Virus record (IMG/VR): IMGVR_UViG_3300030060_005952
Coordinates: 1-64,000 of that record
Origin: a virus
DNA: 64,000 nt
Strand: one strand, 5' to 3'
Made by a program: the position numbers and the translations under genes. Position 1 is the first letter of the stretch; each line of letters begins with the position of its first letter. The notes under the pieces are model-generated. The model saw nothing but the letters and a program-made list of their open reading frames with translations. It did no database searches and was not told the origin of the DNA. Shown one piece after another: positions 1 to 64,000 of the stretch.

Positions 1-45
1 TTCCGTTCGCAATTCTTCCATACTCATCTTTTCTATTTCTTTCAT
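1..45 (-). CDS. Partial leftward gene, N-terminus only
   Basis: Only the first 15 codons are inside the window (reading MKEIEKMSMEELRTE). The start ATG at 45-43 overlaps the stop of the next upstream leftward gene (TGA at 44-42) as ATGA, and a GGAGG-like ribosome site (GGGAGGCGAGGAAG on the minus strand) lies just before it. That coupling is the reason for calling it a gene. Nothing can be said about function. Confidence 0.55.
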   Translation of the reverse strand, partial: MKEIEKMSMEELRTE

Positions 46-527
46 TCTTCCTCGCCTCCCATTATGACCTCTACTGCAAGCAGTACCTTGAGTACATCTG
101 CAAACGTGGTAGCCATGTTGTGCATCTTCTGCACAATCAATGGGTTAGTGTTCGTCATCACTCTGAGTAGCTCTGCGTAATGCTTCGGCTCCAAGTCCTC
201 CATCATGTTGCGAGCAACCTCTGCCCAATCATGCTCAATGTCCATGTGATATGCGATGTCTTCAGCTTTGAAGTGACTTGCCATCTCACTTGTGTCAATG
301 TAAGATGCAACATCGCTCATGTCTATGTTGTACACGATGTCATCAATGTCAATCTCTCGTGCAATATCATACCCATCGAAATGCTCTGCAATCAAATCCG
401 TATCTATGTAGTCTGCTACTTCATGCACTTTTATTTGCCCTGCGACCTTGCGTGTTATCTCTCCGTCTTCTTTCATGGCGTTCGTTATTTGTTCATTCAC
501 TATCTTCGTTATCCAGTTTCTTATCAT
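42..527 (-). CDS. Unknown acidic protein with 9-residue repeats
   Basis: 161 residues. The middle (about residues 35-100) is built from a degenerate 9-residue unit of the type D-[IVM]-A-x-x-I-D-x-x (for example DIAREIDID, DIVYNIDMS, DVASYIDTS, EMASHFKAE, DIAYHMDIE). The N-terminal 35 residues look helical and the C-terminus (VLKVLLAVEVIMG) is hydrophobic. Repeats of this kind with alternating hydrophobic/acidic residues suggest a helical or solenoid rod, perhaps a protein-protein interaction surface; similar 'DIADHIDLSDI' runs are known to me from marine virus proteins of unknown function. Start ATG at 527 overlaps the stop of the 27-residue gene upstream. It belongs to the leftward operon starting at 1301, probably not part of the virion set. 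Function not recognised. Confidence 0.8.
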   Translation of the reverse strand: MIRNWITKIVNEQITNAMKEDGEITRKVAGQIKVHEVADYIDTDLIAEHFDGYDIAREIDIDDIVYNIDMSDVASYIDTSEMASHFKAEDIAYHMDIEHDWAEVARNMMEDLEPKHYAELLRVMTNTNPLIVQKMHNMATTFADVLKVLLAVEVIMGGEEE

Positions 528-607
528 TCTTCATTCCTCCTTTCTTCTTCTTCTGCGCATTCTCTCATGTGTCTTCTCCACTCAATTATCTCACTGTGTA
601 TTGTCAT
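524..607 (-). CDS. 27-residue charged small protein
   Basis: A very short gene between two leftward genes. It starts with ATG at 607, inside the last codons of the 591-1301 gene, and its stop TGA (526-524) overlaps the ATG of the next gene, so it has translational-coupling overlaps on both sides. The product is helical and strongly charged (I-I-E-W-R-R-H-M-R-E then an E/R-rich end). The perfect nesting and the GGAGG inside its 3' end, which serves the next gene, support it, but its shortness keeps confidence moderate. No function is recognised. Confidence 0.5.
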   Translation of the reverse strand: MTIHSEIIEWRRHMRECAEEEERRNEE

Positions 608-1301
608 CGAACCATACCCCCCTGTCATCGTATCTCCCAATGTCGCCCTCTTGGTAGAAGTTCCCTGTGTACGCATTGGCAAACTCCCAATGTCCACCGT
701 CAATCTCCCACATGATGTCGTTGAATCTCCATGCGATGTGGTTGCCTTCCATCACTGGCACTTCCATCTGTGAACCAAAGTACACATGGACTCCCATCCT
801 GTTCTCTGGGCTACTGTGCAACTCTCCCATAGGACGTGAAGTCAGTTGCTCAAGGTCTATCTTGTCATTGTCATACAACACCAACGCAATCGGACTGACT
901 TTCATACAGTTGAAGTAGATGTCCACACCATCTTGCATATCATTGTCCACAAGGTAATGTGCAATCGTTGTCGCAACCTTGTAGTTCGACCAAGCTCTGT
1001 CCATCGCACTCTTAAGGAAGGGAGAGTTACTGTTAGTGCAAAAGCCATTCCAATACTCATTTCTGAATGCGTAGTTCAACAAGTCGGGGCCATCGGGAAT
1101 CTCATTGTGCAAACCCATACATGAGTTAGGTGTTCTTCCACAACAAGCTAGGGTTGTGAATGCGTATTCATTGTCGTAGTCTTTGGGTGCGTTAAGGTCA
1201 GCAACGCTTGAGATTGCTCCGCAGTTATTGCACGTAGTATATACGATATTAACAGGGCGTTCTAGGTTAGGTTCAGTATCTTCGATTAACTTGACAGTCA
1301 T
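591..1301 (-). CDS. Unknown Cys-containing protein, first gene of leftward operon
   Basis: 236 residues. N-terminal third has two cysteine pairs (TTCNNCGA near residue 23-26 and ACCGR near 53-54) and further Cys at 62, 89 and 131, which could bind zinc. The rest is rich in Asp, Asn and aromatic residues, with a C-terminal acidic, Tyr/Trp-rich stretch. It does not match a family I can name. The start ATG at 1301 has no ribosome site; instead a TATA-like TTTAAGTA lies about 27 nt upstream on the minus strand, which fits an archaeal leaderless transcript. It opens a leftward operon with 524-607, 42-527 and the gene cut by the window edge, and faces the rightward late genes across a 430-bp control region. 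Confidence 0.8.
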   Translation of the reverse strand: MTVKLIEDTEPNLERPVNIVYTTCNNCGAISSVADLNAPKDYDNEYAFTTLACCGRTPNSCMGLHNEIPDGPDLLNYAFRNEYWNGFCTNSNSPFLKSAMDRAWSNYKVATTIAHYLVDNDMQDGVDIYFNCMKVSPIALVLYDNDKIDLEQLTSRPMGELHSSPENRMGVHVYFGSQMEVPVMEGNHIAWRFNDIMWEIDGGHWEFANAYTGNFYQEGDIGRYDDRGVWFDDNTQ

Positions 1302-1323
1302 CGATAGTCTTCGACTCTACCGG

Positions 1324-1331
1324 TACTTAAA
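1324..1331 (-). promoter_or_regulatory. Candidate TATA box of leftward operon
   Basis: On the minus strand the sequence reads CTCTTTAAGTACC; the TTTAAGTA box centres about 27 nt before the ATG at 1301. That spacing is the usual TATA-to-start distance in archaea, so transcription would begin at or next to the ATG. No Shine-Dalgarno is present, in agreement. Confidence 0.55.
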
Positions 1332-1432
1332 GAGAATCAACTGCGCCGGGTTCAGGCTATCGCAAAACATGAGGGCAATACGTGTATTTCCCAACCGTAT
1401 GGGTAGGGGACACGGGGCACAAGGGCGTGCTG

Positions 1433-1613
1433 TTGCGCAACGCAAGTGTAGCGTTGAGCTATTGTTGATGCGTAGCGCAACGCAACGTGTTTGCGCAATG
1501 GTTTGCGTGGTGGTTGTTGTGCAACTGCGCAACGTGTACACAACAACAACCCTTTGCGCCAACTTTGCGCCACCTGTTAGAAGGAGAGATGCACATTGCG
1601 CCAACAATTGCGC
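1433..1613. repeat. Cluster of TTGCGC/GCGCAA hexamers (iteron-like)
   Basis: Within 181 bp of the divergent intergenic region I count eight copies of TTGCGC or its complement GCGCAA: about 1433 (as the palindrome TTGCGCAA), 1475, 1491 (again TTGCGCAA), 1527, 1554, 1565, 1596 and 1608, plus partial copies (CGCAACG, TTGCG). Such clustering in a non-coding stretch between divergent operons is typical of origin iterons or of binding sites for a repressor or activator. An A/T-rich tract follows directly (1662-1683), which would suit a DNA-unwinding element. No initiator gene is in the window, so origin versus operator cannot be decided. Confidence 0.6.
1513..1547. repeat. Inverted repeat inside the iteron cluster
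   Basis: GTTGTTGTG at 1513-1521 is perfectly complementary to CACAACAAC at 1539-1547, leaving a 17-nt loop that contains one GCGCAA. It could be a dimeric protein site or a cruciform/hairpin at an origin. Confidence 0.6.
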
Positions 1614-1654
1614 TCTTTTAACCCCACACGGCGCTCCAGCAAATTTTCGTTGGA

Positions 1655-1690
1655 GGGTTGTTAAAAAAAATTTAAAAAATTTTACAACCC
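1655..1690. promoter_or_regulatory. A/T-rich tract flanked by inverted GGGTTGT/ACAACCC
   Basis: A 22-bp run made only of A and T (1662-1683, including TTTAAAAAA) is bracketed by GGGTTGT (1655-1661) and its exact complement ACAACCC (1684-1690). It may be the unwinding element of an origin, a TATA/BRE region for the rightward late operon (ATG at 1731, no Shine-Dalgarno), or both. A weaker TAAAG at 1702-1706 is at the distance expected for a leaderless start at 1731. The rest of 1302-1730 holds no convincing gene. Confidence 0.5.
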
Positions 1691-1730
1691 AGCGACACCC
1701 CTAAAGACCATTGCTTCCCTCGCACGTTAC

Positions 1731-2024
1731 ATGGGCAGTGCGTTCAATACCGCTTGGACTGTACTCAAGATGGGTCCTATACCTCCAGACTTCGATGATG
1801 AGTATAGCCACAAGGACTTGGACGCAGAGGCCCTCATTGACTTTCTAATAGAGAATCTAGGGATGGAGTACAGCGAGGCCAAAACGCTTGTGACGCACCA
1901 CAAGACGAAGGAAATGGCGTCTGCCAGTAGGCGGAAGGCCATGAAGAACGGCCCCAAGGAGAACGGTAACGGTGGACCGCCAATGCCACCGATGAATGGC
2001 GGTATGCCGGGAATGGGAATGTGA
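1731..2024 (+). CDS. Tagged small protein (F-x-x-A-W-x-x-L-K), Gly/Pro/Met tail
   Basis: 97 residues, first gene of the rightward region. It begins MGSAFNTAWTVLKM, the first of a series of nearly identical N-termini in this cluster (consensus F-x-x-A-W-x-x-L-K). After the tag comes an acidic helical middle (LDAEALIDFLIENLG, EAKTLV) and a low-complexity GGPPMPPMNGGMPGMGM end. No enzymatic motif. Stop TGA shares a base with the ATG of the next tagged gene at 2024. No ribosome site precedes the ATG, which agrees with a leaderless or short-leader transcript from the control region just upstream. I infer it is capsid cargo or an internal head protein; the middle resembles a small helical domain, but no family is recognised. 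Confidence 0.8.
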   Translation: MGSAFNTAWTVLKMGPIPPDFDDEYSHKDLDAEALIDFLIENLGMEYSEAKTLVTHHKTKEMASASRRKAMKNGPKENGNGGPPMPPMNGGMPGMGM

Positions 2025-2527
2025 TGAATGCCTTTGAGGAAGCGTGGGGAGTCCTTAAGGCGCTAGAAGAGCAACAACTTATCTCAGGAGATACAGACCA
2101 GTACGAGCATTTATTGAACTATCATTACGATGAAACTGGTCGTCCAGCTCCTGATTCTTACGTAAATTTAGGCACAATGCATCCAGCGGCTCTTGGTATG
2201 GCTCGTAGACAACAAGCAAAGCAACCCGTCGGCACAGTTCAGGTACAAAGGCTAACAAGACCTCACATGTATAATTCAGGAATTGGTAATTATAACACTA
2301 AGTATGGAATACAAGAAAGGACTGGTAACCCCGATTTTGCACCTTATGATGAGAGAAATATAGAAGACATCAAGGCTTATGGTGCGGTTGGAGCATTAGA
2401 CGAACGATTTCCCAAAGTTAGCAGAGAGGGATATGACTTGAGGTACAGTAACATGGTAAAACCAGATTATCCACGTAGGGACCCCATTTATCTTGATACT
2501 CCCTTACAATTAGAAGGAGGAATGTAA
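2024..2527 (+). CDS. Tagged protein of unknown function
   Basis: 167 residues from ATG 2024 (a GTG three bases earlier is possible, but ATG gives the cluster's usual MN-x-FE-x-AW start). Tag MNAFEEAWGVLKA, then a polar, Tyr/Pro/Arg-rich body without hydrophobic core segments long enough for a membrane helix (RPHMYNSGIGNYNTKYG, PDYPRRDPIYLDTP). It may be extended or partly disordered, as expected for a protein that must pass through a portal. The start overlaps the preceding stop, and its own 3' end carries the GGAGG that serves the next gene. Codon use is more A/T-rich than in the gene before. Function not recognised. Confidence 0.8.
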   Translation: MNAFEEAWGVLKALEEQQLISGDTDQYEHLLNYHYDETGRPAPDSYVNLGTMHPAALGMARRQQAKQPVGTVQVQRLTRPHMYNSGIGNYNTKYGIQERTGNPDFAPYDERNIEDIKAYGAVGALDERFPKVSREGYDLRYSNMVKPDYPRRDPIYLDTPLQLEGGM

Positions 2528-3093
2528 TGCCAAAAGACTACAAAGGGGAAAAAACAAAGCCTTCGATGGCTCTAATCATCTCTGTTGGGCCAAAAATGCC
2601 TAAAAAACCACAAGATACCGCTACACCTGATGACAAAGCGATGAAGAAAGCATGGGATTTCATAAAAAACAGAGAACCGGAGCCCTATGATGCTGGTTTT
2701 AAGAGAAATTCACAATCCTTTGGTCTAGGACCCGGTGCTGGGTCGAATTATGAAAGAGCAATTTACGAGGACAGTTTTGAAGACGACGAACCTGCGTTCC
2801 CAGACACCAGTGGTGATTTGGAAGGCATGAGTGCGAACGAAAGGGCGTTGTTCCTAGCTCAACAATCAATGGAGCGACCAGAAAGGACTACCCCTAGCAT
2901 CCATTCTGACCTCACACCAGAAGAATTAGCTAATTTCAGGGCAAAATTAGACCGTATGACACCTACCCCAAAGACAACACCACAAGAAATGGAAGAATAC
3001 ATGCGAAGGCACAGCAGAGGGGACAAAGAAGCACAGAGAAAATTCAGGGAACGTGGCTTTTCAGGCGACCCCAATAGGTATAGAGGTGCATAA
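2527..3093 (+). CDS. Basic/polar protein with internal A-W-x-x-I-K tag
   Basis: 188 residues. Here the tag-like element lies not at the extreme N-terminus but at residues 39-47 (MKKAWDFIK), after a Lys/Pro-rich leader (MPKDYKGEKTKPS). The rest is charged and Pro/Arg-rich, with the C-terminus resembling an Arg-rich nucleic-acid-binding tail (MRRHSRGDKEAQRKFRERG). The start is set by GGAGG about 9 nt upstream. If the proposed protease trims after the K of the tag, about 47 residues would be lost. No known domain is visible; it lies in the row of tagged genes and is probably co-expressed with them. Confidence 0.75.
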   Translation: MPKDYKGEKTKPSMALIISVGPKMPKKPQDTATPDDKAMKKAWDFIKNREPEPYDAGFKRNSQSFGLGPGAGSNYERAIYEDSFEDDEPAFPDTSGDLEGMSANERALFLAQQSMERPERTTPSIHSDLTPEELANFRAKLDRMTPTPKTTPQEMEEYMRRHSRGDKEAQRKFRERGFSGDPNRYRGA

Positions 3094-3096
3094 AAC

Positions 3097-3408
3097 ATGA
3101 CTCCCTTTCAAGATGCTTGGAATCTGTTGAAAAATATCACAGATATGGTTGAGTATCCTGAAGGTTCTGGCAATTTTATGTCCCTCAAGGACATGCATGA
3201 GGCGAGAAATGCTCAATCACGGGCTAATTTAGCAGAAATGAATGAAAATCTTAAACAAGGCTACATCAGAAAGCCAAATGTGGCTGTAACGCCTGAAAAA
3301 TATCCAATGCCCTCTACCGCTAGACTTTCATCTATGTTGACTCACGCTAGTGGTAGGTACGACCCTAACAATCCTGATGCAATGCACCCAATGGGGAGTG
3401 GGCAATGA
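3097..3408 (+). CDS. Tagged small protein
   Basis: 103 residues beginning MTPFQDAWNLLKN, a near-perfect copy of the cluster tag. Body is polar and helical (KDMHEARNAQSRANLAEMNENL) followed by a Pro/Ser/His-rich tail. GAGGTG about 11 nt before the ATG is its ribosome site. Its stop overlaps the next ATG (CAATGA). No domain recognised. The small size and lack of enzymatic residues suggest a structural or DNA-associated internal protein. Confidence 0.8.
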   Translation: MTPFQDAWNLLKNITDMVEYPEGSGNFMSLKDMHEARNAQSRANLAEMNENLKQGYIRKPNVAVTPEKYPMPSTARLSSMLTHASGRYDPNNPDAMHPMGSGQ

Positions 3409-4550
3409 ATGTTTTTGAGTCTGCTTGGCTTTCTTTGTTGAAGCAAACCGATGAATATGACCGTGACTACGATTCAACTGATAGTCTGTATCCGGGTGCG
3501 CCCTTTGACAATGTATTCAGATATGGCAATCAATATTTTGACACATTAGAAGAACTAGAAAATTACATGGGTGGCCTAGATATAAAACCACAACCTGAGT
3601 ATGTTGCTGGTGGTCGTCAGATGAGTTTGAGAAACTACCCTACTGACGATGACGATGTTCGTTATACTCATTCTTTTGACCCTAAATATCTCGGAGAAAA
3701 AATGATTGAGGGATTATCACCCAGAGAGTTAGATAATTACGGGCTTGGCCATAGTTGGGAAATAGAACATGCTGGTGCTGGTCGTAAAGGTCTAGGTATT
3801 ACAAGATTCAAACCAATGACTACTATGTGGAAAGACTCAGAAAAAGCAAGTAAGATATTTTTTAGGAATAATTTTACTGATGACCCCATGACTTTTGACC
3901 ATGAAGGATTGGGTGAAGCTCTTAACCACGCTGCAGAAATAGCAGAATCCAACATAGATGGAAGTAAAATTGATGAGTCTATCATAAGAGCCCGTGACCT
4001 TTATGATACGATGACTGGGCATCAAACAACCGATTTAGGTACTGGTAGAAGAATAAACAGAGTGGATTTTGACCATGATGAAAATACAGAAGAAAAAAGA
4101 ATGGAGGCGGCGGCCGACCTTCTTGATTTCTATAGGGATAATACCTCACCGGCAGCAGAGCATCTAAGAGAAGAATACGACGAGAGCCATTTTTTGGATT
4201 TACTTGAAAGAATACTGAATGACTCTTGGCTAAACGACCCTAAAAACCATGTACCCGGCTTCTTCATTACCGATACTAACCCTTTTTCAGTAGATAGGAT
4301 TTCTTCAATGATAGACGGAACGAGAAACGTAGTTGGCATCAGAAGTAAATTACCAAGCGAACCAACGAAAGAAAGGGGTGCAGGGCAGAGCATAGACTTG
4401 ATACCTGAAAAATTCGTAACAGAACCCATACCACCCGAAGACCTGATTTTTTATCCAGAGACAGGTACTGATTTGGTAGAGAGAGGTAGAATTAAGCCTC
4501 GTTTTCAAGACACAAGACCTCTTTCCGAGCGCACTGAATTTCCCATATAG
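3405..4550 (+). CDS. Tagged 381-residue protein, possible toxin/effector-like
   Basis: 381 residues beginning MNVFESAWLSLLKQ (cluster tag). The body is acidic and soluble. Its C-terminal part (about residues 290-360) has a pattern of R-x-x-V-G-I-R-S strand followed by a proline-rich EPIPPEDLIF strand, somewhat like the last strands of ADP-ribosyltransferase- or toxin-like folds, but I cannot identify catalytic residues, so this is weak. The gene begins with an ATGA overlap and is followed by a 58-bp gap containing the promoter of 4609. Codon use is A/T-rich. It is the largest tagged protein of the cluster and a good candidate for a delivered effector; function otherwise unrecognised. Confidence 0.8.
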   Translation: MNVFESAWLSLLKQTDEYDRDYDSTDSLYPGAPFDNVFRYGNQYFDTLEELENYMGGLDIKPQPEYVAGGRQMSLRNYPTDDDDVRYTHSFDPKYLGEKMIEGLSPRELDNYGLGHSWEIEHAGAGRKGLGITRFKPMTTMWKDSEKASKIFFRNNFTDDPMTFDHEGLGEALNHAAEIAESNIDGSKIDESIIRARDLYDTMTGHQTTDLGTGRRINRVDFDHDENTEEKRMEAAADLLDFYRDNTSPAAEHLREEYDESHFLDLLERILNDSWLNDPKNHVPGFFITDTNPFSVDRISSMIDGTRNVVGIRSKLPSEPTKERGAGQSIDLIPEKFVTEPIPPEDLIFYPETGTDLVERGRIKPRFQDTRPLSERTEFPI

Positions 4551-4578
4551 TGCCTAAAAACAGCATTACGAAGCGTTC

Positions 4579-4590
4579 AAATATAAATGG
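4579..4590 (+). promoter_or_regulatory. Archaeal-type TATA box before 4609
   Basis: AAATATAAATGG in an otherwise plain spacer, with the box centre about 25 nt before the ATG at 4609 and no Shine-Dalgarno between. This is the arrangement of an archaeal leaderless promoter and one of the clearest in the window. Confidence 0.65.
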
Positions 4591-4608
4591 TATATCCTAT
4601 TATCCCCG

Positions 4609-4797
4609 ATGAAGGCTACTCCGACCCCCTTTGAACGGGCTTGGTTGCTAATAAAGGGACAACCTCTTGGCATTAAATTCACTAACGAGGAAGAGCAGTT
4701 TATCAACACCGCACTTCATGAGGCAATGACTAGTAAGGACGCTTACAGAAAGAGCGAAGCAAAGGAGCTTTTCTTAGAGTTTCTCAACCACAACTAG
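4609..4797 (+). CDS. Tagged 62-residue protein
   Basis: 62 residues: MKATPTPFERAWLLIKG (tag shifted three residues by a KAT leader) and then an acidic helical remainder (EEEQFINTALHEAM, SEAKELFLEFL). It has its own promoter (TATA at 4579-4590) and no ribosome site, so it is likely leaderless and separately regulated from the genes on either side. Its stop overlaps the stop of the leftward gene 4794-5195. This is almost only tag plus one helical hairpin, so it may be a minimal capsid-internal protein. Function unknown. Confidence 0.75.
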   Translation: MKATPTPFERAWLLIKGQPLGIKFTNEEEQFINTALHEAMTSKDAYRKSEAKELFLEFLNHN

Positions 4798-5195
4798 TAG
4801 TCAAAACCAGTTGTTGTACTACCACTAGTATCAGCAACCATCTGTTGTCTGTTTTGAGTTTCAGCCATTCTTTGTCTTTCCATAGCCTCTTTTTGGGCTC
4901 TTTCCTGTTGTTTTTCTTTTAATTTCTTCATTGCAGGGTCCATGGCTCCCCTTACTGTCTGGACTTTATCGAGATGAGGAGCTACTTTCTGTGCGACTTG
5001 TCCTGCTGCACTACCCATACGACCTGCCATTGAAGCTAATCTAGCGCCAACTCCCAGTCCAGTCGTAGTAGCACCTGCTGCACCCGCACCTGCTGCACCC
5101 GCACCTGCTGCACCTGCACCTGCACCTGCACCTGCACCTGTACCTGCACCTGCTACTACAGGCGCTACTAGTGGAGCTACTACTGGTGCTGGCAT
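4794..5195 (-). CDS. Leftward Gly/Ala-repeat protein with charged coiled-coil tail
   Basis: 133 residues from ATG 5195, the only gene on this strand inside the late region. N-terminal 60 residues are hydrophobic and low-complexity (MPAPVVAPLVAPVV then a run of alternating G and A), encoded by tandem GCACCT-type repeats. The C-terminal half is a charged, Gln/Met/Arg-rich helix (MKKLKEKQQERAQKEAMERQRMAE), likely coiled coil. The hydrophobic Gly/Ala part could insert in or disrupt membranes, so a holin- or membrane-fusion-like role is conceivable, but there is no family match. It lacks the A-W-L-K tag. A TTTTTATG box 20-27 nt before the ATG and no ribosome site suggest a leaderless transcript. 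The longer reading from 5249 would abolish the shared promoter and is less likely. Confidence 0.65.
   Translation of the reverse strand: MPAPVVAPLVAPVVAGAGTGAGAGAGAGAAGAGAAGAGAAGATTTGLGVGARLASMAGRMGSAAGQVAQKVAPHLDKVQTVRGAMDPAMKKLKEKQQERAQKEAMERQRMAETQNRQQMVADTSGSTTTGFDY
5071..5153. repeat. GCACCT/GCACCTGCT tandem repeat
   Basis: Direct short repeats (GCACCTGCT, GCACCC, GCACCT) fill about 80 bp and encode, on the minus strand, the Gly/Ala-rich part of the gene at 4794-5195. Such a microsatellite can change length by slippage in steps of two residues. Confidence 0.75.
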
Positions 5196-5212
5196 GATAG
5201 TCGGATAGAGCG

Positions 5213-5224
5213 GAACATAAAAAC
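5213..5224. promoter_or_regulatory. Candidate bidirectional TATA region
   Basis: ACATAAAAACAG lies between divergent starts at 5195 (minus) and 5248 (plus), about 20-27 nt from one and 26-32 nt from the other. Read on either strand it gives an A/T-rich box (ATAAAAA or TTTTTAT). Neither gene has a clear Shine-Dalgarno, so a shared leaderless promoter region is plausible. Confidence 0.45.
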
Positions 5225-5247
5225 AGTATCGCAATGTACCACATTTC

Positions 5248-5457
5248 ATGGGTGACCGTAAGGTATTGGTCTACAAAGGTCGCTCCTACATTCAAGATAG
5301 GCCAAAAAGACTAGCACAAGCCAAAGTGCAGAGGCTTGCTAGAAAAACCAAAAATCGCAAAACTAGAGCTAGGTATGCCCGAAATCTATCTCGTGGCAAC
5401 ATTAGACCAAAGATGCGTAGACAAACCGGACTTGTCAGAGTGGTGAGAAGAAAATGA
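5248..5457 (+). CDS. Very basic 69-residue protein (DNA-condensing type)
   Basis: 69 residues with about one third Arg or Lys and very few acidic residues (for example KRLAQAKVQRLARKTKNRK and PKMRRQTGLVRVVRRK). It is shaped like a protamine, a ribosomal-protein-like peptide or T4-type internal basic protein and almost certainly binds nucleic acid. It sits inside the cluster of tagged proteins and its stop overlaps the ATG of the next one, so a role in packing or neutralising virion DNA is plausible. It does not carry the tag itself. No zinc site or HTH is visible. Start at ATG 5248 follows a possible TATA box about 28 nt upstream. Confidence 0.75.
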   Translation: MGDRKVLVYKGRSYIQDRPKRLAQAKVQRLARKTKNRKTRARYARNLSRGNIRPKMRRQTGLVRVVRRK

Positions 5458-6026
5458 ACCCCTTCGACCAAGCATGGGGTTTGCTCAAATCGAGCAGTTT
5501 CACTAAGCCCTCGGAAGTCAGAGCAGGGGAAGCCGGAGGCTCATTAGGTGTATATCAACCATCGAAAGGTAAGGCTTGGACGCATCCATCGAATATCTAT
5601 GCCCATTACAAGGAACTCTATCCCTTTGGGAAGTTTAATGAGGACGCATTGATAAATGAGCTTATAGGGACGGATGTTCACGAATCCATACACGAGGCCA
5701 TGCATAAAGTAGGCGAAACATACGATTCAGGTCTTCATGAGGAATATGCGCCTAATTTAGCCCAGATTTTAGTCCAAGCGAGAATGCCGGGAATATACGG
5801 TGGTAAAAGAAACCAAGTGATGAGGTTAATACATGGTGATAAAGTAAGGGGAGTAGAGCCAAGACCCGACACTCAAGCCGCTATGGATTACACAAGGGAA
5901 TATGCCAATTCTTATGGTTTTAACCATCCTAAAGTAAGGAAACCAACGGAAGAGGATGGAAAGTTGTTTACGTATGGCCATACCGAACCTGAGTTCTACA
6001 CTGGATATGGAGAGGACTTAGAATGA
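5454..6026 (+). CDS. Tagged HExxH metallopeptidase-like protein
   Basis: 190 residues. Tag MNPFDQAWGLLKS at the N-terminus. At residues 76-80 there is HESIH, followed by EAMH, that is the HExxH zinc-binding/catalytic signature of gluzincin/metzincin-type metallopeptidases; the preceding segment (ALINELIGTDV) is helical as expected, and a Glu in LHEEY about 20 residues downstream could be the third ligand. The protein is short for a complete thermolysin-like enzyme but within the range of minimal peptidases. Start overlaps the previous stop (ATGA). If the tag targets it into the capsid, it would be a delivered protease or a maturation factor. The signature is seen; activity is inferred. Confidence 0.75.
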   Translation: MNPFDQAWGLLKSSSFTKPSEVRAGEAGGSLGVYQPSKGKAWTHPSNIYAHYKELYPFGKFNEDALINELIGTDVHESIHEAMHKVGETYDSGLHEEYAPNLAQILVQARMPGIYGGKRNQVMRLIHGDKVRGVEPRPDTQAAMDYTREYANSYGFNHPKVRKPTEEDGKLFTYGHTEPEFYTGYGEDLE

Positions 6027-6442
6027 ACCCCTTCGACCAAGCGTGGGTACTACTCAAGATGCCACAAGAGGCGAGGGCGTTCGCAGAGCAAGCGCACGAG
6101 GGCCAGATGTATGGTGAAGACCCGTATATGTACCATGTCGATGAGGTAGCGAATCAGTTTCAAGACCCTCTTTTGCAGAGAATAGCGTATCTGCACGACG
6201 TGGTTGAGGATGGCAAGGTTTCAGTAGAGGACATACACGATAGATTCGGAGAGGATGTAGGTCACGGTGTAGATGCAATGACTAGAAGACCAAATGAGAA
6301 CTACTTTGATTACATAGGAAGAGTAAGTGAACATCCACATGCTAGACAGGTCAAGATGGCAGACCTTACTCACAATCTGAGTGGCGACCCACCCGGAGGT
6401 CTGAGACAACGATACGAGAAAGCACTGGAGATGTTGTCATGA
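6023..6442 (+). CDS. Tagged HD-domain hydrolase, SpoT/MESH1 (ppGpp hydrolase)-like
   Basis: 139 residues: the tag MNPFDQAWVLLKM is followed immediately by an HD-type phosphohydrolase domain. Motifs match the RelA/SpoT hydrolase and MESH1 family: AHEGQMYGEDPYMYH (H38), LHDVVED (H58-D59 and E62-D63), EDIHDRFGEDV and KMADLTHNL (D114, N118). In that family these residues bind Mn and remove the 3'-pyrophosphate from (p)ppGpp or, for MESH1, act on NADPH. Length equals a single HD domain plus tag with no synthetase, TGS or ACT domains. It is coupled by ATGA overlaps to tagged genes on both sides. A capsid-delivered nucleotide hydrolase would reset host stress or NADP pools. Family assignment is strong; substrate and delivery are inference. 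Confidence 0.85.
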   Translation: MNPFDQAWVLLKMPQEARAFAEQAHEGQMYGEDPYMYHVDEVANQFQDPLLQRIAYLHDVVEDGKVSVEDIHDRFGEDVGHGVDAMTRRPNENYFDYIGRVSEHPHARQVKMADLTHNLSGDPPGGLRQRYEKALEMLS

Positions 6443-7356
6443 ACCCTTTTGAGCAAGCTTGGATGCTTTTGCTGAAGGAGATGCTACCTCCTAATTACAC
6501 ACAAATTGGTAACGAAGAGAAGGATTTGAATGCAGCAGAGAGAGCTTGGCAGATGCAATATGCAAAACCAAACCCTGTCACTGCTCCACAAGTAGACGTT
6601 TCTAGGCCCCCTGTTGCTAATTTAGGTGAGAACTTCTTTGGACCACATTCTCATGAAAGACTAACTGACAGAGATAGAGTGGTGGACGAGGGGGAACAAC
6701 AAGAAGTCAGAGATAGAATATCTATGGCAATGGGTCAGTTTTTGGATGAATATGGTCTTTACAAACCCGGAGCACCAAGAAATCTAGCAATTAGAACACA
6801 TCTTTTGAATGAGCACAGAAGACCAGATGAAACTTACACAAAGAGCAACGGTGATTCAATTGTCGCTATCGTAAGACCACATAGAAAAAATAACATGAAA
6901 CCTGAGCTAAACACAGTCATGCTACGCCGCTCGGAGATGCATCACGAGGCACCTCAACCATTCAAGGCTGCCGCTATGAGTGTCGATAAAGTAGTAAATG
7001 CACACGGCATGTCGAAGAAACAGATGAAGAGGCTGGCGGCCATGAGAAGACAAAATCGCGCCATCCGAACTGGGGAGCCAATGGACATCGCAATGCAGTT
7101 GCTCAAGGAGCGCAAGTCGCCAGAGGCTATGAGGCGTAAGTTGGAGTATGACAAGAGGTATGAAAAGACCCCTGAGAGAAGAAAGTACCAACGTGAATTA
7201 CACGCTGAAAGAAGAAAAAGAGGTATTTACGGCTCTGGCGACCACATGGATGTGAGTCACACACAAGGCGGTAAGTTGACTCTTGAGCCTGAGCATGCTA
7301 ATAGAGCTAGACATTTCAAGAATCGAGGTACTCTAAGGAGAGTGAAAGTAAGATGA
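6439..7356 (+). CDS. Tagged basic protein with HNH-like C-terminus
   Basis: 305 residues starting MNPFEQAWMLLLKE. The middle (about 70-175) contains HSHERLTDRDRV and strand-like GDSIVAIVRP / NTVMLRR. A second tag-like peptide, MDIAMQLLKERKS, occurs near residue 214. The C-terminal 90 residues are Arg/Lys-rich and end in DHMDVSHTQGG ... EHANRARHFKNRG; the H-x-N pattern after a basic helix (RRKYQRELHAERRKR) resembles virus HNH-type endonucleases or basic DNA-binding head proteins. I cannot show a complete His-Asn-His triad, so nuclease is a suggestion. Two tag-like elements suggest two cleavage points, possibly separating the two halves. Coupled by ATGA overlaps on both sides. Confidence 0.75.
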   Translation: MNPFEQAWMLLLKEMLPPNYTQIGNEEKDLNAAERAWQMQYAKPNPVTAPQVDVSRPPVANLGENFFGPHSHERLTDRDRVVDEGEQQEVRDRISMAMGQFLDEYGLYKPGAPRNLAIRTHLLNEHRRPDETYTKSNGDSIVAIVRPHRKNNMKPELNTVMLRRSEMHHEAPQPFKAAAMSVDKVVNAHGMSKKQMKRLAAMRRQNRAIRTGEPMDIAMQLLKERKSPEAMRRKLEYDKRYEKTPERRKYQRELHAERRKRGIYGSGDHMDVSHTQGGKLTLEPEHANRARHFKNRGTLRRVKVR

Positions 7357-8135
7357 GACAGACTGAACTCGGTGAGTTTCATGAGGGCTTTTCCAGTAGC
7401 AAGGGACCTGTTAGTGAGTATCATGGTACGGTAGATATGCCAGCGGTTATGGAAGAGGGAATCAGGGGAGGTCCAACCACAGGTAGGTCCAAACGCTATA
7501 TCCCTGAATCACTAAGAGGACAAGAAAAAATATCTTACACTTCACCTGATAGAGAGCTGGCACTCAGGTTTGCACAAGAAAGAGCCAAAAAGCTAGGCTT
7601 GCCTCAGAGCAACGTAGGCGTGGTTGGCGTGAGAGCAGGGGAACTTTCAGAACCAGTGAGACAAGCAGAGCCAGCAGGTGGTGTATTTGCTGGAACTGAT
7701 AGTAATGTCAGGGCTGGTGGAATACCCAGACAGAACCTCGTACCATTGACTTTGAAATCCAATATCTCTATCTCCGACCCACCGCTCGGCGTTAGTATGG
7801 AAGCTTTCACCGCAGCGTGGAATGTGTTGAAAGCGACCTTACCGATAAAGCCTGAAACAATGCAAGGTGCGACTGACCCTAGAAGATATCGTAATTACAA
7901 ACAGACGGGTGGTGTCGCTCGACGGGCTAGAGAAAGATTGATGGATGAAACGGCTTCAATGGATGCAGATGTGGATGATGAGCAATTAATGGGTAGAAAA
8001 AATCCCATCCTTGATATTTATGGTGATGACACAGTCTACCCTCCTGACGCCGTACCCATTGAGCCTCTACCGGAGGATATGCGAGAGTACCGCATCCGGA
8101 GAGACGGAGATGCGTATTTCTATGGACAAGAGTGA
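7353..8135 (+). CDS. ADP-ribosyltransferase-like domain joined to an internal tag
   Basis: 260 residues. N-terminal domain (about 18-135) has the arrangement of ADP-ribosyltransferase/Tpt1-type folds: YHGT (23-26) and an M-x-x-I-x-x-G element, then ISYTSPDRELALRFAQERA (60-78, the Y-T-S strand plus helix), a VGVVGVRAGEL strand, and a final GGIPRQNLVPLTL strand. An H-G-T ... Y-T-S ... pattern fits the H-Y-x class, but the third catalytic residue is unclear. At residues 149-160 the cluster tag appears internally (MEAFTAAWNVLKA), followed by a 100-residue acidic, Pro-rich tail. ATG 7797 could start a separate 112-residue tagged protein, but no ribosome site precedes it. In T4 the capsid-delivered Alt protein is an ADP-ribosyltransferase, a notable parallel. 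Domain call is moderate. Confidence 0.7.
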   Translation: MRQTELGEFHEGFSSSKGPVSEYHGTVDMPAVMEEGIRGGPTTGRSKRYIPESLRGQEKISYTSPDRELALRFAQERAKKLGLPQSNVGVVGVRAGELSEPVRQAEPAGGVFAGTDSNVRAGGIPRQNLVPLTLKSNISISDPPLGVSMEAFTAAWNVLKATLPIKPETMQGATDPRRYRNYKQTGGVARRARERLMDETASMDADVDDEQLMGRKNPILDIYGDDTVYPPDAVPIEPLPEDMREYRIRRDGDAYFYGQE

Positions 8136-8155
8136 TAATGTATAGGTGATTACTG

Positions 8156-8506
8156 ATGAATGGGACTTGTGATTGTTGCTCTCCTATGCAACAAGCCTCT
8201 GTCGCTCTCCTTGATGGCTATTTTGAGAAGGGAAAAAAGAAGTCGAAGCCGTTTCACGGTTACAATCCTAAGAGACATCACAAGAAAGGCGGGTTGAATC
8301 AAGCAGGTCGTGACAAGTTCAAGCGAGAGACAGGTGCGAACCTGAAACCGCCAGTCACAACTAAGCCATCAAAACTCAAACCCGGAAGCAAGAAGGCGAA
8401 AAGACGCAAATCCTTCTGCGCTCGCATGAGTGGTAGTAAAGGTCCAACCAGCAAGGACGGCAAACTTACACCGAAAGGTGCGGCATTGAAGAGGTGGAAC
8501 TGCTAA
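8156..8506 (+). CDS. Lys/Cys-rich conserved virus protein (DUF6321-like)
   Basis: 116 residues with start cysteines (TCDCC), a strongly basic middle and the conserved ending KPSKLKPGSKKAKRRKSFCARMSG ... GAALKRWNC. I recognise this ending from small proteins widespread in marine tailed viruses (the family I know as DUF6321, recalled from memory). The function is unknown; two C-terminal Cys and the N-terminal CDCC could bind zinc, and the basic charge suggests binding to nucleic acid. AGGTGATT about 6 nt upstream is a good ribosome site. It opens a run of four overlapping small Cys/Lys-rich genes (8156-9190). Confidence 0.8.
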   Translation: MNGTCDCCSPMQQASVALLDGYFEKGKKKSKPFHGYNPKRHHKKGGLNQAGRDKFKRETGANLKPPVTTKPSKLKPGSKKAKRRKSFCARMSGSKGPTSKDGKLTPKGAALKRWNC

Positions 8507-8682
8507 TGGCGCTCAAAAGAAACAGTTGCTGTTGCGGTGGTAGCAAGAAGAATCCGTGTAAATGTATGGAAAAAGGAGTGATGAAGTGCTCCATGACACC
8601 ACCCCGATGTCCATGCTACAGTCTACTACATGCGCAGAGGAAGGCTGCTGATAAATTAACAAAAATGGTGTTTGTGATATGA
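8506..8682 (+). CDS. Cys-rich 58-residue protein
   Basis: 58 residues from ATG 8506, which overlaps the previous TAA (TAATG); an in-frame GTG at 8494 is less likely. Nine cysteines in the first 40 residues (NSCCCGG, NPCKCM, MKCSM, PRCPCY) look like a compact zinc- or metal-binding knot, followed by a short basic helix (LLHAQRKAADKL). No family recognised. It is translationally coupled to neighbours on both sides (ATGA with the next gene). Confidence 0.7.
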   Translation: MALKRNSCCCGGSKKNPCKCMEKGVMKCSMTPPRCPCYSLLHAQRKAADKLTKMVFVI

Positions 8683-8873
8683 TAGGTTCTTGTGGTTGTG
8701 GTCATTGCGTCGGTATGAGTGGTGCTTGGGATGCTTTGGAAAAGAAGCTCTGTCCAGAAGGAAAAGCGGCTGCAAAAAGAAAATTCAAAGTTTATCCCTC
8801 TGCCTATGCTAATGGATGGGCCGTACAGTATTGTAGAGGAAAATTCAGAGGCAAGAAGGGGAAGAAGAAATGA
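8679..8873 (+). CDS. Small Cys/Lys-rich protein with FKVYPSAYANGWA motif
   Basis: 64 residues. N-terminal CGCGHC cluster, then GAWDALEKKL (a loose echo of the A-W-x-x-L-x-K tag), then KRKFKVYPSAYANGWAVQYC and a poly-basic end. The K-F-K-V-Y-P-S-A-Y-A-N-G-x-A element is one I know from small proteins in many marine virus genomes; no function is established to my knowledge. Starts with an ATGA overlap. Its 3' end overlaps the next start by four bases (ATGA). Confidence 0.75.
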   Translation: MIGSCGCGHCVGMSGAWDALEKKLCPEGKAAAKRKFKVYPSAYANGWAVQYCRGKFRGKKGKKK

Positions 8874-9190
8874 GCGAACGCTGCACTTGCCACAATACGT
8901 TAGTTGTGAAGAACCTCAATCGTTGGTTCAAGGAGAAGTGGGTGGACGTATCGAGAAAGGACCCGAAAACAGGCAAACATCCCCCGTGTGGACGGTCAAA
9001 GGCAAAATTATCAGGAAAGGGTTACCCGAAATGCAGACCCTCAGTAAAAGTGTCGAGCAAGACTCCGAAGACATCTGGAAGCATGTCAGGTGGACAGAAA
9101 CAGGCCGCAACAAAAAGAAAAAGGGCAAAAAAGCAGGGTGTTGGTGGGAAACCGACGATTGTTAAGTCATATTGGGTTAAAATCGTATAA
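8870..9190 (+). CDS. Lys-rich conserved small virus protein (NRWFKEKWVDV type)
   Basis: 106 residues: CTCH at the N-terminus, then LNRWFKEKWVDVSRKD, HPPCGRSKAK, GYPKCRP and TPKTS, ending in a poly-basic helix and GGKPTIVKS. The order RWFKEKWVDV - PCGRS - YPKCRP - TPKT - basic helix - KPT is a recurring arrangement in marine virus genomes. Two conserved Cys (PCGR, PKCR) plus CTCH could form a zinc site. Function unknown; likely binds nucleic acid or is a structural additive. Last gene before an A/T-rich spacer, so probably the end of this operon. Confidence 0.78.
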   Translation: MSERCTCHNTLVVKNLNRWFKEKWVDVSRKDPKTGKHPPCGRSKAKLSGKGYPKCRPSVKVSSKTPKTSGSMSGGQKQAATKRKRAKKQGVGGKPTIVKSYWVKIV

Positions 9191-9330
9191 TTCTAATTAT
9201 TCTATTATTCCTTTAGATACAATAATAATTATTATAGTGTATAGATAGAATAATGAATAATTGGAAATATCCTCCTGTCTAACCTACAATTGGGTCAAAA
9301 CTCTTAAGATGTCCCCTATGTTGGCACGGC
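9191..9330 (+). promoter_or_regulatory. A/T-rich spacer with inverted repeat and candidate promoter
   Basis: The 140-bp gap has no gene. Its first 70 bp are almost pure A/T with near-complementary arms (AATTATTCTATTATTC near 9196 and GAATAATGAATAATT near 9249), T-rich tracts that could end the preceding transcript, and then AACTCTTAAGATG about 27 nt before ATG 9331. I read it as terminator followed by promoter for the membrane/GTPase module. Confidence 0.45.
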
Positions 9331-9978
9331 ATGAGGTCGGTTCACATGGATTGGAACAATGATGGTCAGGTTGATAACGCTGAACTAAGATTAACAGGTT
9401 TGATTTTAGCACAATCAGCACTAATAGGAGTAGCAGTGGGAGTCTTTGACTCAGGTATTTGGTTGCCAGCAGGTAATGGTGACCACGTTGTAAATGGCAT
9501 GACGTACGCAATGGGCGCTTTAGCAGTTCAAATTCTAGCTTATTACGTTTTCAAAATGTTCTTTGAGCAGTCAATGAAGGTTAGAGTGAATACACAAAAT
9601 CTACAACGTGATAGGGAAATCAGACTTAGAAGCATGCAAACAGAGCATGAACAGAGAAGGATAGATATGGAGCTTAGAATACAAGAGATGCAATTAGAAA
9701 GAGAACTCATGGCATTCAAGCAAAATCCTAGTCTTTTAATGCAGGAAACAATTACTGTGCCAGCTCCACCCAAACCCCAGAGTGGTGTAATGAGCTTAGG
9801 TTTGGATAGAATTGGAAATACGCAGGAAACATATACACCTCCTAGAGTTGTGCAAAATCCCGGCGTTACCACACTTTCTTTAAATCAAATGGCTGATGAT
9901 TTGGTAAAGGAAGAAAACAACAGTAATGTGCGTTTGAAGAAGGATGGAACCCCAGACCTTAGATACAAAAAGAGTTGA
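9331..9978 (+). CDS. Membrane protein with EF-hand loop and coiled coil
   Basis: 215 residues (or 210 if the start is ATG 9346, which has GAGGT 8 nt upstream). Right after the start is DWNNDGQVDNAE, a canonical EF-hand/dockerin-type calcium loop (D at 1, N at 3, D at 5, G, V, D at 9, E at 12). Two hydrophobic helices follow (about 25-45 and 58-78), then a long charged coiled coil (RDREIRLRSMQTEHEQRRIDMELRI...), a Pro-rich linker and a basic end with KDGTPDLRYKKS, a peptide related to one in the 17803 gene. Topology suggests a membrane anchor with a cytoplasmic coiled coil. Overlaps no gene but is followed immediately by a second membrane protein and a GTPase. Function unknown; may be a scaffold or receptor for the GTPase. 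Confidence 0.75.
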   Translation: MRSVHMDWNNDGQVDNAELRLTGLILAQSALIGVAVGVFDSGIWLPAGNGDHVVNGMTYAMGALAVQILAYYVFKMFFEQSMKVRVNTQNLQRDREIRLRSMQTEHEQRRIDMELRIQEMQLERELMAFKQNPSLLMQETITVPAPPKPQSGVMSLGLDRIGNTQETYTPPRVVQNPGVTTLSLNQMADDLVKEENNSNVRLKKDGTPDLRYKKS

Positions 9979-9989
9979 GGGAGCCTTCA

Positions 9990-10247
9990 ATGGGACGTAT
10001 ATTCAAAACGCCAAAGGATGATTCTGTAGAAGAAACTTTGAGAGCCATGCATTTGGCTAATACTTTTGATAATACTTACGAATGGGGCATTGGTTGGCTT
10101 AGAACAATCATCATCAGTGGCGCTACTGCTCTCGCAGTTAGTGCAATAGAAGCTAACAGCGCATACAGTCTTTGGGAATTGACTGTTGAGTGGGGATACA
10201 GACAAGTAAGCTCTTTTGGAAATTGGTTGCTTGGACTGGTGCCTTAA
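9990..10247 (+). CDS. Small membrane-associated protein
   Basis: 85 residues from ATG 9990, chosen because GAGGGAG lies 6 nt upstream (an upstream in-frame TTG at 9975 is possible). One hydrophobic segment (WLRTIIISGATALAVSAIEAN, about residues 36-56) and a second amphipathic, Trp-rich end (LWELTVEWGYRQVSSFGNWLLGLVP). Lies between the EF-hand membrane protein and the GTPase, with its stop touching the GTPase start (TAAATG). No family recognised; likely a partner of the neighbouring membrane protein. Confidence 0.7.
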   Translation: MGRIFKTPKDDSVEETLRAMHLANTFDNTYEWGIGWLRTIIISGATALAVSAIEANSAYSLWELTVEWGYRQVSSFGNWLLGLVP

Positions 10248-10961
10248 ATGAGTATGGCGGGTAGCGCCTTAGTTGGCGCAGCTATATGGGGTAGAACTCT
10301 ATACGATTCTTGGAGGCCAAGAAAAGTAGGAATTTATGGAGCATCTCTTGTTGGTAAGACCACTCTTGATAGATACATGACCACACCCGGTGAGATGGAA
10401 GATATACCGGAGGAAGAGAGAACTAGACATTACAAGTTGCTAAGTCAGTATATTTTACCAAAACCAACCGCTAAAAGAGTGAAATACGACAATCATACTA
10501 GATTAGTGCACTCTTCTGACATGGGTGGTCAAAAAGAATACTGGAATCTATGGATAGACGATATGGTAGCTAGACAGGTGGAAGCCGTTGTTTTTGTATT
10601 CGATGACCGTGCATTCAAGGGAGGTAAAGAAAGTTTAGACCAAATAGCCGGTTTCAAGTTTCTAGTAGATGTTCTTACAACTAGAAATTGGAGATACAGA
10701 AACTTAAAATCTTGGTGGAAAGGTAGAAAATACTCACCAAAAGTAATAATGCTTGTAGCTAACAAAGCAGATAGGTTCTTCGATGATACCGCAGCAAGAT
10801 TATGGCCACAAGGGAGAATAGGCGAGCACAAGATATTCGACCCGTTCAGAGATGACCTCATAAGATTACAAAAAGCTGGCATTCCAACTAAGCGCTCTTT
10901 TATGGCAACTAGGATAGGTTGGAACGTAGAACCTACTATGATAGAACTTCTGACCTCATGA
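10248..10961 (+). CDS. Small Arf/Ras-like GTPase
   Basis: 237 residues with the ordered P-loop GTPase motifs: G1 GASLVGKT (31-38), a switch I region rich in charged residues, G3 DMGGQ (91-95) within SSDMGGQKEYWNLW, and G4 NKAD (172-175) preceded by the strand VIMLVA. DxGGQ followed by an aromatic/Trp is characteristic of the Arf/SRP-receptor-beta side of the small GTPase superfamily, and the Gln is the residue needed for hydrolysis there. G5 is not clear (perhaps MATRIG). The N-terminal 20 residues are a short hydrophobic/amphipathic helix (AGSALVGAAIWGRTLY) that could attach to membrane. It follows two membrane proteins in the same operon. Eukaryote-type small GTPases exist in many archaea, but one among virion genes is unusual. 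Confidence 0.85.
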   Translation: MSMAGSALVGAAIWGRTLYDSWRPRKVGIYGASLVGKTTLDRYMTTPGEMEDIPEEERTRHYKLLSQYILPKPTAKRVKYDNHTRLVHSSDMGGQKEYWNLWIDDMVARQVEAVVFVFDDRAFKGGKESLDQIAGFKFLVDVLTTRNWRYRNLKSWWKGRKYSPKVIMLVANKADRFFDDTAARLWPQGRIGEHKIFDPFRDDLIRLQKAGIPTKRSFMATRIGWNVEPTMIELLTS

Positions 10962-10970
10962 GTGACCTTT

Positions 10971-10981
10971 TTGATGTATAA
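10971..10981 (+). promoter_or_regulatory. Possible TATA box before 10997
   Basis: TTGATGTATAAC about 20-25 nt before ATG 10997 in a 35-bp spacer with no ribosome site. Fits a leaderless archaeal start, but the box is imperfect. Confidence 0.35.
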
Positions 10982-10996
10982 CGTTGTGCGATTAAC

Positions 10997-11194
10997 ATGG
11001 CTGGCGGCGGTTCCACCACTGTTCTTGTTTCCACTGGAGGCAAAAGCAACTCCCTAAGAACCACTTTTCCTATGTGGTTAGTAGAACAATTTGAGTTGAA
11101 ATCTGGACAAAAGGTAGAATGGAAGGTCGCATCTGATGATTCTGGGGAATTATTCATCAAGGTAAAGCCACGAGGTGTCTCCGATGGTGCTTGA
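10997..11194 (+). CDS. AbrB/SpoVT-like small protein
   Basis: 65 residues. The pattern of strand - S-L-R-T-T-F-P - helix (WLVEQFEL) - K-S-G-Q-K-V-E-W - strand - G-E-L-F-I-K-V matches the swapped-hairpin AbrB/SpoVT fold common in archaeal regulators and antitoxins (typical core: R-V-T-I-P-x-x-x-x-x-x-L-x-x-G-D-x-V). It would bind DNA as a dimer and could control the surrounding operon or the promoter regions in this window. It could alternatively be a structural small protein with the same fold. It lies directly after a possible TATA box and overlaps the next start. Confidence 0.65.
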   Translation: MAGGGSTTVLVSTGGKSNSLRTTFPMWLVEQFELKSGQKVEWKVASDDSGELFIKVKPRGVSDGA

Positions 11195-12158
11195 TATCCC
11201 AGACAACATGTATCGCCAAGTGACTGGTCAAAGACTACAACCGACCCAATCACTTTCACAAATGAACGAAGCCGCAATGATTGCATTATCCCAACAAGGA
11301 AATCAGAATCTATCTCACGCTGCATTAGTAGAGCAAGCTGTTGCTCAACAGCAAATGCAAGTGATGGCACAACAGAAAAATCTAGAAGTTCCAAAAGTGA
11401 ATTTCTATCCTAGCACGCATCCTGACCCTAGAAAAGCTAGGAAGCAGGACATAAAGCAAGCTTACAAGTTACTTAAACCGACTAAGCGCTCTTTGTTAGA
11501 CCCCAGAAGATGGTTGGGTAGCAAGTATAGATACACCAAAGATACTGGTACTTGTGTTATCGATGGGTGTAATGTCAAAGAACTCATCGAGTATGACAAT
11601 CTTTACGCACGTATAACTGATGAGGAAACAGGAAGAAGCCTATGGGATATGTATTGGCAGAATCCTGTAACTGGACAAACTGAAGCTTTTGTAGCTCGTG
11701 AAGGAGTTACGAGTGGCAGAAGAATGAAGGGTACTTATTGCCCAGAGCATCTACATTTGTATCATTTACTATGTAAATGGGAAGAAGAGCAAGAAAAAGA
11801 AGATGAGATGAAACCATCTAGATTCCGCGATAAGATGAAGAAAGGAGTTAGTTTAGTTACTGTGCCCGTATCCATCATGTCTCAGAAACAAGGTCCCACT
11901 CATAGCTTAGTTCAGAAATATGAGAGTTTCTTTACTGAAATAGAGAAGGACGCAATCAAATCCAAAGGAATCAATGTCTGGCACATTCCCAATCCAGAAA
12001 CAGGAAACAACGATATAACCATGGTACAATTCGATATGAGAATGTTTCAAAAAGAATTACTTGAGTCTTCTATGCCTACACCGGCCTTCCAAGCATTTCT
12101 GAACCAACAGCCTCAAACCCAACCACCCATACCGCCCATACAGGAGGCTACACAATGA
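11184..12158 (+). CDS. Unknown protein with Cys/His zinc-binding pattern
   Basis: 324 residues from ATG 11184 (GAGGTGT 6 nt upstream; overlaps previous stop). N-terminal 90 residues are Gln/Met/Ala-rich helical. A central domain has CVIDGCN (about 126-131) and YCPEHLHLYHLLC (about 182-194), which together give a CxxxxC ... CPxH ... C zinc-finger-like set. The C-terminal region is mixed with a Pro/Gln-rich tail (QPQTQPPIPPIQEATQ). It sits between the AbrB-like protein and another Gln/Met-rich protein, all with A/T-biased codons. No family recognised. Zinc binding is inferred. Confidence 0.75.
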   Translation: MVLDIPDNMYRQVTGQRLQPTQSLSQMNEAAMIALSQQGNQNLSHAALVEQAVAQQQMQVMAQQKNLEVPKVNFYPSTHPDPRKARKQDIKQAYKLLKPTKRSLLDPRRWLGSKYRYTKDTGTCVIDGCNVKELIEYDNLYARITDEETGRSLWDMYWQNPVTGQTEAFVAREGVTSGRRMKGTYCPEHLHLYHLLCKWEEEQEKEDEMKPSRFRDKMKKGVSLVTVPVSIMSQKQGPTHSLVQKYESFFTEIEKDAIKSKGINVWHIPNPETGNNDITMVQFDMRMFQKELLESSMPTPAFQAFLNQQPQTQPPIPPIQEATQ

Positions 12159-12763
12159 GTTTGGGAATAACATCCAACAACACACAGCAAAGTGGGCTTT
12201 CCCTTGGTGTTTCTGGTATGCAAAATGGCTATCAGCAAAATAGCATGATGGGAGCTCAGAACAATTTTATGAACGGCATGATGGGAGGCATGGGAATAAA
12301 TCAACAGTATTACAACGCTCCAGTCGCGCCACCCAGTGACACTGAAATCCTAGCATCAATGCTTGGAACCATACAACCCATTGATAGATTCATCATCAGT
12401 CAAAATATGCCTATATTCGTAGAAATGCTAAGTAATATCTCTGCTTTTTCCATACTTAACATTCTAAAGAACTGCTCCTTCAAATTAGATGATGAAGGTG
12501 TTATGAAAATGGACTTACAATCACTACCTTCTGACTTACAGACTCTAAGTGCTGAAAATATAATAGCACAACTAAGTAATATGCAAAATGCATCACAACA
12601 AGCTGTTACCATGGCTCAACAAGAGCGTGATAGAATAATAGCGATTTCACAACAAAGTCTCCTTCAAGGCGCTCTGGGCGCAGCCTTGGAGGACCAAACT
12701 TTCCTTGAGAATGCCGGAAGTGCTGCAGGTGGAATGCTAAGAAGCGCTTTCGGAATGAGGTGA
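12155..12763 (+). CDS. Unknown Met/Gln/Asn-rich helical protein
   Basis: 202 residues. First 55 residues are low-complexity (GMQNGYQQNSMMGAQNNFMNGMMGGMG), like a flexible linker, then a helical domain (EILASMLGTIQPIDRFIISQ ... ISAFSILNILKNC) and a long helix with Gln/Ala/Met heptads, ending in GSAAGGMLRSAFGMR. No long membrane helix. Starts by an ATGA overlap with the gene before. It may associate with the two membrane proteins that flank this module. Function unknown. Confidence 0.75.
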   Translation: MSLGITSNNTQQSGLSLGVSGMQNGYQQNSMMGAQNNFMNGMMGGMGINQQYYNAPVAPPSDTEILASMLGTIQPIDRFIISQNMPIFVEMLSNISAFSILNILKNCSFKLDDEGVMKMDLQSLPSDLQTLSAENIIAQLSNMQNASQQAVTMAQQERDRIIAISQQSLLQGALGAALEDQTFLENAGSAAGGMLRSAFGMR

Positions 12764-12768
12764 TTAAC

Positions 12769-13023
12769 ATGATGAGTGGAGGAAGTCCTACAGATTACAT
12801 ACCAAAACCGATTGCTGAAATGACTATGCAAATGATGTCTCCAAAAAGAAGTGTAATCATTGATATGGTAATGGTACAACTGATTAGTGCAATACTACTT
12901 GGGTTAGGCATTCTATTTTTCAGAGGTAATGAATTAACTGCATCTGAAACATCCACATATATGATTGGTGTCTTTGTATCTTTTTTGCTATTAACCTCAA
13001 TTTATGGTAGAATCACTAGATAG
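12769..13023 (+). CDS. Two-helix membrane protein
   Basis: 84 residues from ATG 12769 (GAGGTGA 5 nt upstream; a GTG inside that site at 12760 is not the likely start). Two strong transmembrane segments: VIIDMVMVQLISAILLGLGILFF (about 28-50) and STYMIGVFVSFLLLTSIYG (about 61-79), separated by a short polar loop, with a basic end. The size and topology would fit a class II holin-like protein, or an anchor for the GTPase module just upstream. Nothing decides between these. Confidence 0.7.
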   Translation: MMSGGSPTDYIPKPIAEMTMQMMSPKRSVIIDMVMVQLISAILLGLGILFFRGNELTASETSTYMIGVFVSFLLLTSIYGRITR

Positions 13024-13055
13024 AATTATCAAACTACCCACCACATCGGGGTATC

Positions 13056-13733
13056 GTGGGCGAGCAGGTCACTAAGCGCTCTTGTGCATTTTGTCAACAT
13101 CCTGATAGAGCGATTTATGAAGAAGCAATGCTCAATGGTGAAATGACCGCCAAGCAATTAGATAAGGAAATGGGTTGGAGAGCAAACACTGCTGACAGAC
13201 ATTTTAGAAATCATATGGGTGAATACCATATGGCTGCAAATCCTAGTTGTGTAATTTGCTCACACCCAGACAGAGCAGAGTTTGAACATCGATATTTCAC
13301 AAATGGCTCAGAGTCAGACTCAATAGCAGCAGAGCTTGGAGTTGCAGAAAACACAGTATTTCATCACATGAAGTTTCATTTCCAACCATTAGTACAAAAA
13401 TCAGCGGCAACTGAGGTAGCCATCCAAGTTGGTAACGAAATGAATGTCTTACGTGGTAATGTGGAAAGATTAAACAGTAGGCTCAATGAATTTCTAGATG
13501 AGACTAGCATACATGAAGATGGTTTTGTTAGAGACGCAGTAAGTCTGCACAAAGAGGTTAGAGAATCTGTTAAGGATTTATTGAAAATGAACGATGCTTG
13601 GGGTACACAAAGTGATACACCACAAATAAATCAAACAATAAACGTCTTGAAAGTAGAACTTGCTAAGGAAAGTCCTGAAACTTGGAAGAGAATAAGAGAG
13701 ACACTTTTGGAAACGGAGGCTGAAGAAGTATGA
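13056..13733 (+). CDS. Protein with two CxxC-HPDR / helix-turn-helix modules
   Basis: 225 residues from GTG 13056. Two copies of a unit C-x-x-C-x-H-P-D-R-A-x(about 20)-helix-turn-helix-like segment-H (residues about 11-58: CAFCQHPDRA ... AKQLDKEMGWRANTADRHFRNH; and about 66-115: CVICSHPDRAEFE ... SIAAELGVAENTVFHHMKFHF). The repeat suggests tandem zinc-stabilised HTH DNA-binding domains. The C-terminal half is helical. Position shortly upstream of the large terminase and the DNA-binding nature make it a candidate small terminase or late regulator. It has no ribosome site, and a 32-bp spacer precedes it. Confidence 0.7.
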   Translation: MGEQVTKRSCAFCQHPDRAIYEEAMLNGEMTAKQLDKEMGWRANTADRHFRNHMGEYHMAANPSCVICSHPDRAEFEHRYFTNGSESDSIAAELGVAENTVFHHMKFHFQPLVQKSAATEVAIQVGNEMNVLRGNVERLNSRLNEFLDETSIHEDGFVRDAVSLHKEVRESVKDLLKMNDAWGTQSDTPQINQTINVLKVELAKESPETWKRIRETLLETEAEEV

Positions 13734-14134
13734 TTTCCATAAGCGACCTCATGCAAATTACTCATCCCGGTCACAGACATTACATTTCTCAGAAAAATAT
13801 ACATGATGATGATTTGCCACTTTTCTTAGATTATTGTGTAACAGTCGTTGAGAGGTTTAATCATCATTCGGAAAAGAACTTTCAGACCAGTCTTGAAAAC
13901 AAAAATTGTATAGTGAACATAGTTGATTTAATGGCTTCTTTACATATGACTGATGAGCCTGAAGATGTGTTTGAAATTAGAAAGAAATTACACAGAGAAT
14001 TATCAAATTTTGATTATGTTTGTACAGTCATGGCTAGATGTTTCGTTAGTCCGGGGTTTGTAAAAGAATTCTATGAAAATCTTTCTAAGAAGCTAAATGA
14101 TGAAATATCAGCATACGCGGGGTTGGAATTATGA
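13730..14134 (+). CDS. Unknown 134-residue helical protein
   Basis: 134 residues, entirely soluble and helical in appearance (LPLFLDYCVTVVERFNHHSEKNF, DVFEIRKKLHRELSNFDYVC). No recognised motif. Both ends overlap neighbouring genes by ATGA, so it is tightly coupled to the HTH protein before and the large basic protein after. Codons are clearly A/T-rich. Confidence 0.7.
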   Translation: MISISDLMQITHPGHRHYISQKNIHDDDLPLFLDYCVTVVERFNHHSEKNFQTSLENKNCIVNIVDLMASLHMTDEPEDVFEIRKKLHRELSNFDYVCTVMARCFVSPGFVKEFYENLSKKLNDEISAYAGLEL

Positions 14135-15438
14135 CGGAGGGGATGCAGGGACGTTCCTCCGATACGAGGATGTATAATCCACGTAGTGAATCCTCCCATA
14201 TGTATCGTAATAATCACGAAGAAGATACATACAGTCCTGATGATGCAAAGCATCGTGATGAGCGTTATGAGGAAAAGCAAAAGAAGAAGGAAAAAGAAAA
14301 GAAAGAACGTGATAAAGTAAAGCATATTCGTATCAGACCCAAAGACCTACCACCTTCAGAAGATGAAAATGACGATGATGAAGATGAAGGTATGTACAAA
14401 CCTGACAAAAGAAATGCTGAGAGAGAAATCTCAGCTATCACTGGACCACCCGGCAACGGTGGTTTTCTCACGAGTCTTGCTACACAAGCAAAAGGACCCG
14501 GCGCTGCTGGTGGAAATATGTTCGCCATGAGTGAGGTTATGGATGATGCTTGGTCTAGTCTTTTAAAATCAAAAGAAAGTAAGAAAGCAAAGAAAGATAA
14601 GAAAGAGAGAAGTAAGAAATTCCGACCTTCTACGGGACAATTCAAGACTCCACCCGGTGGTTCAATGGGACCGAAAGGAGCCACTGAAAGAAGAAGAAAA
14701 AGTGTTAGAAGGGCTGTTTCAAGAGGTAAGTTGACCGGAATGAAAGATGCTCCAAAAGCAGTTGAGATGGAACACAGGGGTGTGTCGGTCAAACAACCAT
14801 TATCAAAAGACCCTGCTAGATACAGAGATTATCAAGGTACAATGGAAGCCAGAAAAAGACTAGGTGGAGTAAGACAAGACACATCTTCACAAAGAAGATT
14901 CGGGCAAAGAAAATACCAAGCAGGACCAACTGGTGGCGGTAGACTTCTTGGTGGCGTTGGTGTTAGAAAACCCAGAATACACTCTCCTAGAATGTCACAT
15001 AGAGTTTCGATGCCTCATTTGAACAGACCTAAAACTCCTTCTGCTGGATTATCAATGGGTAAAATGGGTCTAAGACAAAGCGTAATGGGACCTCCACCAG
15101 TAACGGCGATAGCTCCACCAGCACCAATGCCAAGTCCAAATCAACAGTTTCAAATGAGTTCTGATTACGTGCCTTACAGCGATATTCTCAAAGCAAAAAT
15201 TACAGCATCGGACATAGCCGAGATGAGAAGAATGCTGTTTGAAATTAGAAGAGAACTCAAAGACAAGGACAAAAAGAGCAAATCGATGGGAACCAAAGAC
15301 ACTGCTGGAGCTGGGGATGACAAACCCAAAAGCAAGAATGGTGGATTCAAACAGACCTCACGACCACAAGGGGGAACCGAGGACGCCACTGATATGACGG
15401 GTATCCTTCCTGAAAATCGTGGGGGAGCCACCGCATGA
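14131..15438 (+). CDS. Large basic, disordered protein with internal A-W-x-x-L-L-K tag
   Basis: 435 residues, rich in Lys, Arg, Gly and Pro. The N-terminal 90 residues are charged and low-complexity (EEKQKKKEKEKKERDK ... EDENDDDEDEG). Around residues 133-146 lies MSEVMDDAWSSLLKS, the cluster's tag in internal position, followed at once by a Lys-rich stretch. A later YSDILKAK (about 349-356) resembles the LLK-A site in the capsid protein. The remainder resembles an Arg/Gly-rich DNA-binding tail (GRLLGGVGVRKPRIHSPRMS). Probably an internal head protein bound to DNA that is cut by the prohead protease. Starts and ends with ATGA overlaps. Confidence 0.75.
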   Translation: MTEGMQGRSSDTRMYNPRSESSHMYRNNHEEDTYSPDDAKHRDERYEEKQKKKEKEKKERDKVKHIRIRPKDLPPSEDENDDDEDEGMYKPDKRNAEREISAITGPPGNGGFLTSLATQAKGPGAAGGNMFAMSEVMDDAWSSLLKSKESKKAKKDKKERSKKFRPSTGQFKTPPGGSMGPKGATERRRKSVRRAVSRGKLTGMKDAPKAVEMEHRGVSVKQPLSKDPARYRDYQGTMEARKRLGGVRQDTSSQRRFGQRKYQAGPTGGGRLLGGVGVRKPRIHSPRMSHRVSMPHLNRPKTPSAGLSMGKMGLRQSVMGPPPVTAIAPPAPMPSPNQQFQMSSDYVPYSDILKAKITASDIAEMRRMLFEIRRELKDKDKKSKSMGTKDTAGAGDDKPKSKNGGFKQTSRPQGGTEDATDMTGILPENRGGATA

Positions 15439-17801
15439 GCAAGGTTAGAGTTCTACCTAAAACCCTGAAAAAGAGCGATGGAAATTTCATCTATTGGGAT
15501 GGAAAACAAAGAGCCCAAAGACATCCACCGAAGGAGGTCAAGAATACTGACCCGAATGGAATAGACCACGCTCCTCCTTTTGCACATACTGGCAGTCATG
15601 GTGAAAATGAAACAGGAGAACTTGGCGTTGGAAAGATAATACCCGGAAAATATGAAACCGGACCACATGGTGAATTGGTGTACAAAGACGAGCTTGGTGG
15701 TCTACACTTTCATGGTATAGATGGCGTTATACACCATTTGGGAAATTTACTCAAGAGTGAGGGTATTGATGATAGTGCAGCAAAGTTAGTCCAACAAGCC
15801 ATAGAAGAAACAAACAATGACCCCCTACATAGGGACAATCCAGATAATCACCTTCCCGATGTAACAGATAAAGCTTGGCGAAGACTAGTCATGAGTGACT
15901 ACCAAGGACCAAAATTTGAAGAAGAGGGAAGAGCCAGACAGCACTATGTTACCATTGATGGTCAGAAACAACTGATAACTGGTTACAGAAATTTTCATGG
16001 TCATGATTCACCTCACGGGATGTTTCTAGATTCCTTGGCTAATCCTGTGCAAGCCGCTCTCGCTAGAATCCTAAAAGAAAAGCATAATCTTGACCCACCA
16101 CAAGGTAGAAATGATTTTCTTACCAGACCGCATATAAGAAGCGCTTACCTAAGTTATGCACTAGGTCCAAACTCTACCCCTGAAAATCCACAATATTACA
16201 GAGCTAATACTTCAGCTAGAACAGGACAAGTGTATGGTACTAACTATCAGACGAGGAACGCTTTCAAAAATGATATACTTTCTAGATTGAGTGAAGCCGG
16301 AATAGATACTGATATTGCTTTTCCTGATACATCAGCATATGGCATAGCACACATGCTTCCCGATAGATTCTTTAGAAGAGTTAGAAAAGGCACACGAAAA
16401 TATAGCGAGGGTGCAGAACCAACAGGGGCAGTAAGAGTTGCTAATCAAGAAATCATGGATGCGATAGGACATAGCAGTGTAGGTGGAGAAGCTATTGCTA
16501 GGGGAAGAGTGAAGCAGACTCTGAATCCATTTGAACACCCTGCTCTTGCCAACACTATGTATGGGGGAAGACCACTTTCACAAATCCTAGCTTCTGACGA
16601 ACAAAGAAAAAAGTTTCTTTATGGATTACTTTCCTATGATGCTTTTATGAAAATATTTGGCAAAACCTCACCAGATTCACCTGCTGGTAGACTTGCTAGT
16701 GCCTTCACTGAGTTGCACACGGGACTCCAAGACACTGCTGAGTTACCAGCAGGTGCTTTGGATTTAGGTGGCATTCAAAATCACGTCGGTGCTGTGCAAG
16801 GGAGGTACGGAACTGGTAGGCATCTCAGAGCTAAGGACATGCGTGCTTTGGCAATTCACAGTGGACATGAGGAAGCGATGGGCAACAATGCTGGAAACTT
16901 CAAACTGAGAACTACAGAATTAACTCCTGAGCTAGAAGTGAAGTACAACATAAAGCATCAAGAGCCATATGAAGGTGAAGTGGAGGAAATCAGAGGTGTC
17001 ATGGAAGCGATATCAGAGTTCCTAGCTGATGCGAAAGGACATGAGACGAGACTAACTCATCCAATAGAGCTACCAACACAACCTGCGGTCAGCACTAGTT
17101 TTCAAATGCCAACTAATCAAGGCATGAGTTTGGCAGACCACGTAAGATACTCTCCCCTTGTTGAAAACACAATGGCCGAAGGGACCACACGAGCGATGGG
17201 TGGCTCAACACAAGATTTGCCACCTGCACCAGTCGTACCTCAAGTAACCCAAATGGCCACACCACCTAGTAACGTAGCACGAACACAACCGCCAACTTCT
17301 GCAAATTTGGCAACTCCTAGTCTATCGCCTGAGCAAGTTACTGCTGCTAGAACAGGAGCGGCTAATCTTAGCGATGACCAATTAAGACAACTGATGAGAA
17401 CAGGTGGTGCTAGGTCTGGTGGTAGTACCACACCAATTGCTCAACCAGAGTTAGAGCGTTTTAGAGGCGCCTTCAGTGACCCATATCAGAGACTTATCAC
17501 AGAGTACATGAAAGGAGAGGGCTCGGTCGAAGAAGTGCAAGATAGGTTAATCAAGACCATGGAGAGACTTCAAATCAAGGATGCTAAGAATGATTCTACA
17601 ATAATCAAACATGTAAGTGAAAATAAACTTTCGATAGATTCTTTTCATGATGTTTCCACAATGGCCAAAAAGCTTGGCCTCGCCCCTCAAGATATTAGGT
17701 TGATAAACGAGAGCAAGGGTGATTGGATGAGGTTGAACAAGTCTTTCGGTTTCTCTGAGAGAGATATCAAGATAGTCAAGCTGTCTTTCAGGGGTGATTG
17801 A
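15435..17801 (+). CDS. Large 788-residue virion-type protein, unknown
   Basis: 788 residues. N-terminal 120 residues are His-rich (LHFHGIDGVIHHLGNLLKSEG), with an LLK-S peptide at about 110-113 and AWRRLVMS at 147-153, both loosely like the cluster tag. The central 150-500 region appears to be a folded helical domain (PHIRSAYLSYALG, FLYGLLSYDAFMKIFG). A Pro/Ser/Thr-rich linker (about 555-640) follows, then a C-terminal helical domain. Not recognisable. It precedes the terminase, as internal or injection proteins often do, and shares His-rich and LLK features with the 1747-residue protein downstream of the portal. Both ends overlap or abut neighbours. Confidence 0.75.
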   Translation: MSKVRVLPKTLKKSDGNFIYWDGKQRAQRHPPKEVKNTDPNGIDHAPPFAHTGSHGENETGELGVGKIIPGKYETGPHGELVYKDELGGLHFHGIDGVIHHLGNLLKSEGIDDSAAKLVQQAIEETNNDPLHRDNPDNHLPDVTDKAWRRLVMSDYQGPKFEEEGRARQHYVTIDGQKQLITGYRNFHGHDSPHGMFLDSLANPVQAALARILKEKHNLDPPQGRNDFLTRPHIRSAYLSYALGPNSTPENPQYYRANTSARTGQVYGTNYQTRNAFKNDILSRLSEAGIDTDIAFPDTSAYGIAHMLPDRFFRRVRKGTRKYSEGAEPTGAVRVANQEIMDAIGHSSVGGEAIARGRVKQTLNPFEHPALANTMYGGRPLSQILASDEQRKKFLYGLLSYDAFMKIFGKTSPDSPAGRLASAFTELHTGLQDTAELPAGALDLGGIQNHVGAVQGRYGTGRHLRAKDMRALAIHSGHEEAMGNNAGNFKLRTTELTPELEVKYNIKHQEPYEGEVEEIRGVMEAISEFLADAKGHETRLTHPIELPTQPAVSTSFQMPTNQGMSLADHVRYSPLVENTMAEGTTRAMGGSTQDLPPAPVVPQVTQMATPPSNVARTQPPTSANLATPSLSPEQVTAARTGAANLSDDQLRQLMRTGGARSGGSTTPIAQPELERFRGAFSDPYQRLITEYMKGEGSVEEVQDRLIKTMERLQIKDAKNDSTIIKHVSENKLSIDSFHDVSTMAKKLGLAPQDIRLINESKGDWMRLNKSFGFSERDIKIVKLSFRGD

Positions 17802-17802
17802 G

Positions 17803-18549
17803 ATGGGTAATGTTTATGTTTTGAGGAAGCAAAATGAAACCTCTATACAAGTAGGTAGCGATGGGACACCTAATTTACAATATCAGATTGGTACAGGTAA
17901 AAAGATGACTAGTCCCTTGAAATTCTTACCTTACTTAGCAGGTGGATATGGCGCACTCAGAAGTCTTGCTAGTCGTGACCAGACTGACCTTGGTTCTGCT
18001 TTAGCTTCGGCAGGTATGACTGGATTAACCAATTATGGAACTTTCAATCAGTTGGGGTCAGGGGCTGAGAAACTTTTCAGAGATAGACTTGGTAGAGAAA
18101 AAGAGGCTCCTTTACCTTCGGCTCCTACCATACCTCTTGGTCAATTACCAATGGATGAAATGGAATTAAGAAACAACACTAGTCAAGCACCAGTAGATAA
18201 CACCGGAAACACAGTGGCTCAAAATTTAAGAGAAAACCCAATCTTACCTTTTGGTTTTGAAAATATTCCTGAAACACCAATGCCCGGTGAAACTCCAGAT
18301 TCTGCTAGGATGATTGAACAAGCCTCACAAATGGGACAAAACCCAAGCATACCATTTGGTCGTGAGGCGATGCCGACCCCAACTGGACAAATGACTGATG
18401 CACAAAGAGCAGTCATGTCTCAGTCTGGCAGTAGAATGATGCCAGTGATACCCGGTTCACGTATTGATGAAAGTCAACGAAACTACCAACGAACTGAAGC
18501 AGGTGAGACTCCTACTTTAGATAAATTTGGTTTCACTAGGTTTGGGTGA
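17803..18549 (+). CDS. Pro/Met-rich protein ending in TLDKFG
   Basis: 248 residues from ATG 17803 (GGGGTGA 5 nt upstream). N-terminus has SDGTPNLQYQIG, related to KDGTPDLRYKKS at the end of the 9331 gene. A Gly/Ala/Leu-rich segment (FLPYLAGGYGALRSLASR ... LASAGMTGLTNYG) could be membrane-associated. The rest is a low-complexity Pro/Met/Asn stretch with repeated NP-I-x-P-F-G units. The last residues TLDKFGFTRFG resemble the TLDQFG peptide found in two other large proteins here. Directly precedes the large terminase. Function unknown. Confidence 0.7.
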   Translation: MGNVYVLRKQNETSIQVGSDGTPNLQYQIGTGKKMTSPLKFLPYLAGGYGALRSLASRDQTDLGSALASAGMTGLTNYGTFNQLGSGAEKLFRDRLGREKEAPLPSAPTIPLGQLPMDEMELRNNTSQAPVDNTGNTVAQNLRENPILPFGFENIPETPMPGETPDSARMIEQASQMGQNPSIPFGREAMPTPTGQMTDAQRAVMSQSGSRMMPVIPGSRIDESQRNYQRTEAGETPTLDKFGFTRFG

Positions 18550-18553
18550 TTGA

Positions 18554-20029
18554 TTGGTCAAGGAGGACATGAAAGAGTTCGTCCTTGAGATGGATAGGGA
18601 GATGTCCAAGAAGTCCTTTAGGTATTTTTTCACTGATGTTCTTGATTTTCTCTACAATCATCATCACGAGTCTTGGGGAAAAGGATTAGATGAGAACCAA
18701 TACTACTGTGTCAAGGCTTCTCGTGACCACGGCAAATCTGTGTTTTTCATGTCTTACGCTTTGTGGTTGGCGGCTTTCAACCCCGGTACTCACATCATGA
18801 TATTCTCTCACTCCCTTGAGCAAACTCTTGAGCATATGAGATTTATTCGTAATAACATAGAGACTTCAGATGTTTTGAGAAATCTCAAACCACAGGGTAA
18901 GCCTTGGGCTAAGTCATACTTTGAGTTCACAAACGGCTCTCGTATAATGGCAAAGTCCGTTGGTGGAGCAACTCGTGGTTTCCACCCGGATGTAGTTGTC
19001 TGTGACGATATTCTCTGGGGCACAAGCGGAACTGAACTACAGAGAACCGCAGACTGGTTTTACGGTGTTCTTCTCCCAGTTCTCCACCACAGCTCTAGAC
19101 TGATGATGGTTGGAACACCATTTAGCTACAACGATTTGTACGCTGAGTTAGAGCAGAAGGAGACTTTCACAGTCGAGACTTATCCAGCCATAGACAGAGA
19201 GGGAGTCGCATTATGGCCAGAGCGTTGGGATTTGGAGGCTCTAGAACAAAGAAGACTTTCCATGCCAGCTATACAGTTCAGCCGTGAGTATCTATGCGAG
19301 CCGATTCACGATGTTGCGAGTATGTTTCCAATGGACATACTTGAGCTTGCTCGTGACAATGACTTGGTGTTACTTGAAAGAGCCGACACAGAATACAACG
19401 AAGAAGGAGAGCCGAATGGTGTATTTGGTCAACACTTCATAGGACACGACCCTGCAATATCATCTGACAAGAACGCCGATTTCACAGCAATGGTGGTTCT
19501 CAGGATATTGCCGAATGAGCCACATAAGCAGATAATACATGCTGTGCACGAGAGAGGTATGTCATCGATGGCACAAAAAAGAATGATGGTGATTCTGAAC
19601 AATAAGTTTCAACCTGATTTGATAGAGCTTGAGGGAAACAATTTCCAAAGAATGCTTGAAGCTGAAATGAGGGAGATGGCTTCCGATATGCCAATTAAAG
19701 TATTTATGACGACTAGAGCTAGAAAAGAATCTCTTTTCATGTCGCTTCTTCTAGCCTTTGAGCAAGGAAATATCAAAACCCCGTATGGTGATGAGAAGAG
19801 TCGTAAATTCACTCATCAGCTTGAGCAAGAGCTGAATAGATTTGGCATGCAGAAGAATGGTAGGCTTGAGAGCGTTGGCACCCACGATGACTTAGCTATG
19901 GGTTTGGCTCTTGCGAATTGGGCGACTAAGGAATTCAAAGGCTCAGTAGTTCTCTTAGATGACGTAATGGAGAACTTTGATGGGTGGTTTGACGGTAACT
20001 CTAAATCCGGCGGTTGGATGGTACCTTGA
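18554..20029 (+). CDS. terL: Terminase large subunit
   Basis: 491 residues, the usual size of TerL. The ATPase half has a variant Walker A SRDHGKS (K61-S62), a Walker B HPDVVVCDD (D151-D152), and the coupling motif GTPFSYND. The nuclease half has the metal-binding acidic residues in GHDPAISSDKNADF (D299), ELEGNNFQ and GTHDDLAMG (about 457). This motor threads DNA into the prohead through the portal and cuts the concatemer. The start is TTG 18554 (GGTGA 4 nt upstream); ATG 18569 after AAGGAGGAC is an alternative that would remove 5 residues. Portal lies downstream, separated by a 29-residue gene and a LAGLIDADG protein. One of the most certain calls in the window. Confidence 0.97.
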   Translation: MVKEDMKEFVLEMDREMSKKSFRYFFTDVLDFLYNHHHESWGKGLDENQYYCVKASRDHGKSVFFMSYALWLAAFNPGTHIMIFSHSLEQTLEHMRFIRNNIETSDVLRNLKPQGKPWAKSYFEFTNGSRIMAKSVGGATRGFHPDVVVCDDILWGTSGTELQRTADWFYGVLLPVLHHSSRLMMVGTPFSYNDLYAELEQKETFTVETYPAIDREGVALWPERWDLEALEQRRLSMPAIQFSREYLCEPIHDVASMFPMDILELARDNDLVLLERADTEYNEEGEPNGVFGQHFIGHDPAISSDKNADFTAMVVLRILPNEPHKQIIHAVHERGMSSMAQKRMMVILNNKFQPDLIELEGNNFQRMLEAEMREMASDMPIKVFMTTRARKESLFMSLLLAFEQGNIKTPYGDEKSRKFTHQLEQELNRFGMQKNGRLESVGTHDDLAMGLALANWATKEFKGSVVLLDDVMENFDGWFDGNSKSGGWMVP

Positions 20030-20039
20030 GGGATTAGTT

Positions 20040-20129
20040 ATGGTGACCACAGAAGATGACGGAAATTGGCTCAATAATACCACTTTCATAGAGAAGGATA
20101 AAGATAATAACAGGACTTTCTGGGTGTGA
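20040..20129 (+). CDS. 29-residue small protein
   Basis: A short gene filling the gap between the terminase and the LAGLIDADG protein. ATG 20040 to TGA 20127-20129, and the stop overlaps the GTG start of the next gene by three bases, as coupled genes do. The product is polar and acidic (MVTTEDDGNW ... KDKDNNRTFWV). A GAGGG lies about 8 nt upstream. Small size keeps confidence modest; function unknown. Confidence 0.5.
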   Translation: MVTTEDDGNWLNNTTFIEKDKDNNRTFWV

Positions 20130-21280
20130 GAATATTGAACGAACTTTTCTCAAACACTGGTGATGGTTGGTTTGAAACTCATTTGGGTTGCACGGCCTCT
20201 CAGATAGTTAAGAGATTGAGAAAATCTAGAAGGCACAATAAACAACAAAAACACGAAATTGATGACATCATAAATGACATTCGTGTAATCAAAGCTTTGG
20301 AGTTTGAGAAAACTCTGGACATGTACGATTGGTTGGCAAAACATGCTGATGTTGTACGTTCTTTCTCCCCAAGTGAAAAAGACATGAGGGCTTTGAGAAA
20401 GTTTGGTGAAAGTAGGCAAGTCAATTTGATTAGAGCCTGTAATCAATGGAGAAAGTCTGATGAGATAATTAGTATGCTTGAGAAACACGAAGGTGTCTGG
20501 GGTGACGATGAGAAAGACTCTTGGGTAAAAGCCATGGACGATAGAGCTAGTGCAAAACTAATTTGGAAAAACACTCTGCACCAAATGCAAAGACTGACTG
20601 ATAAAGAAGTAACTGCTTTGACAAAAAGTTCCGATTTGTTGCAGAAAATGGGTCCTATGACTGCTCGCTCGATTTTTGAGAACCTCCATGAGAAAAACAT
20701 TCTACATAAGACCATGACTCCAATGAAGCTTTCTAAACTACTGAGCATGTATGGGGAGGAAGTAGACATCATGAGCGGTGCAACTCGCTCTACTTTTGTA
20801 AAAATGGATTCTACTGGTTTGATTCTCAAAGACCCTTTTGCATATGCTAGTGGTTTTCTAGATGCAGATGGCTATATCACTATCACTGGGAGGGGTGAGC
20901 CTAGAGCTGGTTTCATAGCAACTGGCACTAGGGGAAGGGCACATTGCGAACATTTGAGAAAAACTCTAGGTTGTGGTATTTTACAACTTGACCAGAAAAT
21001 ATACAAAGATGGACAAAGGAGCCAACACAGATTACAGTTTTATTCAAAAGGCGATATCAAGAAACTATTGACTGCTTTGATGCCTCATTTAGAAATGAAG
21101 AAAACACAAGCAAAAGCGGTTTTGGCATATATTGAAGAAAGTGACACTATGAGAAAGGAAGAGCTCAAAAAACTAGTTAAGTATAGCAACTGGAGTGACG
21201 ATACAACAAAAGCCGAGTCGCTACTCGCTGAGTGGGGAGTAGACGTAGACGCTGTAACTAAGTGGCAGGAGGGATTGTAA
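20126..21280 (+). CDS. LAGLIDADG-type endonuclease-like protein between terminase and portal
   Basis: 384 residues from GTG 20126. N-terminal 200 residues are helical and basic (RLRKSRRHNKQQKHEIDDII ... ) with a likely HTH (GPMTARSIFENLHEKNILHKTMTPMKLSKLL). The C-terminal 145 residues contain YASGFLDADGYITI (G243 to G249 core, the LAGLIDADG helix with its acidic residue), HCEHLRKTLGCG, LQFYSKGDIKKLLTALMPHL and K-T-Q-A-K-A-V-L, the order seen in single-motif LAGLIDADG homing endonucleases. One motif means it would act as a dimer. Location between terL and portal is common for mobile endonucleases, but the long N-terminal DNA-binding part could mean a domesticated packaging factor (small terminase or head-completion role). 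No intron or intein boundary is seen in terL. Confidence 0.8.
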   Translation: MRILNELFSNTGDGWFETHLGCTASQIVKRLRKSRRHNKQQKHEIDDIINDIRVIKALEFEKTLDMYDWLAKHADVVRSFSPSEKDMRALRKFGESRQVNLIRACNQWRKSDEIISMLEKHEGVWGDDEKDSWVKAMDDRASAKLIWKNTLHQMQRLTDKEVTALTKSSDLLQKMGPMTARSIFENLHEKNILHKTMTPMKLSKLLSMYGEEVDIMSGATRSTFVKMDSTGLILKDPFAYASGFLDADGYITITGRGEPRAGFIATGTRGRAHCEHLRKTLGCGILQLDQKIYKDGQRSQHRLQFYSKGDIKKLLTALMPHLEMKKTQAKAVLAYIEESDTMRKEELKKLVKYSNWSDDTTKAESLLAEWGVDVDAVTKWQEGL

Positions 21281-23040
21281 TGGCAGAGGGTGATGGAGGT
21301 AGAATAGCCAATTTTCTATCCAACCTATCTGATAGGTTTCGCAGACGACAAACTCCAGAACCCACTATGCCTCTCTACACGACAGGCATACAAGAACCAG
21401 TAATGGCACAGGGTATTACTTTACCAGCCCTTTATGCTGTGACTAATGAGAACTTGGTTCTAAGAACAATAGTGTCAAAATTAACACAAGAAATATTCAG
21501 AAGGGGTTATTACTGGGAGAAGAAGTTTCAATACAAGTGCGTAGAGTGTCATGAAGAATACAGTGATTCTGTAGAACAATGCAAGCTTTGTGGCGGAGAG
21601 GTTAGAGCGCCGGATGTAGACCAATTACTGTATCCAAAGTGGGTTTTGAAACAGGAAAACTCCATGGAACAGCCTTTCATACACGTTTTATATGAACTTG
21701 AGAGAGATTTGAATGTTGTTGATGACGCTTTCCTCATACTAATCAAAGAGTATAACGTTGACCCTGAGACTGGCGAAATCATGTTCTACAGAATAAAGGA
21801 AGTGATGAGGGGCGACCCTATATTCATGAGAATTGTATCTGACAAGCGTGGTATCCGTGGTGGTAGATACAAGGTCTGTCCTTTGCATCGTGACCAAGTG
21901 GCATATCCCGGTCAACATGAAAATTGTGAAGTTTGCGGCAACAAGTTACAGGACGTTCACTACGTCAACATGGCAGGTAGTGGAAAGACTCAGTATTATG
22001 TTGAGGGCGAAGTTATACACATAAGTAAGTACAATCCCTCTAGACTCTACGGTAGAAGCCCAGTCAACACCATGTGGCGTCAAGCTATGACGCTCACTGC
22101 CATGGACAATTACATGTACACTGCCTATCAAAAGAGAAGAATGCCAAAGGGTATTATTTCCGTTACAACTGATAATCTGGAGTCTATGAAATCTTTCTGG
22201 AAAGTCGTTGATGAGAAGATGGAGAGGGACCCCCACTATGTACCGAAGGTAGGCATAGAGTCTTCCACTGGAAGAGGGGGTGTGAATTGGGTCAAGTTCA
22301 TGGATACTCTAGATGAGATGCAGTACATAGCCGTTAGAGATGAGGTTCGTGCTAGAATGTCTGCTTTCTATGGAGTAAGTAATATTTTCATGATAGACAA
22401 TGGAAAAAGCGGGGGTCTGAATAATGAGGGCATGCAGATACTTGTTACTAACAGAGCAGTTGAATTTGGTCAGAAAGTCTACACTGAAATCCTATTCCCT
22501 AGATTATTGAAACAGTTTGGCGTTACTGATTGGAAGATTACACTTTATCCAAATGAAGAGGAAGATGAGATTACCAGACTTAGAAGGGATGAGATGGAGG
22601 TAAATCTTGCTCAGAGAATGATGATGCTCGGTTACAAACCTGAACTCTTAGAAGAAGGCACTGGAAACAGAGACATACGATTTGTTTATACCAAATTACA
22701 ACAAGAGGCGGCAGGTGCTCCACCCGGAGGACCCGGTATGCCTCCCGGCATTCCACCCGGCATGCCTCCCGGTATGCCAGTAGGTGGCATGCCTCCCGGT
22801 ATGCCTATGAACTCGGCTGTAACTAACATGCCTCCGGGTGCAGGACCACCTATGCCTTCTCCTAATCCCGGTGGTCAAGGGGTTGGCATTCGCAATAGGG
22901 GCCCAGCTAGACCAGAAATGAGAAATTCCTTTGGTATAGGGAGCCCAAATACTAGCGTGCAACAGAGAGGCCCACAACCAACATCAGCTCAGAGAAATCA
23001 ACAGAGAATATCATCAGCATCTCGCCCAAGAGGCGCTTAA
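21280..23040 (+). CDS. Portal protein with two zinc-knuckle insertions
   Basis: 586 residues from ATG 21280, which shares a base with the previous TAA and has CAGGAGGG upstream (a GTG at 21262 is less likely). The overall pattern (Y-x-x-N-ENLVLRTIVSKLTQEIFRRG near the start, DMxR/RLYGRSPV wing and the long C-terminal helices with MSAFYGVSNIF ... GLNNEGMQILV) is that of HK97-type portals. Unusual are two Cys/His sets inside: C87-C90-C101-C104 and C200-H203-C216-C219, zinc-ribbon-like. The C-terminus is a low-complexity Pro-Gly-Met repeat. Sits one gene after TerL. Forms the dodecameric vertex for DNA passage. Confidence 0.92.
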   Translation: MAEGDGGRIANFLSNLSDRFRRRQTPEPTMPLYTTGIQEPVMAQGITLPALYAVTNENLVLRTIVSKLTQEIFRRGYYWEKKFQYKCVECHEEYSDSVEQCKLCGGEVRAPDVDQLLYPKWVLKQENSMEQPFIHVLYELERDLNVVDDAFLILIKEYNVDPETGEIMFYRIKEVMRGDPIFMRIVSDKRGIRGGRYKVCPLHRDQVAYPGQHENCEVCGNKLQDVHYVNMAGSGKTQYYVEGEVIHISKYNPSRLYGRSPVNTMWRQAMTLTAMDNYMYTAYQKRRMPKGIISVTTDNLESMKSFWKVVDEKMERDPHYVPKVGIESSTGRGGVNWVKFMDTLDEMQYIAVRDEVRARMSAFYGVSNIFMIDNGKSGGLNNEGMQILVTNRAVEFGQKVYTEILFPRLLKQFGVTDWKITLYPNEEEDEITRLRRDEMEVNLAQRMMMLGYKPELLEEGTGNRDIRFVYTKLQQEAAGAPPGGPGMPPGIPPGMPPGMPVGGMPPGMPMNSAVTNMPPGAGPPMPSPNPGGQGVGIRNRGPARPEMRNSFGIGSPNTSVQQRGPQPTSAQRNQQRISSASRPRGA

Positions 23041-23081
23041 TTGATATAGAGGTGCTCTAGTGGGTACAACGAGGTACTGAC

Positions 23082-23441
23082 ATGGACTTGAGTAAGATGG
23101 ACCCAATGGCTAGAAAAATGAGTCTACATATGGACGAGTTGAACAAGGCTATGAAAGCCAATGATTCAGCTAGTTCAAGATTTCATTTGAACGAGATTTC
23201 AAAATACGCAGATTTCCTTCAAGGGGATTTGACTAACGAGATTAGAAAATCTGAGGATACACCAGAACCTGAAGGTGTTGACCAGTTTGCGGCCGGAGTG
23301 CCTGTAATCAAGTTCAATGAAAGTGGCTCAACTTTTGACCCCGCTGAAAGGAACAGAGTTCTAAAGGGCACAATCATACCTTCTAGAACCAATCCCACAA
23401 TGAGAAACGTCTCTGGAACTTTTGGTCGTTGGTCCCAGTAG
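23082..23441 (+). CDS. Unknown small protein after portal
   Basis: 119 residues. N-terminal half is helical (MARKMSLHMDELNKAMKANDSASSRFHLNEISKYADFL), followed by a polar, Pro/Thr-rich end. GAGGT 8 nt before the ATG. No motif recognised. Its position between portal and the proteins leading to the protease suggests a head accessory. Confidence 0.7.
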   Translation: MDLSKMDPMARKMSLHMDELNKAMKANDSASSRFHLNEISKYADFLQGDLTNEIRKSEDTPEPEGVDQFAAGVPVIKFNESGSTFDPAERNRVLKGTIIPSRTNPTMRNVSGTFGRWSQ

Positions 23442-23450
23442 GTGTTTTGA

Positions 23451-23783
23451 ATGAGTGAGGAAGCAACCGATGATGGTATTGCTCAGAAGCTCATGGAAAC
23501 TCTCATACGAAAGATGGAGGAAATGGACGCTAAGTTGTCCCGTTTAGAGGGCACTGTTAACTCTCCAAATGCACTTCTTAGGAAAGCAGGTTACGTCTCT
23601 ATGAGAACACCACATACAGAAGATTTGCTAGTCGATGGCTTCAGGGGCGACCTTGAAGCTGAAAGCCAGATAATGAAGAGCAACACTCAAAATGAATTTA
23701 CCAATGAGGAAATTCACGAAATGAGTTGGGAAGAAATCCATGACATGGCATCCCAGCACCAAAACACACAGGAGATGTATTAA
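23451..23783 (+). CDS. Small coiled-coil protein with C-terminal MSWEEIHDMA motif
   Basis: 110 residues. Helical coiled-coil N-terminus (LIRKMEEMDAKLSRLEG), a central LLRKAGYVSM, and a C-terminus containing HEMSWEEIHDMA. Almost the same motif (RMSWDEVHALA) closes the scaffold/protease protein encoded at 29856-31280, so the two may bind the same partner, for example portal or capsid protein. Stop overlaps the next ATG. Function inferred as head assembly; no family recognised. Confidence 0.72.
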   Translation: MSEEATDDGIAQKLMETLIRKMEEMDAKLSRLEGTVNSPNALLRKAGYVSMRTPHTEDLLVDGFRGDLEAESQIMKSNTQNEFTNEEIHEMSWEEIHDMASQHQNTQEMY

Positions 23784-24403
23784 TGGCAGTAAGACCAATA
23801 CCAAGTCAGGCTTCATACGAAGTCACTGAAATGCTAAAGAAAGCTAAGAATCTTTTAGAAAAAGCAGAAAAGCTAGAAATGGTTGAGCACGATGGAAAGA
23901 AAGTGCCAGCATTCGCAGCAGATGGCAAGGGCGCCAAAGATGAAAAGAAGAAAGCCGACATGGCTGAAAAAGACAAATACTGCAAAAAGAACTTCGGCAA
24001 GAAATACTCCGAGTGTTCAGCAAAGGAGAAGGCACAGTGCGATAAGGTTCATGGCAAGGTCGAGAAAGGAAAGGGTATGGGAATGTGCCCGTCTTGTGGC
24101 GAGATGAAGATGGACATGGAGAAAGGTATGTGCATGAAAGCAGGTTGCATGCCTAGCCACAATATGAAGAAAGGTGAACATCACTATGCACAAACTTACG
24201 GAACTAAGCCAGAACATGCTCAATTCATGATAGAAACTGGTGGCCAAACATACAACCAATTCTACTACACCAATCAATCCTTATTGGATTCTGACGATGT
24301 AGCAAACAAGGGTGCTACTAGTCAGTCAGTTGACTTATCAGCTCTTCAACCAAACATGAATCCCCATGAGAACCCAGTAAAAGGACATCTCACGGAGGGA
24401 TGA
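23783..24403 (+). CDS. Cys/His/Met/Lys-rich protein, metal-binding type
   Basis: 206 residues. N-terminal EMLKKAKNLLEKAEKLE helix, a Lys-rich middle (residues 50-110) with CKKNFGKKYSEC, then CPSCGEMKMD, MCMKAGCM and HNMKKGEHH, which give many Cys, His and Met in 60 residues. A CxxC zinc ribbon (MCPSCGEM) is clear; the Met-rich pattern may bind copper or zinc. The last 60 residues resemble a small folded end (YAQTYGTKPEHAQFMIE). Start by TAATG overlap. Unknown family; possibly a structural zinc protein near the portal. Confidence 0.72.
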   Translation: MAVRPIPSQASYEVTEMLKKAKNLLEKAEKLEMVEHDGKKVPAFAADGKGAKDEKKKADMAEKDKYCKKNFGKKYSECSAKEKAQCDKVHGKVEKGKGMGMCPSCGEMKMDMEKGMCMKAGCMPSHNMKKGEHHYAQTYGTKPEHAQFMIETGGQTYNQFYYTNQSLLDSDDVANKGATSQSVDLSALQPNMNPHENPVKGHLTEG

Positions 24404-24405
24404 TA

Positions 24406-24555
24406 TTGCCAAGGGTGGCAGTCAGAAAGGCGGCGGCCTCTATGTTGGCTTGTCCTTGTGGCGGTACATCACAAACTGGTTGTCAGTCTCCTAGTAATAG
24501 GGGAGGGAGTGTAGCGGATTGCCCCATTCGCATTAATCAAACCATGGGAGCGTAG
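24406..24555 (+). CDS. 49-residue Cys-containing protein with TTG start
   Basis: A short gene in the 160-bp space between two larger ones. TTG 24406 is preceded by ACGGAGGGA, a strong ribosome site about 7 nt away. The product has ACPCGGTSQTGC and a later DCP, a possible zinc-binding cluster, in a short basic/Gly-rich chain. The ribosome site, uninterrupted reading of the whole gap, and Cys pattern typical of this genome support it. Function unknown. Confidence 0.55.
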   Translation: MPRVAVRKAAASMLACPCGGTSQTGCQSPSNRGGSVADCPIRINQTMGA

Positions 24556-24564
24556 GTGGTATGA

Positions 24565-27500
24565 GTGCAAGAGAGCGACTATGTCATTCATCTTCGCGCT
24601 AGGGATGATTTACTCAAGAGCATAATTTCTTGTGACGATTATACTGAAGAGGCTACTGCCTATATTAATAGCCTACGAAACATAGTGAATAAGGAAATGA
24701 TACTACAGAACAACCCTGTTGATGATTTCTGCTATGAAGCCAGTACGATGTTGTTGTACAAAAAAACCATCGGTGACCTCTCAGCAGAGCTAGCGTTCGG
24801 AGAGCGTGGTGATGAGGGGTATGACTACGACAAAAAAGGCAGAATAAGCAGAAGAACTGTTGGCCCCGCATTTAATAATCACAGACATATAAATGAGATA
24901 ATCGACAATGAGAATATCGAATTAGCCTCATCGCTCTTCCCAAGGGTAGTTCCCGGTGATAGCAATTACAAACATCATCATTTTCATGAATCGATACACC
25001 CACTACGCAAGAAGAACAGCTCTACTGGTAATTCTAGAATGGTTGAGAAACTCTTGGGTTATGTCAGAAAAGACGACGATGGAAACAGCGTTGCATCCTC
25101 GCATGCTGATGCGGAGAGGGCACATGAGACACATTACGATAATTTACGTAATCCGATAATTGTAGGTCAAATTAGAAAATCAAAAAGAGCTGATATGGAT
25201 GATGAGATTACCCATGGCTTTTTGGGTAGGTTAAACACCAACGACTCAAATAGAACCATTTCTGAGCAAGTGGGTACTTCTGGTGCTTTTCAAGAGGGTC
25301 TGTATGAGAGGGCTTTCACAAAGTGGTCAAGTCAAAATCAAAAGAAGATTGACGAGGAGAAATCCCAAGGCGCCTCTGATAAAGACATCAGGGAAATGCA
25401 CCTTGAGGAAGCAGCTAAATTATGGCAGGGTAGAGATTTTGAGGAAGAGGAAATAAAATATGATGATGATGAAATCTATAGCAAGCTTTTTGCCGAAAGA
25501 GCAGGGGAGAGACAAGAGGGCTCTCGCATAGCAGAGGGCGTTCAGACAGAGTTTCCCACTGAGAGGCAACACCCTCACAGACTGGGACTCCTTGGGTATG
25601 GCCTTGGTTTGGAATGGCTCAGTCCCATTGAGAGAACCAAAGTCATCGAGCATCTTAAGGATAACAAGGGGGACACAAGCGAGAAAATAAAGCTCGATGA
25701 TGGCACTGAAATACCACTTGGAAGACTAAGGAGAAACTTTCAGAAGAGAATGACGCCTTTGTATCTCCACAGCCAAATGCCCCATAACCGGGGACAGCCC
25801 AATCTAGCTAAACACTTGGAAAGCGATGAGCTAGATGGCACAGAGTACACTGGTAGTGAAACGGAGCCAATTCGTAGCCTACTGGCAAAAATAGACCATG
25901 GGGTGCATGGGACCATGTTCGGTTCCTTATTGAACCATTATAATGAGCTACTAGAATTACAGGGCGACCAAAAACTAACAAAAATTCCCATCTATGGCGA
26001 AAAACGCACTAAGAAAATACGAGAAAAGATAGACGAGCTAATAGAAAAAGGAGTGGACGAGAAGGAGGCTCTTAGAACAATTTTGAAGGTAGAGGATTAT
26101 GCTCCCGTTAGTAATTTCACCATACCCCAGTTGAAGAGGCATCTGAAGGAGCATCCCCTCTCTGAGCTTCTAACTGACGAGGGTAAAAAGCCCCTCGCTC
26201 ATGAGAACATGAAGGCAGATGACTACATCAACCAGTTAGAGGAGATGTACAGAGATGGAATGTCATTAGCTCGTGACAGCAAGGACATAGCTAATGCCAA
26301 TGCCGTGTTCGCCAAGAGTGCGGGCCCGGACATAAGGGATGTACCCGAAGAAATAAGAAATCACTTCATAGAGAAAAATGGGACTTTGAGAGGGCTATCT
26401 GATTACTGGGCGCATGACTTGCAGGTTGGTAGCAATCCCATAGAATCCACTACTTTCTTTGACATGCTGAACAGTATCGCACCGGGTCTGTTTGGTGAAT
26501 TTGAAGCGCATCACGAATATCCAGATTTTCAATTCTTCGTACCCAGACCAGATATGTCGGGTTTCTTGGGCGCCATGCACCACGTCGTCAGGGAGAGAGG
26601 CGAGAGCTTCAGTCCTGCCGAGATAATGAGCATGCATGACCAGAGCTTGGGTGCTAGTCATGTAAATTTAGGTGACAAAAAACCAAGAAATAGGGCCAAT
26701 GGTAGCGATACCGCTCATTCACTCACACCAAGAGCCACCACCTTCTGGTCAAGGAGCAGGAACCCAAAAGCCGAAATAACCAGAGATAGTGTTGGATTTT
26801 TAAAAACTAAAGGCGAAAAAAGAGCCATACATGAAACTCAGTATCACGAGTTCGGAACCAAGACAGGTAGCACTAAATCCGAGGCTCTGGATAGCAAGAA
26901 GGCGCATAACTCCTCCGAGATAATGCGTGAGTATCTAATGTCTGGTGCCCAATACAAGTTCGGGTCAATTGACCCTAACACTGGTAGGAGGAGGCTCGGC
27001 TCGCCTGTGATGAGAATACCAGTCAATGAGATGCTTGGAGGCAAACACGGTTTTCCTTTTGAGGACGATGAAGAGGGCGGATACTCGGCTTTTGAGAAAG
27101 CTCTTTTTGCTTTAAGTGGCTCTTTGGGCATGGATGACACAAAGAGAATAGCGGAGCTTCAAAGCGAGCTGGAGGAGATTGAGCTATCAGGCGAGGATGC
27201 CTCTCAAGAGCTGATAGATGAACTGAAGGGACGCATACACATGCAACAGGCTAATTTACGAGCTAAAATTTCGGGTTTTGACAAAACCAGATTACAAGAA
27301 AAGGAAAGAAGAGCCGAAGCTGAAGAAAGAGCTAGAATGGAAGTCGCCAAGAACATAACCATACCTGCTATGCTAGAGATAAATCCTAACTTGCTTGACC
27401 CTAATAATCCTGAGCAAACCGTGGCTGACCTATCCCAAGCCATGCATGATGCTGAGTTGATTATGAAGCACATGCCTCACGGCTTCCATGGTCAAAGTAT

Positions 27501-29808
27501 CAGGGACATCATGATTGGGGATGCTGTTGATGAGCAGACGATAGATGCCATGGTCGGTGGCGACATGTTCCGTCGAAAAGCCAATGTGCTTGAGAAAGAG
27601 GGCTTTCCGCTTAGTTTCCCAGAGAGCGGAAAAGTCGAAGATATGCATGTCACAGCGAGTTTGATAGGCATAGGATTAGATGACCCCATGTACTTCACTG
27701 ACCCCGGATACAGGGAGTACATGCGGGAACTCCTAGAGAGTCTGGAGGGCAAGCCCGCTCATTATGCGATGACTACCGCTCAACTTGCAGCACACGCTAA
27801 CGAGGACTTCCATCTCTTTGACGATGATGGGATGAAAGGGGACCCAATGAGAGCCCATAAATTGATGGAGGATGAGTTAACACGCTATAGGAGTCAAATC
27901 CGTGGTCTTAAACTTCCTGACAAACACAAAGGCGATTTTAATAACAATAATGAGCATTACAATTCGATAAATAACAATTACATGAAACTCAGCATGGCAC
28001 ACAAAGGCACCAGTGCTATACAACACGGTCTTTCTTTGAGTAGCTTACCCAAAGACATACATGGTAATGAGGATAAAGGCAAAGGTACAGAAAGACTTCG
28101 TTATGAGTGGGCTATGGCTAGAGCCAAGAGAAAGGCCAACAGTCTAGTTCTTTTCAATCCAGAGGCAAGGGTGGCGGCACCAACGCCTCCCCCTGCTATG
28201 CCTGAAGGACAGATGACACTGGACCAGTTTGGCGATACTGGTAGTAATTTGAAGCGCCCGATAAAAATAGGAGATGGCAAGATAGGTCCAGTCACTAACC
28301 CAAATTCGGATGCCATAATGGGGTCCCGTTACACAAGTGCAGGTGTTCAAATGCAAATGGGCACAGAACTACCTGCAGCCTCCGCTTCGCTTAATTTAGG
28401 CTACGATGGAAATATGGAGTATGGGACAAATACCAGCGCTGGCCCAGCGGTACCGCCAAGTGAGCCAGTAATAAAAGAATTGATGGAACACTTTCAAGAG
28501 GGTTCTTACAGTCAGATGGATGCTTATTTTCAAGCCAATGGTGTCAATGAGGCTATGTTACCAAGCACCACTTCCAACATGGAGAGGGTATCGGAAAGCA
28601 ACCCAATGTCAGGATTGCAGGTCCCACATGAGGTAGCTAAGTCCTTACCAAAGGAAATGCCACTAATAGAGCCCTATCACAAGATATTCGACATGGAGGA
28701 CCTGCAAGAGCTACGGGGTTTCACCGGGGAGTGGGTTGTCTCTGTAATGGAAGAGGGCACTAGAGTGAAAGTAACTAGGAAGTCGAATAGGATAGAGGTC
28801 AAGGATGACGACAATGAGGATGTTGGCACAAGCGATGGTATGAGAAGCTCCCTTAGAAAAATAGGGAAGAACAACTATGTCATGGACGCTGTGCTTAACA
28901 GCTCTGGTTTGCACATATTCGATATCATGCACTACGATGATACCGATGTTACTGATATGCCCACTAGGGAGAGGATAAAGTTACTACGTGGGCAGTTTGA
29001 CAGTAACGAGAATGTTTTCGTGCCCGGACCGTTCAATCTGAAAGTCACCGATGATGATGGTTTGAGCGATGCGATAAAATTTCTACAGAGGGAGAATAAG
29101 GACTCAAAGCTACTACTCAGGGATGCTAAGTCCACTTACATGAAGGGAGAAGAGAAGCATCCGAAGTGGATATTGATGACCAAATCCGATGATGACTACC
29201 ATGTGCCATTTGGCATGGAAATAGATGGAGAGGTCTTCATACTGCACTTTGACCATGACATACTCAAGTACGACATAGTGGAGGATAGCTTGGAAAACCC
29301 ACGTTCAGCTTTGGGTGGCCTCAAAGACCGGGACTATACGATGATACTAGCCAAGAGTCTGGAAAAATACTGGGAGCCCGCTTTCCAACAGATGCTCAAA
29401 GCGGAGAAGAGAAAAATAAAAGAAATCGTTGAAGAAGATGAAGACGATAAAGAAGAGGATGAGGGCATAAGCGAGGAGGATGCCAAGAGAATAGGCAGAC
29501 AGAGCGGGGGCGTCTTAAAACCAAATGAGGACCAGAATATTCTGCTAAAGCCGAGCACCATACAGACTTTGGAAAAAATAGAGAAAATACTTGACTCTTT
29601 GGAAAAAGGACATTTTCCAATGACAGCAGGTAAGGGTCTGGGTGTTGATGTAGGTAGCGACATAGACAGCCCTAGAGGACCCACTAAGTTGACTAATGAG
29701 GCAACTCTACCGGATTATGACATGAAGGAAAGACCAGAACAGGACCCTGAGAAGCCGGAGGACTATCCAAAAAGAAAGAAAATAGCCTCTCGGTCTAACG
29801 ATTCTTGA
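24565..29808 (+). CDS. 1747-residue giant protein with degenerate DNA-ligase-like domain
   Basis: 1747 residues from GTG 24565 (AGGTGG just upstream). N-terminal region has HHHFHESIH (137-145), an HExxH-like string. Middle is helical. At 1216-1223 QMTLDQFG resembles a PCNA-binding PIP box. The domain at about 1370-1540 follows the order of ATP-dependent DNA ligase motifs but lacks their key residues: motif I K-x-D-G-x-R is MEEGTR (M1395, R1400), motif III D-G-E is D-A-V (1441-1443), motif IV E-G-x-x-x-K is S-K-L-L-L-R (R1519), then YMKG and motif V WILMTK (from W1535). It should not form a lysyl-AMP. The end is an acidic coiled-coil. Between portal-associated genes and protease, it may be an ejected or internal head protein. 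Length and domain are seen; role is inferred. Confidence 0.8.
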   Translation: MQESDYVIHLRARDDLLKSIISCDDYTEEATAYINSLRNIVNKEMILQNNPVDDFCYEASTMLLYKKTIGDLSAELAFGERGDEGYDYDKKGRISRRTVGPAFNNHRHINEIIDNENIELASSLFPRVVPGDSNYKHHHFHESIHPLRKKNSSTGNSRMVEKLLGYVRKDDDGNSVASSHADAERAHETHYDNLRNPIIVGQIRKSKRADMDDEITHGFLGRLNTNDSNRTISEQVGTSGAFQEGLYERAFTKWSSQNQKKIDEEKSQGASDKDIREMHLEEAAKLWQGRDFEEEEIKYDDDEIYSKLFAERAGERQEGSRIAEGVQTEFPTERQHPHRLGLLGYGLGLEWLSPIERTKVIEHLKDNKGDTSEKIKLDDGTEIPLGRLRRNFQKRMTPLYLHSQMPHNRGQPNLAKHLESDELDGTEYTGSETEPIRSLLAKIDHGVHGTMFGSLLNHYNELLELQGDQKLTKIPIYGEKRTKKIREKIDELIEKGVDEKEALRTILKVEDYAPVSNFTIPQLKRHLKEHPLSELLTDEGKKPLAHENMKADDYINQLEEMYRDGMSLARDSKDIANANAVFAKSAGPDIRDVPEEIRNHFIEKNGTLRGLSDYWAHDLQVGSNPIESTTFFDMLNSIAPGLFGEFEAHHEYPDFQFFVPRPDMSGFLGAMHHVVRERGESFSPAEIMSMHDQSLGASHVNLGDKKPRNRANGSDTAHSLTPRATTFWSRSRNPKAEITRDSVGFLKTKGEKRAIHETQYHEFGTKTGSTKSEALDSKKAHNSSEIMREYLMSGAQYKFGSIDPNTGRRRLGSPVMRIPVNEMLGGKHGFPFEDDEEGGYSAFEKALFALSGSLGMDDTKRIAELQSELEEIELSGEDASQELIDELKGRIHMQQANLRAKISGFDKTRLQEKERRAEAEERARMEVAKNITIPAMLEINPNLLDPNNPEQTVADLSQAMHDAELIMKHMPHGFHGQSIRDIMIGDAVDEQTIDAMVGGDMFRRKANVLEKEGFPLSFPESGKVEDMHVTASLIGIGLDDPMYFTDPGYREYMRELLESLEGKPAHYAMTTAQLAAHANEDFHLFDDDGMKGDPMRAHKLMEDELTRYRSQIRGLKLPDKHKGDFNNNNEHYNSINNNYMKLSMAHKGTSAIQHGLSLSSLPKDIHGNEDKGKGTERLRYEWAMARAKRKANSLVLFNPEARVAAPTPPPAMPEGQMTLDQFGDTGSNLKRPIKIGDGKIGPVTNPNSDAIMGSRYTSAGVQMQMGTELPAASASLNLGYDGNMEYGTNTSAGPAVPPSEPVIKELMEHFQEGSYSQMDAYFQANGVNEAMLPSTTSNMERVSESNPMSGLQVPHEVAKSLPKEMPLIEPYHKIFDMEDLQELRGFTGEWVVSVMEEGTRVKVTRKSNRIEVKDDDNEDVGTSDGMRSSLRKIGKNNYVMDAVLNSSGLHIFDIMHYDDTDVTDMPTRERIKLLRGQFDSNENVFVPGPFNLKVTDDDGLSDAIKFLQRENKDSKLLLRDAKSTYMKGEEKHPKWILMTKSDDDYHVPFGMEIDGEVFILHFDHDILKYDIVEDSLENPRSALGGLKDRDYTMILAKSLEKYWEPAFQQMLKAEKRKIKEIVEEDEDDKEEDEGISEEDAKRIGRQSGGVLKPNEDQNILLKPSTIQTLEKIEKILDSLEKGHFPMTAGKGLGVDVGSDIDSPRGPTKLTNEATLPDYDMKERPEQDPEKPEDYPKRKKIASRSNDS

Positions 29809-29815
29809 CTTTGTG

Positions 29816-29825
29816 AAATATATTT
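29816..29825 (+). promoter_or_regulatory. Candidate TATA box for the capsid operon
   Basis: AAATATATTT in a 47-bp spacer, with transcription expected about 25 nt downstream near 29845-29850, a few bases before the first start of the protease gene. It would allow the protease, scaffold and capsid genes to be expressed separately from the giant gene upstream. This is consistent with the higher expression implied by capsid codon usage. Confidence 0.55.
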
Positions 29826-29855
29826 TTACATGCGCTTGATTGATATAGCATTGCT

Positions 29856-31280
29856 TTGCATTTCTTCATTAGTGTGCTGTCACAAGAGCGTCTCTATGGT
29901 GTTGATGAGTCCATTGGACTCCTTAAGGCTGGCAATGACCTCGTTGTTGCAGGATACGCTAGTGTGGAGCTAGTAGACAAACAAGGCGATTTAATTACAA
30001 AGGAGGCATTGAAGGACGGATTTCGGAAGTTTATGAGCGACCCGAAATATAGAAACGTCCAACTAGCGCACTCAAATATACAGGTAGGAGAAGTAGTACC
30101 ATCATATACAGATACAGAAGGGAGGTTATGGAAAAGCGAAGTTGACGATGTCGGCATGTTTGTAGTAATACAGCTCAGAGACGACATCGAAAAAGCACGA
30201 GAAGTTGCCGCCGAAATCAGGAAAGGCAAACTAAGGGGATTCAGCATCGGAGGACAAGCATTCAAGCGAGTCAGAAAGAGCGACCCAAGACACGGCGACT
30301 ATCAAGAAATCAGCAAGCTTGAGCTTCATGAAATCACAATTTGTGAAAAAGGGATAAATCCAGAAGCGACATTTAGAATTCTAAAGCAGGAGACTGACTC
30401 AGAAAACATAGAAAAAAATAAGGTGAAAAAAATGACAGATGAAAATGACATGCAGACACAGTTGGGTGACGTTCTTACTCGACTAGAAAGTAGGCTCGAC
30501 AGTATGGAGAAAGGAATGCCTCCACAACTGAAAGAAGCCATGAAAGACAAGAAGGATGACAAGGACGACAAAGACAAGGCCATGGCAGACAAGAAGAAAG
30601 ATGAGGACAAAGATGAGAAAATGTACGCAGATGAAGCTAAGAAATCTGATGACTACTCTGATGTTATCTCATCTGAGTACCTTGACTGGATGGAGAACAC
30701 TCTAAAGAGTGCCGGAGTCGATGTCGCAGGGGCTAGGGGTCACTTTGACGACCTAGCAAAAGCTAACCTTGGCTCTACTCCTGAAGAGTTTGACCTAGAT
30801 TACGGTCAGACCCCTAACAGAGAGTCCGAAGGTGGCAAGCCTTCAACAAACGCCATAGCAAGACTAGGTGGAAAAGGAGAGAAGAAAGAGGTCAAGAAAT
30901 CTGACTTCCTAACTCCAGACCTAGTATCAGAGGCAGATGTAGAAGCCGCATACGAAGTTTACAAGGCTGCTGCAATGGAGCAGGAGTTCAGGGGTTCACT
31001 AGAATCCCGATTTGCAGACAGATTTGCTAATGAGAGAGCAGAAGAAGTCGCAAAGGCAGAAGCCGCAGCATATGATGCACGCGGTCCTCTTGACGAGGTA
31101 ATGAAGGCTCTTGGTGCTCTTAATGAGAGAATCGACAACATAGGAACAGTTGAAGCTGGCACTCCAATCGCTAAGAGCGAGGCAGAGCCAGCAGTAGAAA
31201 TACCCTCCACAGTAGACATGCACAGAATGTCATGGGATGAGGTTCACGCCCTAGCAGATAAGGCATTTAGAGGAGAGTGA
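29856..31280 (+). CDS. Prohead maturation protease (XkdF-like) fused to scaffold
   Basis: 474 residues. Residues about 30-170 match the XkdF-like (S78-type) phage serine protease: VAGYASVELVDKQGDLI, LAHSN (H72), LRGFSIGGQA (S130) and KLELHEITICEKGINPEA (E156/E159 region). From about 193 the chain turns into a charged, Lys/Asp/Glu-rich scaffold with coiled coils and ends in RMSWDEVHALADKAF. Thus protease and scaffold are one polypeptide, as in HK97-relatives with fused delta domains. The start is uncertain: TTG 29856 or the in-frame GTG 29874. The peptide GLLKAG (22-26) resembles the proposed cleavage site and would release the mature protease. The stop is just before the capsid gene. Cleaves capsid, scaffold and perhaps tagged cargo. 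Confidence 0.92.
   Translation: MHFFISVLSQERLYGVDESIGLLKAGNDLVVAGYASVELVDKQGDLITKEALKDGFRKFMSDPKYRNVQLAHSNIQVGEVVPSYTDTEGRLWKSEVDDVGMFVVIQLRDDIEKAREVAAEIRKGKLRGFSIGGQAFKRVRKSDPRHGDYQEISKLELHEITICEKGINPEATFRILKQETDSENIEKNKVKKMTDENDMQTQLGDVLTRLESRLDSMEKGMPPQLKEAMKDKKDDKDDKDKAMADKKKDEDKDEKMYADEAKKSDDYSDVISSEYLDWMENTLKSAGVDVAGARGHFDDLAKANLGSTPEEFDLDYGQTPNRESEGGKPSTNAIARLGGKGEKKEVKKSDFLTPDLVSEADVEAAYEVYKAAAMEQEFRGSLESRFADRFANERAEEVAKAEAAAYDARGPLDEVMKALGALNERIDNIGTVEAGTPIAKSEAEPAVEIPSTVDMHRMSWDEVHALADKAFRGE
30421..30426 (+). promoter_or_regulatory. Internal ribosome site for a separate scaffold protein
   Basis: AGGTGA sits 5 nt before the in-frame ATG at 30432, inside the protease-scaffold gene at the junction of its two domains. 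It is the same site and spacing used by clearly real genes here, for example the tail chaperone start at 40670. An internal start at exactly the domain boundary is unlikely by chance. Confidence 0.7.
30432..31280 (+). CDS. Scaffold protein nested in the protease gene
   Basis: 282 residues, in frame with and identical to the C-terminal part of the protease-scaffold protein, beginning MTDENDMQTQLGDV. It has an acidic/basic coiled coil (residues 10-75), a middle with TLKSAGVDV and a helix-rich end that finishes with MSWDEVHALA. Lambda Nu3, encoded inside gene C, is the classic precedent: the same gene gives a protease and, from an internal start, an excess of scaffold. Scaffold directs capsid protein assembly and is later degraded. 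The nested start is supported by its Shine-Dalgarno and position; protein data would be needed for proof. Confidence 0.65.
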   Translation: MTDENDMQTQLGDVLTRLESRLDSMEKGMPPQLKEAMKDKKDDKDDKDKAMADKKKDEDKDEKMYADEAKKSDDYSDVISSEYLDWMENTLKSAGVDVAGARGHFDDLAKANLGSTPEEFDLDYGQTPNRESEGGKPSTNAIARLGGKGEKKEVKKSDFLTPDLVSEADVEAAYEVYKAAAMEQEFRGSLESRFADRFANERAEEVAKAEAAAYDARGPLDEVMKALGALNERIDNIGTVEAGTPIAKSEAEPAVEIPSTVDMHRMSWDEVHALADKAFRGE

Positions 31281-31285
31281 GATAT

Positions 31286-32416
31286 ATGGCAAGAAATTAC
31301 GTACGAACAATAACAGACATGGAGCGCTATTACTATGGCGCCGGAAACGCAATGGGTTACTCCTACTCCGGTAGTGAGCTACTCAAGGCTGACAGCCCTA
31401 TGCTGTCCACGACTGCTGGTACATACCAAGCAATCTACGGGCGCAAGGTCTGGTCGCAACTCAACCAAGAGTTCAACGCATTCAGCATCCTACCCAAGAA
31501 GCCTTGGGACAGGTCAGGATGGAGAGTTATCACAGGCAAGCCAAACGGCGGTGCCCTACACGGCGGAGTTGCAGAAAACGCAACACTGCCAGACACTGTG
31601 AAGCCTACCTTCCAGCACGTAGCTGCAAAACCAAAGACGGTCGCACACACATTCGACATGTCCGAGACAGCTATCTTCCTAGCAGACAGAGACGATGGAT
31701 TGGGAGATATCCGCTCAGTCTTAAAGGAAGAAATGGGCAAGCACCACGCTGAGATGGTCAATAAGATGCTACTAACAGACGTTACAACTGCAGCAGCTAA
31801 CAACTTTGAGTCGCTAGACAGGGTTACCACTGGAAACACATCAATGACATCTGGCACTCACTACGACGCTGGAGATGAAGACATCTACTCCATCGACAGA
31901 AGCGCCAACACATGGGCCTTCGCAGAAGATGAGGCTAACAGCTCCAGCACAAACAGGACACTGTCCCTAGACCACTTGGACACTTTGTTCCAACAAATCT
32001 GGGAGCGCGGTGGAAACCCCAAGGTCATCCTAACAGGATACGACACTCTGATGAGACTACAGCAACTGCTACAGTCCCAGCAGAGGTTCATGGAAGAGAA
32101 GAGAGTTACCCCAACCTACAACGGTGTGAAGGGTGTCCCCGGTGTAGAGGCAGGGTTCATCGTGGCAACCTACAACGGAGTACCAATCATTCCAACCAAG
32201 GACATGCCAAAGGACAGCTTGAGCAGGATGTACTTCCTAGACACAGACTATGTGCACTTTAGCACAGCTATTCCTACGCAATACTTTGAGAGCGGAATTG
32301 AGACTGGTGACCCATTCGCCATCAACAGGCTAGGACAGGAAGGACTGTACCGAACCATGGGCGAGATATGGACCACTTTCTTTGGAGCACACGGGAGCAT
32401 TCGTGACCTAAAGTGA
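31286..32416 (+). CDS. Major capsid protein, HK97 fold
   Basis: 376 residues from ATG 31286 (GTG 31277 also in frame). The 34-residue N-terminal segment ends in GSELLKADSP; a cut after K34 would leave a mature capsid protein and follows the LLK pattern of other proteins here. After it come HK97-type features: an N-arm (TAGTYQAIYGRKVWSQLNQEFNAFSILPKKPW), E-loop region, the long spine-like helix (DIRSVLKEEMGKHHAEMVNKML) and P-domain/A-domain with PKVILTGYDTLMRLQQLLQSQQRF. Position right after the protease-scaffold is canonical. Codon choice shifts to C-ending forms (AAC, ACC, TTC), a sign of strong expression. I infer the most abundant virion protein. Confidence 0.93.
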   Translation: MARNYVRTITDMERYYYGAGNAMGYSYSGSELLKADSPMLSTTAGTYQAIYGRKVWSQLNQEFNAFSILPKKPWDRSGWRVITGKPNGGALHGGVAENATLPDTVKPTFQHVAAKPKTVAHTFDMSETAIFLADRDDGLGDIRSVLKEEMGKHHAEMVNKMLLTDVTTAAANNFESLDRVTTGNTSMTSGTHYDAGDEDIYSIDRSANTWAFAEDEANSSSTNRTLSLDHLDTLFQQIWERGGNPKVILTGYDTLMRLQQLLQSQQRFMEEKRVTPTYNGVKGVPGVEAGFIVATYNGVPIIPTKDMPKDSLSRMYFLDTDYVHFSTAIPTQYFESGIETGDPFAINRLGQEGLYRTMGEIWTTFFGAHGSIRDLK

Positions 32417-32451
32417 GGTTGCAGAGGAGATAATAAAGAGGTGAAAAAGAT

Positions 32452-32880
32452 ATGGCAGCAACAACACACAGAGGAATAACATACACAGGCACTGGCACTT
32501 ACACCCAAACCGTTAATCTGGACTTGGGACTATGGGCTGGTAGCGACATAGACGAGACACTATGGCTCGACGGACAGGCAACCGCTGGTTACCCCGGTAA
32601 CCTAGATGGGTTCCAAGCAACCAACACACAGGTAGTAGACAGGAGGAGCCCAAGGCTCGTCTCCTTGACACTTAGCTCTGCTCTAGCAGAGGGTAACACA
32701 CTTACCCTAAGCGGAGAGTGCAGCAAGATTCTAACAGCAGTAGGACAGCACGCAGACGCAACTGCTAACTTTGCAGTGACAAAAACCAGCGACCTTGTAC
32801 TGACCTTCGACATAGAAGCGACAACTGATGGTACTACCAACGACACGACTGGAGCAGAGCTACTGCTCATAGTGGTCTGA
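32452..32880 (+). CDS. Capsid decoration protein candidate
   Basis: 142 residues: GAGGTGA upstream; the chain is beta-rich with Gly/Thr/Ser patches (YTGTGTYTQTVNLDLGLWAGSDID, LTLSGECSKIL, LVLTFDIEATTDGT). It follows the capsid gene directly, has the same C-ending codon bias, and has the size of head decoration or capsid-stabilising proteins. No firm family match. Could also be a short tail-related fibre, but the position favours the head. Confidence 0.72.
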   Translation: MAATTHRGITYTGTGTYTQTVNLDLGLWAGSDIDETLWLDGQATAGYPGNLDGFQATNTQVVDRRSPRLVSLTLSSALAEGNTLTLSGECSKILTAVGQHADATANFAVTKTSDLVLTFDIEATTDGTTNDTTGAELLLIVV

Positions 32881-32890
32881 GGTGGTCTAC

Positions 32891-33319
32891 TTGCCCAGTC
32901 TTAGGTATAATGGCAAATCCTTCTACGCAAGGAGCCCCGATGCATACATGCCCGACTTCACCAGAGGTGAGGTTAGGGAAGTTTCGCAGGGATGGGTCGA
33001 TACTTACCGAAGATTTCTGGTTGAGCCATCTTGGACTCTGCTTGGGGATGAGCCTCCTCACCACGATGAGGGTGGGGACGGCATCCCCGACAGTAGTTGG
33101 AGAAGGCCCGAAATAATGTCTTGGTTGGCTGAGAGGGGAGTAGTCCCCACAGCCACATACACCACAAAGAGTGGTGCTTTGAAATTGGTTGAGGACTATC
33201 TAAATCCTGAGCCAGCGGTAGCGGCACCAGTCGAAGAACCAGTGGTAGAGGCTCCTCCAGTAGAGGAAGTCTTAGAAGAGGCAGCACCAGTTGAAGAGCA
33301 AGAATTGACAGAGGAGTGA
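32891..33319 (+). CDS. Head protein with acidic Val/Pro/Glu-rich tail
   Basis: 142 residues from TTG 32891, placed by GAGGTG 5-6 nt upstream (GTG 32882 is the other candidate and lies inside that site). N-terminal part is folded (SLRYNGKSFYARSPDAYMPDFTRGEVREVS); the middle RRPEIMSWLAERGVVPTATYTTKSGAL resembles a short SAP/LEM-type helix-turn-helix (E-I-x-x-W-L-x-x-R-G-V ... K-S-x-A-L). The last 40 residues repeat V-E-E-A/P. Lies between two decoration-like genes and may be a capsid accessory or connector adapter. Confidence 0.65.
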   Translation: MPSLRYNGKSFYARSPDAYMPDFTRGEVREVSQGWVDTYRRFLVEPSWTLLGDEPPHHDEGGDGIPDSSWRRPEIMSWLAERGVVPTATYTTKSGALKLVEDYLNPEPAVAAPVEEPVVEAPPVEEVLEEAAPVEEQELTEE

Positions 33320-33325
33320 TGAAAA

Positions 33326-33607
33326 ATGGCATTTGAGAGTACAATAGACACAAGACCACACGTAATGGGTAACCTAATGATGGTTACTGGGACCTTCACA
33401 AACGGCGGTAGCGATGCAGGTGGAAGCATAGACCTTTCTGGTCTACTAGCTGACATAGTAGCTTGTAACGCAGTTGCAGGAAGTAGCACCGCTGGTACAG
33501 GGGCTGGAGTCGATGGAGTGTTCGCACTCATTAACGGCACCAGTCTAGTCATTCAGAATGTGAATGGACAAGACGGTACATGGTTTGCTATGGGACACCG
33601 CAGTTAA
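33326..33607 (+). CDS. Small beta-rich virion protein
   Basis: 93 residues: VMGNLMMVTGTFTNGG ... GSIDLSGLLADIVACNAV ... FALINGTSLVIQNVNGQDGTWFAMGHRS. The G-x-L-x-M-V-T-G-T-F-T-N-G... G-x-I-D-L-S-x-L-L pattern is one I know from small virion proteins of marine viruses that follow the capsid gene. Probably a decoration or spike-like protein on the head. GAGGAGTGATG precedes the ATG. Confidence 0.7.
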   Translation: MAFESTIDTRPHVMGNLMMVTGTFTNGGSDAGGSIDLSGLLADIVACNAVAGSSTAGTGAGVDGVFALINGTSLVIQNVNGQDGTWFAMGHRS

Positions 33608-33620
33608 GGCGGTGACCTAA

Positions 33621-33815
33621 ATGGCTAATCTAACACCGAAGTACAAAGTCGTGGGACCCTTCTCACCGAAGGAGTTCAGTGACACGTCTACGCTGACAAC
33701 GACCATTGCTACGGCAGTGGGCACGTTGAGTGATGCGTCGAGCACGACTAGTCTAGTTGCCTCGGACCCTTTCATGGTCTTGGGTAATGTTTACATTCTG
33801 GTAACATACGTTTGA
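33621..33815 (+). CDS. Small Thr/Ser-rich virion-type protein
   Basis: 64 residues, Thr/Ser/Val-rich and beta-like (STLTTTIATAVGTLSDASSTTSLVAS), with GGTGA upstream. Likely a partner of the adjacent decoration-like genes. Too short for a family assignment. Confidence 0.6.
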   Translation: MANLTPKYKVVGPFSPKEFSDTSTLTTTIATAVGTLSDASSTTSLVASDPFMVLGNVYILVTYV

Positions 33816-33830
33816 TGGTGAGGGGTATGA

Positions 33831-34115
33831 ATGGGTTTCGATTTGCAGACTCTCGATATTGACGACATCGAAAGGGCTCAAAAGCAGAACATTCGTTCAG
33901 ATACTCATTATCAGGCTAATGTAGTGGTTGATGAAAAGAATCCCCTGAAAGGGGCGATTAGCAAGCAAAGAGCAAATGCCAAGAAAGCCGCCGATGTACT
34001 CAATATAGGCTCAGGCACTCGATGTACTCACTGTGGTCTTCTTCACTTTATGTGGAGGGAAACCTGTGGCTCCTGTAGAAAACCCATGAACTATAACATG
34101 GGGGTCAAAGAATGA
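33831..34115 (+). CDS. Zinc-ribbon protein
   Basis: 94 residues. C-terminal CTHCGLLHFMWRETCGSCRKPM is a CxxC...CxxC zinc ribbon with a Trp in the turn. The N-terminal 60 residues are acidic/helical. The next gene begins by ATGA overlap with its stop. Zinc ribbons in head genes are a feature of this genome (portal, 23783, 8156-9190). Role unknown: an adaptor or head-completion protein is plausible. Confidence 0.72.
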   Translation: MGFDLQTLDIDDIERAQKQNIRSDTHYQANVVVDEKNPLKGAISKQRANAKKAADVLNIGSGTRCTHCGLLHFMWRETCGSCRKPMNYNMGVKE

Positions 34116-35626
34116 CATTTCAGTATTCTTGGGACTTTCTCAAAGCCAAGAAAAAGAAGAAGAAATCAAAAACTGGTACGAAATACGTTAGACTGCAAGG
34201 CGGTGGTCGTGGTGGAGCAAAACTTCAATCATTAAGCAAGTATATCACTGATGTGGCTAAGAACAAATATCTACGGGAAGAAGCTCCAAATTTGGGTCCT
34301 GAAATTTTCAAAAAGCCCACAGAAGTACCACCACTCAAGGATGGACTTGATAGGTCCAAACCCAAAAATCAAATAATGATTGATAGACATTCACAAGCTA
34401 CCAATGAATACGAAAGAAAAATGAAAAACTATCGACATTTCTGGGACAAAGTAAATGAAATTAAAAGTGAATTAAACAGTTATTATTATAAAAATGGTCA
34501 TGATGCATTCATGAGGAAATATAAGGATTATGCAAAGCCAGCTTCTGAAGTAGGAAAACTAACTGGTGCAGAGTCAAGAGCTGCTAAAACTGGTAGAATG
34601 GATGCTTTGGATAATCAATTGACTTCAGAGCAAATGGAAGCTGAGAAACCAGTAGACCCTATTGAATATTTGAAAAACAGATTGGCTTCTAAGACGCCTG
34701 AGAGTGAAAGTGATGTCAATTCTTTGATGACGGGTTTGTTGAGTCAAATGGGCCCCGATGCTTTATCCGACTCTGAGCAAAAAGAATTAAGAAATGTTTT
34801 AACACAAAAGTATAACATACAACCAGAATCTATGGCTGATAAACTAAAGCGTGAGTTGAACGTGCAGCGTAGACAACCAGAATCCAGAACTTCCAAAGAG
34901 GAAATGATGGCCGATTTGGATAAATTGCCTGAAGACATAGACTTTCAAACAGGCTCAAAAGCCCTCCTAGAAGGTTTTCAACCACAAGGAATGCAGGACA
35001 TTAACAAAAAGGCTCACTCTTTACTAAGTCTTATGAATCCCGAAGAAAGAACTGACGATTCTTGGGGTAAGATAAGAAATGCTCTTGCACAAAAATATGG
35101 CTTCGATGTCCCCGAAGCATCTCCAGCGGCTAATATAGCAGCTGCTAATCTAGCGAGAAATCCAATTCTACCAAAACCATCAGAGGAAAAGCCACCAGTG
35201 ATGCCACCACAAGGTCAAATGACACTAGACCAATTTGGGAAACCACCCACGAGAAAACCACCAGTGAGGGTTTCCAGACCTGTTCAAGAGAAAGTAAAGG
35301 AGCCCGCACAATTAGCACAAGAACAATCTGACAGACGTTTCGATGAGAGACAGGCAAAGACAGAACAATTCTTTGCACCTGAACCAACACCTGCACCGAG
35401 CGATGAACTTACTGATGAGCAAAGGGCAAAAATAGCACAAGCTTACCCTGATGTGAAACCATTACAACCAGACATGCCTGACATATTTGATGCAGGTGGT
35501 AACCTTTCCCAGACAATGCCTGAGCCCAGTCCTTCATCTCAAGGAGCTGGTTCATCTGAAGTAATAGGTAATTTATTCGACCAGATGATGGATAACTTTA
35601 GACGAGAACAAGGAGCTGGTCAATAA
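34112..35626 (+). CDS. Tagged 504-residue protein with PIP-like TLDQFG motif
   Basis: 504 residues. Begins MTFQYSWDFLKA followed by six Lys, a variant of the cluster tag (A to S). A long helical domain spans about 60-350. At residues 369-376 lies QMTLDQFG within PPQGQMTLDQFGKPP, identical to the peptide in the 1747-residue protein. The last 110 residues are Pro/Gln/Asp-rich and disordered. As a tagged protein with a candidate PCNA-binding motif, it would be expected to be internal and delivered, perhaps to bind the host sliding clamp. Stop overlaps the next ATG (TAATG). Far from the main cluster, next to decoration proteins. Confidence 0.78.
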   Translation: MTFQYSWDFLKAKKKKKKSKTGTKYVRLQGGGRGGAKLQSLSKYITDVAKNKYLREEAPNLGPEIFKKPTEVPPLKDGLDRSKPKNQIMIDRHSQATNEYERKMKNYRHFWDKVNEIKSELNSYYYKNGHDAFMRKYKDYAKPASEVGKLTGAESRAAKTGRMDALDNQLTSEQMEAEKPVDPIEYLKNRLASKTPESESDVNSLMTGLLSQMGPDALSDSEQKELRNVLTQKYNIQPESMADKLKRELNVQRRQPESRTSKEEMMADLDKLPEDIDFQTGSKALLEGFQPQGMQDINKKAHSLLSLMNPEERTDDSWGKIRNALAQKYGFDVPEASPAANIAAANLARNPILPKPSEEKPPVMPPQGQMTLDQFGKPPTRKPPVRVSRPVQEKVKEPAQLAQEQSDRRFDERQAKTEQFFAPEPTPAPSDELTDEQRAKIAQAYPDVKPLQPDMPDIFDAGGNLSQTMPEPSPSSQGAGSSEVIGNLFDQMMDNFRREQGAGQ

Positions 35627-37191
35627 TGCCACAGGTTTTCAGTCCGGGCGAGGCAGAAACAAGACCCCTCGACCCAGATGCGATAGTTTACACCACAGCT
35701 CAAAAAGTAGCCGATTTGCTTGAGATAGGGCCACAAGAGGCAGTAGCGGTATCTAATGACTCAGACTCAGATGGCGTCTATGTCACGGGTGCTGACTTCC
35801 GTAACATAGGATTCTCAGTAGATGATACAATACTCATATACAGTGACGCTGACCCTCTTGGTATAGAGAGGACAATTTCCTCAATTACTACCTCAGTCAA
35901 TGGTGTCAATCTTAATTTCTCAACCACTATAACAGCCGCTGATTATCAATCCGCTGACAATACATATGTGCAAAATCTAGCTTCTTTCACAAATGGCAGG
36001 ACTAGAGGAGTGAAGAGGTCCAAAGTAGAGGAGCTAATCAAGAGGTCCCAAGACAGAATAGATAACATGACACACAACTCTTGGAGGCCAAATCTCGTTA
36101 CTGCTGAGTACATTAATTTCGATACCTACAAACCATACAGGCGTAGGTATTACACGGATTACGTGGGTACTACGCCTCTACTTTTTAGAAACGTACAACA
36201 GATGCTCAGAATAGAGCTTTGGCAAGGCGATGACTACAGAGAGATAGGGGCTTCTGAAGCTAGAATAAAGATACCAAAAGCAGTTAGAGACATATCTGGC
36301 TCAATAGTATTGTCTCCCGGTAACGGCTCTGCAGCGGTGCTTACAGCGGGCACTTCCACTAGTCAATGGAGAGCCGATTTCGACTTCATAACCACAGCAC
36401 AGAACCTAGCTGATTTGATTAACAAGGAAGACAGAGTCAGCAAAGCAGCAGTGGATTTCAGTCCAGCATTCACCTTAGAGGGAAGCACATCCAACGTAGC
36501 TGTGAATAACGAGTTCCTAGCCACAGCCAATTCCGATTATGGTAGTGGTCAAGTAAAAATCACCAGTATGAGGTCAACACAAGCTGGTGAATCATGTAGT
36601 TTAGTCTCAACGGATAGCAATGTTACAATAGAGCAGACAGCAATAAAAACAGCAACTTTCAGTGGTCTTCTTAGCACCACTATAACTGTGGATAGCACCA
36701 ATGGTTTCGTTGATGCAGGTGTGGTTGTTGATTCTAGTGGTGATGTTTTCCGTTACACTGGAAAGACGGACACTACTTTCACTGGGTGCGTGATAGTGGT
36801 CGGGTCGGCTCTATCAGACATAGCGGGCACTCTAACACAGCACATCATGCAAGTGGACTTGCAGGGTGGAAGCGCCAGTGGAGACAGGGGTAGACTCAGA
36901 GACTACTGGTTGGACCACGAGATGGGAATCGTCTACTTCAATAATTCATATCCTTTCTTTGAGTGGAACGCTGTCAAGGTTTCCTACGTTTATGGTGAGA
37001 GATATCTTGAGAAGGCTATCGAAGACATTTGTACAAAGATGGTTGCCATCGATATACTGATGAGTGACGATAGAAGTGTGTTGATACCAGAAGGCACTCA
37101 GAACGTCGATTTGACATCAAAAATACAGCTCTATAGGCAGGATATCGATAGAATGCTCCCTCGATATGTCGAGGTGGTAGCCTTTGAGTGA
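35626..37191 (+). CDS. Head-tail connector or neck protein
   Basis: 521 residues. N-terminus YTTAQKVADLLEIGPQE resembles the first helices of connector proteins that contact the portal. Region ISxSxxxD ... FTNGRTRGVKRSKVEELIKRSQDRIDNMTHNSW is helical; the rest is beta-rich with an internal low-complexity insert (INSLVVAT, SCSLVSTDSNVTIEQTAIK), ending YGERYLEKAIEDICTKMVAIDILMSDDR, a helix like that of gp15/SPP1-type adaptors. Location between head and tail genes supports this. It could alternatively be a neck collar protein. Ends with a stop overlapping the next gene's start. Confidence 0.7.
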   Translation: MPQVFSPGEAETRPLDPDAIVYTTAQKVADLLEIGPQEAVAVSNDSDSDGVYVTGADFRNIGFSVDDTILIYSDADPLGIERTISSITTSVNGVNLNFSTTITAADYQSADNTYVQNLASFTNGRTRGVKRSKVEELIKRSQDRIDNMTHNSWRPNLVTAEYINFDTYKPYRRRYYTDYVGTTPLLFRNVQQMLRIELWQGDDYREIGASEARIKIPKAVRDISGSIVLSPGNGSAAVLTAGTSTSQWRADFDFITTAQNLADLINKEDRVSKAAVDFSPAFTLEGSTSNVAVNNEFLATANSDYGSGQVKITSMRSTQAGESCSLVSTDSNVTIEQTAIKTATFSGLLSTTITVDSTNGFVDAGVVVDSSGDVFRYTGKTDTTFTGCVIVVGSALSDIAGTLTQHIMQVDLQGGSASGDRGRLRDYWLDHEMGIVYFNNSYPFFEWNAVKVSYVYGERYLEKAIEDICTKMVAIDILMSDDRSVLIPEGTQNVDLTSKIQLYRQDIDRMLPRYVEVVAFE

Positions 37192-37561
37192 TAGGGACTT
37201 CGCAAGAGTAACTATAGATTCTCTTCATGAAGAGTTGGACAGTGCTTTCAAGAACAATGACATCCAAGAAGAAATCAGTCAGGTTGTACTTTACAACGAT
37301 GATGATGTCACTAAAGGGTATAGGGAGATGGTGTTAAGACAAGAGTTGGGAGTATATGCCTACAAAGAAACCGATGATGGTTTTTTCACATCGATGAATA
37401 ATCCTGTTTCGGAAGAAGAGATGAACAAAGTGCTTGACAATGTAGACAAGAGAATGAAGACAGAATCCCCAGTTCTCTTTGAGAATATGATGCACAATGT
37501 TGCTGGTAAGATACTACCAGATAAGGATAAGATAACTAGAAAATCTAGGAGGGAGATGTAA
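37184..37561 (+). CDS. Small head-tail junction protein, unknown
   Basis: 125 residues from TTG 37184 (GAGGTGG 6 nt upstream). Acidic and helical, with a patch KVLDNVDKRMKTESPVLFENMMHNVAG and a basic end (KDKITRKSRREM). Preceded by the connector-like protein and followed by a tail-completion-like one. Overlaps both neighbours. Probable head-closure or adaptor function, by position only. Confidence 0.65.
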   Translation: MSDRDFARVTIDSLHEELDSAFKNNDIQEEISQVVLYNDDDVTKGYREMVLRQELGVYAYKETDDGFFTSMNNPVSEEEMNKVLDNVDKRMKTESPVLFENMMHNVAGKILPDKDKITRKSRREM

Positions 37562-38010
37562 TGGTAGCTACCTTCAAAGAAGCAATCGACGTTGTAGTTG
37601 ATTTGCTCTCAGGTTCTTGGAATCGTGGCAACACTGACAATATCAAACCGATAGTCGTAGACATAGCTAGTACCGATGCGGAAAGAGGCAAGAGGTTGGA
37701 TTTGAACAAATCGGACTTCGTATTGGTTTTTGAAACTGCACACAACGAAGAACTGCCTGAGTTGCTTTTTGATTTCGTCACTACTAGGATAAACATAACA
37801 GTCGATGCTAGGACAACGCACAGTCGTGAGAGACTTAAGAAAATTGAGAACGAAATAAGAAGATTAGTTCATACAAAGAGAAAAGGCGACGGCACAAACT
37901 TCGACAGACTCGTTTACAAAACCCGCACGGATTTGTCTGATAGGAGTAAAAAACTGTTCAGAATGACCTTCCAGATAGAAGTGATTATCTTTGCGGAACT
38001 AATCCCATGA
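37561..38010 (+). CDS. Tail-terminator-like protein
   Basis: 149 residues. The pattern IDVVVDLLSG ... IVVDIASTDAERGKRLDLNKSDFVLVFETAHNEELPELLF ... INITVDARTTHSRERLKKIENEIRRLVHTKR ... FRMTFQIEVIIF, that is beta strand, helix with R-E-R-L, and a final beta hairpin, resembles tail-terminator (gpU/gp17-like) proteins that close the tail tube. Position directly before the tail tube protein is canonical. The match is by pattern only. Confidence 0.68.
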   Translation: MVATFKEAIDVVVDLLSGSWNRGNTDNIKPIVVDIASTDAERGKRLDLNKSDFVLVFETAHNEELPELLFDFVTTRINITVDARTTHSRERLKKIENEIRRLVHTKRKGDGTNFDRLVYKTRTDLSDRSKKLFRMTFQIEVIIFAELIP

Positions 38011-38023
38011 GGTGAGAGAGAGC

Positions 38024-40039
38024 ATGCCGTCCACAGTGTATAAGGGTGACCTGACAGAAATATCGTTCGGGCACGAGTCTGGACTCACTCTGAAATCCGA
38101 TTATGATAATAATGGAAGCTTAGGTTCTGGTCTTCGTTTTCACTTTAAGATTCAGGCTGAAAGTGAAAGTGAAGATACTACCACCATAAGATTGCAGAAA
38201 GGAGCAACCGATACTCCAGTAGAGGGTGGTGTGATTGTCTACCCACTTGGGATGCTTGTCGGCTCAGAGCTTGTTTTCTCAGGTTTAGCGGGTAATTTCA
38301 ACTCAAGGGACAATTTTTCTGAGGACGGTAGAAGATACACGATAGTATCAGACGCTCGTGGCACAGATTACACCGATTTGAAAATCACACCTAAGATGCT
38401 GAGTGCCCAAGCTGATACTTGTACGACTGTGGATACCACTAACGGGACAATTCACATTATGCCATTCAAGACTCCTACTTTAGATGTGGATTCCGTTTAC
38501 GCAGCCAACGCTAATGCGTCGTCAGAATCAGTTCTTACTGACCAGTTTGCTGGTTTAATCAATACCATATCGTTACCTGAGACTAAAGTTGACCTCAAGA
38601 GAATGCATGTGGTCGGCTTGGGTAGGGACGTAGCAGTGCAAGTGCCCGGTAGATTCACCAACGTAGGCGGGGCTTTTGAAACTGCTATGCACAATGCTAG
38701 GTGGCTCTACTACGCTTTAGGACAAGAGGCAGTTCGTCTTGATGACCCACCGCCTACTACAACTTACAGTATAGCTGGTGCGGTAAATGTCGGTGCTAAT
38801 TTCATTCAATACGGTGGAAGCACTAGCGCTCCAACACTTCCTAGTGGTGACACTGTTGCCGCTGGAGATTATGTCTTCATAAACGACACTGATACAGTAG
38901 CCCTACATCTACACAAGGATGTCGGCTCAAGCCCTGTGACATATGGTTCTTCAACTAGTATTGGACCGGAGGACTTAGTAACACAAGCTAGGAAATACGA
39001 AGTGAGGAGAATAGCGGCAATAAGGCACAATGGCTCCACTGGAACGCACTACATATGGCTTGACGGTCCCTTGGATTTCTCGCATGCAGACAATACGACA
39101 ATAGGATTCGCCGCATACGACAGCGCCACCACAAAAGCTCCTATAATGAGCACGGCAGAAAGCACCTATGGTACGATAGCTGACCCCGTAAACAGGGTTC
39201 TCTTCTCAAAATCAGAGGTTCCTTCCTTCGCTTTAGAGGTCAGTGTCAGGAGAAGGGACAATCAGGACGATGACGGTACTACTGGTGAGACTGTCGATGG
39301 TGGCGCTAGTGATGCCAAACAGCTTACTCGTGTCTTCCGTGGTTGTAAAGTCAAGGAGTTCTCAATGACTGCTGATACAGATGCTGCCGTCAAGCTCAAT
39401 CTTGGATTCGATGCGGCGCTTTGCTATACGGACACTGGTAGGCTTGAGAGTAGCAACAAGGGCGATAGATACAATCCGCACAGAATATTTGAGGATGTGG
39501 CCAATACTGAGCTAGCTAGGAGGATAGCTGGTATAGGCAAGAGAACCCAGAAGCCCTTCATGTTCTACAACGGTATCATACAACTCGGTGGTGTAACTCT
39601 TGGACAAGTAGTGTCCTTCGATTTGAAGGGCAAGACTGGAGTGGCACAGCATTACACCATATCTGGTAATAACATAGCCAATGCCGCCACGGACCAGATA
39701 CCGTTTGGTGGTGCTAGAAATGCTAGTCTAGCCATAGAGGGCAAGACTGAGTACGAACTAGATATGGAGATAATAGTCGATGACCCTACCCTGTATCATC
39801 AAATGAGAAGAGCGGTTGAGAGTTTTGATGACACCACTAAATTTGTTAGACTATCCTTTACTAAGCAAGGGGCTGAAGCCTCCTCTGGTAGAGAGAGCAT
39901 GGATATAGTGATGGATGACTACTTCATCACTGAGGCTCCTCTACCCATACCTGATGACAAGGGACCACTCCGTTCAAAACTCAAGATTATGCCAAAGACA
40001 CTGAGGGTCTTCACCCAAGACACAGTGTTTCACTACTAG
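38024..40039 (+). CDS. Major tail tube protein
   Basis: 671 residues from ATG 38024 (GAGGTGA 8 nt upstream). Beta-rich. The ending, with GKTEYELDMEIIVDDPTLYHQMRRAVESF, a V-x-L-x-F-T-K segment and IVMDDYFITEAPLPIPDDKGPLRSKLKIM, is typical of tail tube proteins, which repeat this strand pattern. It is larger than the usual 150-300 residues, so it likely contains extra surface domains (the middle has several Gly/Ser/Thr-rich, Ig-like stretches). No contractile sheath gene is recognisable in the window, so a siphovirus-like tail is favoured. Could also be a sheath-tube fusion, less likely. Confidence 0.72.
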   Translation: MPSTVYKGDLTEISFGHESGLTLKSDYDNNGSLGSGLRFHFKIQAESESEDTTTIRLQKGATDTPVEGGVIVYPLGMLVGSELVFSGLAGNFNSRDNFSEDGRRYTIVSDARGTDYTDLKITPKMLSAQADTCTTVDTTNGTIHIMPFKTPTLDVDSVYAANANASSESVLTDQFAGLINTISLPETKVDLKRMHVVGLGRDVAVQVPGRFTNVGGAFETAMHNARWLYYALGQEAVRLDDPPPTTTYSIAGAVNVGANFIQYGGSTSAPTLPSGDTVAAGDYVFINDTDTVALHLHKDVGSSPVTYGSSTSIGPEDLVTQARKYEVRRIAAIRHNGSTGTHYIWLDGPLDFSHADNTTIGFAAYDSATTKAPIMSTAESTYGTIADPVNRVLFSKSEVPSFALEVSVRRRDNQDDDGTTGETVDGGASDAKQLTRVFRGCKVKEFSMTADTDAAVKLNLGFDAALCYTDTGRLESSNKGDRYNPHRIFEDVANTELARRIAGIGKRTQKPFMFYNGIIQLGGVTLGQVVSFDLKGKTGVAQHYTISGNNIANAATDQIPFGGARNASLAIEGKTEYELDMEIIVDDPTLYHQMRRAVESFDDTTKFVRLSFTKQGAEASSGRESMDIVMDDYFITEAPLPIPDDKGPLRSKLKIMPKTLRVFTQDTVFHY

Positions 40040-40047
40040 GAGGAAAC

Positions 40048-40713
40048 ATGTTACCAAGAGCTGGAACCAGAAAATGGAAGTTCCGAAAGCTAGGTGCATC
40101 GGGTTACGTTGATTGGTTAAACGAAATACTGGGTAGAAATGTCGTAATCGAAGGAAGAACATCAAGAAAACAGATTGATGCTCTAATGTTAGATTTGATA
40201 GAAACTCCACCTTGGGTAGAAGCTGCTTTAGACTCACTTAAGAAAAAAGAAGTTGTCGAAGAGAATGATGGTATCGAGCCCTCACTTCAAGACGAGGAAG
40301 AGGTTATTGAAGAGATACACGAGGAGATACAGGAGGAGGAGATTGAAGAAGCTTCTTTGGAGGTTGTTGAGGAAATAGCCCCTCCAGAGCCTGAGCCTGA
40401 GAAAGAAACAGTAGTTATCTCAGTCGAGCAACCATTCGTTGCTGTAAAAGATTACAATTCCATGACAGTACGTGAATTGCGCGAAGTGTGCAAGGAGCGT
40501 AACATCACCGTTAGAGGTACTAAGTCCGAGGTTGTCCTCAGACTCAACCGATACGATGATGGTATCATGGAAAACACCGCAACAGACGAAGCTGATGCCC
40601 CCTCGGAAGAGGCTGTAGATGCAGAGTCGGATGCCCCCTCGGAAGAGGCTGTAACCACAGGTGATGAAAATGCAGATAGCAGACAAGGAGATATTATTGA
40701 CGAAGAGGAATGA
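40048..40713 (+). CDS. Acidic protein with SAP domain
   Basis: 221 residues. N-terminus SGYVDWLNEILGR ... SRKQIDALMLDLIETPPW is folded; 70-125 is an acidic, Glu-rich linker. At 134-168 lies SMTVRELREVCKERNITVRGTKSEVVLRLNRY, a SAP domain (helix-extended turn-helix with T-V-x-x-L-R-x-x-x-x-x-x-x-x-x-x-G-x-K-x-x-V-V-x-R-L), a DNA-binding module. The C-terminus has a 12-residue tandem acidic repeat. Placed between tail tube and tail chaperones, where such a domain is unexpected. AGGAGG precedes the ATG. Overlaps the next gene's start. Confidence 0.78.
   Translation: MLPRAGTRKWKFRKLGASGYVDWLNEILGRNVVIEGRTSRKQIDALMLDLIETPPWVEAALDSLKKKEVVEENDGIEPSLQDEEEVIEEIHEEIQEEEIEEASLEVVEEIAPPEPEPEKETVVISVEQPFVAVKDYNSMTVRELREVCKERNITVRGTKSEVVLRLNRYDDGIMENTATDEADAPSEEAVDAESDAPSEEAVTTGDENADSRQGDIIDEEE
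40594..40653 (+). repeat. 24-bp direct repeat
   Basis: GATGCCCCCTCGGAAGAGGC followed by TGTA occurs at 40594-40617 and again, identical, at 40630-40653. It encodes a repeated acidic peptide DAPSEEAV in the SAP-domain protein. A recent tandem duplication with a 12-bp spacer. Confidence 0.85.
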
Positions 40714-41035
40714 ACAAAAACACGTATTGAGCGCCAGTCGGGACAATCCTGACTTGAAAATGGAGGTGTGGACTCGTGATGTTACATTCCTTGACATGCA
40801 GAACGCCGCTCAAACCATGTTTAAGATGGAGAATGACGGTACGGCTAGCTTGGATTTGGAAGGGTACTGGAGGTACGCTTTCAGGCACTGGGTATTGAGG
40901 ACCAACCCCTCAATGACACCAGATGAGTTAAGCGACGTAAATGCTTACATTGGTGAGCAATTATCTTCCATACTTCCCAAGCCCACTGAGCTGGCGGAGG
41001 CGATGCAAGGGGGTTTTACGAAAGCGAACAACTGA
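40670..41035 (+). CDS. Tail assembly chaperone, short form (G-like)
   Basis: 121 residues from ATG 40670 (AGGTGA 5 nt upstream; ATG 40664, GTG 40661 and TTG 40697 are alternatives). It is a helical protein with KMEVWTRDVTFLDMQNAAQTMFK ... EGYWRYAFRHWVLRTNPSMTPDELSDVNAYIG, the pattern and size of tail-assembly chaperones (lambda gpG) that hold the tape measure during tail building. It lies exactly between tail tube and tape-measure candidates. Near its 3' end (41011-41017) is a classic slippery sequence, and a second reading frame continues, as in other G-GT pairs. Starts inside the SAP gene. Confidence 0.78.
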   Translation: MQIADKEILLTKRNEQKHVLSASRDNPDLKMEVWTRDVTFLDMQNAAQTMFKMENDGTASLDLEGYWRYAFRHWVLRTNPSMTPDELSDVNAYIGEQLSSILPKPTELAEAMQGGFTKANN

Positions 41036-41310
41036 GGATTCAGAGGTATCTGGAGCAGAAGAACTACACTGGTAAAGACGCATTGGTTCTTCAAAATCAG
41101 TTGTTCGCCTATTTCGTAGCGAAACATTATGGCATATCGATAGCAGAGGTTTTAGAAATGAGCATACCAGTCTTCCAGCAATCACTAACTTGGGCTCTTG
41201 CCATGCAGGACCGTGACAACAAAGAAAGAGCTAGACAAGCCTTGGAAAGCAAGACTGGTAACGAAACCATTACACTCGACTACTCCTTCCTAAACTCGGA
41301 GGAGTTCTGA
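40670..41310 (+). CDS. Tail assembly chaperone, frameshifted long form (G-GT-like)
   Basis: 213 residues if ribosomes slip -1 at GGGTTTT (41011-41017). Frame-0 codons there are GGG GGT TTT ACG; slipping gives TAC GAA AGC GAA CAA ... and then TTG 41083 onward in the same frame, with no stop codon before 41308. The extension (YESEQLRIQRYLEQKNYTG ... LVLQNQLFAYFVAKHYGISIAEV) is helical, and its C-terminus ends in a short acidic stretch before the next gene. No good independent start or ribosome site is seen for the second frame, which favours frameshift expression. The arrangement is conserved in tailed phages (lambda G and GT). Confidence 0.75.
41011..41017 (+). promoter_or_regulatory. Programmed -1 frameshift slippery site
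   Basis: GGGTTTT read G_GGT_TTT in the zero frame matches X_XXY_YYZ. Slippage keeps good base pairing at both positions (GGT to GGG, TTT to TTT). The zero frame ends 15 nt later (TGA 41033-41035), and the -1 frame is open for 97 codons. Confidence 0.78.
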
Positions 41311-41879
41311 TGGTAGCGTTACTAACACTTAGAAACGCTCTTGTCGAAGTCAATAGATTGACTCAAACAGGCAATCTTGGAATCAGCGTCTTATCTGGTT
41401 TAGTCACTGGCATAGGTGGTGCATTTAGTGCTGCTTTCAGCATAGCCTCTGGTGCAGCTACCACTGCTTTTGATATCATAGCAGATTTGTATGACACACT
41501 CATAAAGCCAATAGTCGATACACTCTCAAATCTGAGCATACCGACTTTCAATCTAGTAAACCCATTTACCATTCTAAGAAACGAACTAGAAGATATCAAA
41601 ACTCTTATTGACAATATCAAGGACTTCAGCCTCACCGATGTAGTGACCAATTTAGCTCCAGACTCCATAGCCTCCCCTGTGAAGGCGATTACCGCTGCTG
41701 GTGGGGCATTTCAAACTGCATCCAATAATCCTAACTTTAGTTTTACCATAACGCAGAATTTGAGCGGTATAACAGACAAATTGGATAAGAGAAAACTAGC
41801 CGGAGAAATAGCTAACGAGATGTCGAAGCAATTCCAGAGAAGATTAGGCATTTTGCCGGGTAGCGGGGGTCTGTTCTGA
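41310..41879 (+). CDS. Very short tape-measure candidate
   Basis: 189 residues, directly after the chaperones, where the tape-measure protein lies. It has two hydrophobic stretches (GISVLSGLVTGIGGAFSAAFSIASGAATTAFDII and a later one about residues 45-75), helical sections and a Gly-rich end. At about 1.5 angstrom per residue it would specify a tail of only about 28 nm. This is far shorter than typical (600-2000 residues). It may be a tape measure for a very short tail, or another minor tail protein, with the ruler function carried by part of the giant protein. Position is the main evidence. Confidence 0.55.
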   Translation: MVALLTLRNALVEVNRLTQTGNLGISVLSGLVTGIGGAFSAAFSIASGAATTAFDIIADLYDTLIKPIVDTLSNLSIPTFNLVNPFTILRNELEDIKTLIDNIKDFSLTDVVTNLAPDSIASPVKAITAAGGAFQTASNNPNFSFTITQNLSGITDKLDKRKLAGEIANEMSKQFQRRLGILPGSGGLF

Positions 41880-42994
41880 TGGCCACTGGGACGCCAATCC
41901 GTTTGGTTCGTGAGGACGGCGGTTTGATATCCCTGAATGCCACTCAGATAGCACTGTCTACTGAAAGAGAATTTGGGCCGAACGCAATGCCCTTTGCTGG
42001 TAGTGAGCGCCTCGCTATAGACTTAAACATAAACAAAGCCATAATCAGAATAGATGGTTTCTTTTCTGATGATACTCAAGCTACAGGAGCAGCCGCTGCT
42101 GAAGCTAAGATAAATTTCAATGTCAATACGGCAAAACAAAGCTTCGTCTCTTCTAGTAATTTAGGCGCTTTTTTCTCACTTACAGACTCTCCTACCCTAG
42201 TCTTAAAATCAACAAGCGGGACGCTTTCTAGTATTGTTTTTACAGAGGACAATACTGCCACTACTGGTTATAATTCATCTACTAATGTTCTAAAAGTGAA
42301 TGTTGCTAGTACAACTGCATTGCAGTTAGCTAATGCTGTTAGTTCAGCAATAAACGACCAGCACTCCTCACTCTACACGGCCTCACTATACGACGCATTG
42401 GATAGGGATGGCAATTCTCAAACTAACTCAGGCGTCTTGATTAAGCAAGTATCTAATGGAAAAGCGGGAAATAACAAGTCCACTCCTAGCTTCTCCACAG
42501 GATATTTTTTCCTCCCACCACAAGTAGAGAAATTTTCGGGAGGCAGAGATGCTGAACAGAAATCAGCAGGGGACAAGGCTCAAGATTTGTATTCCATAGT
42601 CAATAACAGTAGCAGAACGCTTAGGAAAGTAGCTTTTGACCGCATACCTGATTTTTTTGAGCTTTTTGGAAGAAAAACATCATTCTTACCTGATTTTATA
42701 ACCGGCGGCTCCGGTAGTGATTACATAGTAGGCATACAAATTCCCTACAATAGCAAAATAGAAGCCGGTAACAATGAGTACACTGCCAAGAACTTCTTCA
42801 TGCCCACTGGTCTTTTTCATAATAAAAATGACAAGGACTCTACAAATGCAAAACCCGCAGGAGTTGAGTTCGATGAGTCAAATGACTTCACGGGCATTCA
42901 AGGAGGTATTTCATCTATGGACATAATATACGATGCTGGTGAGGCCATCTATAACTACACAATGACTTTCCTACCTGCTGATGCGATGCTGTGA
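41879..42994 (+). CDS. Distal tail / baseplate protein candidate
   Basis: 371 residues. N-terminus RLVREDGGLISLNATQIALSTEREFGPNAMPFAGSERLAIDLNINKAIIRIDGFFSDD is beta-rich and like distal tail proteins (Dit or baseplate ring). The rest includes a Lys-poor Asn/Ser-rich middle and FFMPTGLFHN ... GISSMDIIYDAGEAIYNYTMTFLPAD, another beta end. Lies between tape-measure candidate and giant protein. Last codons overlap the region where the giant gene starts. Family match is by pattern and position. Confidence 0.65.
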   Translation: MATGTPIRLVREDGGLISLNATQIALSTEREFGPNAMPFAGSERLAIDLNINKAIIRIDGFFSDDTQATGAAAAEAKINFNVNTAKQSFVSSSNLGAFFSLTDSPTLVLKSTSGTLSSIVFTEDNTATTGYNSSTNVLKVNVASTTALQLANAVSSAINDQHSSLYTASLYDALDRDGNSQTNSGVLIKQVSNGKAGNNKSTPSFSTGYFFLPPQVEKFSGGRDAEQKSAGDKAQDLYSIVNNSSRTLRKVAFDRIPDFFELFGRKTSFLPDFITGGSGSDYIVGIQIPYNSKIEAGNNEYTAKNFFMPTGLFHNKNDKDSTNAKPAGVEFDESNDFTGIQGGISSMDIIYDAGEAIYNYTMTFLPADAML

Positions 42995-42998
42995 TTTT

Positions 42999-45900
42999 AT
43001 GACTGTGCTGGGGAGAAGGAATCATGCGTTTTTCTTCGATGGCGTTAGCGATAGCATAGTAGTTCCACAAGGTCATTTTTCAAGCATCGGAAAAACGAAT
43101 CCAGAGGGTCAAGAAGATATCAGGGGTCTTCTCAACCCAGAACCCAGAGGTGGCTCCGAGTCCATAACATCAGGGCTTTTCAACGAGGAGATTACAATCG
43201 AGACTTGGCTCATGCCAGACCAAGGAGGCACTGTCCTTGAGAAGAGTGGACAGTACAAGCTTTCAGTTGGCAAGATACAAGAAGCCGCTCCAGCTACTTT
43301 CACGATAGAACTGACCAATGGCGAGGCAGTGGAATCTCATACAATCACAACCGGGAGTCACAATGGTACTAGGTACACTGGTGCGATATACCCATTGAGT
43401 GAGCAAAACGGCATGTTCGATACCAAGGACAGTGGCCTGAATAGAAATCACAGGCCACTCCTAAATGTCGTAGCTACGTATCGTTCTGGTAGGATAGAGC
43501 TTTACGTCAATGGAGTTCTAATGGCTAGAAAAATTCTGAAGGACAAATCCTTGAAATTAGCAACTAGTAGTGAGAATCTCTACATTGGTGGCAAGGGTGG
43601 TGAGTACAGGGGAGTAATAGAAGCCATACACATAACCAATGACTTCAATCCAGACTTTACTGCTAGAACTGCCCCATTAAGAAGAGCCTCCACTATGTTG
43701 CTCTATAGATTTGAGGAGCCTATAACGACGTATGATGATGTCTACACACTTGCATCTTCGGCATCATCCGGTGCCACTAGCATTTCTATAAGCACGACTG
43801 AGGCTGCTGCATTAGCGACAAAACTCACAGGCTCATCTGTCACAAGTGGCACTATCACTTTCACATCTTCACCATACACAAGCGGTAACTACAAGGTCCT
43901 GCAAAGCACATCATCTGGAGTTACCCAACACGATGTGGCTCATGTTCCATACAATCTACTTCTGAAGCCAGTCGGTGTAAATGACCTCACACAAGCACCT
44001 ACTAGCCTTCCCCCTGAGAGAGTCAGACTACAGAGCATAAACGTAGGCACAGGCGCCTTGACTGTAGCCAGCATACATCTTGACTACAACACAGCCAGCA
44101 GTGGTCAGAGGGGCTTGCTCCATGACCACGCTAGTGGGGTTCAATTCGTTGTGATAGGGGCTGACCTGCTGTTAGACTCTGGTACAGGTAAACCGTACCA
44201 GCCTCCACACTATTCCTCAAAGGCCATCGATAGAACTGGTCAGATGGTTATAGACGAAGGACCTTTGGGACAACATGGTTTTGTCTACTCCTCACAAATG
44301 GCGATTAGCACTGATTCACCGAACAATCCCTACGCAGTGACTTGGCCCACTACCATATCGACTGAGTTATCAATTGGTCATTCCGGGCGTCACACTCTCA
44401 ATCATGTTGATGGTCACCACTATCTCAGGATGCTACCAAAGCCAAATGAGGAAATAATAGACATGGAAATCAATGGCGTGGCTGATAAATACAAAGCACT
44501 CTATGTTGACTCACAACAAGGTATAGCAGAGCAGTTGCCCGTAAACACAGAAGTAAGCATTCTAAGAAACGTAGGCCAGTTCACAGTCAATAGGGTGGTC
44601 AGTAGCACCACTGTGAACACAATCTACAACTCCCATCAAAGCACTGGTAGCACGGCTAATGGGACGAGAAAGCTCATAGCGATAGGTGGGACTAATTTTG
44701 ACTTCACTCCTTTCTTCCTAAAAGCTCCAATACATGACAAGGGTGCAACACTAGACTCGACTGTAAGAACACATCATCTAAGACCAAGCAAGACCAGTAG
44801 GGTGGCAATCCTAAACGTACCAGCTCTCTCAGGTTCTGACTACAACATGTCCCCTTATGTTGAGATACACTACAACGCCATAGACTTGAGTGGCGCTAGC
44901 ATGGCAACAGAAAACAATGTTGCTTGTCTAATGGTAGAGAAAACCGTGCCAGCCGGGGACACCGCCATCGGCACTGGTGGAGCCGCTACTACTATCTATG
45001 ATTTGATTGATGCTCAAATGGGGACTTTCACAGACGCTACCTGTGATACCAATCACACTAGCGGTGTTAGTGATGGTTCAACCACCAGTGTAAGGCACAT
45101 CACGATGGATAGCACTTCTTCCTTAGCAGTGGGAATGGAGGTTTCAGGGACTGGCATACCTTCGGGCGCATTTGTAAGTGCTATCAATAACTCAACTGCG
45201 TTTACACTCAGTCAGGACACAACGGCCACTAACACGAATACCACATTGACATTCACTAGAGTTGGTTTGACATTGCATGCACCCGGTGGCTACATAGACA
45301 TTAACACTGATGATTTCGCACACAAGCAGGAGCTTTTGAACCCGCATTCCCTCTCAGGCGATAACAGTGAAGGCTTTGATGCCGATTTGACTCTAGACGA
45401 GTCGTTAACACCCGGTAGTGGTTATACCCCATATGCCTCTGATACTAACACAAACACCACACCCAGTGTGATAGAAGATTCCACCAGCAAGACCACTACA
45501 CACGAGTCTTCATTCCACAAACTCTTCTTTGACCCTCTGCCATCAGAGAAGGACTTAGTTGACTTTTCTGATTTTCAGAGAATGGATGTCATATCATCTG
45601 GCTCTAACGCAGGTGAACCAGATGTGTTGGTCACTTCCTCTAACTCGCCCATATACGAGTCATTTGACATCATAGACAATGTGGAGATAACCACAGTTGA
45701 CTCCAACATGAGATTGATAATACATCCAAGCGACAGGGCTAGAACCAACCAGTTGCACTACGCTCAGGATGCACTCAATACCAAGGGAACCCCAAATGAA
45801 GTGTCAATTCACTACATGATGTCCCGTGCTAAGGTCAAAGGTGTATTAGAGGAGGATAACGTAGAGGGTAGAAGCTACACCACTGTCGAGTGTTGGGGCT

Positions 45901-48900
45901 TACAGAACAACATCGGTAGCAGAAACATCTCAGCAATTAGCTCAGGTAGCCCTGACTCCAACGTGGTCAAGGAGATTGAGCCTAATGCTCCTGTTGTTTC
46001 AGTCACTCTTGGAGGGCCGGGTCAAGGGGGTGTTGATACCAAACCCACTTTCACCAAGAGTCCCTTCAGTCACAAGCCCTTCTCAACTAGGAGGGCGTAT
46101 GCTGTTGCCACAAAGGAGTTCGTTTACAATCACTCAAGTGGAGCTTTTACTATCAATGTGCAACCGCTTAATAATCAGTCTTCTGACATGAAAAGCTGGG
46201 GCACTTTTGGTTTTCCTAAGTCTGGTAGAGTTTACTTTGCTGATGGTAGTAGCGCCAAATACGATTCTAGAACTTTAACCGCTTTTACTTTCTCTACTGC
46301 TACTGCCGGTAGTGGCGACTTCATCACATCTGATGGGAATGAGTTCACTGGTATTCTACCGTTGTTGAAAAACATAGGAGTGACAACCAATTCAGCTACT
46401 GGGGTTAGTGGCACGTTCGCTTTCAACGCTACTCTCTTCAGTGAGCCTGACTTTGGCGATGAGTCAATGATAGACAATGGTACAAACGTGAATGACAGAA
46501 TGTTCCAGTCCCTCAGTGATATCTCACATGACTATCAGCTTGGTACTCAGTATGCCAGCACTAGGGCACTTGTTGAGATACCATTCTTCTCAAACCAGTT
46601 CTTCAATAATCCAGACAGTGGCACATTCGTTGGACCCGGCAATGCCTTCAAGATTCATCTCGACGCCACTCACACGGCACATACCTACAATCCCAGTCCT
46701 GTGGGTAGAAGACCAAAGGGCATCGAGCCAGCAGACAGGGAGGCTAACTCGGCTTACTCAATCTCCATAGCTAAAGGCGAACATGTGCCTTACAGTAGAA
46801 TAGTGAAATGGGATTCTTCCAACAGAAGGATATACGTTGAGGATGCATCGAAGTATCCAGCACCATCGGCTAGTGGTTCTTTCAAGAATCTGACATCAGT
46901 ACCAAGATACAGAAGGGCATTCTTGAGTAGTGGCGAGTGGGTGGTGTACAGTGCAGTTGATACTTCTAACAACTACCTGACCGTACCAGCTAACCTTTCT
47001 TACGTTTTTTCAACTAATTTCATCAATGAACTCAGGCGCTCTGAAAGACTACCTCTGCTTGTTGGGCTACACGACGACACAGCTACGGCAATGGCCTCAG
47101 ATGTCTACACTCCGTCATCTGAGTTTGAGAGTAGAGGCGAATATTATTATGACCAAGCCAGCGCAATGACTCAAGGTGGTAATGTTGACTACGGACTCAG
47201 GCAGTACGTCAGCGCTGTTTCTTTCAAGAGTGGTCCCGAAACCAATCCGCATGCTCCTCGTGTTGAACCTAAGAGGGCAAAGGGAGAGATTGTTGGAATT
47301 AATGCCGAGAGGACAACAACTGATGGAGGTAACACGTATGTTGTATCACTTTCTGAAGAGGACTTTGCTCGCTTTCCTAATCTTGGTAGCCGCAATTCTA
47401 ATACAGCGAGCGGGGGAACAATAGGCGATTTATTGTATGAAGCTGTAGTAGATGTCAATGGTACTGAGTACAGGTTTCACTACTACGGTCATCTTGATGA
47501 AATCTCTGGCACTAGTAGTAACACTGCCATACCTAACTCAGCGATAGTCATAGCACATTACGAGAAGACAGGCAGTTACTTCACACCTAGCGACTTGATT
47601 GGCTCTGAGGTTGTTCTCAAGCAGAGGACTAGGAGGGTAATGTACGATGAGTACATAGCCGCTTACGCTGGTGGTTCTTTCACCAATAACATACCACCTG
47701 CTCTAAGCACTGTAGACCCTCTGTACAGGGAGCTTCTGAACAACATTTACTTCGGCGCAATTTTTTCAGCTTCAGCTTCGGGCGGTGGTGGAACTACGCT
47801 AACAGTCACTGGGACAAACAGTGTGAATGACCTGTTTGATTTCAACGTGCGAAAGGACGACAAGATATTCTACAAGTACGCAGATGGTCTAGGTGATGTC
47901 AGAGTAGGTTTCTTAGGAACCGTAACCGAGCATATAGCTGATACCAACGCACTCAAGTTTGAGATTGACACGACCAGTCTCCATAGCACCGTGACAACTC
48001 AATTAGCCGCTGATGGTGGAGCTCAGATTGGTGTCTTGGTCAATGACTTCAAGGATGTCGATGCAGTCCTAAACGCCACTTGGTTGAATCCATATGCACC
48101 GGGCGGGCTAAGGGATGGCGACACTATCTGGGCTAACATGTCTTACAATAACCCACATGCTGTTGAGGGACTCTTTGCCAAGAGCAGGGGTGTCTACAAC
48201 GAGGGGGAGGTCTGGAGCGAGTTCAATGGCGGGGAGGGTACTTTAGCCGCTAGCAACCCCAGAGATAGCATACCGTTGGAGAACTTCCTGATAGGTGCCA
48301 ATGCTCTTGAAACTGCCAGAAACTACGCTCAACACGTCAACAGAACGATTGAGGAGAACTATGTGTCTCTTGGTCTATCCGCCTCTTTAGCACCCACTGT
48401 AGCATACGTAGACCCATATCTAGCCAACGAGGGACATGCTAGGGTCTTGCTCTATGATGTTGTGCATGACAGGGAGTTCATTGCATTCCAAGACATTCAC
48501 ATGCAGGTTCAGTCGTCGGCTGATGCTACTCACATAGGTTGGAACAGACATGTAGTAGAAAACACTGACACGACTATGACGGACTTGGCTGTTAGCCTCC
48601 CAGCTACCAACGGTGCTGCTCCGTATGCTTGGACCACACAGATAGATGTGGCTAATGGTTTTCCTTCTCAAAACAGATACATTCGCTCAACACAGCAATC
48701 TAAGTTCATAGAGAGCGCATATGCACATGACTTGGCCAATAAGCAGAGTGATGACCTCACAGGTCAAACTGTCTATTCTGACAACGCCAGAAGAAACAAC
48801 TACTCCAGATTATTTGGAAAGGCACATGGTCACCACGTCCACGTAGGTTTCAGCATAAACGGTGCTGCATCGAATCAATCCTACTCATTCAGCACGCCTC

Positions 48901-51900
48901 CTAGAACACAGGAAAGCGTAACCACATTGAACAGAGCTATTGACAGACACCCCCTATCAAGGAAGAGCAGTAGGAGCTTCATTGACTCGTTGGTTAAGTT
49001 CAGAGAGGTATCAGGCAAATCACTACGTGACCCATCCACATTCTTCGATACACCAGATGGCACTCGTGTCATACCAGCCTTCCTCTGTCTCAAGGGCATT
49101 CGCTCTAGCTCACTAGACTTAAGCAGTCACGCAGAGGCTAACCAGAGCAGTGGGCTAAGAGGCATCAAACACCTACCACAATGGACTGACATGGATTTCG
49201 TCAGAAGACTCACAATAGATGCAGGTGAGATAGCAGAGAAGGAAGGTGTTGTTGATGTGCTTTCGGGTGCTACCGAGATAGTCAGAAAAATCAATCAGTA
49301 TGGCGCTTTGAATGCTAGAATGGCTAAGACTGTAGAAGTTTTTGATGCTGGTTTGAATGTTACTTCAACAGCCATAGTCGGTGGTGGTTCAGCGCACGAC
49401 CCTGCTGTGTGGTGGGATGTCAACCAAGCTTTCACAAGCACAGACTCTGGTACTCACATGGGCTATCTAAGGGCACATTTGGGAAGAGAGGTCGAGGACG
49501 CTGATGGTAATATCGGCCATACCATAGTGATTCACAGCACAGTTCCCGGCGCATCAGGTAGAAACTTCTGCGTCTGGCTGGACAACAGCACATCTCAGAC
49601 TACGTACAAGCCAGAGTTCCTGATTGGACACGGCGGTAGGTGGAGGAACTTCTGGGCCCTTCCAGACGAGAGGGAGGGAGAGAACATGCATCCTGCTCCC
49701 ATGCCTCTTGACAAGAACGGTAGGCCATTCGCCCCAATCACCACGCTCAAGCAGTACATTGACAGCGATGAGAGTGGAGAAGACGTAGTATCAGTAGCTG
49801 ACATTGGTACGGAGGAAAAGACCGATTTCATGTCTATCTCTGATGTCATAAGCGGTAAGAATCACAACAGCATCAACAGGGACTCCTTTGACTTGGAGGG
49901 CAGTACCTCAACTCTGGTCAACGGTCTGAGAATTGGGAAGAGAGCGATATCAAGAATAAACTTCGGTGGTCTGGTCGCAACTGGTGTTCCCGGTTGGGCT
50001 CCAGTGGCCGGAACTTGGGGCTTTGGCAAGAATGGCGAATCGACTTACAACACTAGGTATGGTAGCTCAAGCACAACAAGAACATACTCTTCACACATAT
50101 CAGCCAATATGCTTGACGAGGAGAACATAGGGAAAGGACAGCTCTACGGCTTCAGACTTAGGGACCATCTGGGTGGTGAGCATGGTATCAGATTTATCTA
50201 CAGCAGAAGGGGACAGGTCTTCGCCAATACCAACACCAAGACTCCTGATACCCTACAAGATGAGATATGTGTCTTCTTCGATGACAGGTCCTCCTCTCAA
50301 GGTGGTTTTACGGTTGGTACCTCGATGATGGGTTCTGGTGACGCCACTGGTAGGTTAGTTAGCTCATTCACTGACCAGAGTTGGAGAGGCGCTCGTTGGA
50401 ATGCGAAGCCAGCGCCTGAGATTGCAGTGAGGATGTCTTTGGCTTTCGCATCAACCAGCTTCACTGCTACTTTGAGCGCACCATATGACTCTCTTTCTCA
50501 TCCCGATGTCTTAGGTTATCTCGGCTTCCCACTTGAGAATGGCGTGTTACAAATGACTGATGCCGTGACTTCCCAAGATGACGAAGTTGGAAGGGTGGTA
50601 TCATATGAGAGAAGAGTTGGAAATACCTTCTACAACGTACAAAATGCACCAGCTACATCTGGAACTGATATTAAGCTAGTATCCCCGACCATCAACTGGA
50701 GTTGCTTAGTTACTGATGAGTTAATGAGCGCTGTTACGGCGGCTGCAATAAACAAGGAAGATGCGAATAGCGTTACTTTCTTCGATTGCACTTCCATGTA
50801 TGCCGCTGATGGTAGAACCTTCGGTGAGTGGGGCGTTACACCCGATGCCATACAGATTGTTGCTTTCAACACAGAGAGGAACGTCACTCCACTCTCAAAG
50901 TTGTTCAATGCCGTAGTCGCACCAGACTTGGGGATACAAGCGGCACATCTGGAGTTTGGTGAGATACAGAAAGCTGAGTTGACAGCCGCTGGTGTGTGGG
51001 ACTTTGGTACTAGTGCTGCACGCACAGATACTGAGATAGACGCTGGTATGAGAATAGATTGTGGCTACATACCAAAAACTCTGTTGGAAATAAGAACGAA
51101 AGGTGTCGGCCCAAACACCAACACAGCCACACCTGTGTTTGTAGATAGCGATAACAACCCAGTTTCCACTGTAGCATGGAGAAAGAATCTCACTGGTGAG
51201 TCCTACACTTCCGTATCAGGCGACCACATAATTCCGAAGATAGACAACCCCATTCTACAAATTGATAGAAGCGAGTTTACTGATTCAAACTGGGCCACTG
51301 ATAATCAATTCAAAACTGTCACAAACGCATATCACTTCCTAATACCAGCTAGCACTTATGTCAGTGGTGATGCCTCTCGTTCGATAGGTCAGAAAGCAGT
51401 CGTCTATCTCGATAATGAGAAGTACGCTGTGGTTGAAAGTGTGAATGACAGTGCTAGTTTCGCTTCTAACAATAGTATGAAATGGTTTTCCGACACTGAG
51501 GTGAATTGGCCCAGTACAAGACCCGCACAAGACGAGTTTTTACATCTGCACCTAGAGAGAAAATTCGCTGGCATACGCTCCATAGGAAGCGTCTTCTCAG
51601 AGCCAATAATCCTCTTCAGAGGGGGTAAGTCTAGTCCCGACCACAGCGTACCACTATTCTTCGGTGGCGGATTCAGTGGCGTTGTCATGGATGTGAATGA
51701 TGGTAGCAACAATGACTACTCGCAGTTCTACACCCACCCTTACGCTAACGGGCCCACTGGTACAGCGGGGATTCAAAACGCCAACGAGATATCCACTAGC
51801 TTCGCAATGTTGGACTGCAATGCCATATTAGCTTTCTTCCCCGGTACAGCTCTGCTCAATCAGCACAGAGCGAGCGCTCTACCTCCATTTTTCAACAAGG

Positions 51901-54900
51901 ATAACGTGTTAAGCACTGATTTGGATAGAGGTGGTACGACTTACACCGCTGGTGTAGTCAAGGCAAAAGCAGTGCCTTTGGTATTGAGGTTCCCTCATCC
52001 GACAGCAAGGTATGATGACCATGTGAATGGAGTGGACAATAAGACGACTTACCTTGTTTTTGGTCCCGGTCAGGCATTCCCAATAAGGGAGGAAACATCA
52101 GTATCAAATCCAAAAGAACCACATCCGGGTCGTGTGATTACCACTGGTAACTCATTCTCAAAGGTTCCTTTGATGACTAAAGCTTTCCACAATCACATAA
52201 ACAACGAGGATAGGGATTACCTGCCACCCGATAAAACAGAGTATCTAGCAAATGCTGCTTATCATTGGCGTGCTATGGTGAACTGGGAATCACCCGCTGG
52301 CTATCCCTTGGGACGTACATACAAACAGAGGCCCTCACACGGTAGAATGTACGGTCAGATGATTTGGGATGAGTCTACTTTTGATGACAGAACACAACCA
52401 CTCAGGCATACTCCCTTCATTGGCTTCGGTATAGCAATGGCAGCAGACACCGTGTTCCACATGGACGGTGGCTTCCATCCCGGTGGTTCTTGGTTAGATG
52501 ACCAACTGACTTTCAACCCACCAAAAAATGATGCCAGAATATCTGTTAGTGGATATAGCAAAATCAATCCAACTGCTTTCCGTGTGGCTGGAGCGATGTT
52601 GAAGAGCATTGTTACTGGTAGCACGACGATAGCCGACAAAGACACTGATATGGAATACATAGCAGTAGATGCTACACGCTGTCAAAATGGAGAGGAGCTT
52701 GCTACCGTGCTAGGTGCTGCAATAAACACATTCCCCGGAAAGGGTGCTTTGAAGGCGATAGGAGGCACACACATGCCTTCTATGGGAAATGCAATGAGAC
52801 AAGACAGATACGGCTGGATAGATATAGGGGCAGCAACAGGTACATACCAAAACAGCAGTCATCCGTACTACATAGAAAGCGTTGCCACAAGCGATAGGGA
52901 CCTTCTTGAGAACCTACCAGCTTCAGGTTGGATTAGGGGTGACATCGACAATAGCGCCACAACCAATGCTGCTTCGTATGCATGTTATTTCATGAAGCAG
53001 ATAATATTGAGTGGAACGGATTTCAAAGCAAGATTCTATCTTGCCCCCAATAGAAAAGAAAACGCCTCATCACCCGATGCGAACTTCTTGCATGATAATG
53101 GTGGTGTCACGCCTTCCTCATCAAAGAACCTGTATGTCTGGTCCAAGAGCGGAGTCATCAGGTACAACAACGAGAGCGTTAGTGCTCGTGACCACATGAC
53201 ACAGGTTCACTTCTCAGGCATAGCAGATGCCGTAGATAGAACAAAACCAGTAGGAGCTGTTGGATGGCATGGTGAGAGATATTCCTATCTCAACAGTCTC
53301 AAGATTACAACCAGTGTCACAAAAAATACCACCACGACGAATACCACTGGTTATGCTGCTGGTTTAGGGGCGTACCACCCCTTCCTGAATTTCTCTCCAT
53401 ATGGCTCGGCTAGCACTGTGATGAATACGTACGGACAACTTCCGCTCATTGCACCATTGTTCGGAAGTCCCGAAAGCACACCAGTCATAGACGGTGGGCA
53501 AAGTGCTACAAATCAAAAAGGATACATTGATAGTATCTATTCTAATAACACATTTTCGTCATACGGTAGAAGTTACAACTACAAAGATGCAGAAGACGCT
53601 GCACCGAACAATCTCTTTTCTGACCCAACAAATTATGTGATGTCGCACGCAAACACATCAAACACTAGCATTTTACCCGATGAGCTACAAAAATCACAGG
53701 GAGTCTACACATCTGCTTTCCTAGTTGTTTCGTATGAAAGCGAGCTAGCACTTGTGGCAAAAAGAGATAGGGACGGTACAAGTGCTGTTGGGGATTGGCT
53801 GTATTTGAGACAGGAGGAGGATATCTCTGATTCTGGCACTACGATATGGGACGATAGGATTCACGGTCAGGATAGATATACAGCACCAGCAAATGCTGGG
53901 CCAAACGTAGAGGCTCTGATTGCTGATGGCACAGCAGTTCCAGTAGATACCATAGATGCCAATTGGATTGATGATTTGTTCCCAACTGGAGGGGGCGCTT
54001 ACAAGTACATGCATAGTGCTGTTTCTTCAGATACCAATCTTTCCAACGCCACGCCAGACAGAGCAAAGACTGGTGATTTGATACATGACTTGGATTTTTC
54101 ACCCGGCTCATTCAATTTACAATCCGATGAAGCAGAAAGAAATGTTGCTGAAGACAAATATTCTGGTACTGCTTACACGGCTGAAACAGGATTCTCAAAT
54201 CAGTATTGGTTGTCTGATGTAAATGGTTTTCAAACTCAGAAAAAATTTGCTGCAAAGAATTTTTCTGTAGAAAATATTGTTTGGAAAAGAATGGATGGAG
54301 GTAACCTAAGTCTGCCTACTTTGGACGCCAGAGGGCTTGGTGCAGTGCCTTTCGTGACTCGTGTAAAAAGCAATACAAAATATTTGACTGGAGAAAAAAT
54401 TTATGGAAATGTGCGTTTTTCGTTTGAAACAACCAATTCTGCTATGATGCCAGTGTTACAAGCACAAGAAATTTCTCAACCACAGCTCTCAGAAAAAAAT
54501 ATTTTCAATGTAAAAAATATTTTACAAATTCCAAATGAAGAAATTCAATTTGAGGAAATTTTGGTTGTTGACGATGCTGGGCAGGAGCATGTCATAGAAG
54601 GAGGAAGCCCACTTGGTACAATCATCAGAACTTTCAATCTCAGTCAATTTACTTCACAAGAAACAACAACCGTGTTCGATGCTGGTCTTGGTGTCTTCAG
54701 TAATGTAACAGAAAACAAGACGGGACCTGCTTTAGCTAATTCTGGACTCAAACCAAGACTAGCGGTGCAACTACCAAACCCGGATAGCATACCGGGGAAT
54801 TTAGTGGTTCGCTCTGGTTTTGACCCCATACAGGCGTATCAAAACGAGACTTTTGGCTCCGGTGGCATGCAACACCCCGGTGATAACTCAACTAGGCTGA

Positions 54901-57900
54901 GTAGCTTCTACGATACCACATACGGCATTGGGCAGGGACATCCTACTTACGAAGAGGTCGGATGGGAGCATTATGACCCAGTTAACGAAAAATCAAAAAT
55001 AGGCGATTTGAATGTTGCCACTCTCAAAAACTCCTATGAATTGCACGATAGGGCGCTTTTCTTTCATGTTACGAAGATGGGACACAGTAGCACACACAGG
55101 TATCCAAACGTGTACACCACTGGTTCTAACTCCGCTGCAAATGACGTAGAAGCACAGACTCTGACATTCGTTTCTTTTTCCAGTGGAGTTGTCACTGTAA
55201 ACGCCGCTCCAAACGTACATGTCTGGAAGAGAACTTTCACGGACGCCACATGTGATTACAATAACTCTACCAGTGTATCGATAGATAGCACTGCCTCCCT
55301 AGTCATAGGAATGCAAGTTTCTGGTACAGGCATACCAACAGGCGCAATAATATCCAGCATATCGAACAGCACTTCCTTTGAGTTAAGTGCAGCCACTACT
55401 GGGGGTAGCGTGACTAATGGTACTTTGACATTCAAAGAAACCAGAGACTTTGGCTCAAGGGAAGAAAATGATGATAGAAGGTACATGAGATTGTACAATC
55501 CCACTACCGGAGAAAGCGGTGTAGCTACCTATACAGGCATTTCTGGTAGCACTTTCACGGGTGTAAAGGCTGATGCAAATTTCACAACTCTAGCTGCTAC
55601 ATCTGATACCATGTATCTGGTTCCCTCTTTCTACATACCCGCAGGAAGCAACAGATTCTTTGCGGCAAGAAGACTACGTGACCATGCTGAAGTAAGCGGA
55701 AACTCCCCTGATATGGCGCATACTGAGTACATTACTAGTGTGACAAACGCTTACGACAGATACACAAAACCCGTAATGACACCCATGCCATATCCAAGAA
55801 TGGGCCATCATTACGTCAATGCAACCCAACCCATGCTACCGGGCCATTGGGCTCACCCAGTGTACCAGTCTCTGTACAAAAAACACAGAGCCGAGCAAAA
55901 CATGCTAAGGCAGACAATGGATGGAAAAATTTTGTTGGACGCCGTAAAAGCTAGCGCTGAGAATGTGCCGACAAAAAGTGACTTATCGATAGGAAACAGC
56001 ATAAACCCAATGGAAGCAGAAATAAACTTCAGTGCGATAAACGCTGCACCTAGCGGTCCTTCGGACTTACACGGTGGTGCTTTCACATTAATGTTTGAAA
56101 CTGCTGTAAAATGGGACGGTTACGGGGTTTTGGGCAGTCAGGGGGATGCTGGTACGATAAACAAGGCAGGTGGACACAGTATCACGTTACAGGCTGCCTC
56201 CAGCTACACGCTAGCAAATCACTTCCCAGACCCGGCTGAAGTGGGGGCGTACCAAATTGTCATACAGCCCAATCTTTTCAGCAATCAACTAGGCGGCGCA
56301 GATGACACAACCTATGCATTAACAGCTCAACAAGTTAATACAGTCATTGGAATAAAGCATGATGAATCCAACACTGGTGCTATGACACTAGTATTGGCTC
56401 GCTCTACTGAAGCCGATGTCAGAGGGTGTGAAGTAATGATAAACGAAATGATGCTGGACATCAATCCTGATTTCGGAAGTCAATTTACAAATATACCAAA
56501 ACTACTTTTGTACAACCCATATGGTGTAAATTTGAATGAGAGTCCTTCCTTTTCAAGAAGGGGATTCCCTTACTCACCAATGTTTTCAGATTCAACACCC
56601 GGAGTTACTTTGAATGTACCTTGGTGGAGTGTTTTATTCGCAGATATAGCTAGTGATGACTTATCAAATGATGAGGGCTTTAGAGGATTAGCACAAAGTG
56701 CGCCTCATAATTACTATTCACATTCTAGAAGTACATATGGAAGTATAGGAAATACACTAACTATGCAAGGATACCCTACAATATACCCCGACATATACTC
56801 ACATATACTTCAAAATACATCTAATATACCTACATGTATAGTACAATCATTCAATACAAGTACGAGAAAAATAACAGTTGACAATGCAAGCAGTTTCCCT
56901 AGCCTACCTAGATTCGGAAAGCACCTACAATACACCGGAAAGGACGGAAAAACGTATTCTGCACCATATACATCACGTAGTGGATTTAGTGCATCTGAGA
57001 TAAATATACCAACTATATTCACCTTACCAAGCACTGCAACTAGTACCAACTTCCTAAACAATATATTCGACGGTGCTGAGATTACACTTTCAAGTACATA
57101 CAATACAATATCTGAGAATACTTATGCTAAGGATAGGACAAAAAGCATATTCGCAACTAATTTAGATGATATTAAATTAGGTACTAGAGATACTAACAAC
57201 CTAAATCCACCAGATGCATTCCTATGTTTATGGCATGAGAATCTAGGTAGGCCATATACTATATTTTCAGAAAGCACTAGTCGTGCTTGGAATGCAGAAC
57301 CTGTTGATGCTGACAGGTATAATGCACTACCTGAGCATTATGAAACTATACATTATCACTCTGCTACATATGCAATGAGTCTAGGTCCTTTTTCACTCAA
57401 AGTAAAAGCACAAAAAACTGGTGATGCAACGGGTGGTGTACATACTGTTGATACTAACAATGATGCTGGAGGTGCATCTGGTAGCGAGTTTGGAAGTGTC
57501 CTATACAACAGATACTGGCCTTGTGGTAGCAGGGGTGGTCCTCAAGCCAGTAGTTTGGAGGAATACACAATAGCTTCTGCTTCTTGGAGTAAACCGGGCG
57601 ATTATGACCAAATGGGCTTAAATTGGACAGATGCTGACGATGACGGTAGTTATTCTGTTTCTAGCGGAATCAGCTCGTCCACCTCAAGTACCAAAAGAAG
57701 GGCCTTTGGATACCGTATCGCTGTACGGCAAGCCTACAACAGACCTAGATGGGGTCTTCTCCCAGCTCGTGCTGTCTATGAGGGAACTGCTTCTGGTAGC
57801 GCCTTTAACACCACAAACTATGATTCTGGTCCAATAATCCAGATGGAGAGCCATGGAAGCATACCACTCACTTACACGGGCATACTGGAGAGAAGCACGA

Positions 57901-59630
57901 ATTTCACTGGTATGCTGAACAACGACATAGCTGGCCATCAGGTGCGTTACGCACAAGGAAGAAGGATGTCACGGCCTTTCGGTACACCGTTACGCACGCT
58001 TAGAAACCCTGCCACTGATACGTCAGCTTCTATAACTGTGCAAAGGGACTGGTGGGGCGATAGTGAGCCAAAGGGCATTACAGAGCTATCTGAGGCATCT
58101 CAATACTATTTGGTGGATTGGTGGGGTAACGAGCGTGGAGAGGATGTAAGGCGTGCCCCAGTGCGTGGATTCGGTATCAGACCAGCATGGGACTGTGGTA
58201 ATGCATACAAGATGGGCAGTAATACCCCGTTCGATAGAATCTGGAATGGTGGTAAACCTCTTTTCAATGTCAAAAACGTAATTAATTCCAGTGGAAATGT
58301 AAGTGTTACAGCAGATTTTACCGTTCCTAGATTTGGAGGCACACAAAACGACTCCAATCTAAACGGTAGTAATAATGACCTAGTGGACGTATTCTCCCCT
58401 GTGCATTCACTCAGGGTGGGTTGCATGGGTAATGGAAGGGGTTCTAGATACCCTACTTCCTTCAACGAGTGCATTTTCACTGATGTCTCAGTTACAGATG
58501 AAAAAACTGGTGTAGTTCTCAGTTCCAATACTAGTGAGCCAACTCTTGGCGCTGGTTTTACAAGGCCCCGTAACGATGTACTGCAAGCCGATGAGATAAA
58601 GCGTGGCATAAGCTCAAAGCTATCAATCTCAGAGGATGGGCTTCTCAAGCCAGAGGCTAACGTAGGAGGTAGAACAGACACCATAGTAGGCTCTAGCAAG
58701 CATCTGGAGCCAATAAGCAGGACTAGCCCAAGAATAGGCATAGACGCTCCTTTGTATGACGGATTAGAGGAGAATCATGTAGCCATCACAACAGAGGCAC
58801 ACAGCCTCCACACTGACCGTAACATGGGACAGAGAGTGTCTTTGAGTGCATCACTACAAAGAGATGCCAGAACTGCAGCTAATATAGACATACCAACGTC
58901 TTTCTCTAGGCAGTCTGATGGCTCGTTAGCCTCTGGAATTTTGAGATTCTCACACACAAACTCATTCAGACCGTATGGTGGCTCCTATATTTTGGAAGTC
59001 AGAAGTTATGCTGGTTCTTTTGATGACACTGGTTGGGGTAAGAACAACATTGCCGCCCCTACAAAATCATCTAACCCATATCAAAACGCCACTAGAAAAC
59101 TCACAACAAAACCAAACAACAGAACTGATAAGTCAGTAAAATTCCTAATTAGACCGATAAGACAACTGGATAACAGACATGTGGAAATGTACAGACTGAA
59201 TGATAATTTACACTCTAGCTCACCTCAATACACACTAGGCTATCTGAATTTCACATCTGGCGGCAAGTACGGTTACTTCAATTACGAAGTGGACAATCCA
59301 GCTAGCTCTTCTTTCTATGTGGGCTCATCAAATCCGAATGCCAACGGCCCTTACTACCCAGTTGTCTTGTTCACGAGTGATTACGGGACTGTAAGCTCAC
59401 AGGGCCCTACAATACAAACAAGTGAGCAGTCTTCCTTCGACAACACCGATTTGACAACTGGTGTTGGTAGATTATTGGTTTCTGAGAACACCCTACAGCA
59501 TCACAGGGCTGATTCAGTGAGAGCTGGTGACTTCTCGGTAAAACCAAGATTTTCACAAACTCTTCATCCGAAAGGCCACAAAGGTGATGTAACATTCGGA
59601 ACTGATGACCATAGCGGGGACTCACCATGA
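42999..59630 (+). CDS. 5543-residue giant tail protein with N-terminal LamG domain
   Basis: One uninterrupted frame of 16.6 kb, a quarter of the window. I start it at ATG 42999; ATG 42981 is in frame but lies inside the previous gene. Residues about 10-240 form a concanavalin-like/LamG domain: FFFDGVSDSIVVPQ, ETWLMPDQGGTVLEKSGQYKL, RIELYVNGVLMARK and NLYIGGKGG. The remainder is mostly beta-rich and Asn/Ser/Thr/Gly-rich, without Cys clusters or membrane helices. A domain of about 75 residues occurs twice, near 45024 and near 55232. Several stretches differ in base composition. Such a protein would be a tail fibre, spike or baseplate-anchored adhesin that binds host surface sugars. No enzyme domain was found. 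Possible alternatives: concatenated fibre/tape-measure. Confidence 0.85.
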   Translation: MTVLGRRNHAFFFDGVSDSIVVPQGHFSSIGKTNPEGQEDIRGLLNPEPRGGSESITSGLFNEEITIETWLMPDQGGTVLEKSGQYKLSVGKIQEAAPATFTIELTNGEAVESHTITTGSHNGTRYTGAIYPLSEQNGMFDTKDSGLNRNHRPLLNVVATYRSGRIELYVNGVLMARKILKDKSLKLATSSENLYIGGKGGEYRGVIEAIHITNDFNPDFTARTAPLRRASTMLLYRFEEPITTYDDVYTLASSASSGATSISISTTEAAALATKLTGSSVTSGTITFTSSPYTSGNYKVLQSTSSGVTQHDVAHVPYNLLLKPVGVNDLTQAPTSLPPERVRLQSINVGTGALTVASIHLDYNTASSGQRGLLHDHASGVQFVVIGADLLLDSGTGKPYQPPHYSSKAIDRTGQMVIDEGPLGQHGFVYSSQMAISTDSPNNPYAVTWPTTISTELSIGHSGRHTLNHVDGHHYLRMLPKPNEEIIDMEINGVADKYKALYVDSQQGIAEQLPVNTEVSILRNVGQFTVNRVVSSTTVNTIYNSHQSTGSTANGTRKLIAIGGTNFDFTPFFLKAPIHDKGATLDSTVRTHHLRPSKTSRVAILNVPALSGSDYNMSPYVEIHYNAIDLSGASMATENNVACLMVEKTVPAGDTAIGTGGAATTIYDLIDAQMGTFTDATCDTNHTSGVSDGSTTSVRHITMDSTSSLAVGMEVSGTGIPSGAFVSAINNSTAFTLSQDTTATNTNTTLTFTRVGLTLHAPGGYIDINTDDFAHKQELLNPHSLSGDNSEGFDADLTLDESLTPGSGYTPYASDTNTNTTPSVIEDSTSKTTTHESSFHKLFFDPLPSEKDLVDFSDFQRMDVISSGSNAGEPDVLVTSSNSPIYESFDIIDNVEITTVDSNMRLIIHPSDRARTNQLHYAQDALNTKGTPNEVSIHYMMSRAKVKGVLEEDNVEGRSYTTVECWGLQNNIGSRNISAISSGSPDSNVVKEIEPNAPVVSVTLGGPGQGGVDTKPTFTKSPFSHKPFSTRRAYAVATKEFVYNHSSGAFTINVQPLNNQSSDMKSWGTFGFPKSGRVYFADGSSAKYDSRTLTAFTFSTATAGSGDFITSDGNEFTGILPLLKNIGVTTNSATGVSGTFAFNATLFSEPDFGDESMIDNGTNVNDRMFQSLSDISHDYQLGTQYASTRALVEIPFFSNQFFNNPDSGTFVGPGNAFKIHLDATHTAHTYNPSPVGRRPKGIEPADREANSAYSISIAKGEHVPYSRIVKWDSSNRRIYVEDASKYPAPSASGSFKNLTSVPRYRRAFLSSGEWVVYSAVDTSNNYLTVPANLSYVFSTNFINELRRSERLPLLVGLHDDTATAMASDVYTPSSEFESRGEYYYDQASAMTQGGNVDYGLRQYVSAVSFKSGPETNPHAPRVEPKRAKGEIVGINAERTTTDGGNTYVVSLSEEDFARFPNLGSRNSNTASGGTIGDLLYEAVVDVNGTEYRFHYYGHLDEISGTSSNTAIPNSAIVIAHYEKTGSYFTPSDLIGSEVVLKQRTRRVMYDEYIAAYAGGSFTNNIPPALSTVDPLYRELLNNIYFGAIFSASASGGGGTTLTVTGTNSVNDLFDFNVRKDDKIFYKYADGLGDVRVGFLGTVTEHIADTNALKFEIDTTSLHSTVTTQLAADGGAQIGVLVNDFKDVDAVLNATWLNPYAPGGLRDGDTIWANMSYNNPHAVEGLFAKSRGVYNEGEVWSEFNGGEGTLAASNPRDSIPLENFLIGANALETARNYAQHVNRTIEENYVSLGLSASLAPTVAYVDPYLANEGHARVLLYDVVHDREFIAFQDIHMQVQSSADATHIGWNRHVVENTDTTMTDLAVSLPATNGAAPYAWTTQIDVANGFPSQNRYIRSTQQSKFIESAYAHDLANKQSDDLTGQTVYSDNARRNNYSRLFGKAHGHHVHVGFSINGAASNQSYSFSTPPRTQESVTTLNRAIDRHPLSRKSSRSFIDSLVKFREVSGKSLRDPSTFFDTPDGTRVIPAFLCLKGIRSSSLDLSSHAEANQSSGLRGIKHLPQWTDMDFVRRLTIDAGEIAEKEGVVDVLSGATEIVRKINQYGALNARMAKTVEVFDAGLNVTSTAIVGGGSAHDPAVWWDVNQAFTSTDSGTHMGYLRAHLGREVEDADGNIGHTIVIHSTVPGASGRNFCVWLDNSTSQTTYKPEFLIGHGGRWRNFWALPDEREGENMHPAPMPLDKNGRPFAPITTLKQYIDSDESGEDVVSVADIGTEEKTDFMSISDVISGKNHNSINRDSFDLEGSTSTLVNGLRIGKRAISRINFGGLVATGVPGWAPVAGTWGFGKNGESTYNTRYGSSSTTRTYSSHISANMLDEENIGKGQLYGFRLRDHLGGEHGIRFIYSRRGQVFANTNTKTPDTLQDEICVFFDDRSSSQGGFTVGTSMMGSGDATGRLVSSFTDQSWRGARWNAKPAPEIAVRMSLAFASTSFTATLSAPYDSLSHPDVLGYLGFPLENGVLQMTDAVTSQDDEVGRVVSYERRVGNTFYNVQNAPATSGTDIKLVSPTINWSCLVTDELMSAVTAAAINKEDANSVTFFDCTSMYAADGRTFGEWGVTPDAIQIVAFNTERNVTPLSKLFNAVVAPDLGIQAAHLEFGEIQKAELTAAGVWDFGTSAARTDTEIDAGMRIDCGYIPKTLLEIRTKGVGPNTNTATPVFVDSDNNPVSTVAWRKNLTGESYTSVSGDHIIPKIDNPILQIDRSEFTDSNWATDNQFKTVTNAYHFLIPASTYVSGDASRSIGQKAVVYLDNEKYAVVESVNDSASFASNNSMKWFSDTEVNWPSTRPAQDEFLHLHLERKFAGIRSIGSVFSEPIILFRGGKSSPDHSVPLFFGGGFSGVVMDVNDGSNNDYSQFYTHPYANGPTGTAGIQNANEISTSFAMLDCNAILAFFPGTALLNQHRASALPPFFNKDNVLSTDLDRGGTTYTAGVVKAKAVPLVLRFPHPTARYDDHVNGVDNKTTYLVFGPGQAFPIREETSVSNPKEPHPGRVITTGNSFSKVPLMTKAFHNHINNEDRDYLPPDKTEYLANAAYHWRAMVNWESPAGYPLGRTYKQRPSHGRMYGQMIWDESTFDDRTQPLRHTPFIGFGIAMAADTVFHMDGGFHPGGSWLDDQLTFNPPKNDARISVSGYSKINPTAFRVAGAMLKSIVTGSTTIADKDTDMEYIAVDATRCQNGEELATVLGAAINTFPGKGALKAIGGTHMPSMGNAMRQDRYGWIDIGAATGTYQNSSHPYYIESVATSDRDLLENLPASGWIRGDIDNSATTNAASYACYFMKQIILSGTDFKARFYLAPNRKENASSPDANFLHDNGGVTPSSSKNLYVWSKSGVIRYNNESVSARDHMTQVHFSGIADAVDRTKPVGAVGWHGERYSYLNSLKITTSVTKNTTTTNTTGYAAGLGAYHPFLNFSPYGSASTVMNTYGQLPLIAPLFGSPESTPVIDGGQSATNQKGYIDSIYSNNTFSSYGRSYNYKDAEDAAPNNLFSDPTNYVMSHANTSNTSILPDELQKSQGVYTSAFLVVSYESELALVAKRDRDGTSAVGDWLYLRQEEDISDSGTTIWDDRIHGQDRYTAPANAGPNVEALIADGTAVPVDTIDANWIDDLFPTGGGAYKYMHSAVSSDTNLSNATPDRAKTGDLIHDLDFSPGSFNLQSDEAERNVAEDKYSGTAYTAETGFSNQYWLSDVNGFQTQKKFAAKNFSVENIVWKRMDGGNLSLPTLDARGLGAVPFVTRVKSNTKYLTGEKIYGNVRFSFETTNSAMMPVLQAQEISQPQLSEKNIFNVKNILQIPNEEIQFEEILVVDDAGQEHVIEGGSPLGTIIRTFNLSQFTSQETTTVFDAGLGVFSNVTENKTGPALANSGLKPRLAVQLPNPDSIPGNLVVRSGFDPIQAYQNETFGSGGMQHPGDNSTRLSSFYDTTYGIGQGHPTYEEVGWEHYDPVNEKSKIGDLNVATLKNSYELHDRALFFHVTKMGHSSTHRYPNVYTTGSNSAANDVEAQTLTFVSFSSGVVTVNAAPNVHVWKRTFTDATCDYNNSTSVSIDSTASLVIGMQVSGTGIPTGAIISSISNSTSFELSAATTGGSVTNGTLTFKETRDFGSREENDDRRYMRLYNPTTGESGVATYTGISGSTFTGVKADANFTTLAATSDTMYLVPSFYIPAGSNRFFAARRLRDHAEVSGNSPDMAHTEYITSVTNAYDRYTKPVMTPMPYPRMGHHYVNATQPMLPGHWAHPVYQSLYKKHRAEQNMLRQTMDGKILLDAVKASAENVPTKSDLSIGNSINPMEAEINFSAINAAPSGPSDLHGGAFTLMFETAVKWDGYGVLGSQGDAGTINKAGGHSITLQAASSYTLANHFPDPAEVGAYQIVIQPNLFSNQLGGADDTTYALTAQQVNTVIGIKHDESNTGAMTLVLARSTEADVRGCEVMINEMMLDINPDFGSQFTNIPKLLLYNPYGVNLNESPSFSRRGFPYSPMFSDSTPGVTLNVPWWSVLFADIASDDLSNDEGFRGLAQSAPHNYYSHSRSTYGSIGNTLTMQGYPTIYPDIYSHILQNTSNIPTCIVQSFNTSTRKITVDNASSFPSLPRFGKHLQYTGKDGKTYSAPYTSRSGFSASEINIPTIFTLPSTATSTNFLNNIFDGAEITLSSTYNTISENTYAKDRTKSIFATNLDDIKLGTRDTNNLNPPDAFLCLWHENLGRPYTIFSESTSRAWNAEPVDADRYNALPEHYETIHYHSATYAMSLGPFSLKVKAQKTGDATGGVHTVDTNNDAGGASGSEFGSVLYNRYWPCGSRGGPQASSLEEYTIASASWSKPGDYDQMGLNWTDADDDGSYSVSSGISSSTSSTKRRAFGYRIAVRQAYNRPRWGLLPARAVYEGTASGSAFNTTNYDSGPIIQMESHGSIPLTYTGILERSTNFTGMLNNDIAGHQVRYAQGRRMSRPFGTPLRTLRNPATDTSASITVQRDWWGDSEPKGITELSEASQYYLVDWWGNERGEDVRRAPVRGFGIRPAWDCGNAYKMGSNTPFDRIWNGGKPLFNVKNVINSSGNVSVTADFTVPRFGGTQNDSNLNGSNNDLVDVFSPVHSLRVGCMGNGRGSRYPTSFNECIFTDVSVTDEKTGVVLSSNTSEPTLGAGFTRPRNDVLQADEIKRGISSKLSISEDGLLKPEANVGGRTDTIVGSSKHLEPISRTSPRIGIDAPLYDGLEENHVAITTEAHSLHTDRNMGQRVSLSASLQRDARTAANIDIPTSFSRQSDGSLASGILRFSHTNSFRPYGGSYILEVRSYAGSFDDTGWGKNNIAAPTKSSNPYQNATRKLTTKPNNRTDKSVKFLIRPIRQLDNRHVEMYRLNDNLHSSSPQYTLGYLNFTSGGKYGYFNYEVDNPASSSFYVGSSNPNANGPYYPVVLFTSDYGTVSSQGPTIQTSEQSSFDNTDLTTGVGRLLVSENTLQHHRADSVRAGDFSVKPRFSQTLHPKGHKGDVTFGTDDHSGDSP
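45024..45258 (+). repeat. First copy of an internal repeated domain
   Basis: Encodes FTDATCDTNHTSG ... SSLAVGMEVSGTGIPSGAFVSAINNSTAFTLSQDTTA in the giant protein. A second, diverged copy lies near 55232-55435. The S-G-T-G-I-P-x-G-A-x-x-S-x-I-x-N-S-T-x-F-x-L-S core is typical of a small beta domain repeated in marine virus structural proteins. Confidence 0.75.
55232..55435 (+). repeat. Second copy of the internal repeated domain
   Basis: Encodes FTDATCDYNNSTS ... ASLVIGMQVSGTGIPTGAIISSISNSTSFELSAATTGG. It matches the copy at 45024-45258 in FTDATCD, SGTGIP, and the S-I-x-N-S-T-x-F-x-L-S core, 10 kb away in the same reading frame. Confidence 0.75.
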
Positions 59631-61021
59631 GGATACAATCGACCAAGGGTGCTTTTTCCGAATCGCTTACTGAGGTTATGGTAGATGTTAGAAAACCAGT
59701 CTTTGTTGACAACGCTCTGCACTACGGAAAATACGAGTCCCAACAATCTGAAAAACCAAAAGTCACAATCTCCACAACTTCCTACAGAGTATCAAAAGAA
59801 GGCAGTTACAGGATAGAGGAAGAGGAGTCCTCCTTGCTTGTGTCACACACAAAAACTCCGGGTCACACTTTTGAAGATAATATTTTTACGCCATACGGAA
59901 ATGACTCTTCATCAGAAATTTTGTATGATGCTAATGATAATAAAAAACGTCTTTTAAGACAAAAAATAGAGGTTTTGGATAAAAAAATAAGAGTTCACTT
60001 GCCAAATATGAAAAATGAAAATCTGTCAACATTTGGTTTTTCTGATGAGGTGAAAATGGGTCAGCCAATAAACGTAGGATTTAGAACAACTGATTTGGCT
60101 TTGGAAATCGGCAAGGAAATAGACGGCACAGTAACGTCTTTTTCAATAGGGGAACCTTTGTCCGTGGCTAACGCAACAACACAGAGGCAAAAACACAGCA
60201 AGACTTTCTTCGCTCATAATTTCAATAATGCCAGCCTGATGACAGCTCTCACAACTTTGGGAAGAAGGGATAATAGAATCTTAGATTACGACATGCATGG
60301 TAACTTAATGTTCATACCTTTCAACTATTCTAGAAAACCACATTTCCTATCAGCGAGTTTGAGAACGGACAGTGAAAATACCAACACAGTGGATGATAGT
60401 GCGAACAGAGTTACAGTGGTAGGTCGTCAAATTGCCTTGAATGACAACTCTTCTGTTACTCTCAATGACGCCACTCAACAAGGCAGGTTTAATATCGAAA
60501 TTGCAGAGGAGCCCATGCCACATTTTGATAATTCTATAATGTCAGAACAGGAGTCAAGGTCCGTAGCAAGACAGATGCTCAAGGCAAACAGACTCCTAGC
60601 AACGAGAATGGAAACAAAGGGACATCCAAAATCTTGGTTCATAAGACCGGGAGAGATTGTTAATTACGGCAACAGAAAATACGTCGTCATGTCAGCTAGC
60701 CACATGTTAGCCTCACAACTAAGCGATTTTACTTTCCTTACGCTAGAATCGGGTGCTGACACAGCAATCAGGTCCGTGTTTGAGGATGAAGCGATAGCCG
60801 AAGAGATAACCAGCGATGACCTAAATGAGCAAATAAAGCAAGTTGATTACGGTTTCTTTGATGAAATTGATATAAAGACCACCCTTCTCCTCACTGTGAC
60901 AGATGTTAGCGGTACACCCCTTCTAATAGGCCGTAACGCTAACAGAGTCAGTATAGGCGGTAGTGCAAAAACGATTGGACTCGGTAAAAAAGAAGCAGAT
61001 GAGAGGTTTTTGGTGTTCTAA
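59627..61021 (+). CDS. Baseplate hub-like protein
   Basis: 464 residues, overlapping the giant gene's stop (ATGA). N-terminal 120 residues are beta-rich and charged with an A/T-rich coding stretch. The C-terminal half has FAHNFNNASLMTALTTLG, NRVTVVGRQIAL, RSVARQMLKANRLLATRMETKG, and FIRPGEIVNYGNRKYVVMSASH, resembling the gpD/late-control or gp27-type tail hub (helix with A-x-x-x-L-x-A-N-R-x-x followed by P-G-x-x-V). It would sit at the tail tip. The family match is by pattern; other tail-tip proteins remain possible. Confidence 0.65.
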   Translation: MRIQSTKGAFSESLTEVMVDVRKPVFVDNALHYGKYESQQSEKPKVTISTTSYRVSKEGSYRIEEEESSLLVSHTKTPGHTFEDNIFTPYGNDSSSEILYDANDNKKRLLRQKIEVLDKKIRVHLPNMKNENLSTFGFSDEVKMGQPINVGFRTTDLALEIGKEIDGTVTSFSIGEPLSVANATTQRQKHSKTFFAHNFNNASLMTALTTLGRRDNRILDYDMHGNLMFIPFNYSRKPHFLSASLRTDSENTNTVDDSANRVTVVGRQIALNDNSSVTLNDATQQGRFNIEIAEEPMPHFDNSIMSEQESRSVARQMLKANRLLATRMETKGHPKSWFIRPGEIVNYGNRKYVVMSASHMLASQLSDFTFLTLESGADTAIRSVFEDEAIAEEITSDDLNEQIKQVDYGFFDEIDIKTTLLLTVTDVSGTPLLIGRNANRVSIGGSAKTIGLGKKEADERFLVF

Positions 61022-61368
61022 TGGCAGTTAATGATTATTTGAAGAGGCTCTTGGTAGAGACTATCGCCAATAACATAAACGAAGTCAAGGTAGGCTTTGA
61101 TGGTACACCTGCAACTAGCAGTGATGGTTCACCCGGAAAACCAGCCCCTGTGACTCTCACCCCTACCGTCAAGATACTCGATAGCAATAGCCTGTTAGTT
61201 GAGGCCACACTACCCACAACAGAAAGCTATGATGAAACCATTAAGGAAGTCTATATTCAGATGAGGGACACCAGTGGTTTCACACCAGTAAGCAGACACG
61301 TCTTCGCTCCAATTCTCAAAACAACTGAGAATGAGATAAAAATCCAATTATTGATAGAGGTGAAATAA
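61021..61368 (+). CDS. Small tail/baseplate protein
   Basis: 115 residues, TAATG-coupled to the hub-like gene. N-terminal helix YLKRLLVETIANNINEVKVGFDGT followed by beta strands (PVTLTPTVKILDSNSLLVEATLPT, IYIQMRDTSGFTPVSRHVFAPI) and a final strand. Resembles small baseplate or tail-collar proteins by shape. The VGFDGTPAT peptide echoes DGTP motifs elsewhere in the window. Family not recognised. Confidence 0.65.
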   Translation: MAVNDYLKRLLVETIANNINEVKVGFDGTPATSSDGSPGKPAPVTLTPTVKILDSNSLLVEATLPTTESYDETIKEVYIQMRDTSGFTPVSRHVFAPILKTTENEIKIQLLIEVK

Positions 61369-63779
61369 TGTCAAATCCGTTGAAAACACACACAGACAAC
61401 TTGCAGGATGGGGGATTCATATTCTCCTCATCACTGACTAACATGCTAGAAGCAGCTCATGGAAACGGCGTTTTCATGCTAGAGGACTATGCAACTGGCT
61501 CTGGTATCAGAAACACCCCTGCCTCCTTATCAGGTGCAGTGTCGAAAGTTGATGCAAGCACAATCAGAATAAAAGGAGGATTCGCTGTAATAGACGGCTT
61601 ACTAGTCGATTTTGCTGGCGGATATTCATCGAACGCACCAGCAGACACATTCAATGTCGATTTGGACAATTCAAGTTACGGTTCTGCTCTAACTAGTGGA
61701 CAGTCCGTTATTTTCGTGGTTTATGTCACAACCGACAATTCTACGGGCGTAAAGAGAATAGGGATAGAGAGAAGCAGCGCTACTTCCAGTTTCCCAGTAA
61801 CACCAAGTTCGTTCTTGAACGAGGGAGGCGCACTCGACGTTGACCAAACTGTGGTGCTAGCTTTGGTCAAAGCCGATTATGCTAGTAACAGCACAACGAT
61901 GGACATAGACATTCAGACAATCTACGATGTCAGGACCTTCATCAGACCTTCCCCAATCTATCTCGGTAGGATGTCCACTGGCGCAGTTGGCGCCACAGTG
62001 AGTGATTCCAACAGAATCAACGAGCATCAGGATTTGGATGGTATGCAGGGCGGTGGCACTGAAAACGGGGCATTTACAGCTTCAGATTTAGGAGCCCTCT
62101 GGATGAGCAGTGACCCTGCTGGCGAAGATGTCCTGTTTTTCTCAGGCACTCAGGGTGGTTCTAGGAGAACCCATAGGCTTGGACCCAACAAGGCCCTAGT
62201 CTCTAGTCCTAGCAGTGATTTGACGTTTGAGTACGATGGTTACAACTTCTTCATACTCACTCCAAGCGGTGCAATAACTCTGACTCCTGATACGAGTGAC
62301 TCGCCATTCCCGCCCGGACACGTTGTTTATGTCAGCAATCTGCACTCCAGTAACGCAATAACATTTGAGAATGGCTCCAATGACATAACGATAAACGGCA
62401 ACTCAGGTGCTGTGATAGTCTACAACGGCACTGCTTGGTACACCGCTTTCTCCTCTACATCAGCATCCACGGCGGCATCAGGGGCTTCTGGACTTGTACA
62501 ACTCAGTGATGGGTCTAGCGGTTTCACTTCCGATACTGACCTCTCATTCACTACAGGTACTAACACTTTGAATGTCGGTGGACCTATCATTATGTCCGGC
62601 TCGCTCTTCAAAGCGCCAACTGGTCTTGAGTTCACACCAACCTCCAGCAATCCCGGCACTGCCGCCAATACACTGTGGAAGGACAGTGGCACTGGCAATT
62701 ATCTGAAATTAAACGCTGATGCTGTTCTGACTGCTGGAAATTTTGCGACTTTGTTTGCCACAAGCGCAGTAGGAATACACTCCCTAACTGCAGCCTCAAT
62801 AGCATCTGGAGATTTCCTCGCTATAGCTGACGCAAACGATTCTAATACCACAAGAAAGGAATCAATAGACGATATTGCTACGCTATTCGCTGGCACAGGA
62901 TTGACTGCATCTAGCGCTGTAATAGGCATTGATGCGGCACAACCCACCATTACATCGATAGGACCAAGCGATGCAGCAGTTACGGTAGGACAGAATCTAA
63001 TTGTAACGGGTAATCTGACTGTTAGCGGTAGCACAACCACAATCTCAAGCACCACTATCACTGTGGATGACAAGCATGTGGAACTCAACGCAGTCGATAG
63101 CCCAAGTGATGCTAACGCTGACGGTGGTGGCCTCATCCTCAAGTCGGCAAGCGATAGAAGCATTGTATGGAGCAATGCCAATGATGCTTGGACTTTCAAT
63201 CAAAACATATACCCCAGCGCAGACAGTAGCTTCAACATAGGCGCAGATGCCACACGTTTCACCGCTGGTTACTTTGACACTGTGTACGGTGCTGGAAACT
63301 TCTCAACGATAACAGGCTCAGGCGATGTGGCAATAGACACTGACACACTAAAGGTCGATGTGGGCAACGACAGAGTTGGTATCAACCAAGGAACACCATT
63401 GGCCCCACTACAGATAGCCAACTTGGGCTTTGGTGAGGTCACAGGTACTTTGTCTAGTAGCGACAACAATGGTAGCAACGTAATCACAATGGCTCTATTT
63501 TCCGTATCTCAATTCCGTTCAGCCAAGCTTCTGATAGAAGTCGATGGTGAGGATGGCTCAGGCAATAGAGTGCTTGAGGCAGCAGAAGCAGTGGTCACCC
63601 ACGATGGTTCTGCTGGTAGAATAACAACATACGGCGTTGTACAATCGAACGCCAGCGAAACACTCCAAGCGGCCTATAGCGTCACTGTATCTAGCGGTAA
63701 CCTTAATTTAGTTATCACACCAGAGATAAACAGTGTTCAGTACGATGCGAGAGTCACTTGGCAAGGGATGGTGGCATAG
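61368..63779 (+). CDS. Tail fibre protein
   Basis: 803 residues after GAGGTGA. Repetitive, Ser/Thr/Gly/Asn-rich and beta in character. It contains the features of marine virus fibres: VQLSDGSSGFTSDTDLSFTTGTNTLNVGG, SSTTITVDDKHVELNAVDSPSDANADGGGLILKSASD, WSNANDAWTFNQNIYPSADSSFNIGADATRFTAGYFDTVYG and DVGNDRVGINQGTPLAPLQI. These repeated strand units build trimeric fibres. C-terminus (about 700-803) is a folded head, perhaps for receptor contact. Adjacent to a second fibre-like gene at the right edge. Role: host recognition. Confidence 0.82.
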   Translation: MSNPLKTHTDNLQDGGFIFSSSLTNMLEAAHGNGVFMLEDYATGSGIRNTPASLSGAVSKVDASTIRIKGGFAVIDGLLVDFAGGYSSNAPADTFNVDLDNSSYGSALTSGQSVIFVVYVTTDNSTGVKRIGIERSSATSSFPVTPSSFLNEGGALDVDQTVVLALVKADYASNSTTMDIDIQTIYDVRTFIRPSPIYLGRMSTGAVGATVSDSNRINEHQDLDGMQGGGTENGAFTASDLGALWMSSDPAGEDVLFFSGTQGGSRRTHRLGPNKALVSSPSSDLTFEYDGYNFFILTPSGAITLTPDTSDSPFPPGHVVYVSNLHSSNAITFENGSNDITINGNSGAVIVYNGTAWYTAFSSTSASTAASGASGLVQLSDGSSGFTSDTDLSFTTGTNTLNVGGPIIMSGSLFKAPTGLEFTPTSSNPGTAANTLWKDSGTGNYLKLNADAVLTAGNFATLFATSAVGIHSLTAASIASGDFLAIADANDSNTTRKESIDDIATLFAGTGLTASSAVIGIDAAQPTITSIGPSDAAVTVGQNLIVTGNLTVSGSTTTISSTTITVDDKHVELNAVDSPSDANADGGGLILKSASDRSIVWSNANDAWTFNQNIYPSADSSFNIGADATRFTAGYFDTVYGAGNFSTITGSGDVAIDTDTLKVDVGNDRVGINQGTPLAPLQIANLGFGEVTGTLSSSDNNGSNVITMALFSVSQFRSAKLLIEVDGEDGSGNRVLEAAEAVVTHDGSAGRITTYGVVQSNASETLQAAYSVTVSSGNLNLVITPEINSVQYDARVTWQGMVA

Positions 63780-63782
63780 TAG

Positions 63783-64000
63783 ATGACCGAGCGTGATTTT
63801 AAAGTAAAGAAAGGATTGACTGTAGAGAATGGGGATTTGGAGTTCAAAGCCGCATCCTCTGTGAAGATATTGGACAACAGTAGTACATCATTAGTTGTGA
63901 AAGAGGGCTCTAATGCCTACATAACTCTTGATACGTCAAATAGCTCTGAAGCGATTACCTTGCATAAAGCCACTTCTTTCAACGACCAGAATATCACGAA
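63783..64000 (+). CDS. Second tail fibre-like gene, cut by window end
   Basis: The first 72 codons are visible, starting ATG 63783 three bases after the previous stop: MTERDFKVKKGLTVENGDLEFKAAS ... SSTSLVVKEGSNAYITLDTSNSSEAITLHKATS. K-K-G-L-x-V and V-x-I-L-D-x-S-S-x-x-L-V-V are common at the start of phage fibre or collar proteins. Incomplete at the 3' end. Confidence 0.7.
   Translation, partial: MTERDFKVKKGLTVENGDLEFKAASSVKILDNSSTSLVVKEGSNAYITLDTSNSSEAITLHKATSFNDQNIT

Follow-up and report, generated by a model that had tools for sequence, protein, structure and literature searches.

A small GTPase with conserved membrane and zinc-type partner proteins in magroviruses, a candidate membrane-docked switch for virion release

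The window, the whole 64,000-base stretch of DNA that was analysed, covers positions 1-64000 of a virus record 99,596 bases long and contains the gene of a small GTPase embedded in a compact cassette (Table 1). The genes starting at 9331, 9975/9990, 10248, 11175, 12155 and 12760 are all directed rightward and overlap or abut each other, in agreement with the tight rightward packing described in the original prediction, which was made from this sequence alone; such a layout would permit co-transcription. For the second gene, it is the start at position 9990 (MGRIFKTP) that is conserved, not the one at 9975. The gene at 13056, coding for a candidate small terminase, is the next gene past the cassette and probably not a part of it.

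Table 1. Genes of the GTPase cassette and landmark genes of the virion-gene arm, in window coordinates; occurrence refers to the related magrovirus loci (group A)
Feature	Coordinates	Strand	Length (aa)	Characteristics	Occurrence
Membrane protein	9331..9978	+	215	TM 21-39 strong, plus a weaker second; then basic charged helical/coiled-coil region	120/120 informative loci
Protein MGRIFKTP...	9990..10247	+	85	Abuts GTPase start	120/120 loci
Small GTPase	10248..10961	+	237	Predicted N-terminal hydrophobic helix 2-22; G1 31-38 (GASLVGKT); probable G2 Thr59; G3 91-95 (DMGGQ); G4 172-175 (NKAD); G5 219-222	
AbrB/MazE-like protein	10997..11194	+	65	Optional; Pfam MazE_antitoxin E 0.018, below cut-off	84/121 loci
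Zinc-type protein	11175..12158	+	327	C127, C132, C189, H192; GTYCPEHLHLYHLL motif	121/121 loci
Gln/Asn-rich, then helical protein	12155..12763	+	202		121/121 loci
Two-membrane-segment protein	12760..13023	+	87	Segments 36-54, 68-86	121/121 loci
Cys-pair/HTH protein, candidate small terminase	13056..13733	+	225	Weak HTH matches	121/121 loci
Large terminase	18554..20029	+		phrog_38 E 2.4e-62; landmark of the virion-gene arm	
Major capsid protein	31277..32416	+		phrog_24667 E 3.4e-62; landmark	

The source virus is a magrovirus, a tailed virus of MGII/Poseidoniales archaea. It displays the traits of Magrovirales: a Druskaviridae-related capsid, its own replisome, a chaperonin, opposed gene arms and a size within the 90-110 kb range. 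Gene order, size and contents agree both with the ICTV accounts of Magrovirales, the viruses of marine group II (Poseidoniales) (PMC12999244, PMC10768690), and with the thermosome-bearing clade of MGII viruses (PMC5332604). The arm of opposite direction encodes a thermosome subunit, B-family polymerase, PCNA, clamp loader, primase-like protein and nucleases, as named by sequence inspection. The closest isolated viruses are the Druskaviridae HVTV-1 and HCTV-1, whose capsid proteins are 33-34% identical to that of the window virus and which share with it the capsid family and the terminase-portal-protease-MCP gene order. Unlike the window virus, they carry neither the GTPase nor the cassette.

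The G1, G3 and G4 motifs reported earlier in the 237-residue product were confirmed in an alignment of 122 sequences, comprising the window and 121 magrovirus loci (group A); altogether, homologues are present in more than 160 viral contigs. Residues G31, G36, K37, T38, T39, D91, G94, N172, K173, A174 and D175 are invariant in all 122 sequences, and the motifs are not degenerate among these homologues. The P-loop signature GxxxxGKTT was found in 122/122 group A sequences and in all sequences of a second, more distant group (group B). In G3, the Asp and the second Gly are invariant in both groups, while G4 reads NKAD in 122/122 group A and NK[YF]D in 81/81 group B proteins. The G5 position, MAT[RK], is likewise invariant throughout group A (122/122). 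Thr59, the probable G2 residue, does not vary in group A and lines up with the RT of group B; Thr59 and Thr74, where T or S occurs, are both candidate Mg ligands in a loop modelled with low confidence. The glutamine position of G3 is variable: among the 122 group A sequences, 63 have Q, 47 have E, 10 have D and 2 have H, and 81/81 of group B have E, with at least seven changes at this position on the terminase tree. Comparison with the nearest relative (dN 0.024, dS 1.283) gives a dN/dS of about 0.02, showing strong purifying selection.

Two AlphaFold2 models of the GTPase had pLDDT values of 70 and 75. The top PDB matches listed by Foldseek for these models all belong to the Ras superfamily or G-alpha (probability of about 1, TM of about 0.4-0.6), the best folds being Rho/Rac/Rab. 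Among the top 50 matches listed from the viral structure library, those to small GTPases all belong to giant viruses of eukaryotes, and no match of any kind is a tailed-virus protein. The predicted N-terminal helix (residues 2-22) is amphipathic in group A and amphipathic or moderately hydrophobic in the window protein, with no clear transmembrane segment; in group B it is stronger, scoring as a membrane segment in 78 of 80 proteins. Taken together, the motifs and the modelled fold confirm the 10248 product as a genuine Ras-superfamily small GTPase. Standard annotation overlooks this protein because no curated family reaches its cut-off: Roc scored 20.1 bits against 27, small_GTP 19.6 against 42.5 and the Pfam Arf family PF00025 12.2 against 22.3. 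The annotated phage collection likewise contained no match to the GTPase or to the zinc protein 11175.

The neighbours of the GTPase gene are conserved along with it. Genes 9331, 9990, 11175, 12155 and 12760 occur beside it at near-constant offsets in 120-121 of the 121 virus loci, so that the proposed linkage of a GTPase with membrane proteins, within the virion-gene arm of a tailed virus of archaea, holds well beyond the window. The gene at 14131 is also present in 121/121 loci. Concerning the two upstream membrane proteins of the original prediction, 9331 stands, with one or two membrane segments, while the 9975/9990 product has one transmembrane segment in 91/120 relatives and is borderline in the window protein. 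The two-helix membrane protein 12760 was borne out, with two transmembrane segments in 115/121 relatives. Two other elements of that description are not general features of the module. The EF-hand loop of 9331, present in the window, recurs in only 8/120 relatives, and an EF-hand function was therefore rejected; the AbrB-like protein, with its weak family match, is not a constant part. The zinc-binding label belongs to 11175, whose C127, C132, C189 and H192 are identical across three divergent homologues, and also covers the 13056 product, a Cys-pair/HTH protein. Curated family searches revealed no lysis or defence family among the cassette proteins, and the PADLOC models gave no match at E 0.1 for nine proteins.

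A second occurrence of the unit was reached through a contaminated MAG assigned to 'Maricaulis', two contigs of which encode a distant GTPase homologue (105 and 103 bits). The resulting group B comprises 188 matching stretches in IMG/VR, of which 80 loci were fetched. These viruses possess a weakly scoring bacterial-type (GroEL) chaperonin, a GC content of 33-40% and long contigs of mostly 92-97 kb; in chaperonin, GC content and size they resemble Aoguangviridae and the GroEL clades of PMC5332604. In all informative group B loci (72-80 of 72-80), the same five-gene order was found: a protein with two transmembrane segments and a basic helix, a single-transmembrane protein, the GTPase, the zinc protein and a Q-rich protein. 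The neighbourhood conservation thus extends to a second virus group. Neither of the two outcomes named in the original prediction as refuting it, a neighbourhood lost in relatives or G motifs degenerate in most homologues, was observed. The group A unit is located upstream of TerS/TerL, whereas that of group B lies downstream of MCP, immediately after the capsid gene and before the tail genes. Homology between the groups is evident for the GTPases (about 33% identity; hhalign E 7e-29) and for the zinc proteins (profile-profile probability 93.6%, E 2e-7). For the remaining three proteins, profile-profile comparison detected no homology between A and B, and only place, size and topology agree: a 127-aa protein has the layout and place of 9331, a 72-aa single-transmembrane protein occupies the place of 9990 in 79/79 loci, and a protein of similar size is found at the place of 12155 (profile-profile E 0.006, homology not shown). 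Since the unit is kept together in spite of its different placement relative to terminase and capsid genes in the two groups, its cohesion is best explained by function. Judged by gene order and content, the cassette both travels as a unit and belongs to the core genes of two deeply diverged virus groups.

When contigs were sampled by capsid rather than by GTPase, 14 of 36 carried the GTPase gene. Inspection of coordinates showed that the 22 contigs without it consist of 8 of halovirus type and 14 from magroviruses that end before the expected place. A 102-kb contig seemingly devoid of the GTPase (G028) proved to stop at TerL, just short of the gene. The cassette is absent from the related haloviruses tested. 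By this count of genomes, the unit is a core trait of the sampled magroviruses, and since the set is retained in all relatives open to checking, magroviruses probably depend on a switch-controlled membrane step.

The matches in Asgard and Pseudomonadota genomes do not point to a cellular source. The strong 'Asgard' match (L092), which would have suggested an Asgard origin, is a virus contig with the whole cassette in a contaminated MAG, and the same applies to the 'Maricaulis' match (L091). Apart from these, the best match in 226-228 Asgard genomes scored 27.6 bits, or 40.8 bits with the combined A+B profile, and 299 Pseudomonadota genomes contained no other match. Poseidoniales host genomes were scanned by exact peptide patterns only.

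The affiliation of the GTPase within the Ras superfamily was addressed by profile comparison and phylogeny. In profile-profile searches against GTPases, an Asgard set of Zn-ribbon Arf-like proteins (ZnArfL) ranked first (E 2.7e-19), followed by a 214-aa family (1e-13), both E-values being favoured by selection, as these two sets were chosen as top matches; then came other Arf-like sets, Arf (9e-8), Ras (1e-5) and ArvA (1e-4). The viral protein has in common with Arf, SR-beta, Sar1 and the Asgard Arf-like proteins the DxGG motif, a W/F-rich switch II (GGQxxFWxLW) and, by prediction, an N-terminal helix that may be membrane-bound. In contrast to the Arf family, it lacks Gly2 for myristoylation, its glutamine is often replaced by Glu or Asp, and its best folds lie elsewhere in the superfamily. 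The Arf-type catalytic Gln of DxGGQ is found in 63/122 group A and 0/81 group B proteins. In the maximum-likelihood tree, viral groups A and B form a single long-branched clade (100/98) apart from the Asgard Arf rows, with weak deep branches and no supported cellular sister. The 'Arf-like' label of the original prediction was therefore retained only in part: Asgard Arf-like profiles come first, with Ras and ArvA far behind, but membership in the Arf family was not supported, given the Pfam Arf score below cut-off, the Rho/Rac/Rab folds, the variable Gln and the separate tree branch, and a specific affiliation with Arf or Asgard GTPases was not recovered. On the basis of these profiles and the tree, we regard the viral GTPases as a family that is old and specific to viruses, placed towards the Arf-like members of the Ras superfamily. 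The idea that the Asgard Zn-Arf-like proteins represent a fusion of what in the viruses are a GTPase and a separate zinc protein was also rejected, the Asgard N-terminal domain being unrelated to the viral zinc protein.

Virus-encoded members of the Ras superfamily are also represented by the Rab/Ras GTPases of giant viruses, which are scattered genes captured from eukaryotic hosts. Unlike these, the present GTPases make up a single orthologous family, found in tailed viruses of archaea and accompanied there by conserved partners of its own. The GTPase is unmentioned in PMC10160649, PMC5332604 and PMC5628999, and an earlier annotation elsewhere in the magrovirus literature is possible.

The closest functional parallel is provided by the ArvA/ArvB/ArvC system (Haloferax OapABC; PMC10927574). 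Euryarchaeal ArvA is a small GTPase whose N terminus forms an amphipathic helix; it is required for vesicle budding, and loss of its downstream zinc-ribbon protein, ArvC, raises budding (PMC10927574). Both systems combine an archaeal small GTPase, an N-terminal amphipathic helix, an adjacent zinc protein, an operon arrangement and a membrane function, the helix and the membrane function being predicted for the cassette. Orthology of the two GTPases is not supported: the HMM-HMM match to ArvA, for which one sequence was used, has an E-value of 1e-4 over 39 columns, and ArvA (L189:840-1454) differs from the viral GTPase in its G3 (DMPGI) and its strong MMR_HSR1/EF-Tu matches. No Pfam match to ArvB (DUF2073) or ArvC (DUF2072) was found among the cassette proteins.

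Among the functions proposed for the cassette, membrane remodelling and egress rank first, and we tentatively suggest that it is a late, membrane-docked GTP switch unit that remodels the host membrane for virion release. The hydrophobic helix at the N terminus of the GTPase, together with the 9331 and 9990 products, would dock it on the inner side of the host membrane. Loading with GTP would shift the switch regions and thereby recruit or assemble the partners, with zinc protein 11175 acting as a possible effector or regulator. At a late stage of infection, repeated cycles could then bend or constrict the cytoplasmic membrane of the host, or open it locally, allowing virions to exit. The role would parallel that of ArvA in Haloferax vesicle shedding, by analogy and not by homology. 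Consistent with this scheme are the intact motifs, the Ras fold, the low dN/dS, the retention of the cassette in both groups and its place among packaging, capsid and tail genes, as well as the N-terminal helix, the membrane proteins directly upstream and the lack of a lysis or defence family in the cassette. Against it, the helix of the window protein is not a clear transmembrane segment and even the better model is of modest confidence (pLDDT 75), and profile comparison detects no homology of 9331 and 9990 with the proteins in their places in group B. Moreover, the site beside TerS/TerL or MCP suits an assembly role equally well.

Such a role underlies the main rival explanation, which we consider unlikely, though less so than the others: the unit would be a membrane-bound assembly or packaging platform, in which 9331 and 9990 tether proheads or the portal/terminase to the membrane and the GTPase sets the moment at which proheads are initiated or DNA packaging begins. 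The proximity of the group A unit to the candidate small terminase and TerL, directly downstream, and the position of the group B unit between capsid and tail genes fit this well, as does the conservation of the GTPase between A and B, which is close to that of MCP (33% vs 37%). Proheads of T4 start at the inner membrane, and magroviruses carry their own chaperonin for assembly. However, the place of the unit relative to terminase and capsid genes differs between the groups, haloviruses with the same capsid and terminase type do without it, and we know of no tailed-virus assembly pathway that uses a small GTPase. Location within the virion genes of both groups, together with conservation in all informative magroviruses, could also indicate a virion component acting at entry, where the unit in the particle opens the membrane of the next host or tethers to it. 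This is improbable, since a GTPase needs cytoplasmic GTP and tailed particles, being free of membrane, do not usually contain integral membrane proteins.

Equally doubtful is a role in host control, in which the unit would either exclude superinfecting viruses or redirect the GTPase signalling, polarity or division of the host. A switch combined with membrane proteins is typical of genes with such functions, and an AbrB-like gene lies inside the unit in 84/121 loci; yet these genes are usually variable and scattered, whereas the viral GTPase is universal in informative genomes and slow-evolving, and PADLOC found no match. Finally, the replacement of the catalytic Gln by Glu, Asp or His in 59/122 group A proteins and by Glu throughout group B, with its repeated changes on the terminase tree, could mean that the protein serves as a scaffold that binds nucleotide and not as a switch that hydrolyses it, that is, a pseudo-GTPase or a constitutively GTP-bound form. 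We regard this as very improbable, because Glu at the catalytic position supports hydrolysis in Ras Q61E and the K, T, D and NKxD residues of the motifs are never lost.

Archaeal cells lack peptidoglycan and offer no known targets for endolysins or holins, and how tailed viruses exit from them is largely an open question. In the surface ocean, MGII archaea and the viruses that infect them rank among the most abundant. Five genes in fixed order, present in the core of two virus groups, now define a candidate machine. Release by membrane remodelling remaining our tentative choice, the cassette may, with the same reservation, represent the first case known in a tailed virus of a membrane machine driven by a small GTPase: a GTPase family specific to viruses, served by membrane and zinc partners dedicated to it, belonging to the core genome and powering release (or membrane-based assembly) in hosts without peptidoglycan. 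If true, a lineage of prokaryotic viruses would retain a small GTPase together with membrane partners, a combination otherwise tied to eukaryotes, Asgard archaea and archaeal vesicle formation.

A peptide of approximately M-N-x-F-x-x-A-W-x-x-L-L-K is common to the N termini of at least seven otherwise different proteins encoded in the window, where peptides of this type give nine matches, versus 0.085 expected from shuffles. Among the magrovirus relatives, 206 tagged ORFs are spread over 78 of the 121 loci, with up to seven per locus; none was found in the loci of group B, the second, GroEL-encoding magrovirus group. The peptide resembles a tag for sorting or for targeting to the particle, and can be compared with the internal-protein targeting sequences of T4. 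One tagged product also matches the HD-domain family HD_4 (E 1.3e-5, just below the cut-off) and is possibly a virus-delivered (p)ppGpp-type hydrolase.

Features of the window and of one group B contig (L331)
Position	Feature	Remarks
1731, 2021, 3097, 3405, 5454, 6023, 6439	ORFs with the peptide at the N terminus	
7353 (aa 152), 14131 (aa 137)	internal copies of the peptide	
6023-6442	tagged protein with HD_4 match	
8156-9190	small Lys/Cys-rich proteins in a row	adjoining the GTPase cassette on its upstream side
13056-13733	two Cys-x2-Cys...HTH-like repeats	between cassette and TerL; kept in 121/121 loci
24565-29808	1747 aa protein	place equivalent to the group B ligase-like gene
42981-59630	single ORF, 5549 aa	among tail genes
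L331:2274-4811	large group B protein with DNA-ligase-like domain	

Within the Lys/Cys-rich row, members 8679 and 8870 are very conserved (median identity of about 89%), and in relatives (L185, L186) such members are fused or rearranged. On the other side of the cassette, the protein with HTH-like repeats is a candidate small terminase.

The DNA-ligase-like domain of group B, recognized by reading, lies in a protein of 842-1026 aa, encoded just upstream of the head protease. The window protein in the equivalent place matches the ligase family PF01068 weakly (E 0.0019).

The cellular profile nearest to the viral GTPase family is that of Asgard GTPases (L260, L261, L262, L265, L325-L327) of about 300 aa, with a Cys-rich (Zn-ribbon-like) N-terminal domain and the switch II sequence GGQxxFWxLW.

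Entries L091, L092, L331, and L332, from collections of genome contigs and whole genomes, are magrovirus contigs mis-binned into cellular MAGs; the MAGs affected are 'Maricaulis sp.' IN14 (at least three contigs) and 'Asgard group archaeon' HMA_bin2.96. Such mis-binning is a trap for claims of host or of horizontal transfer.
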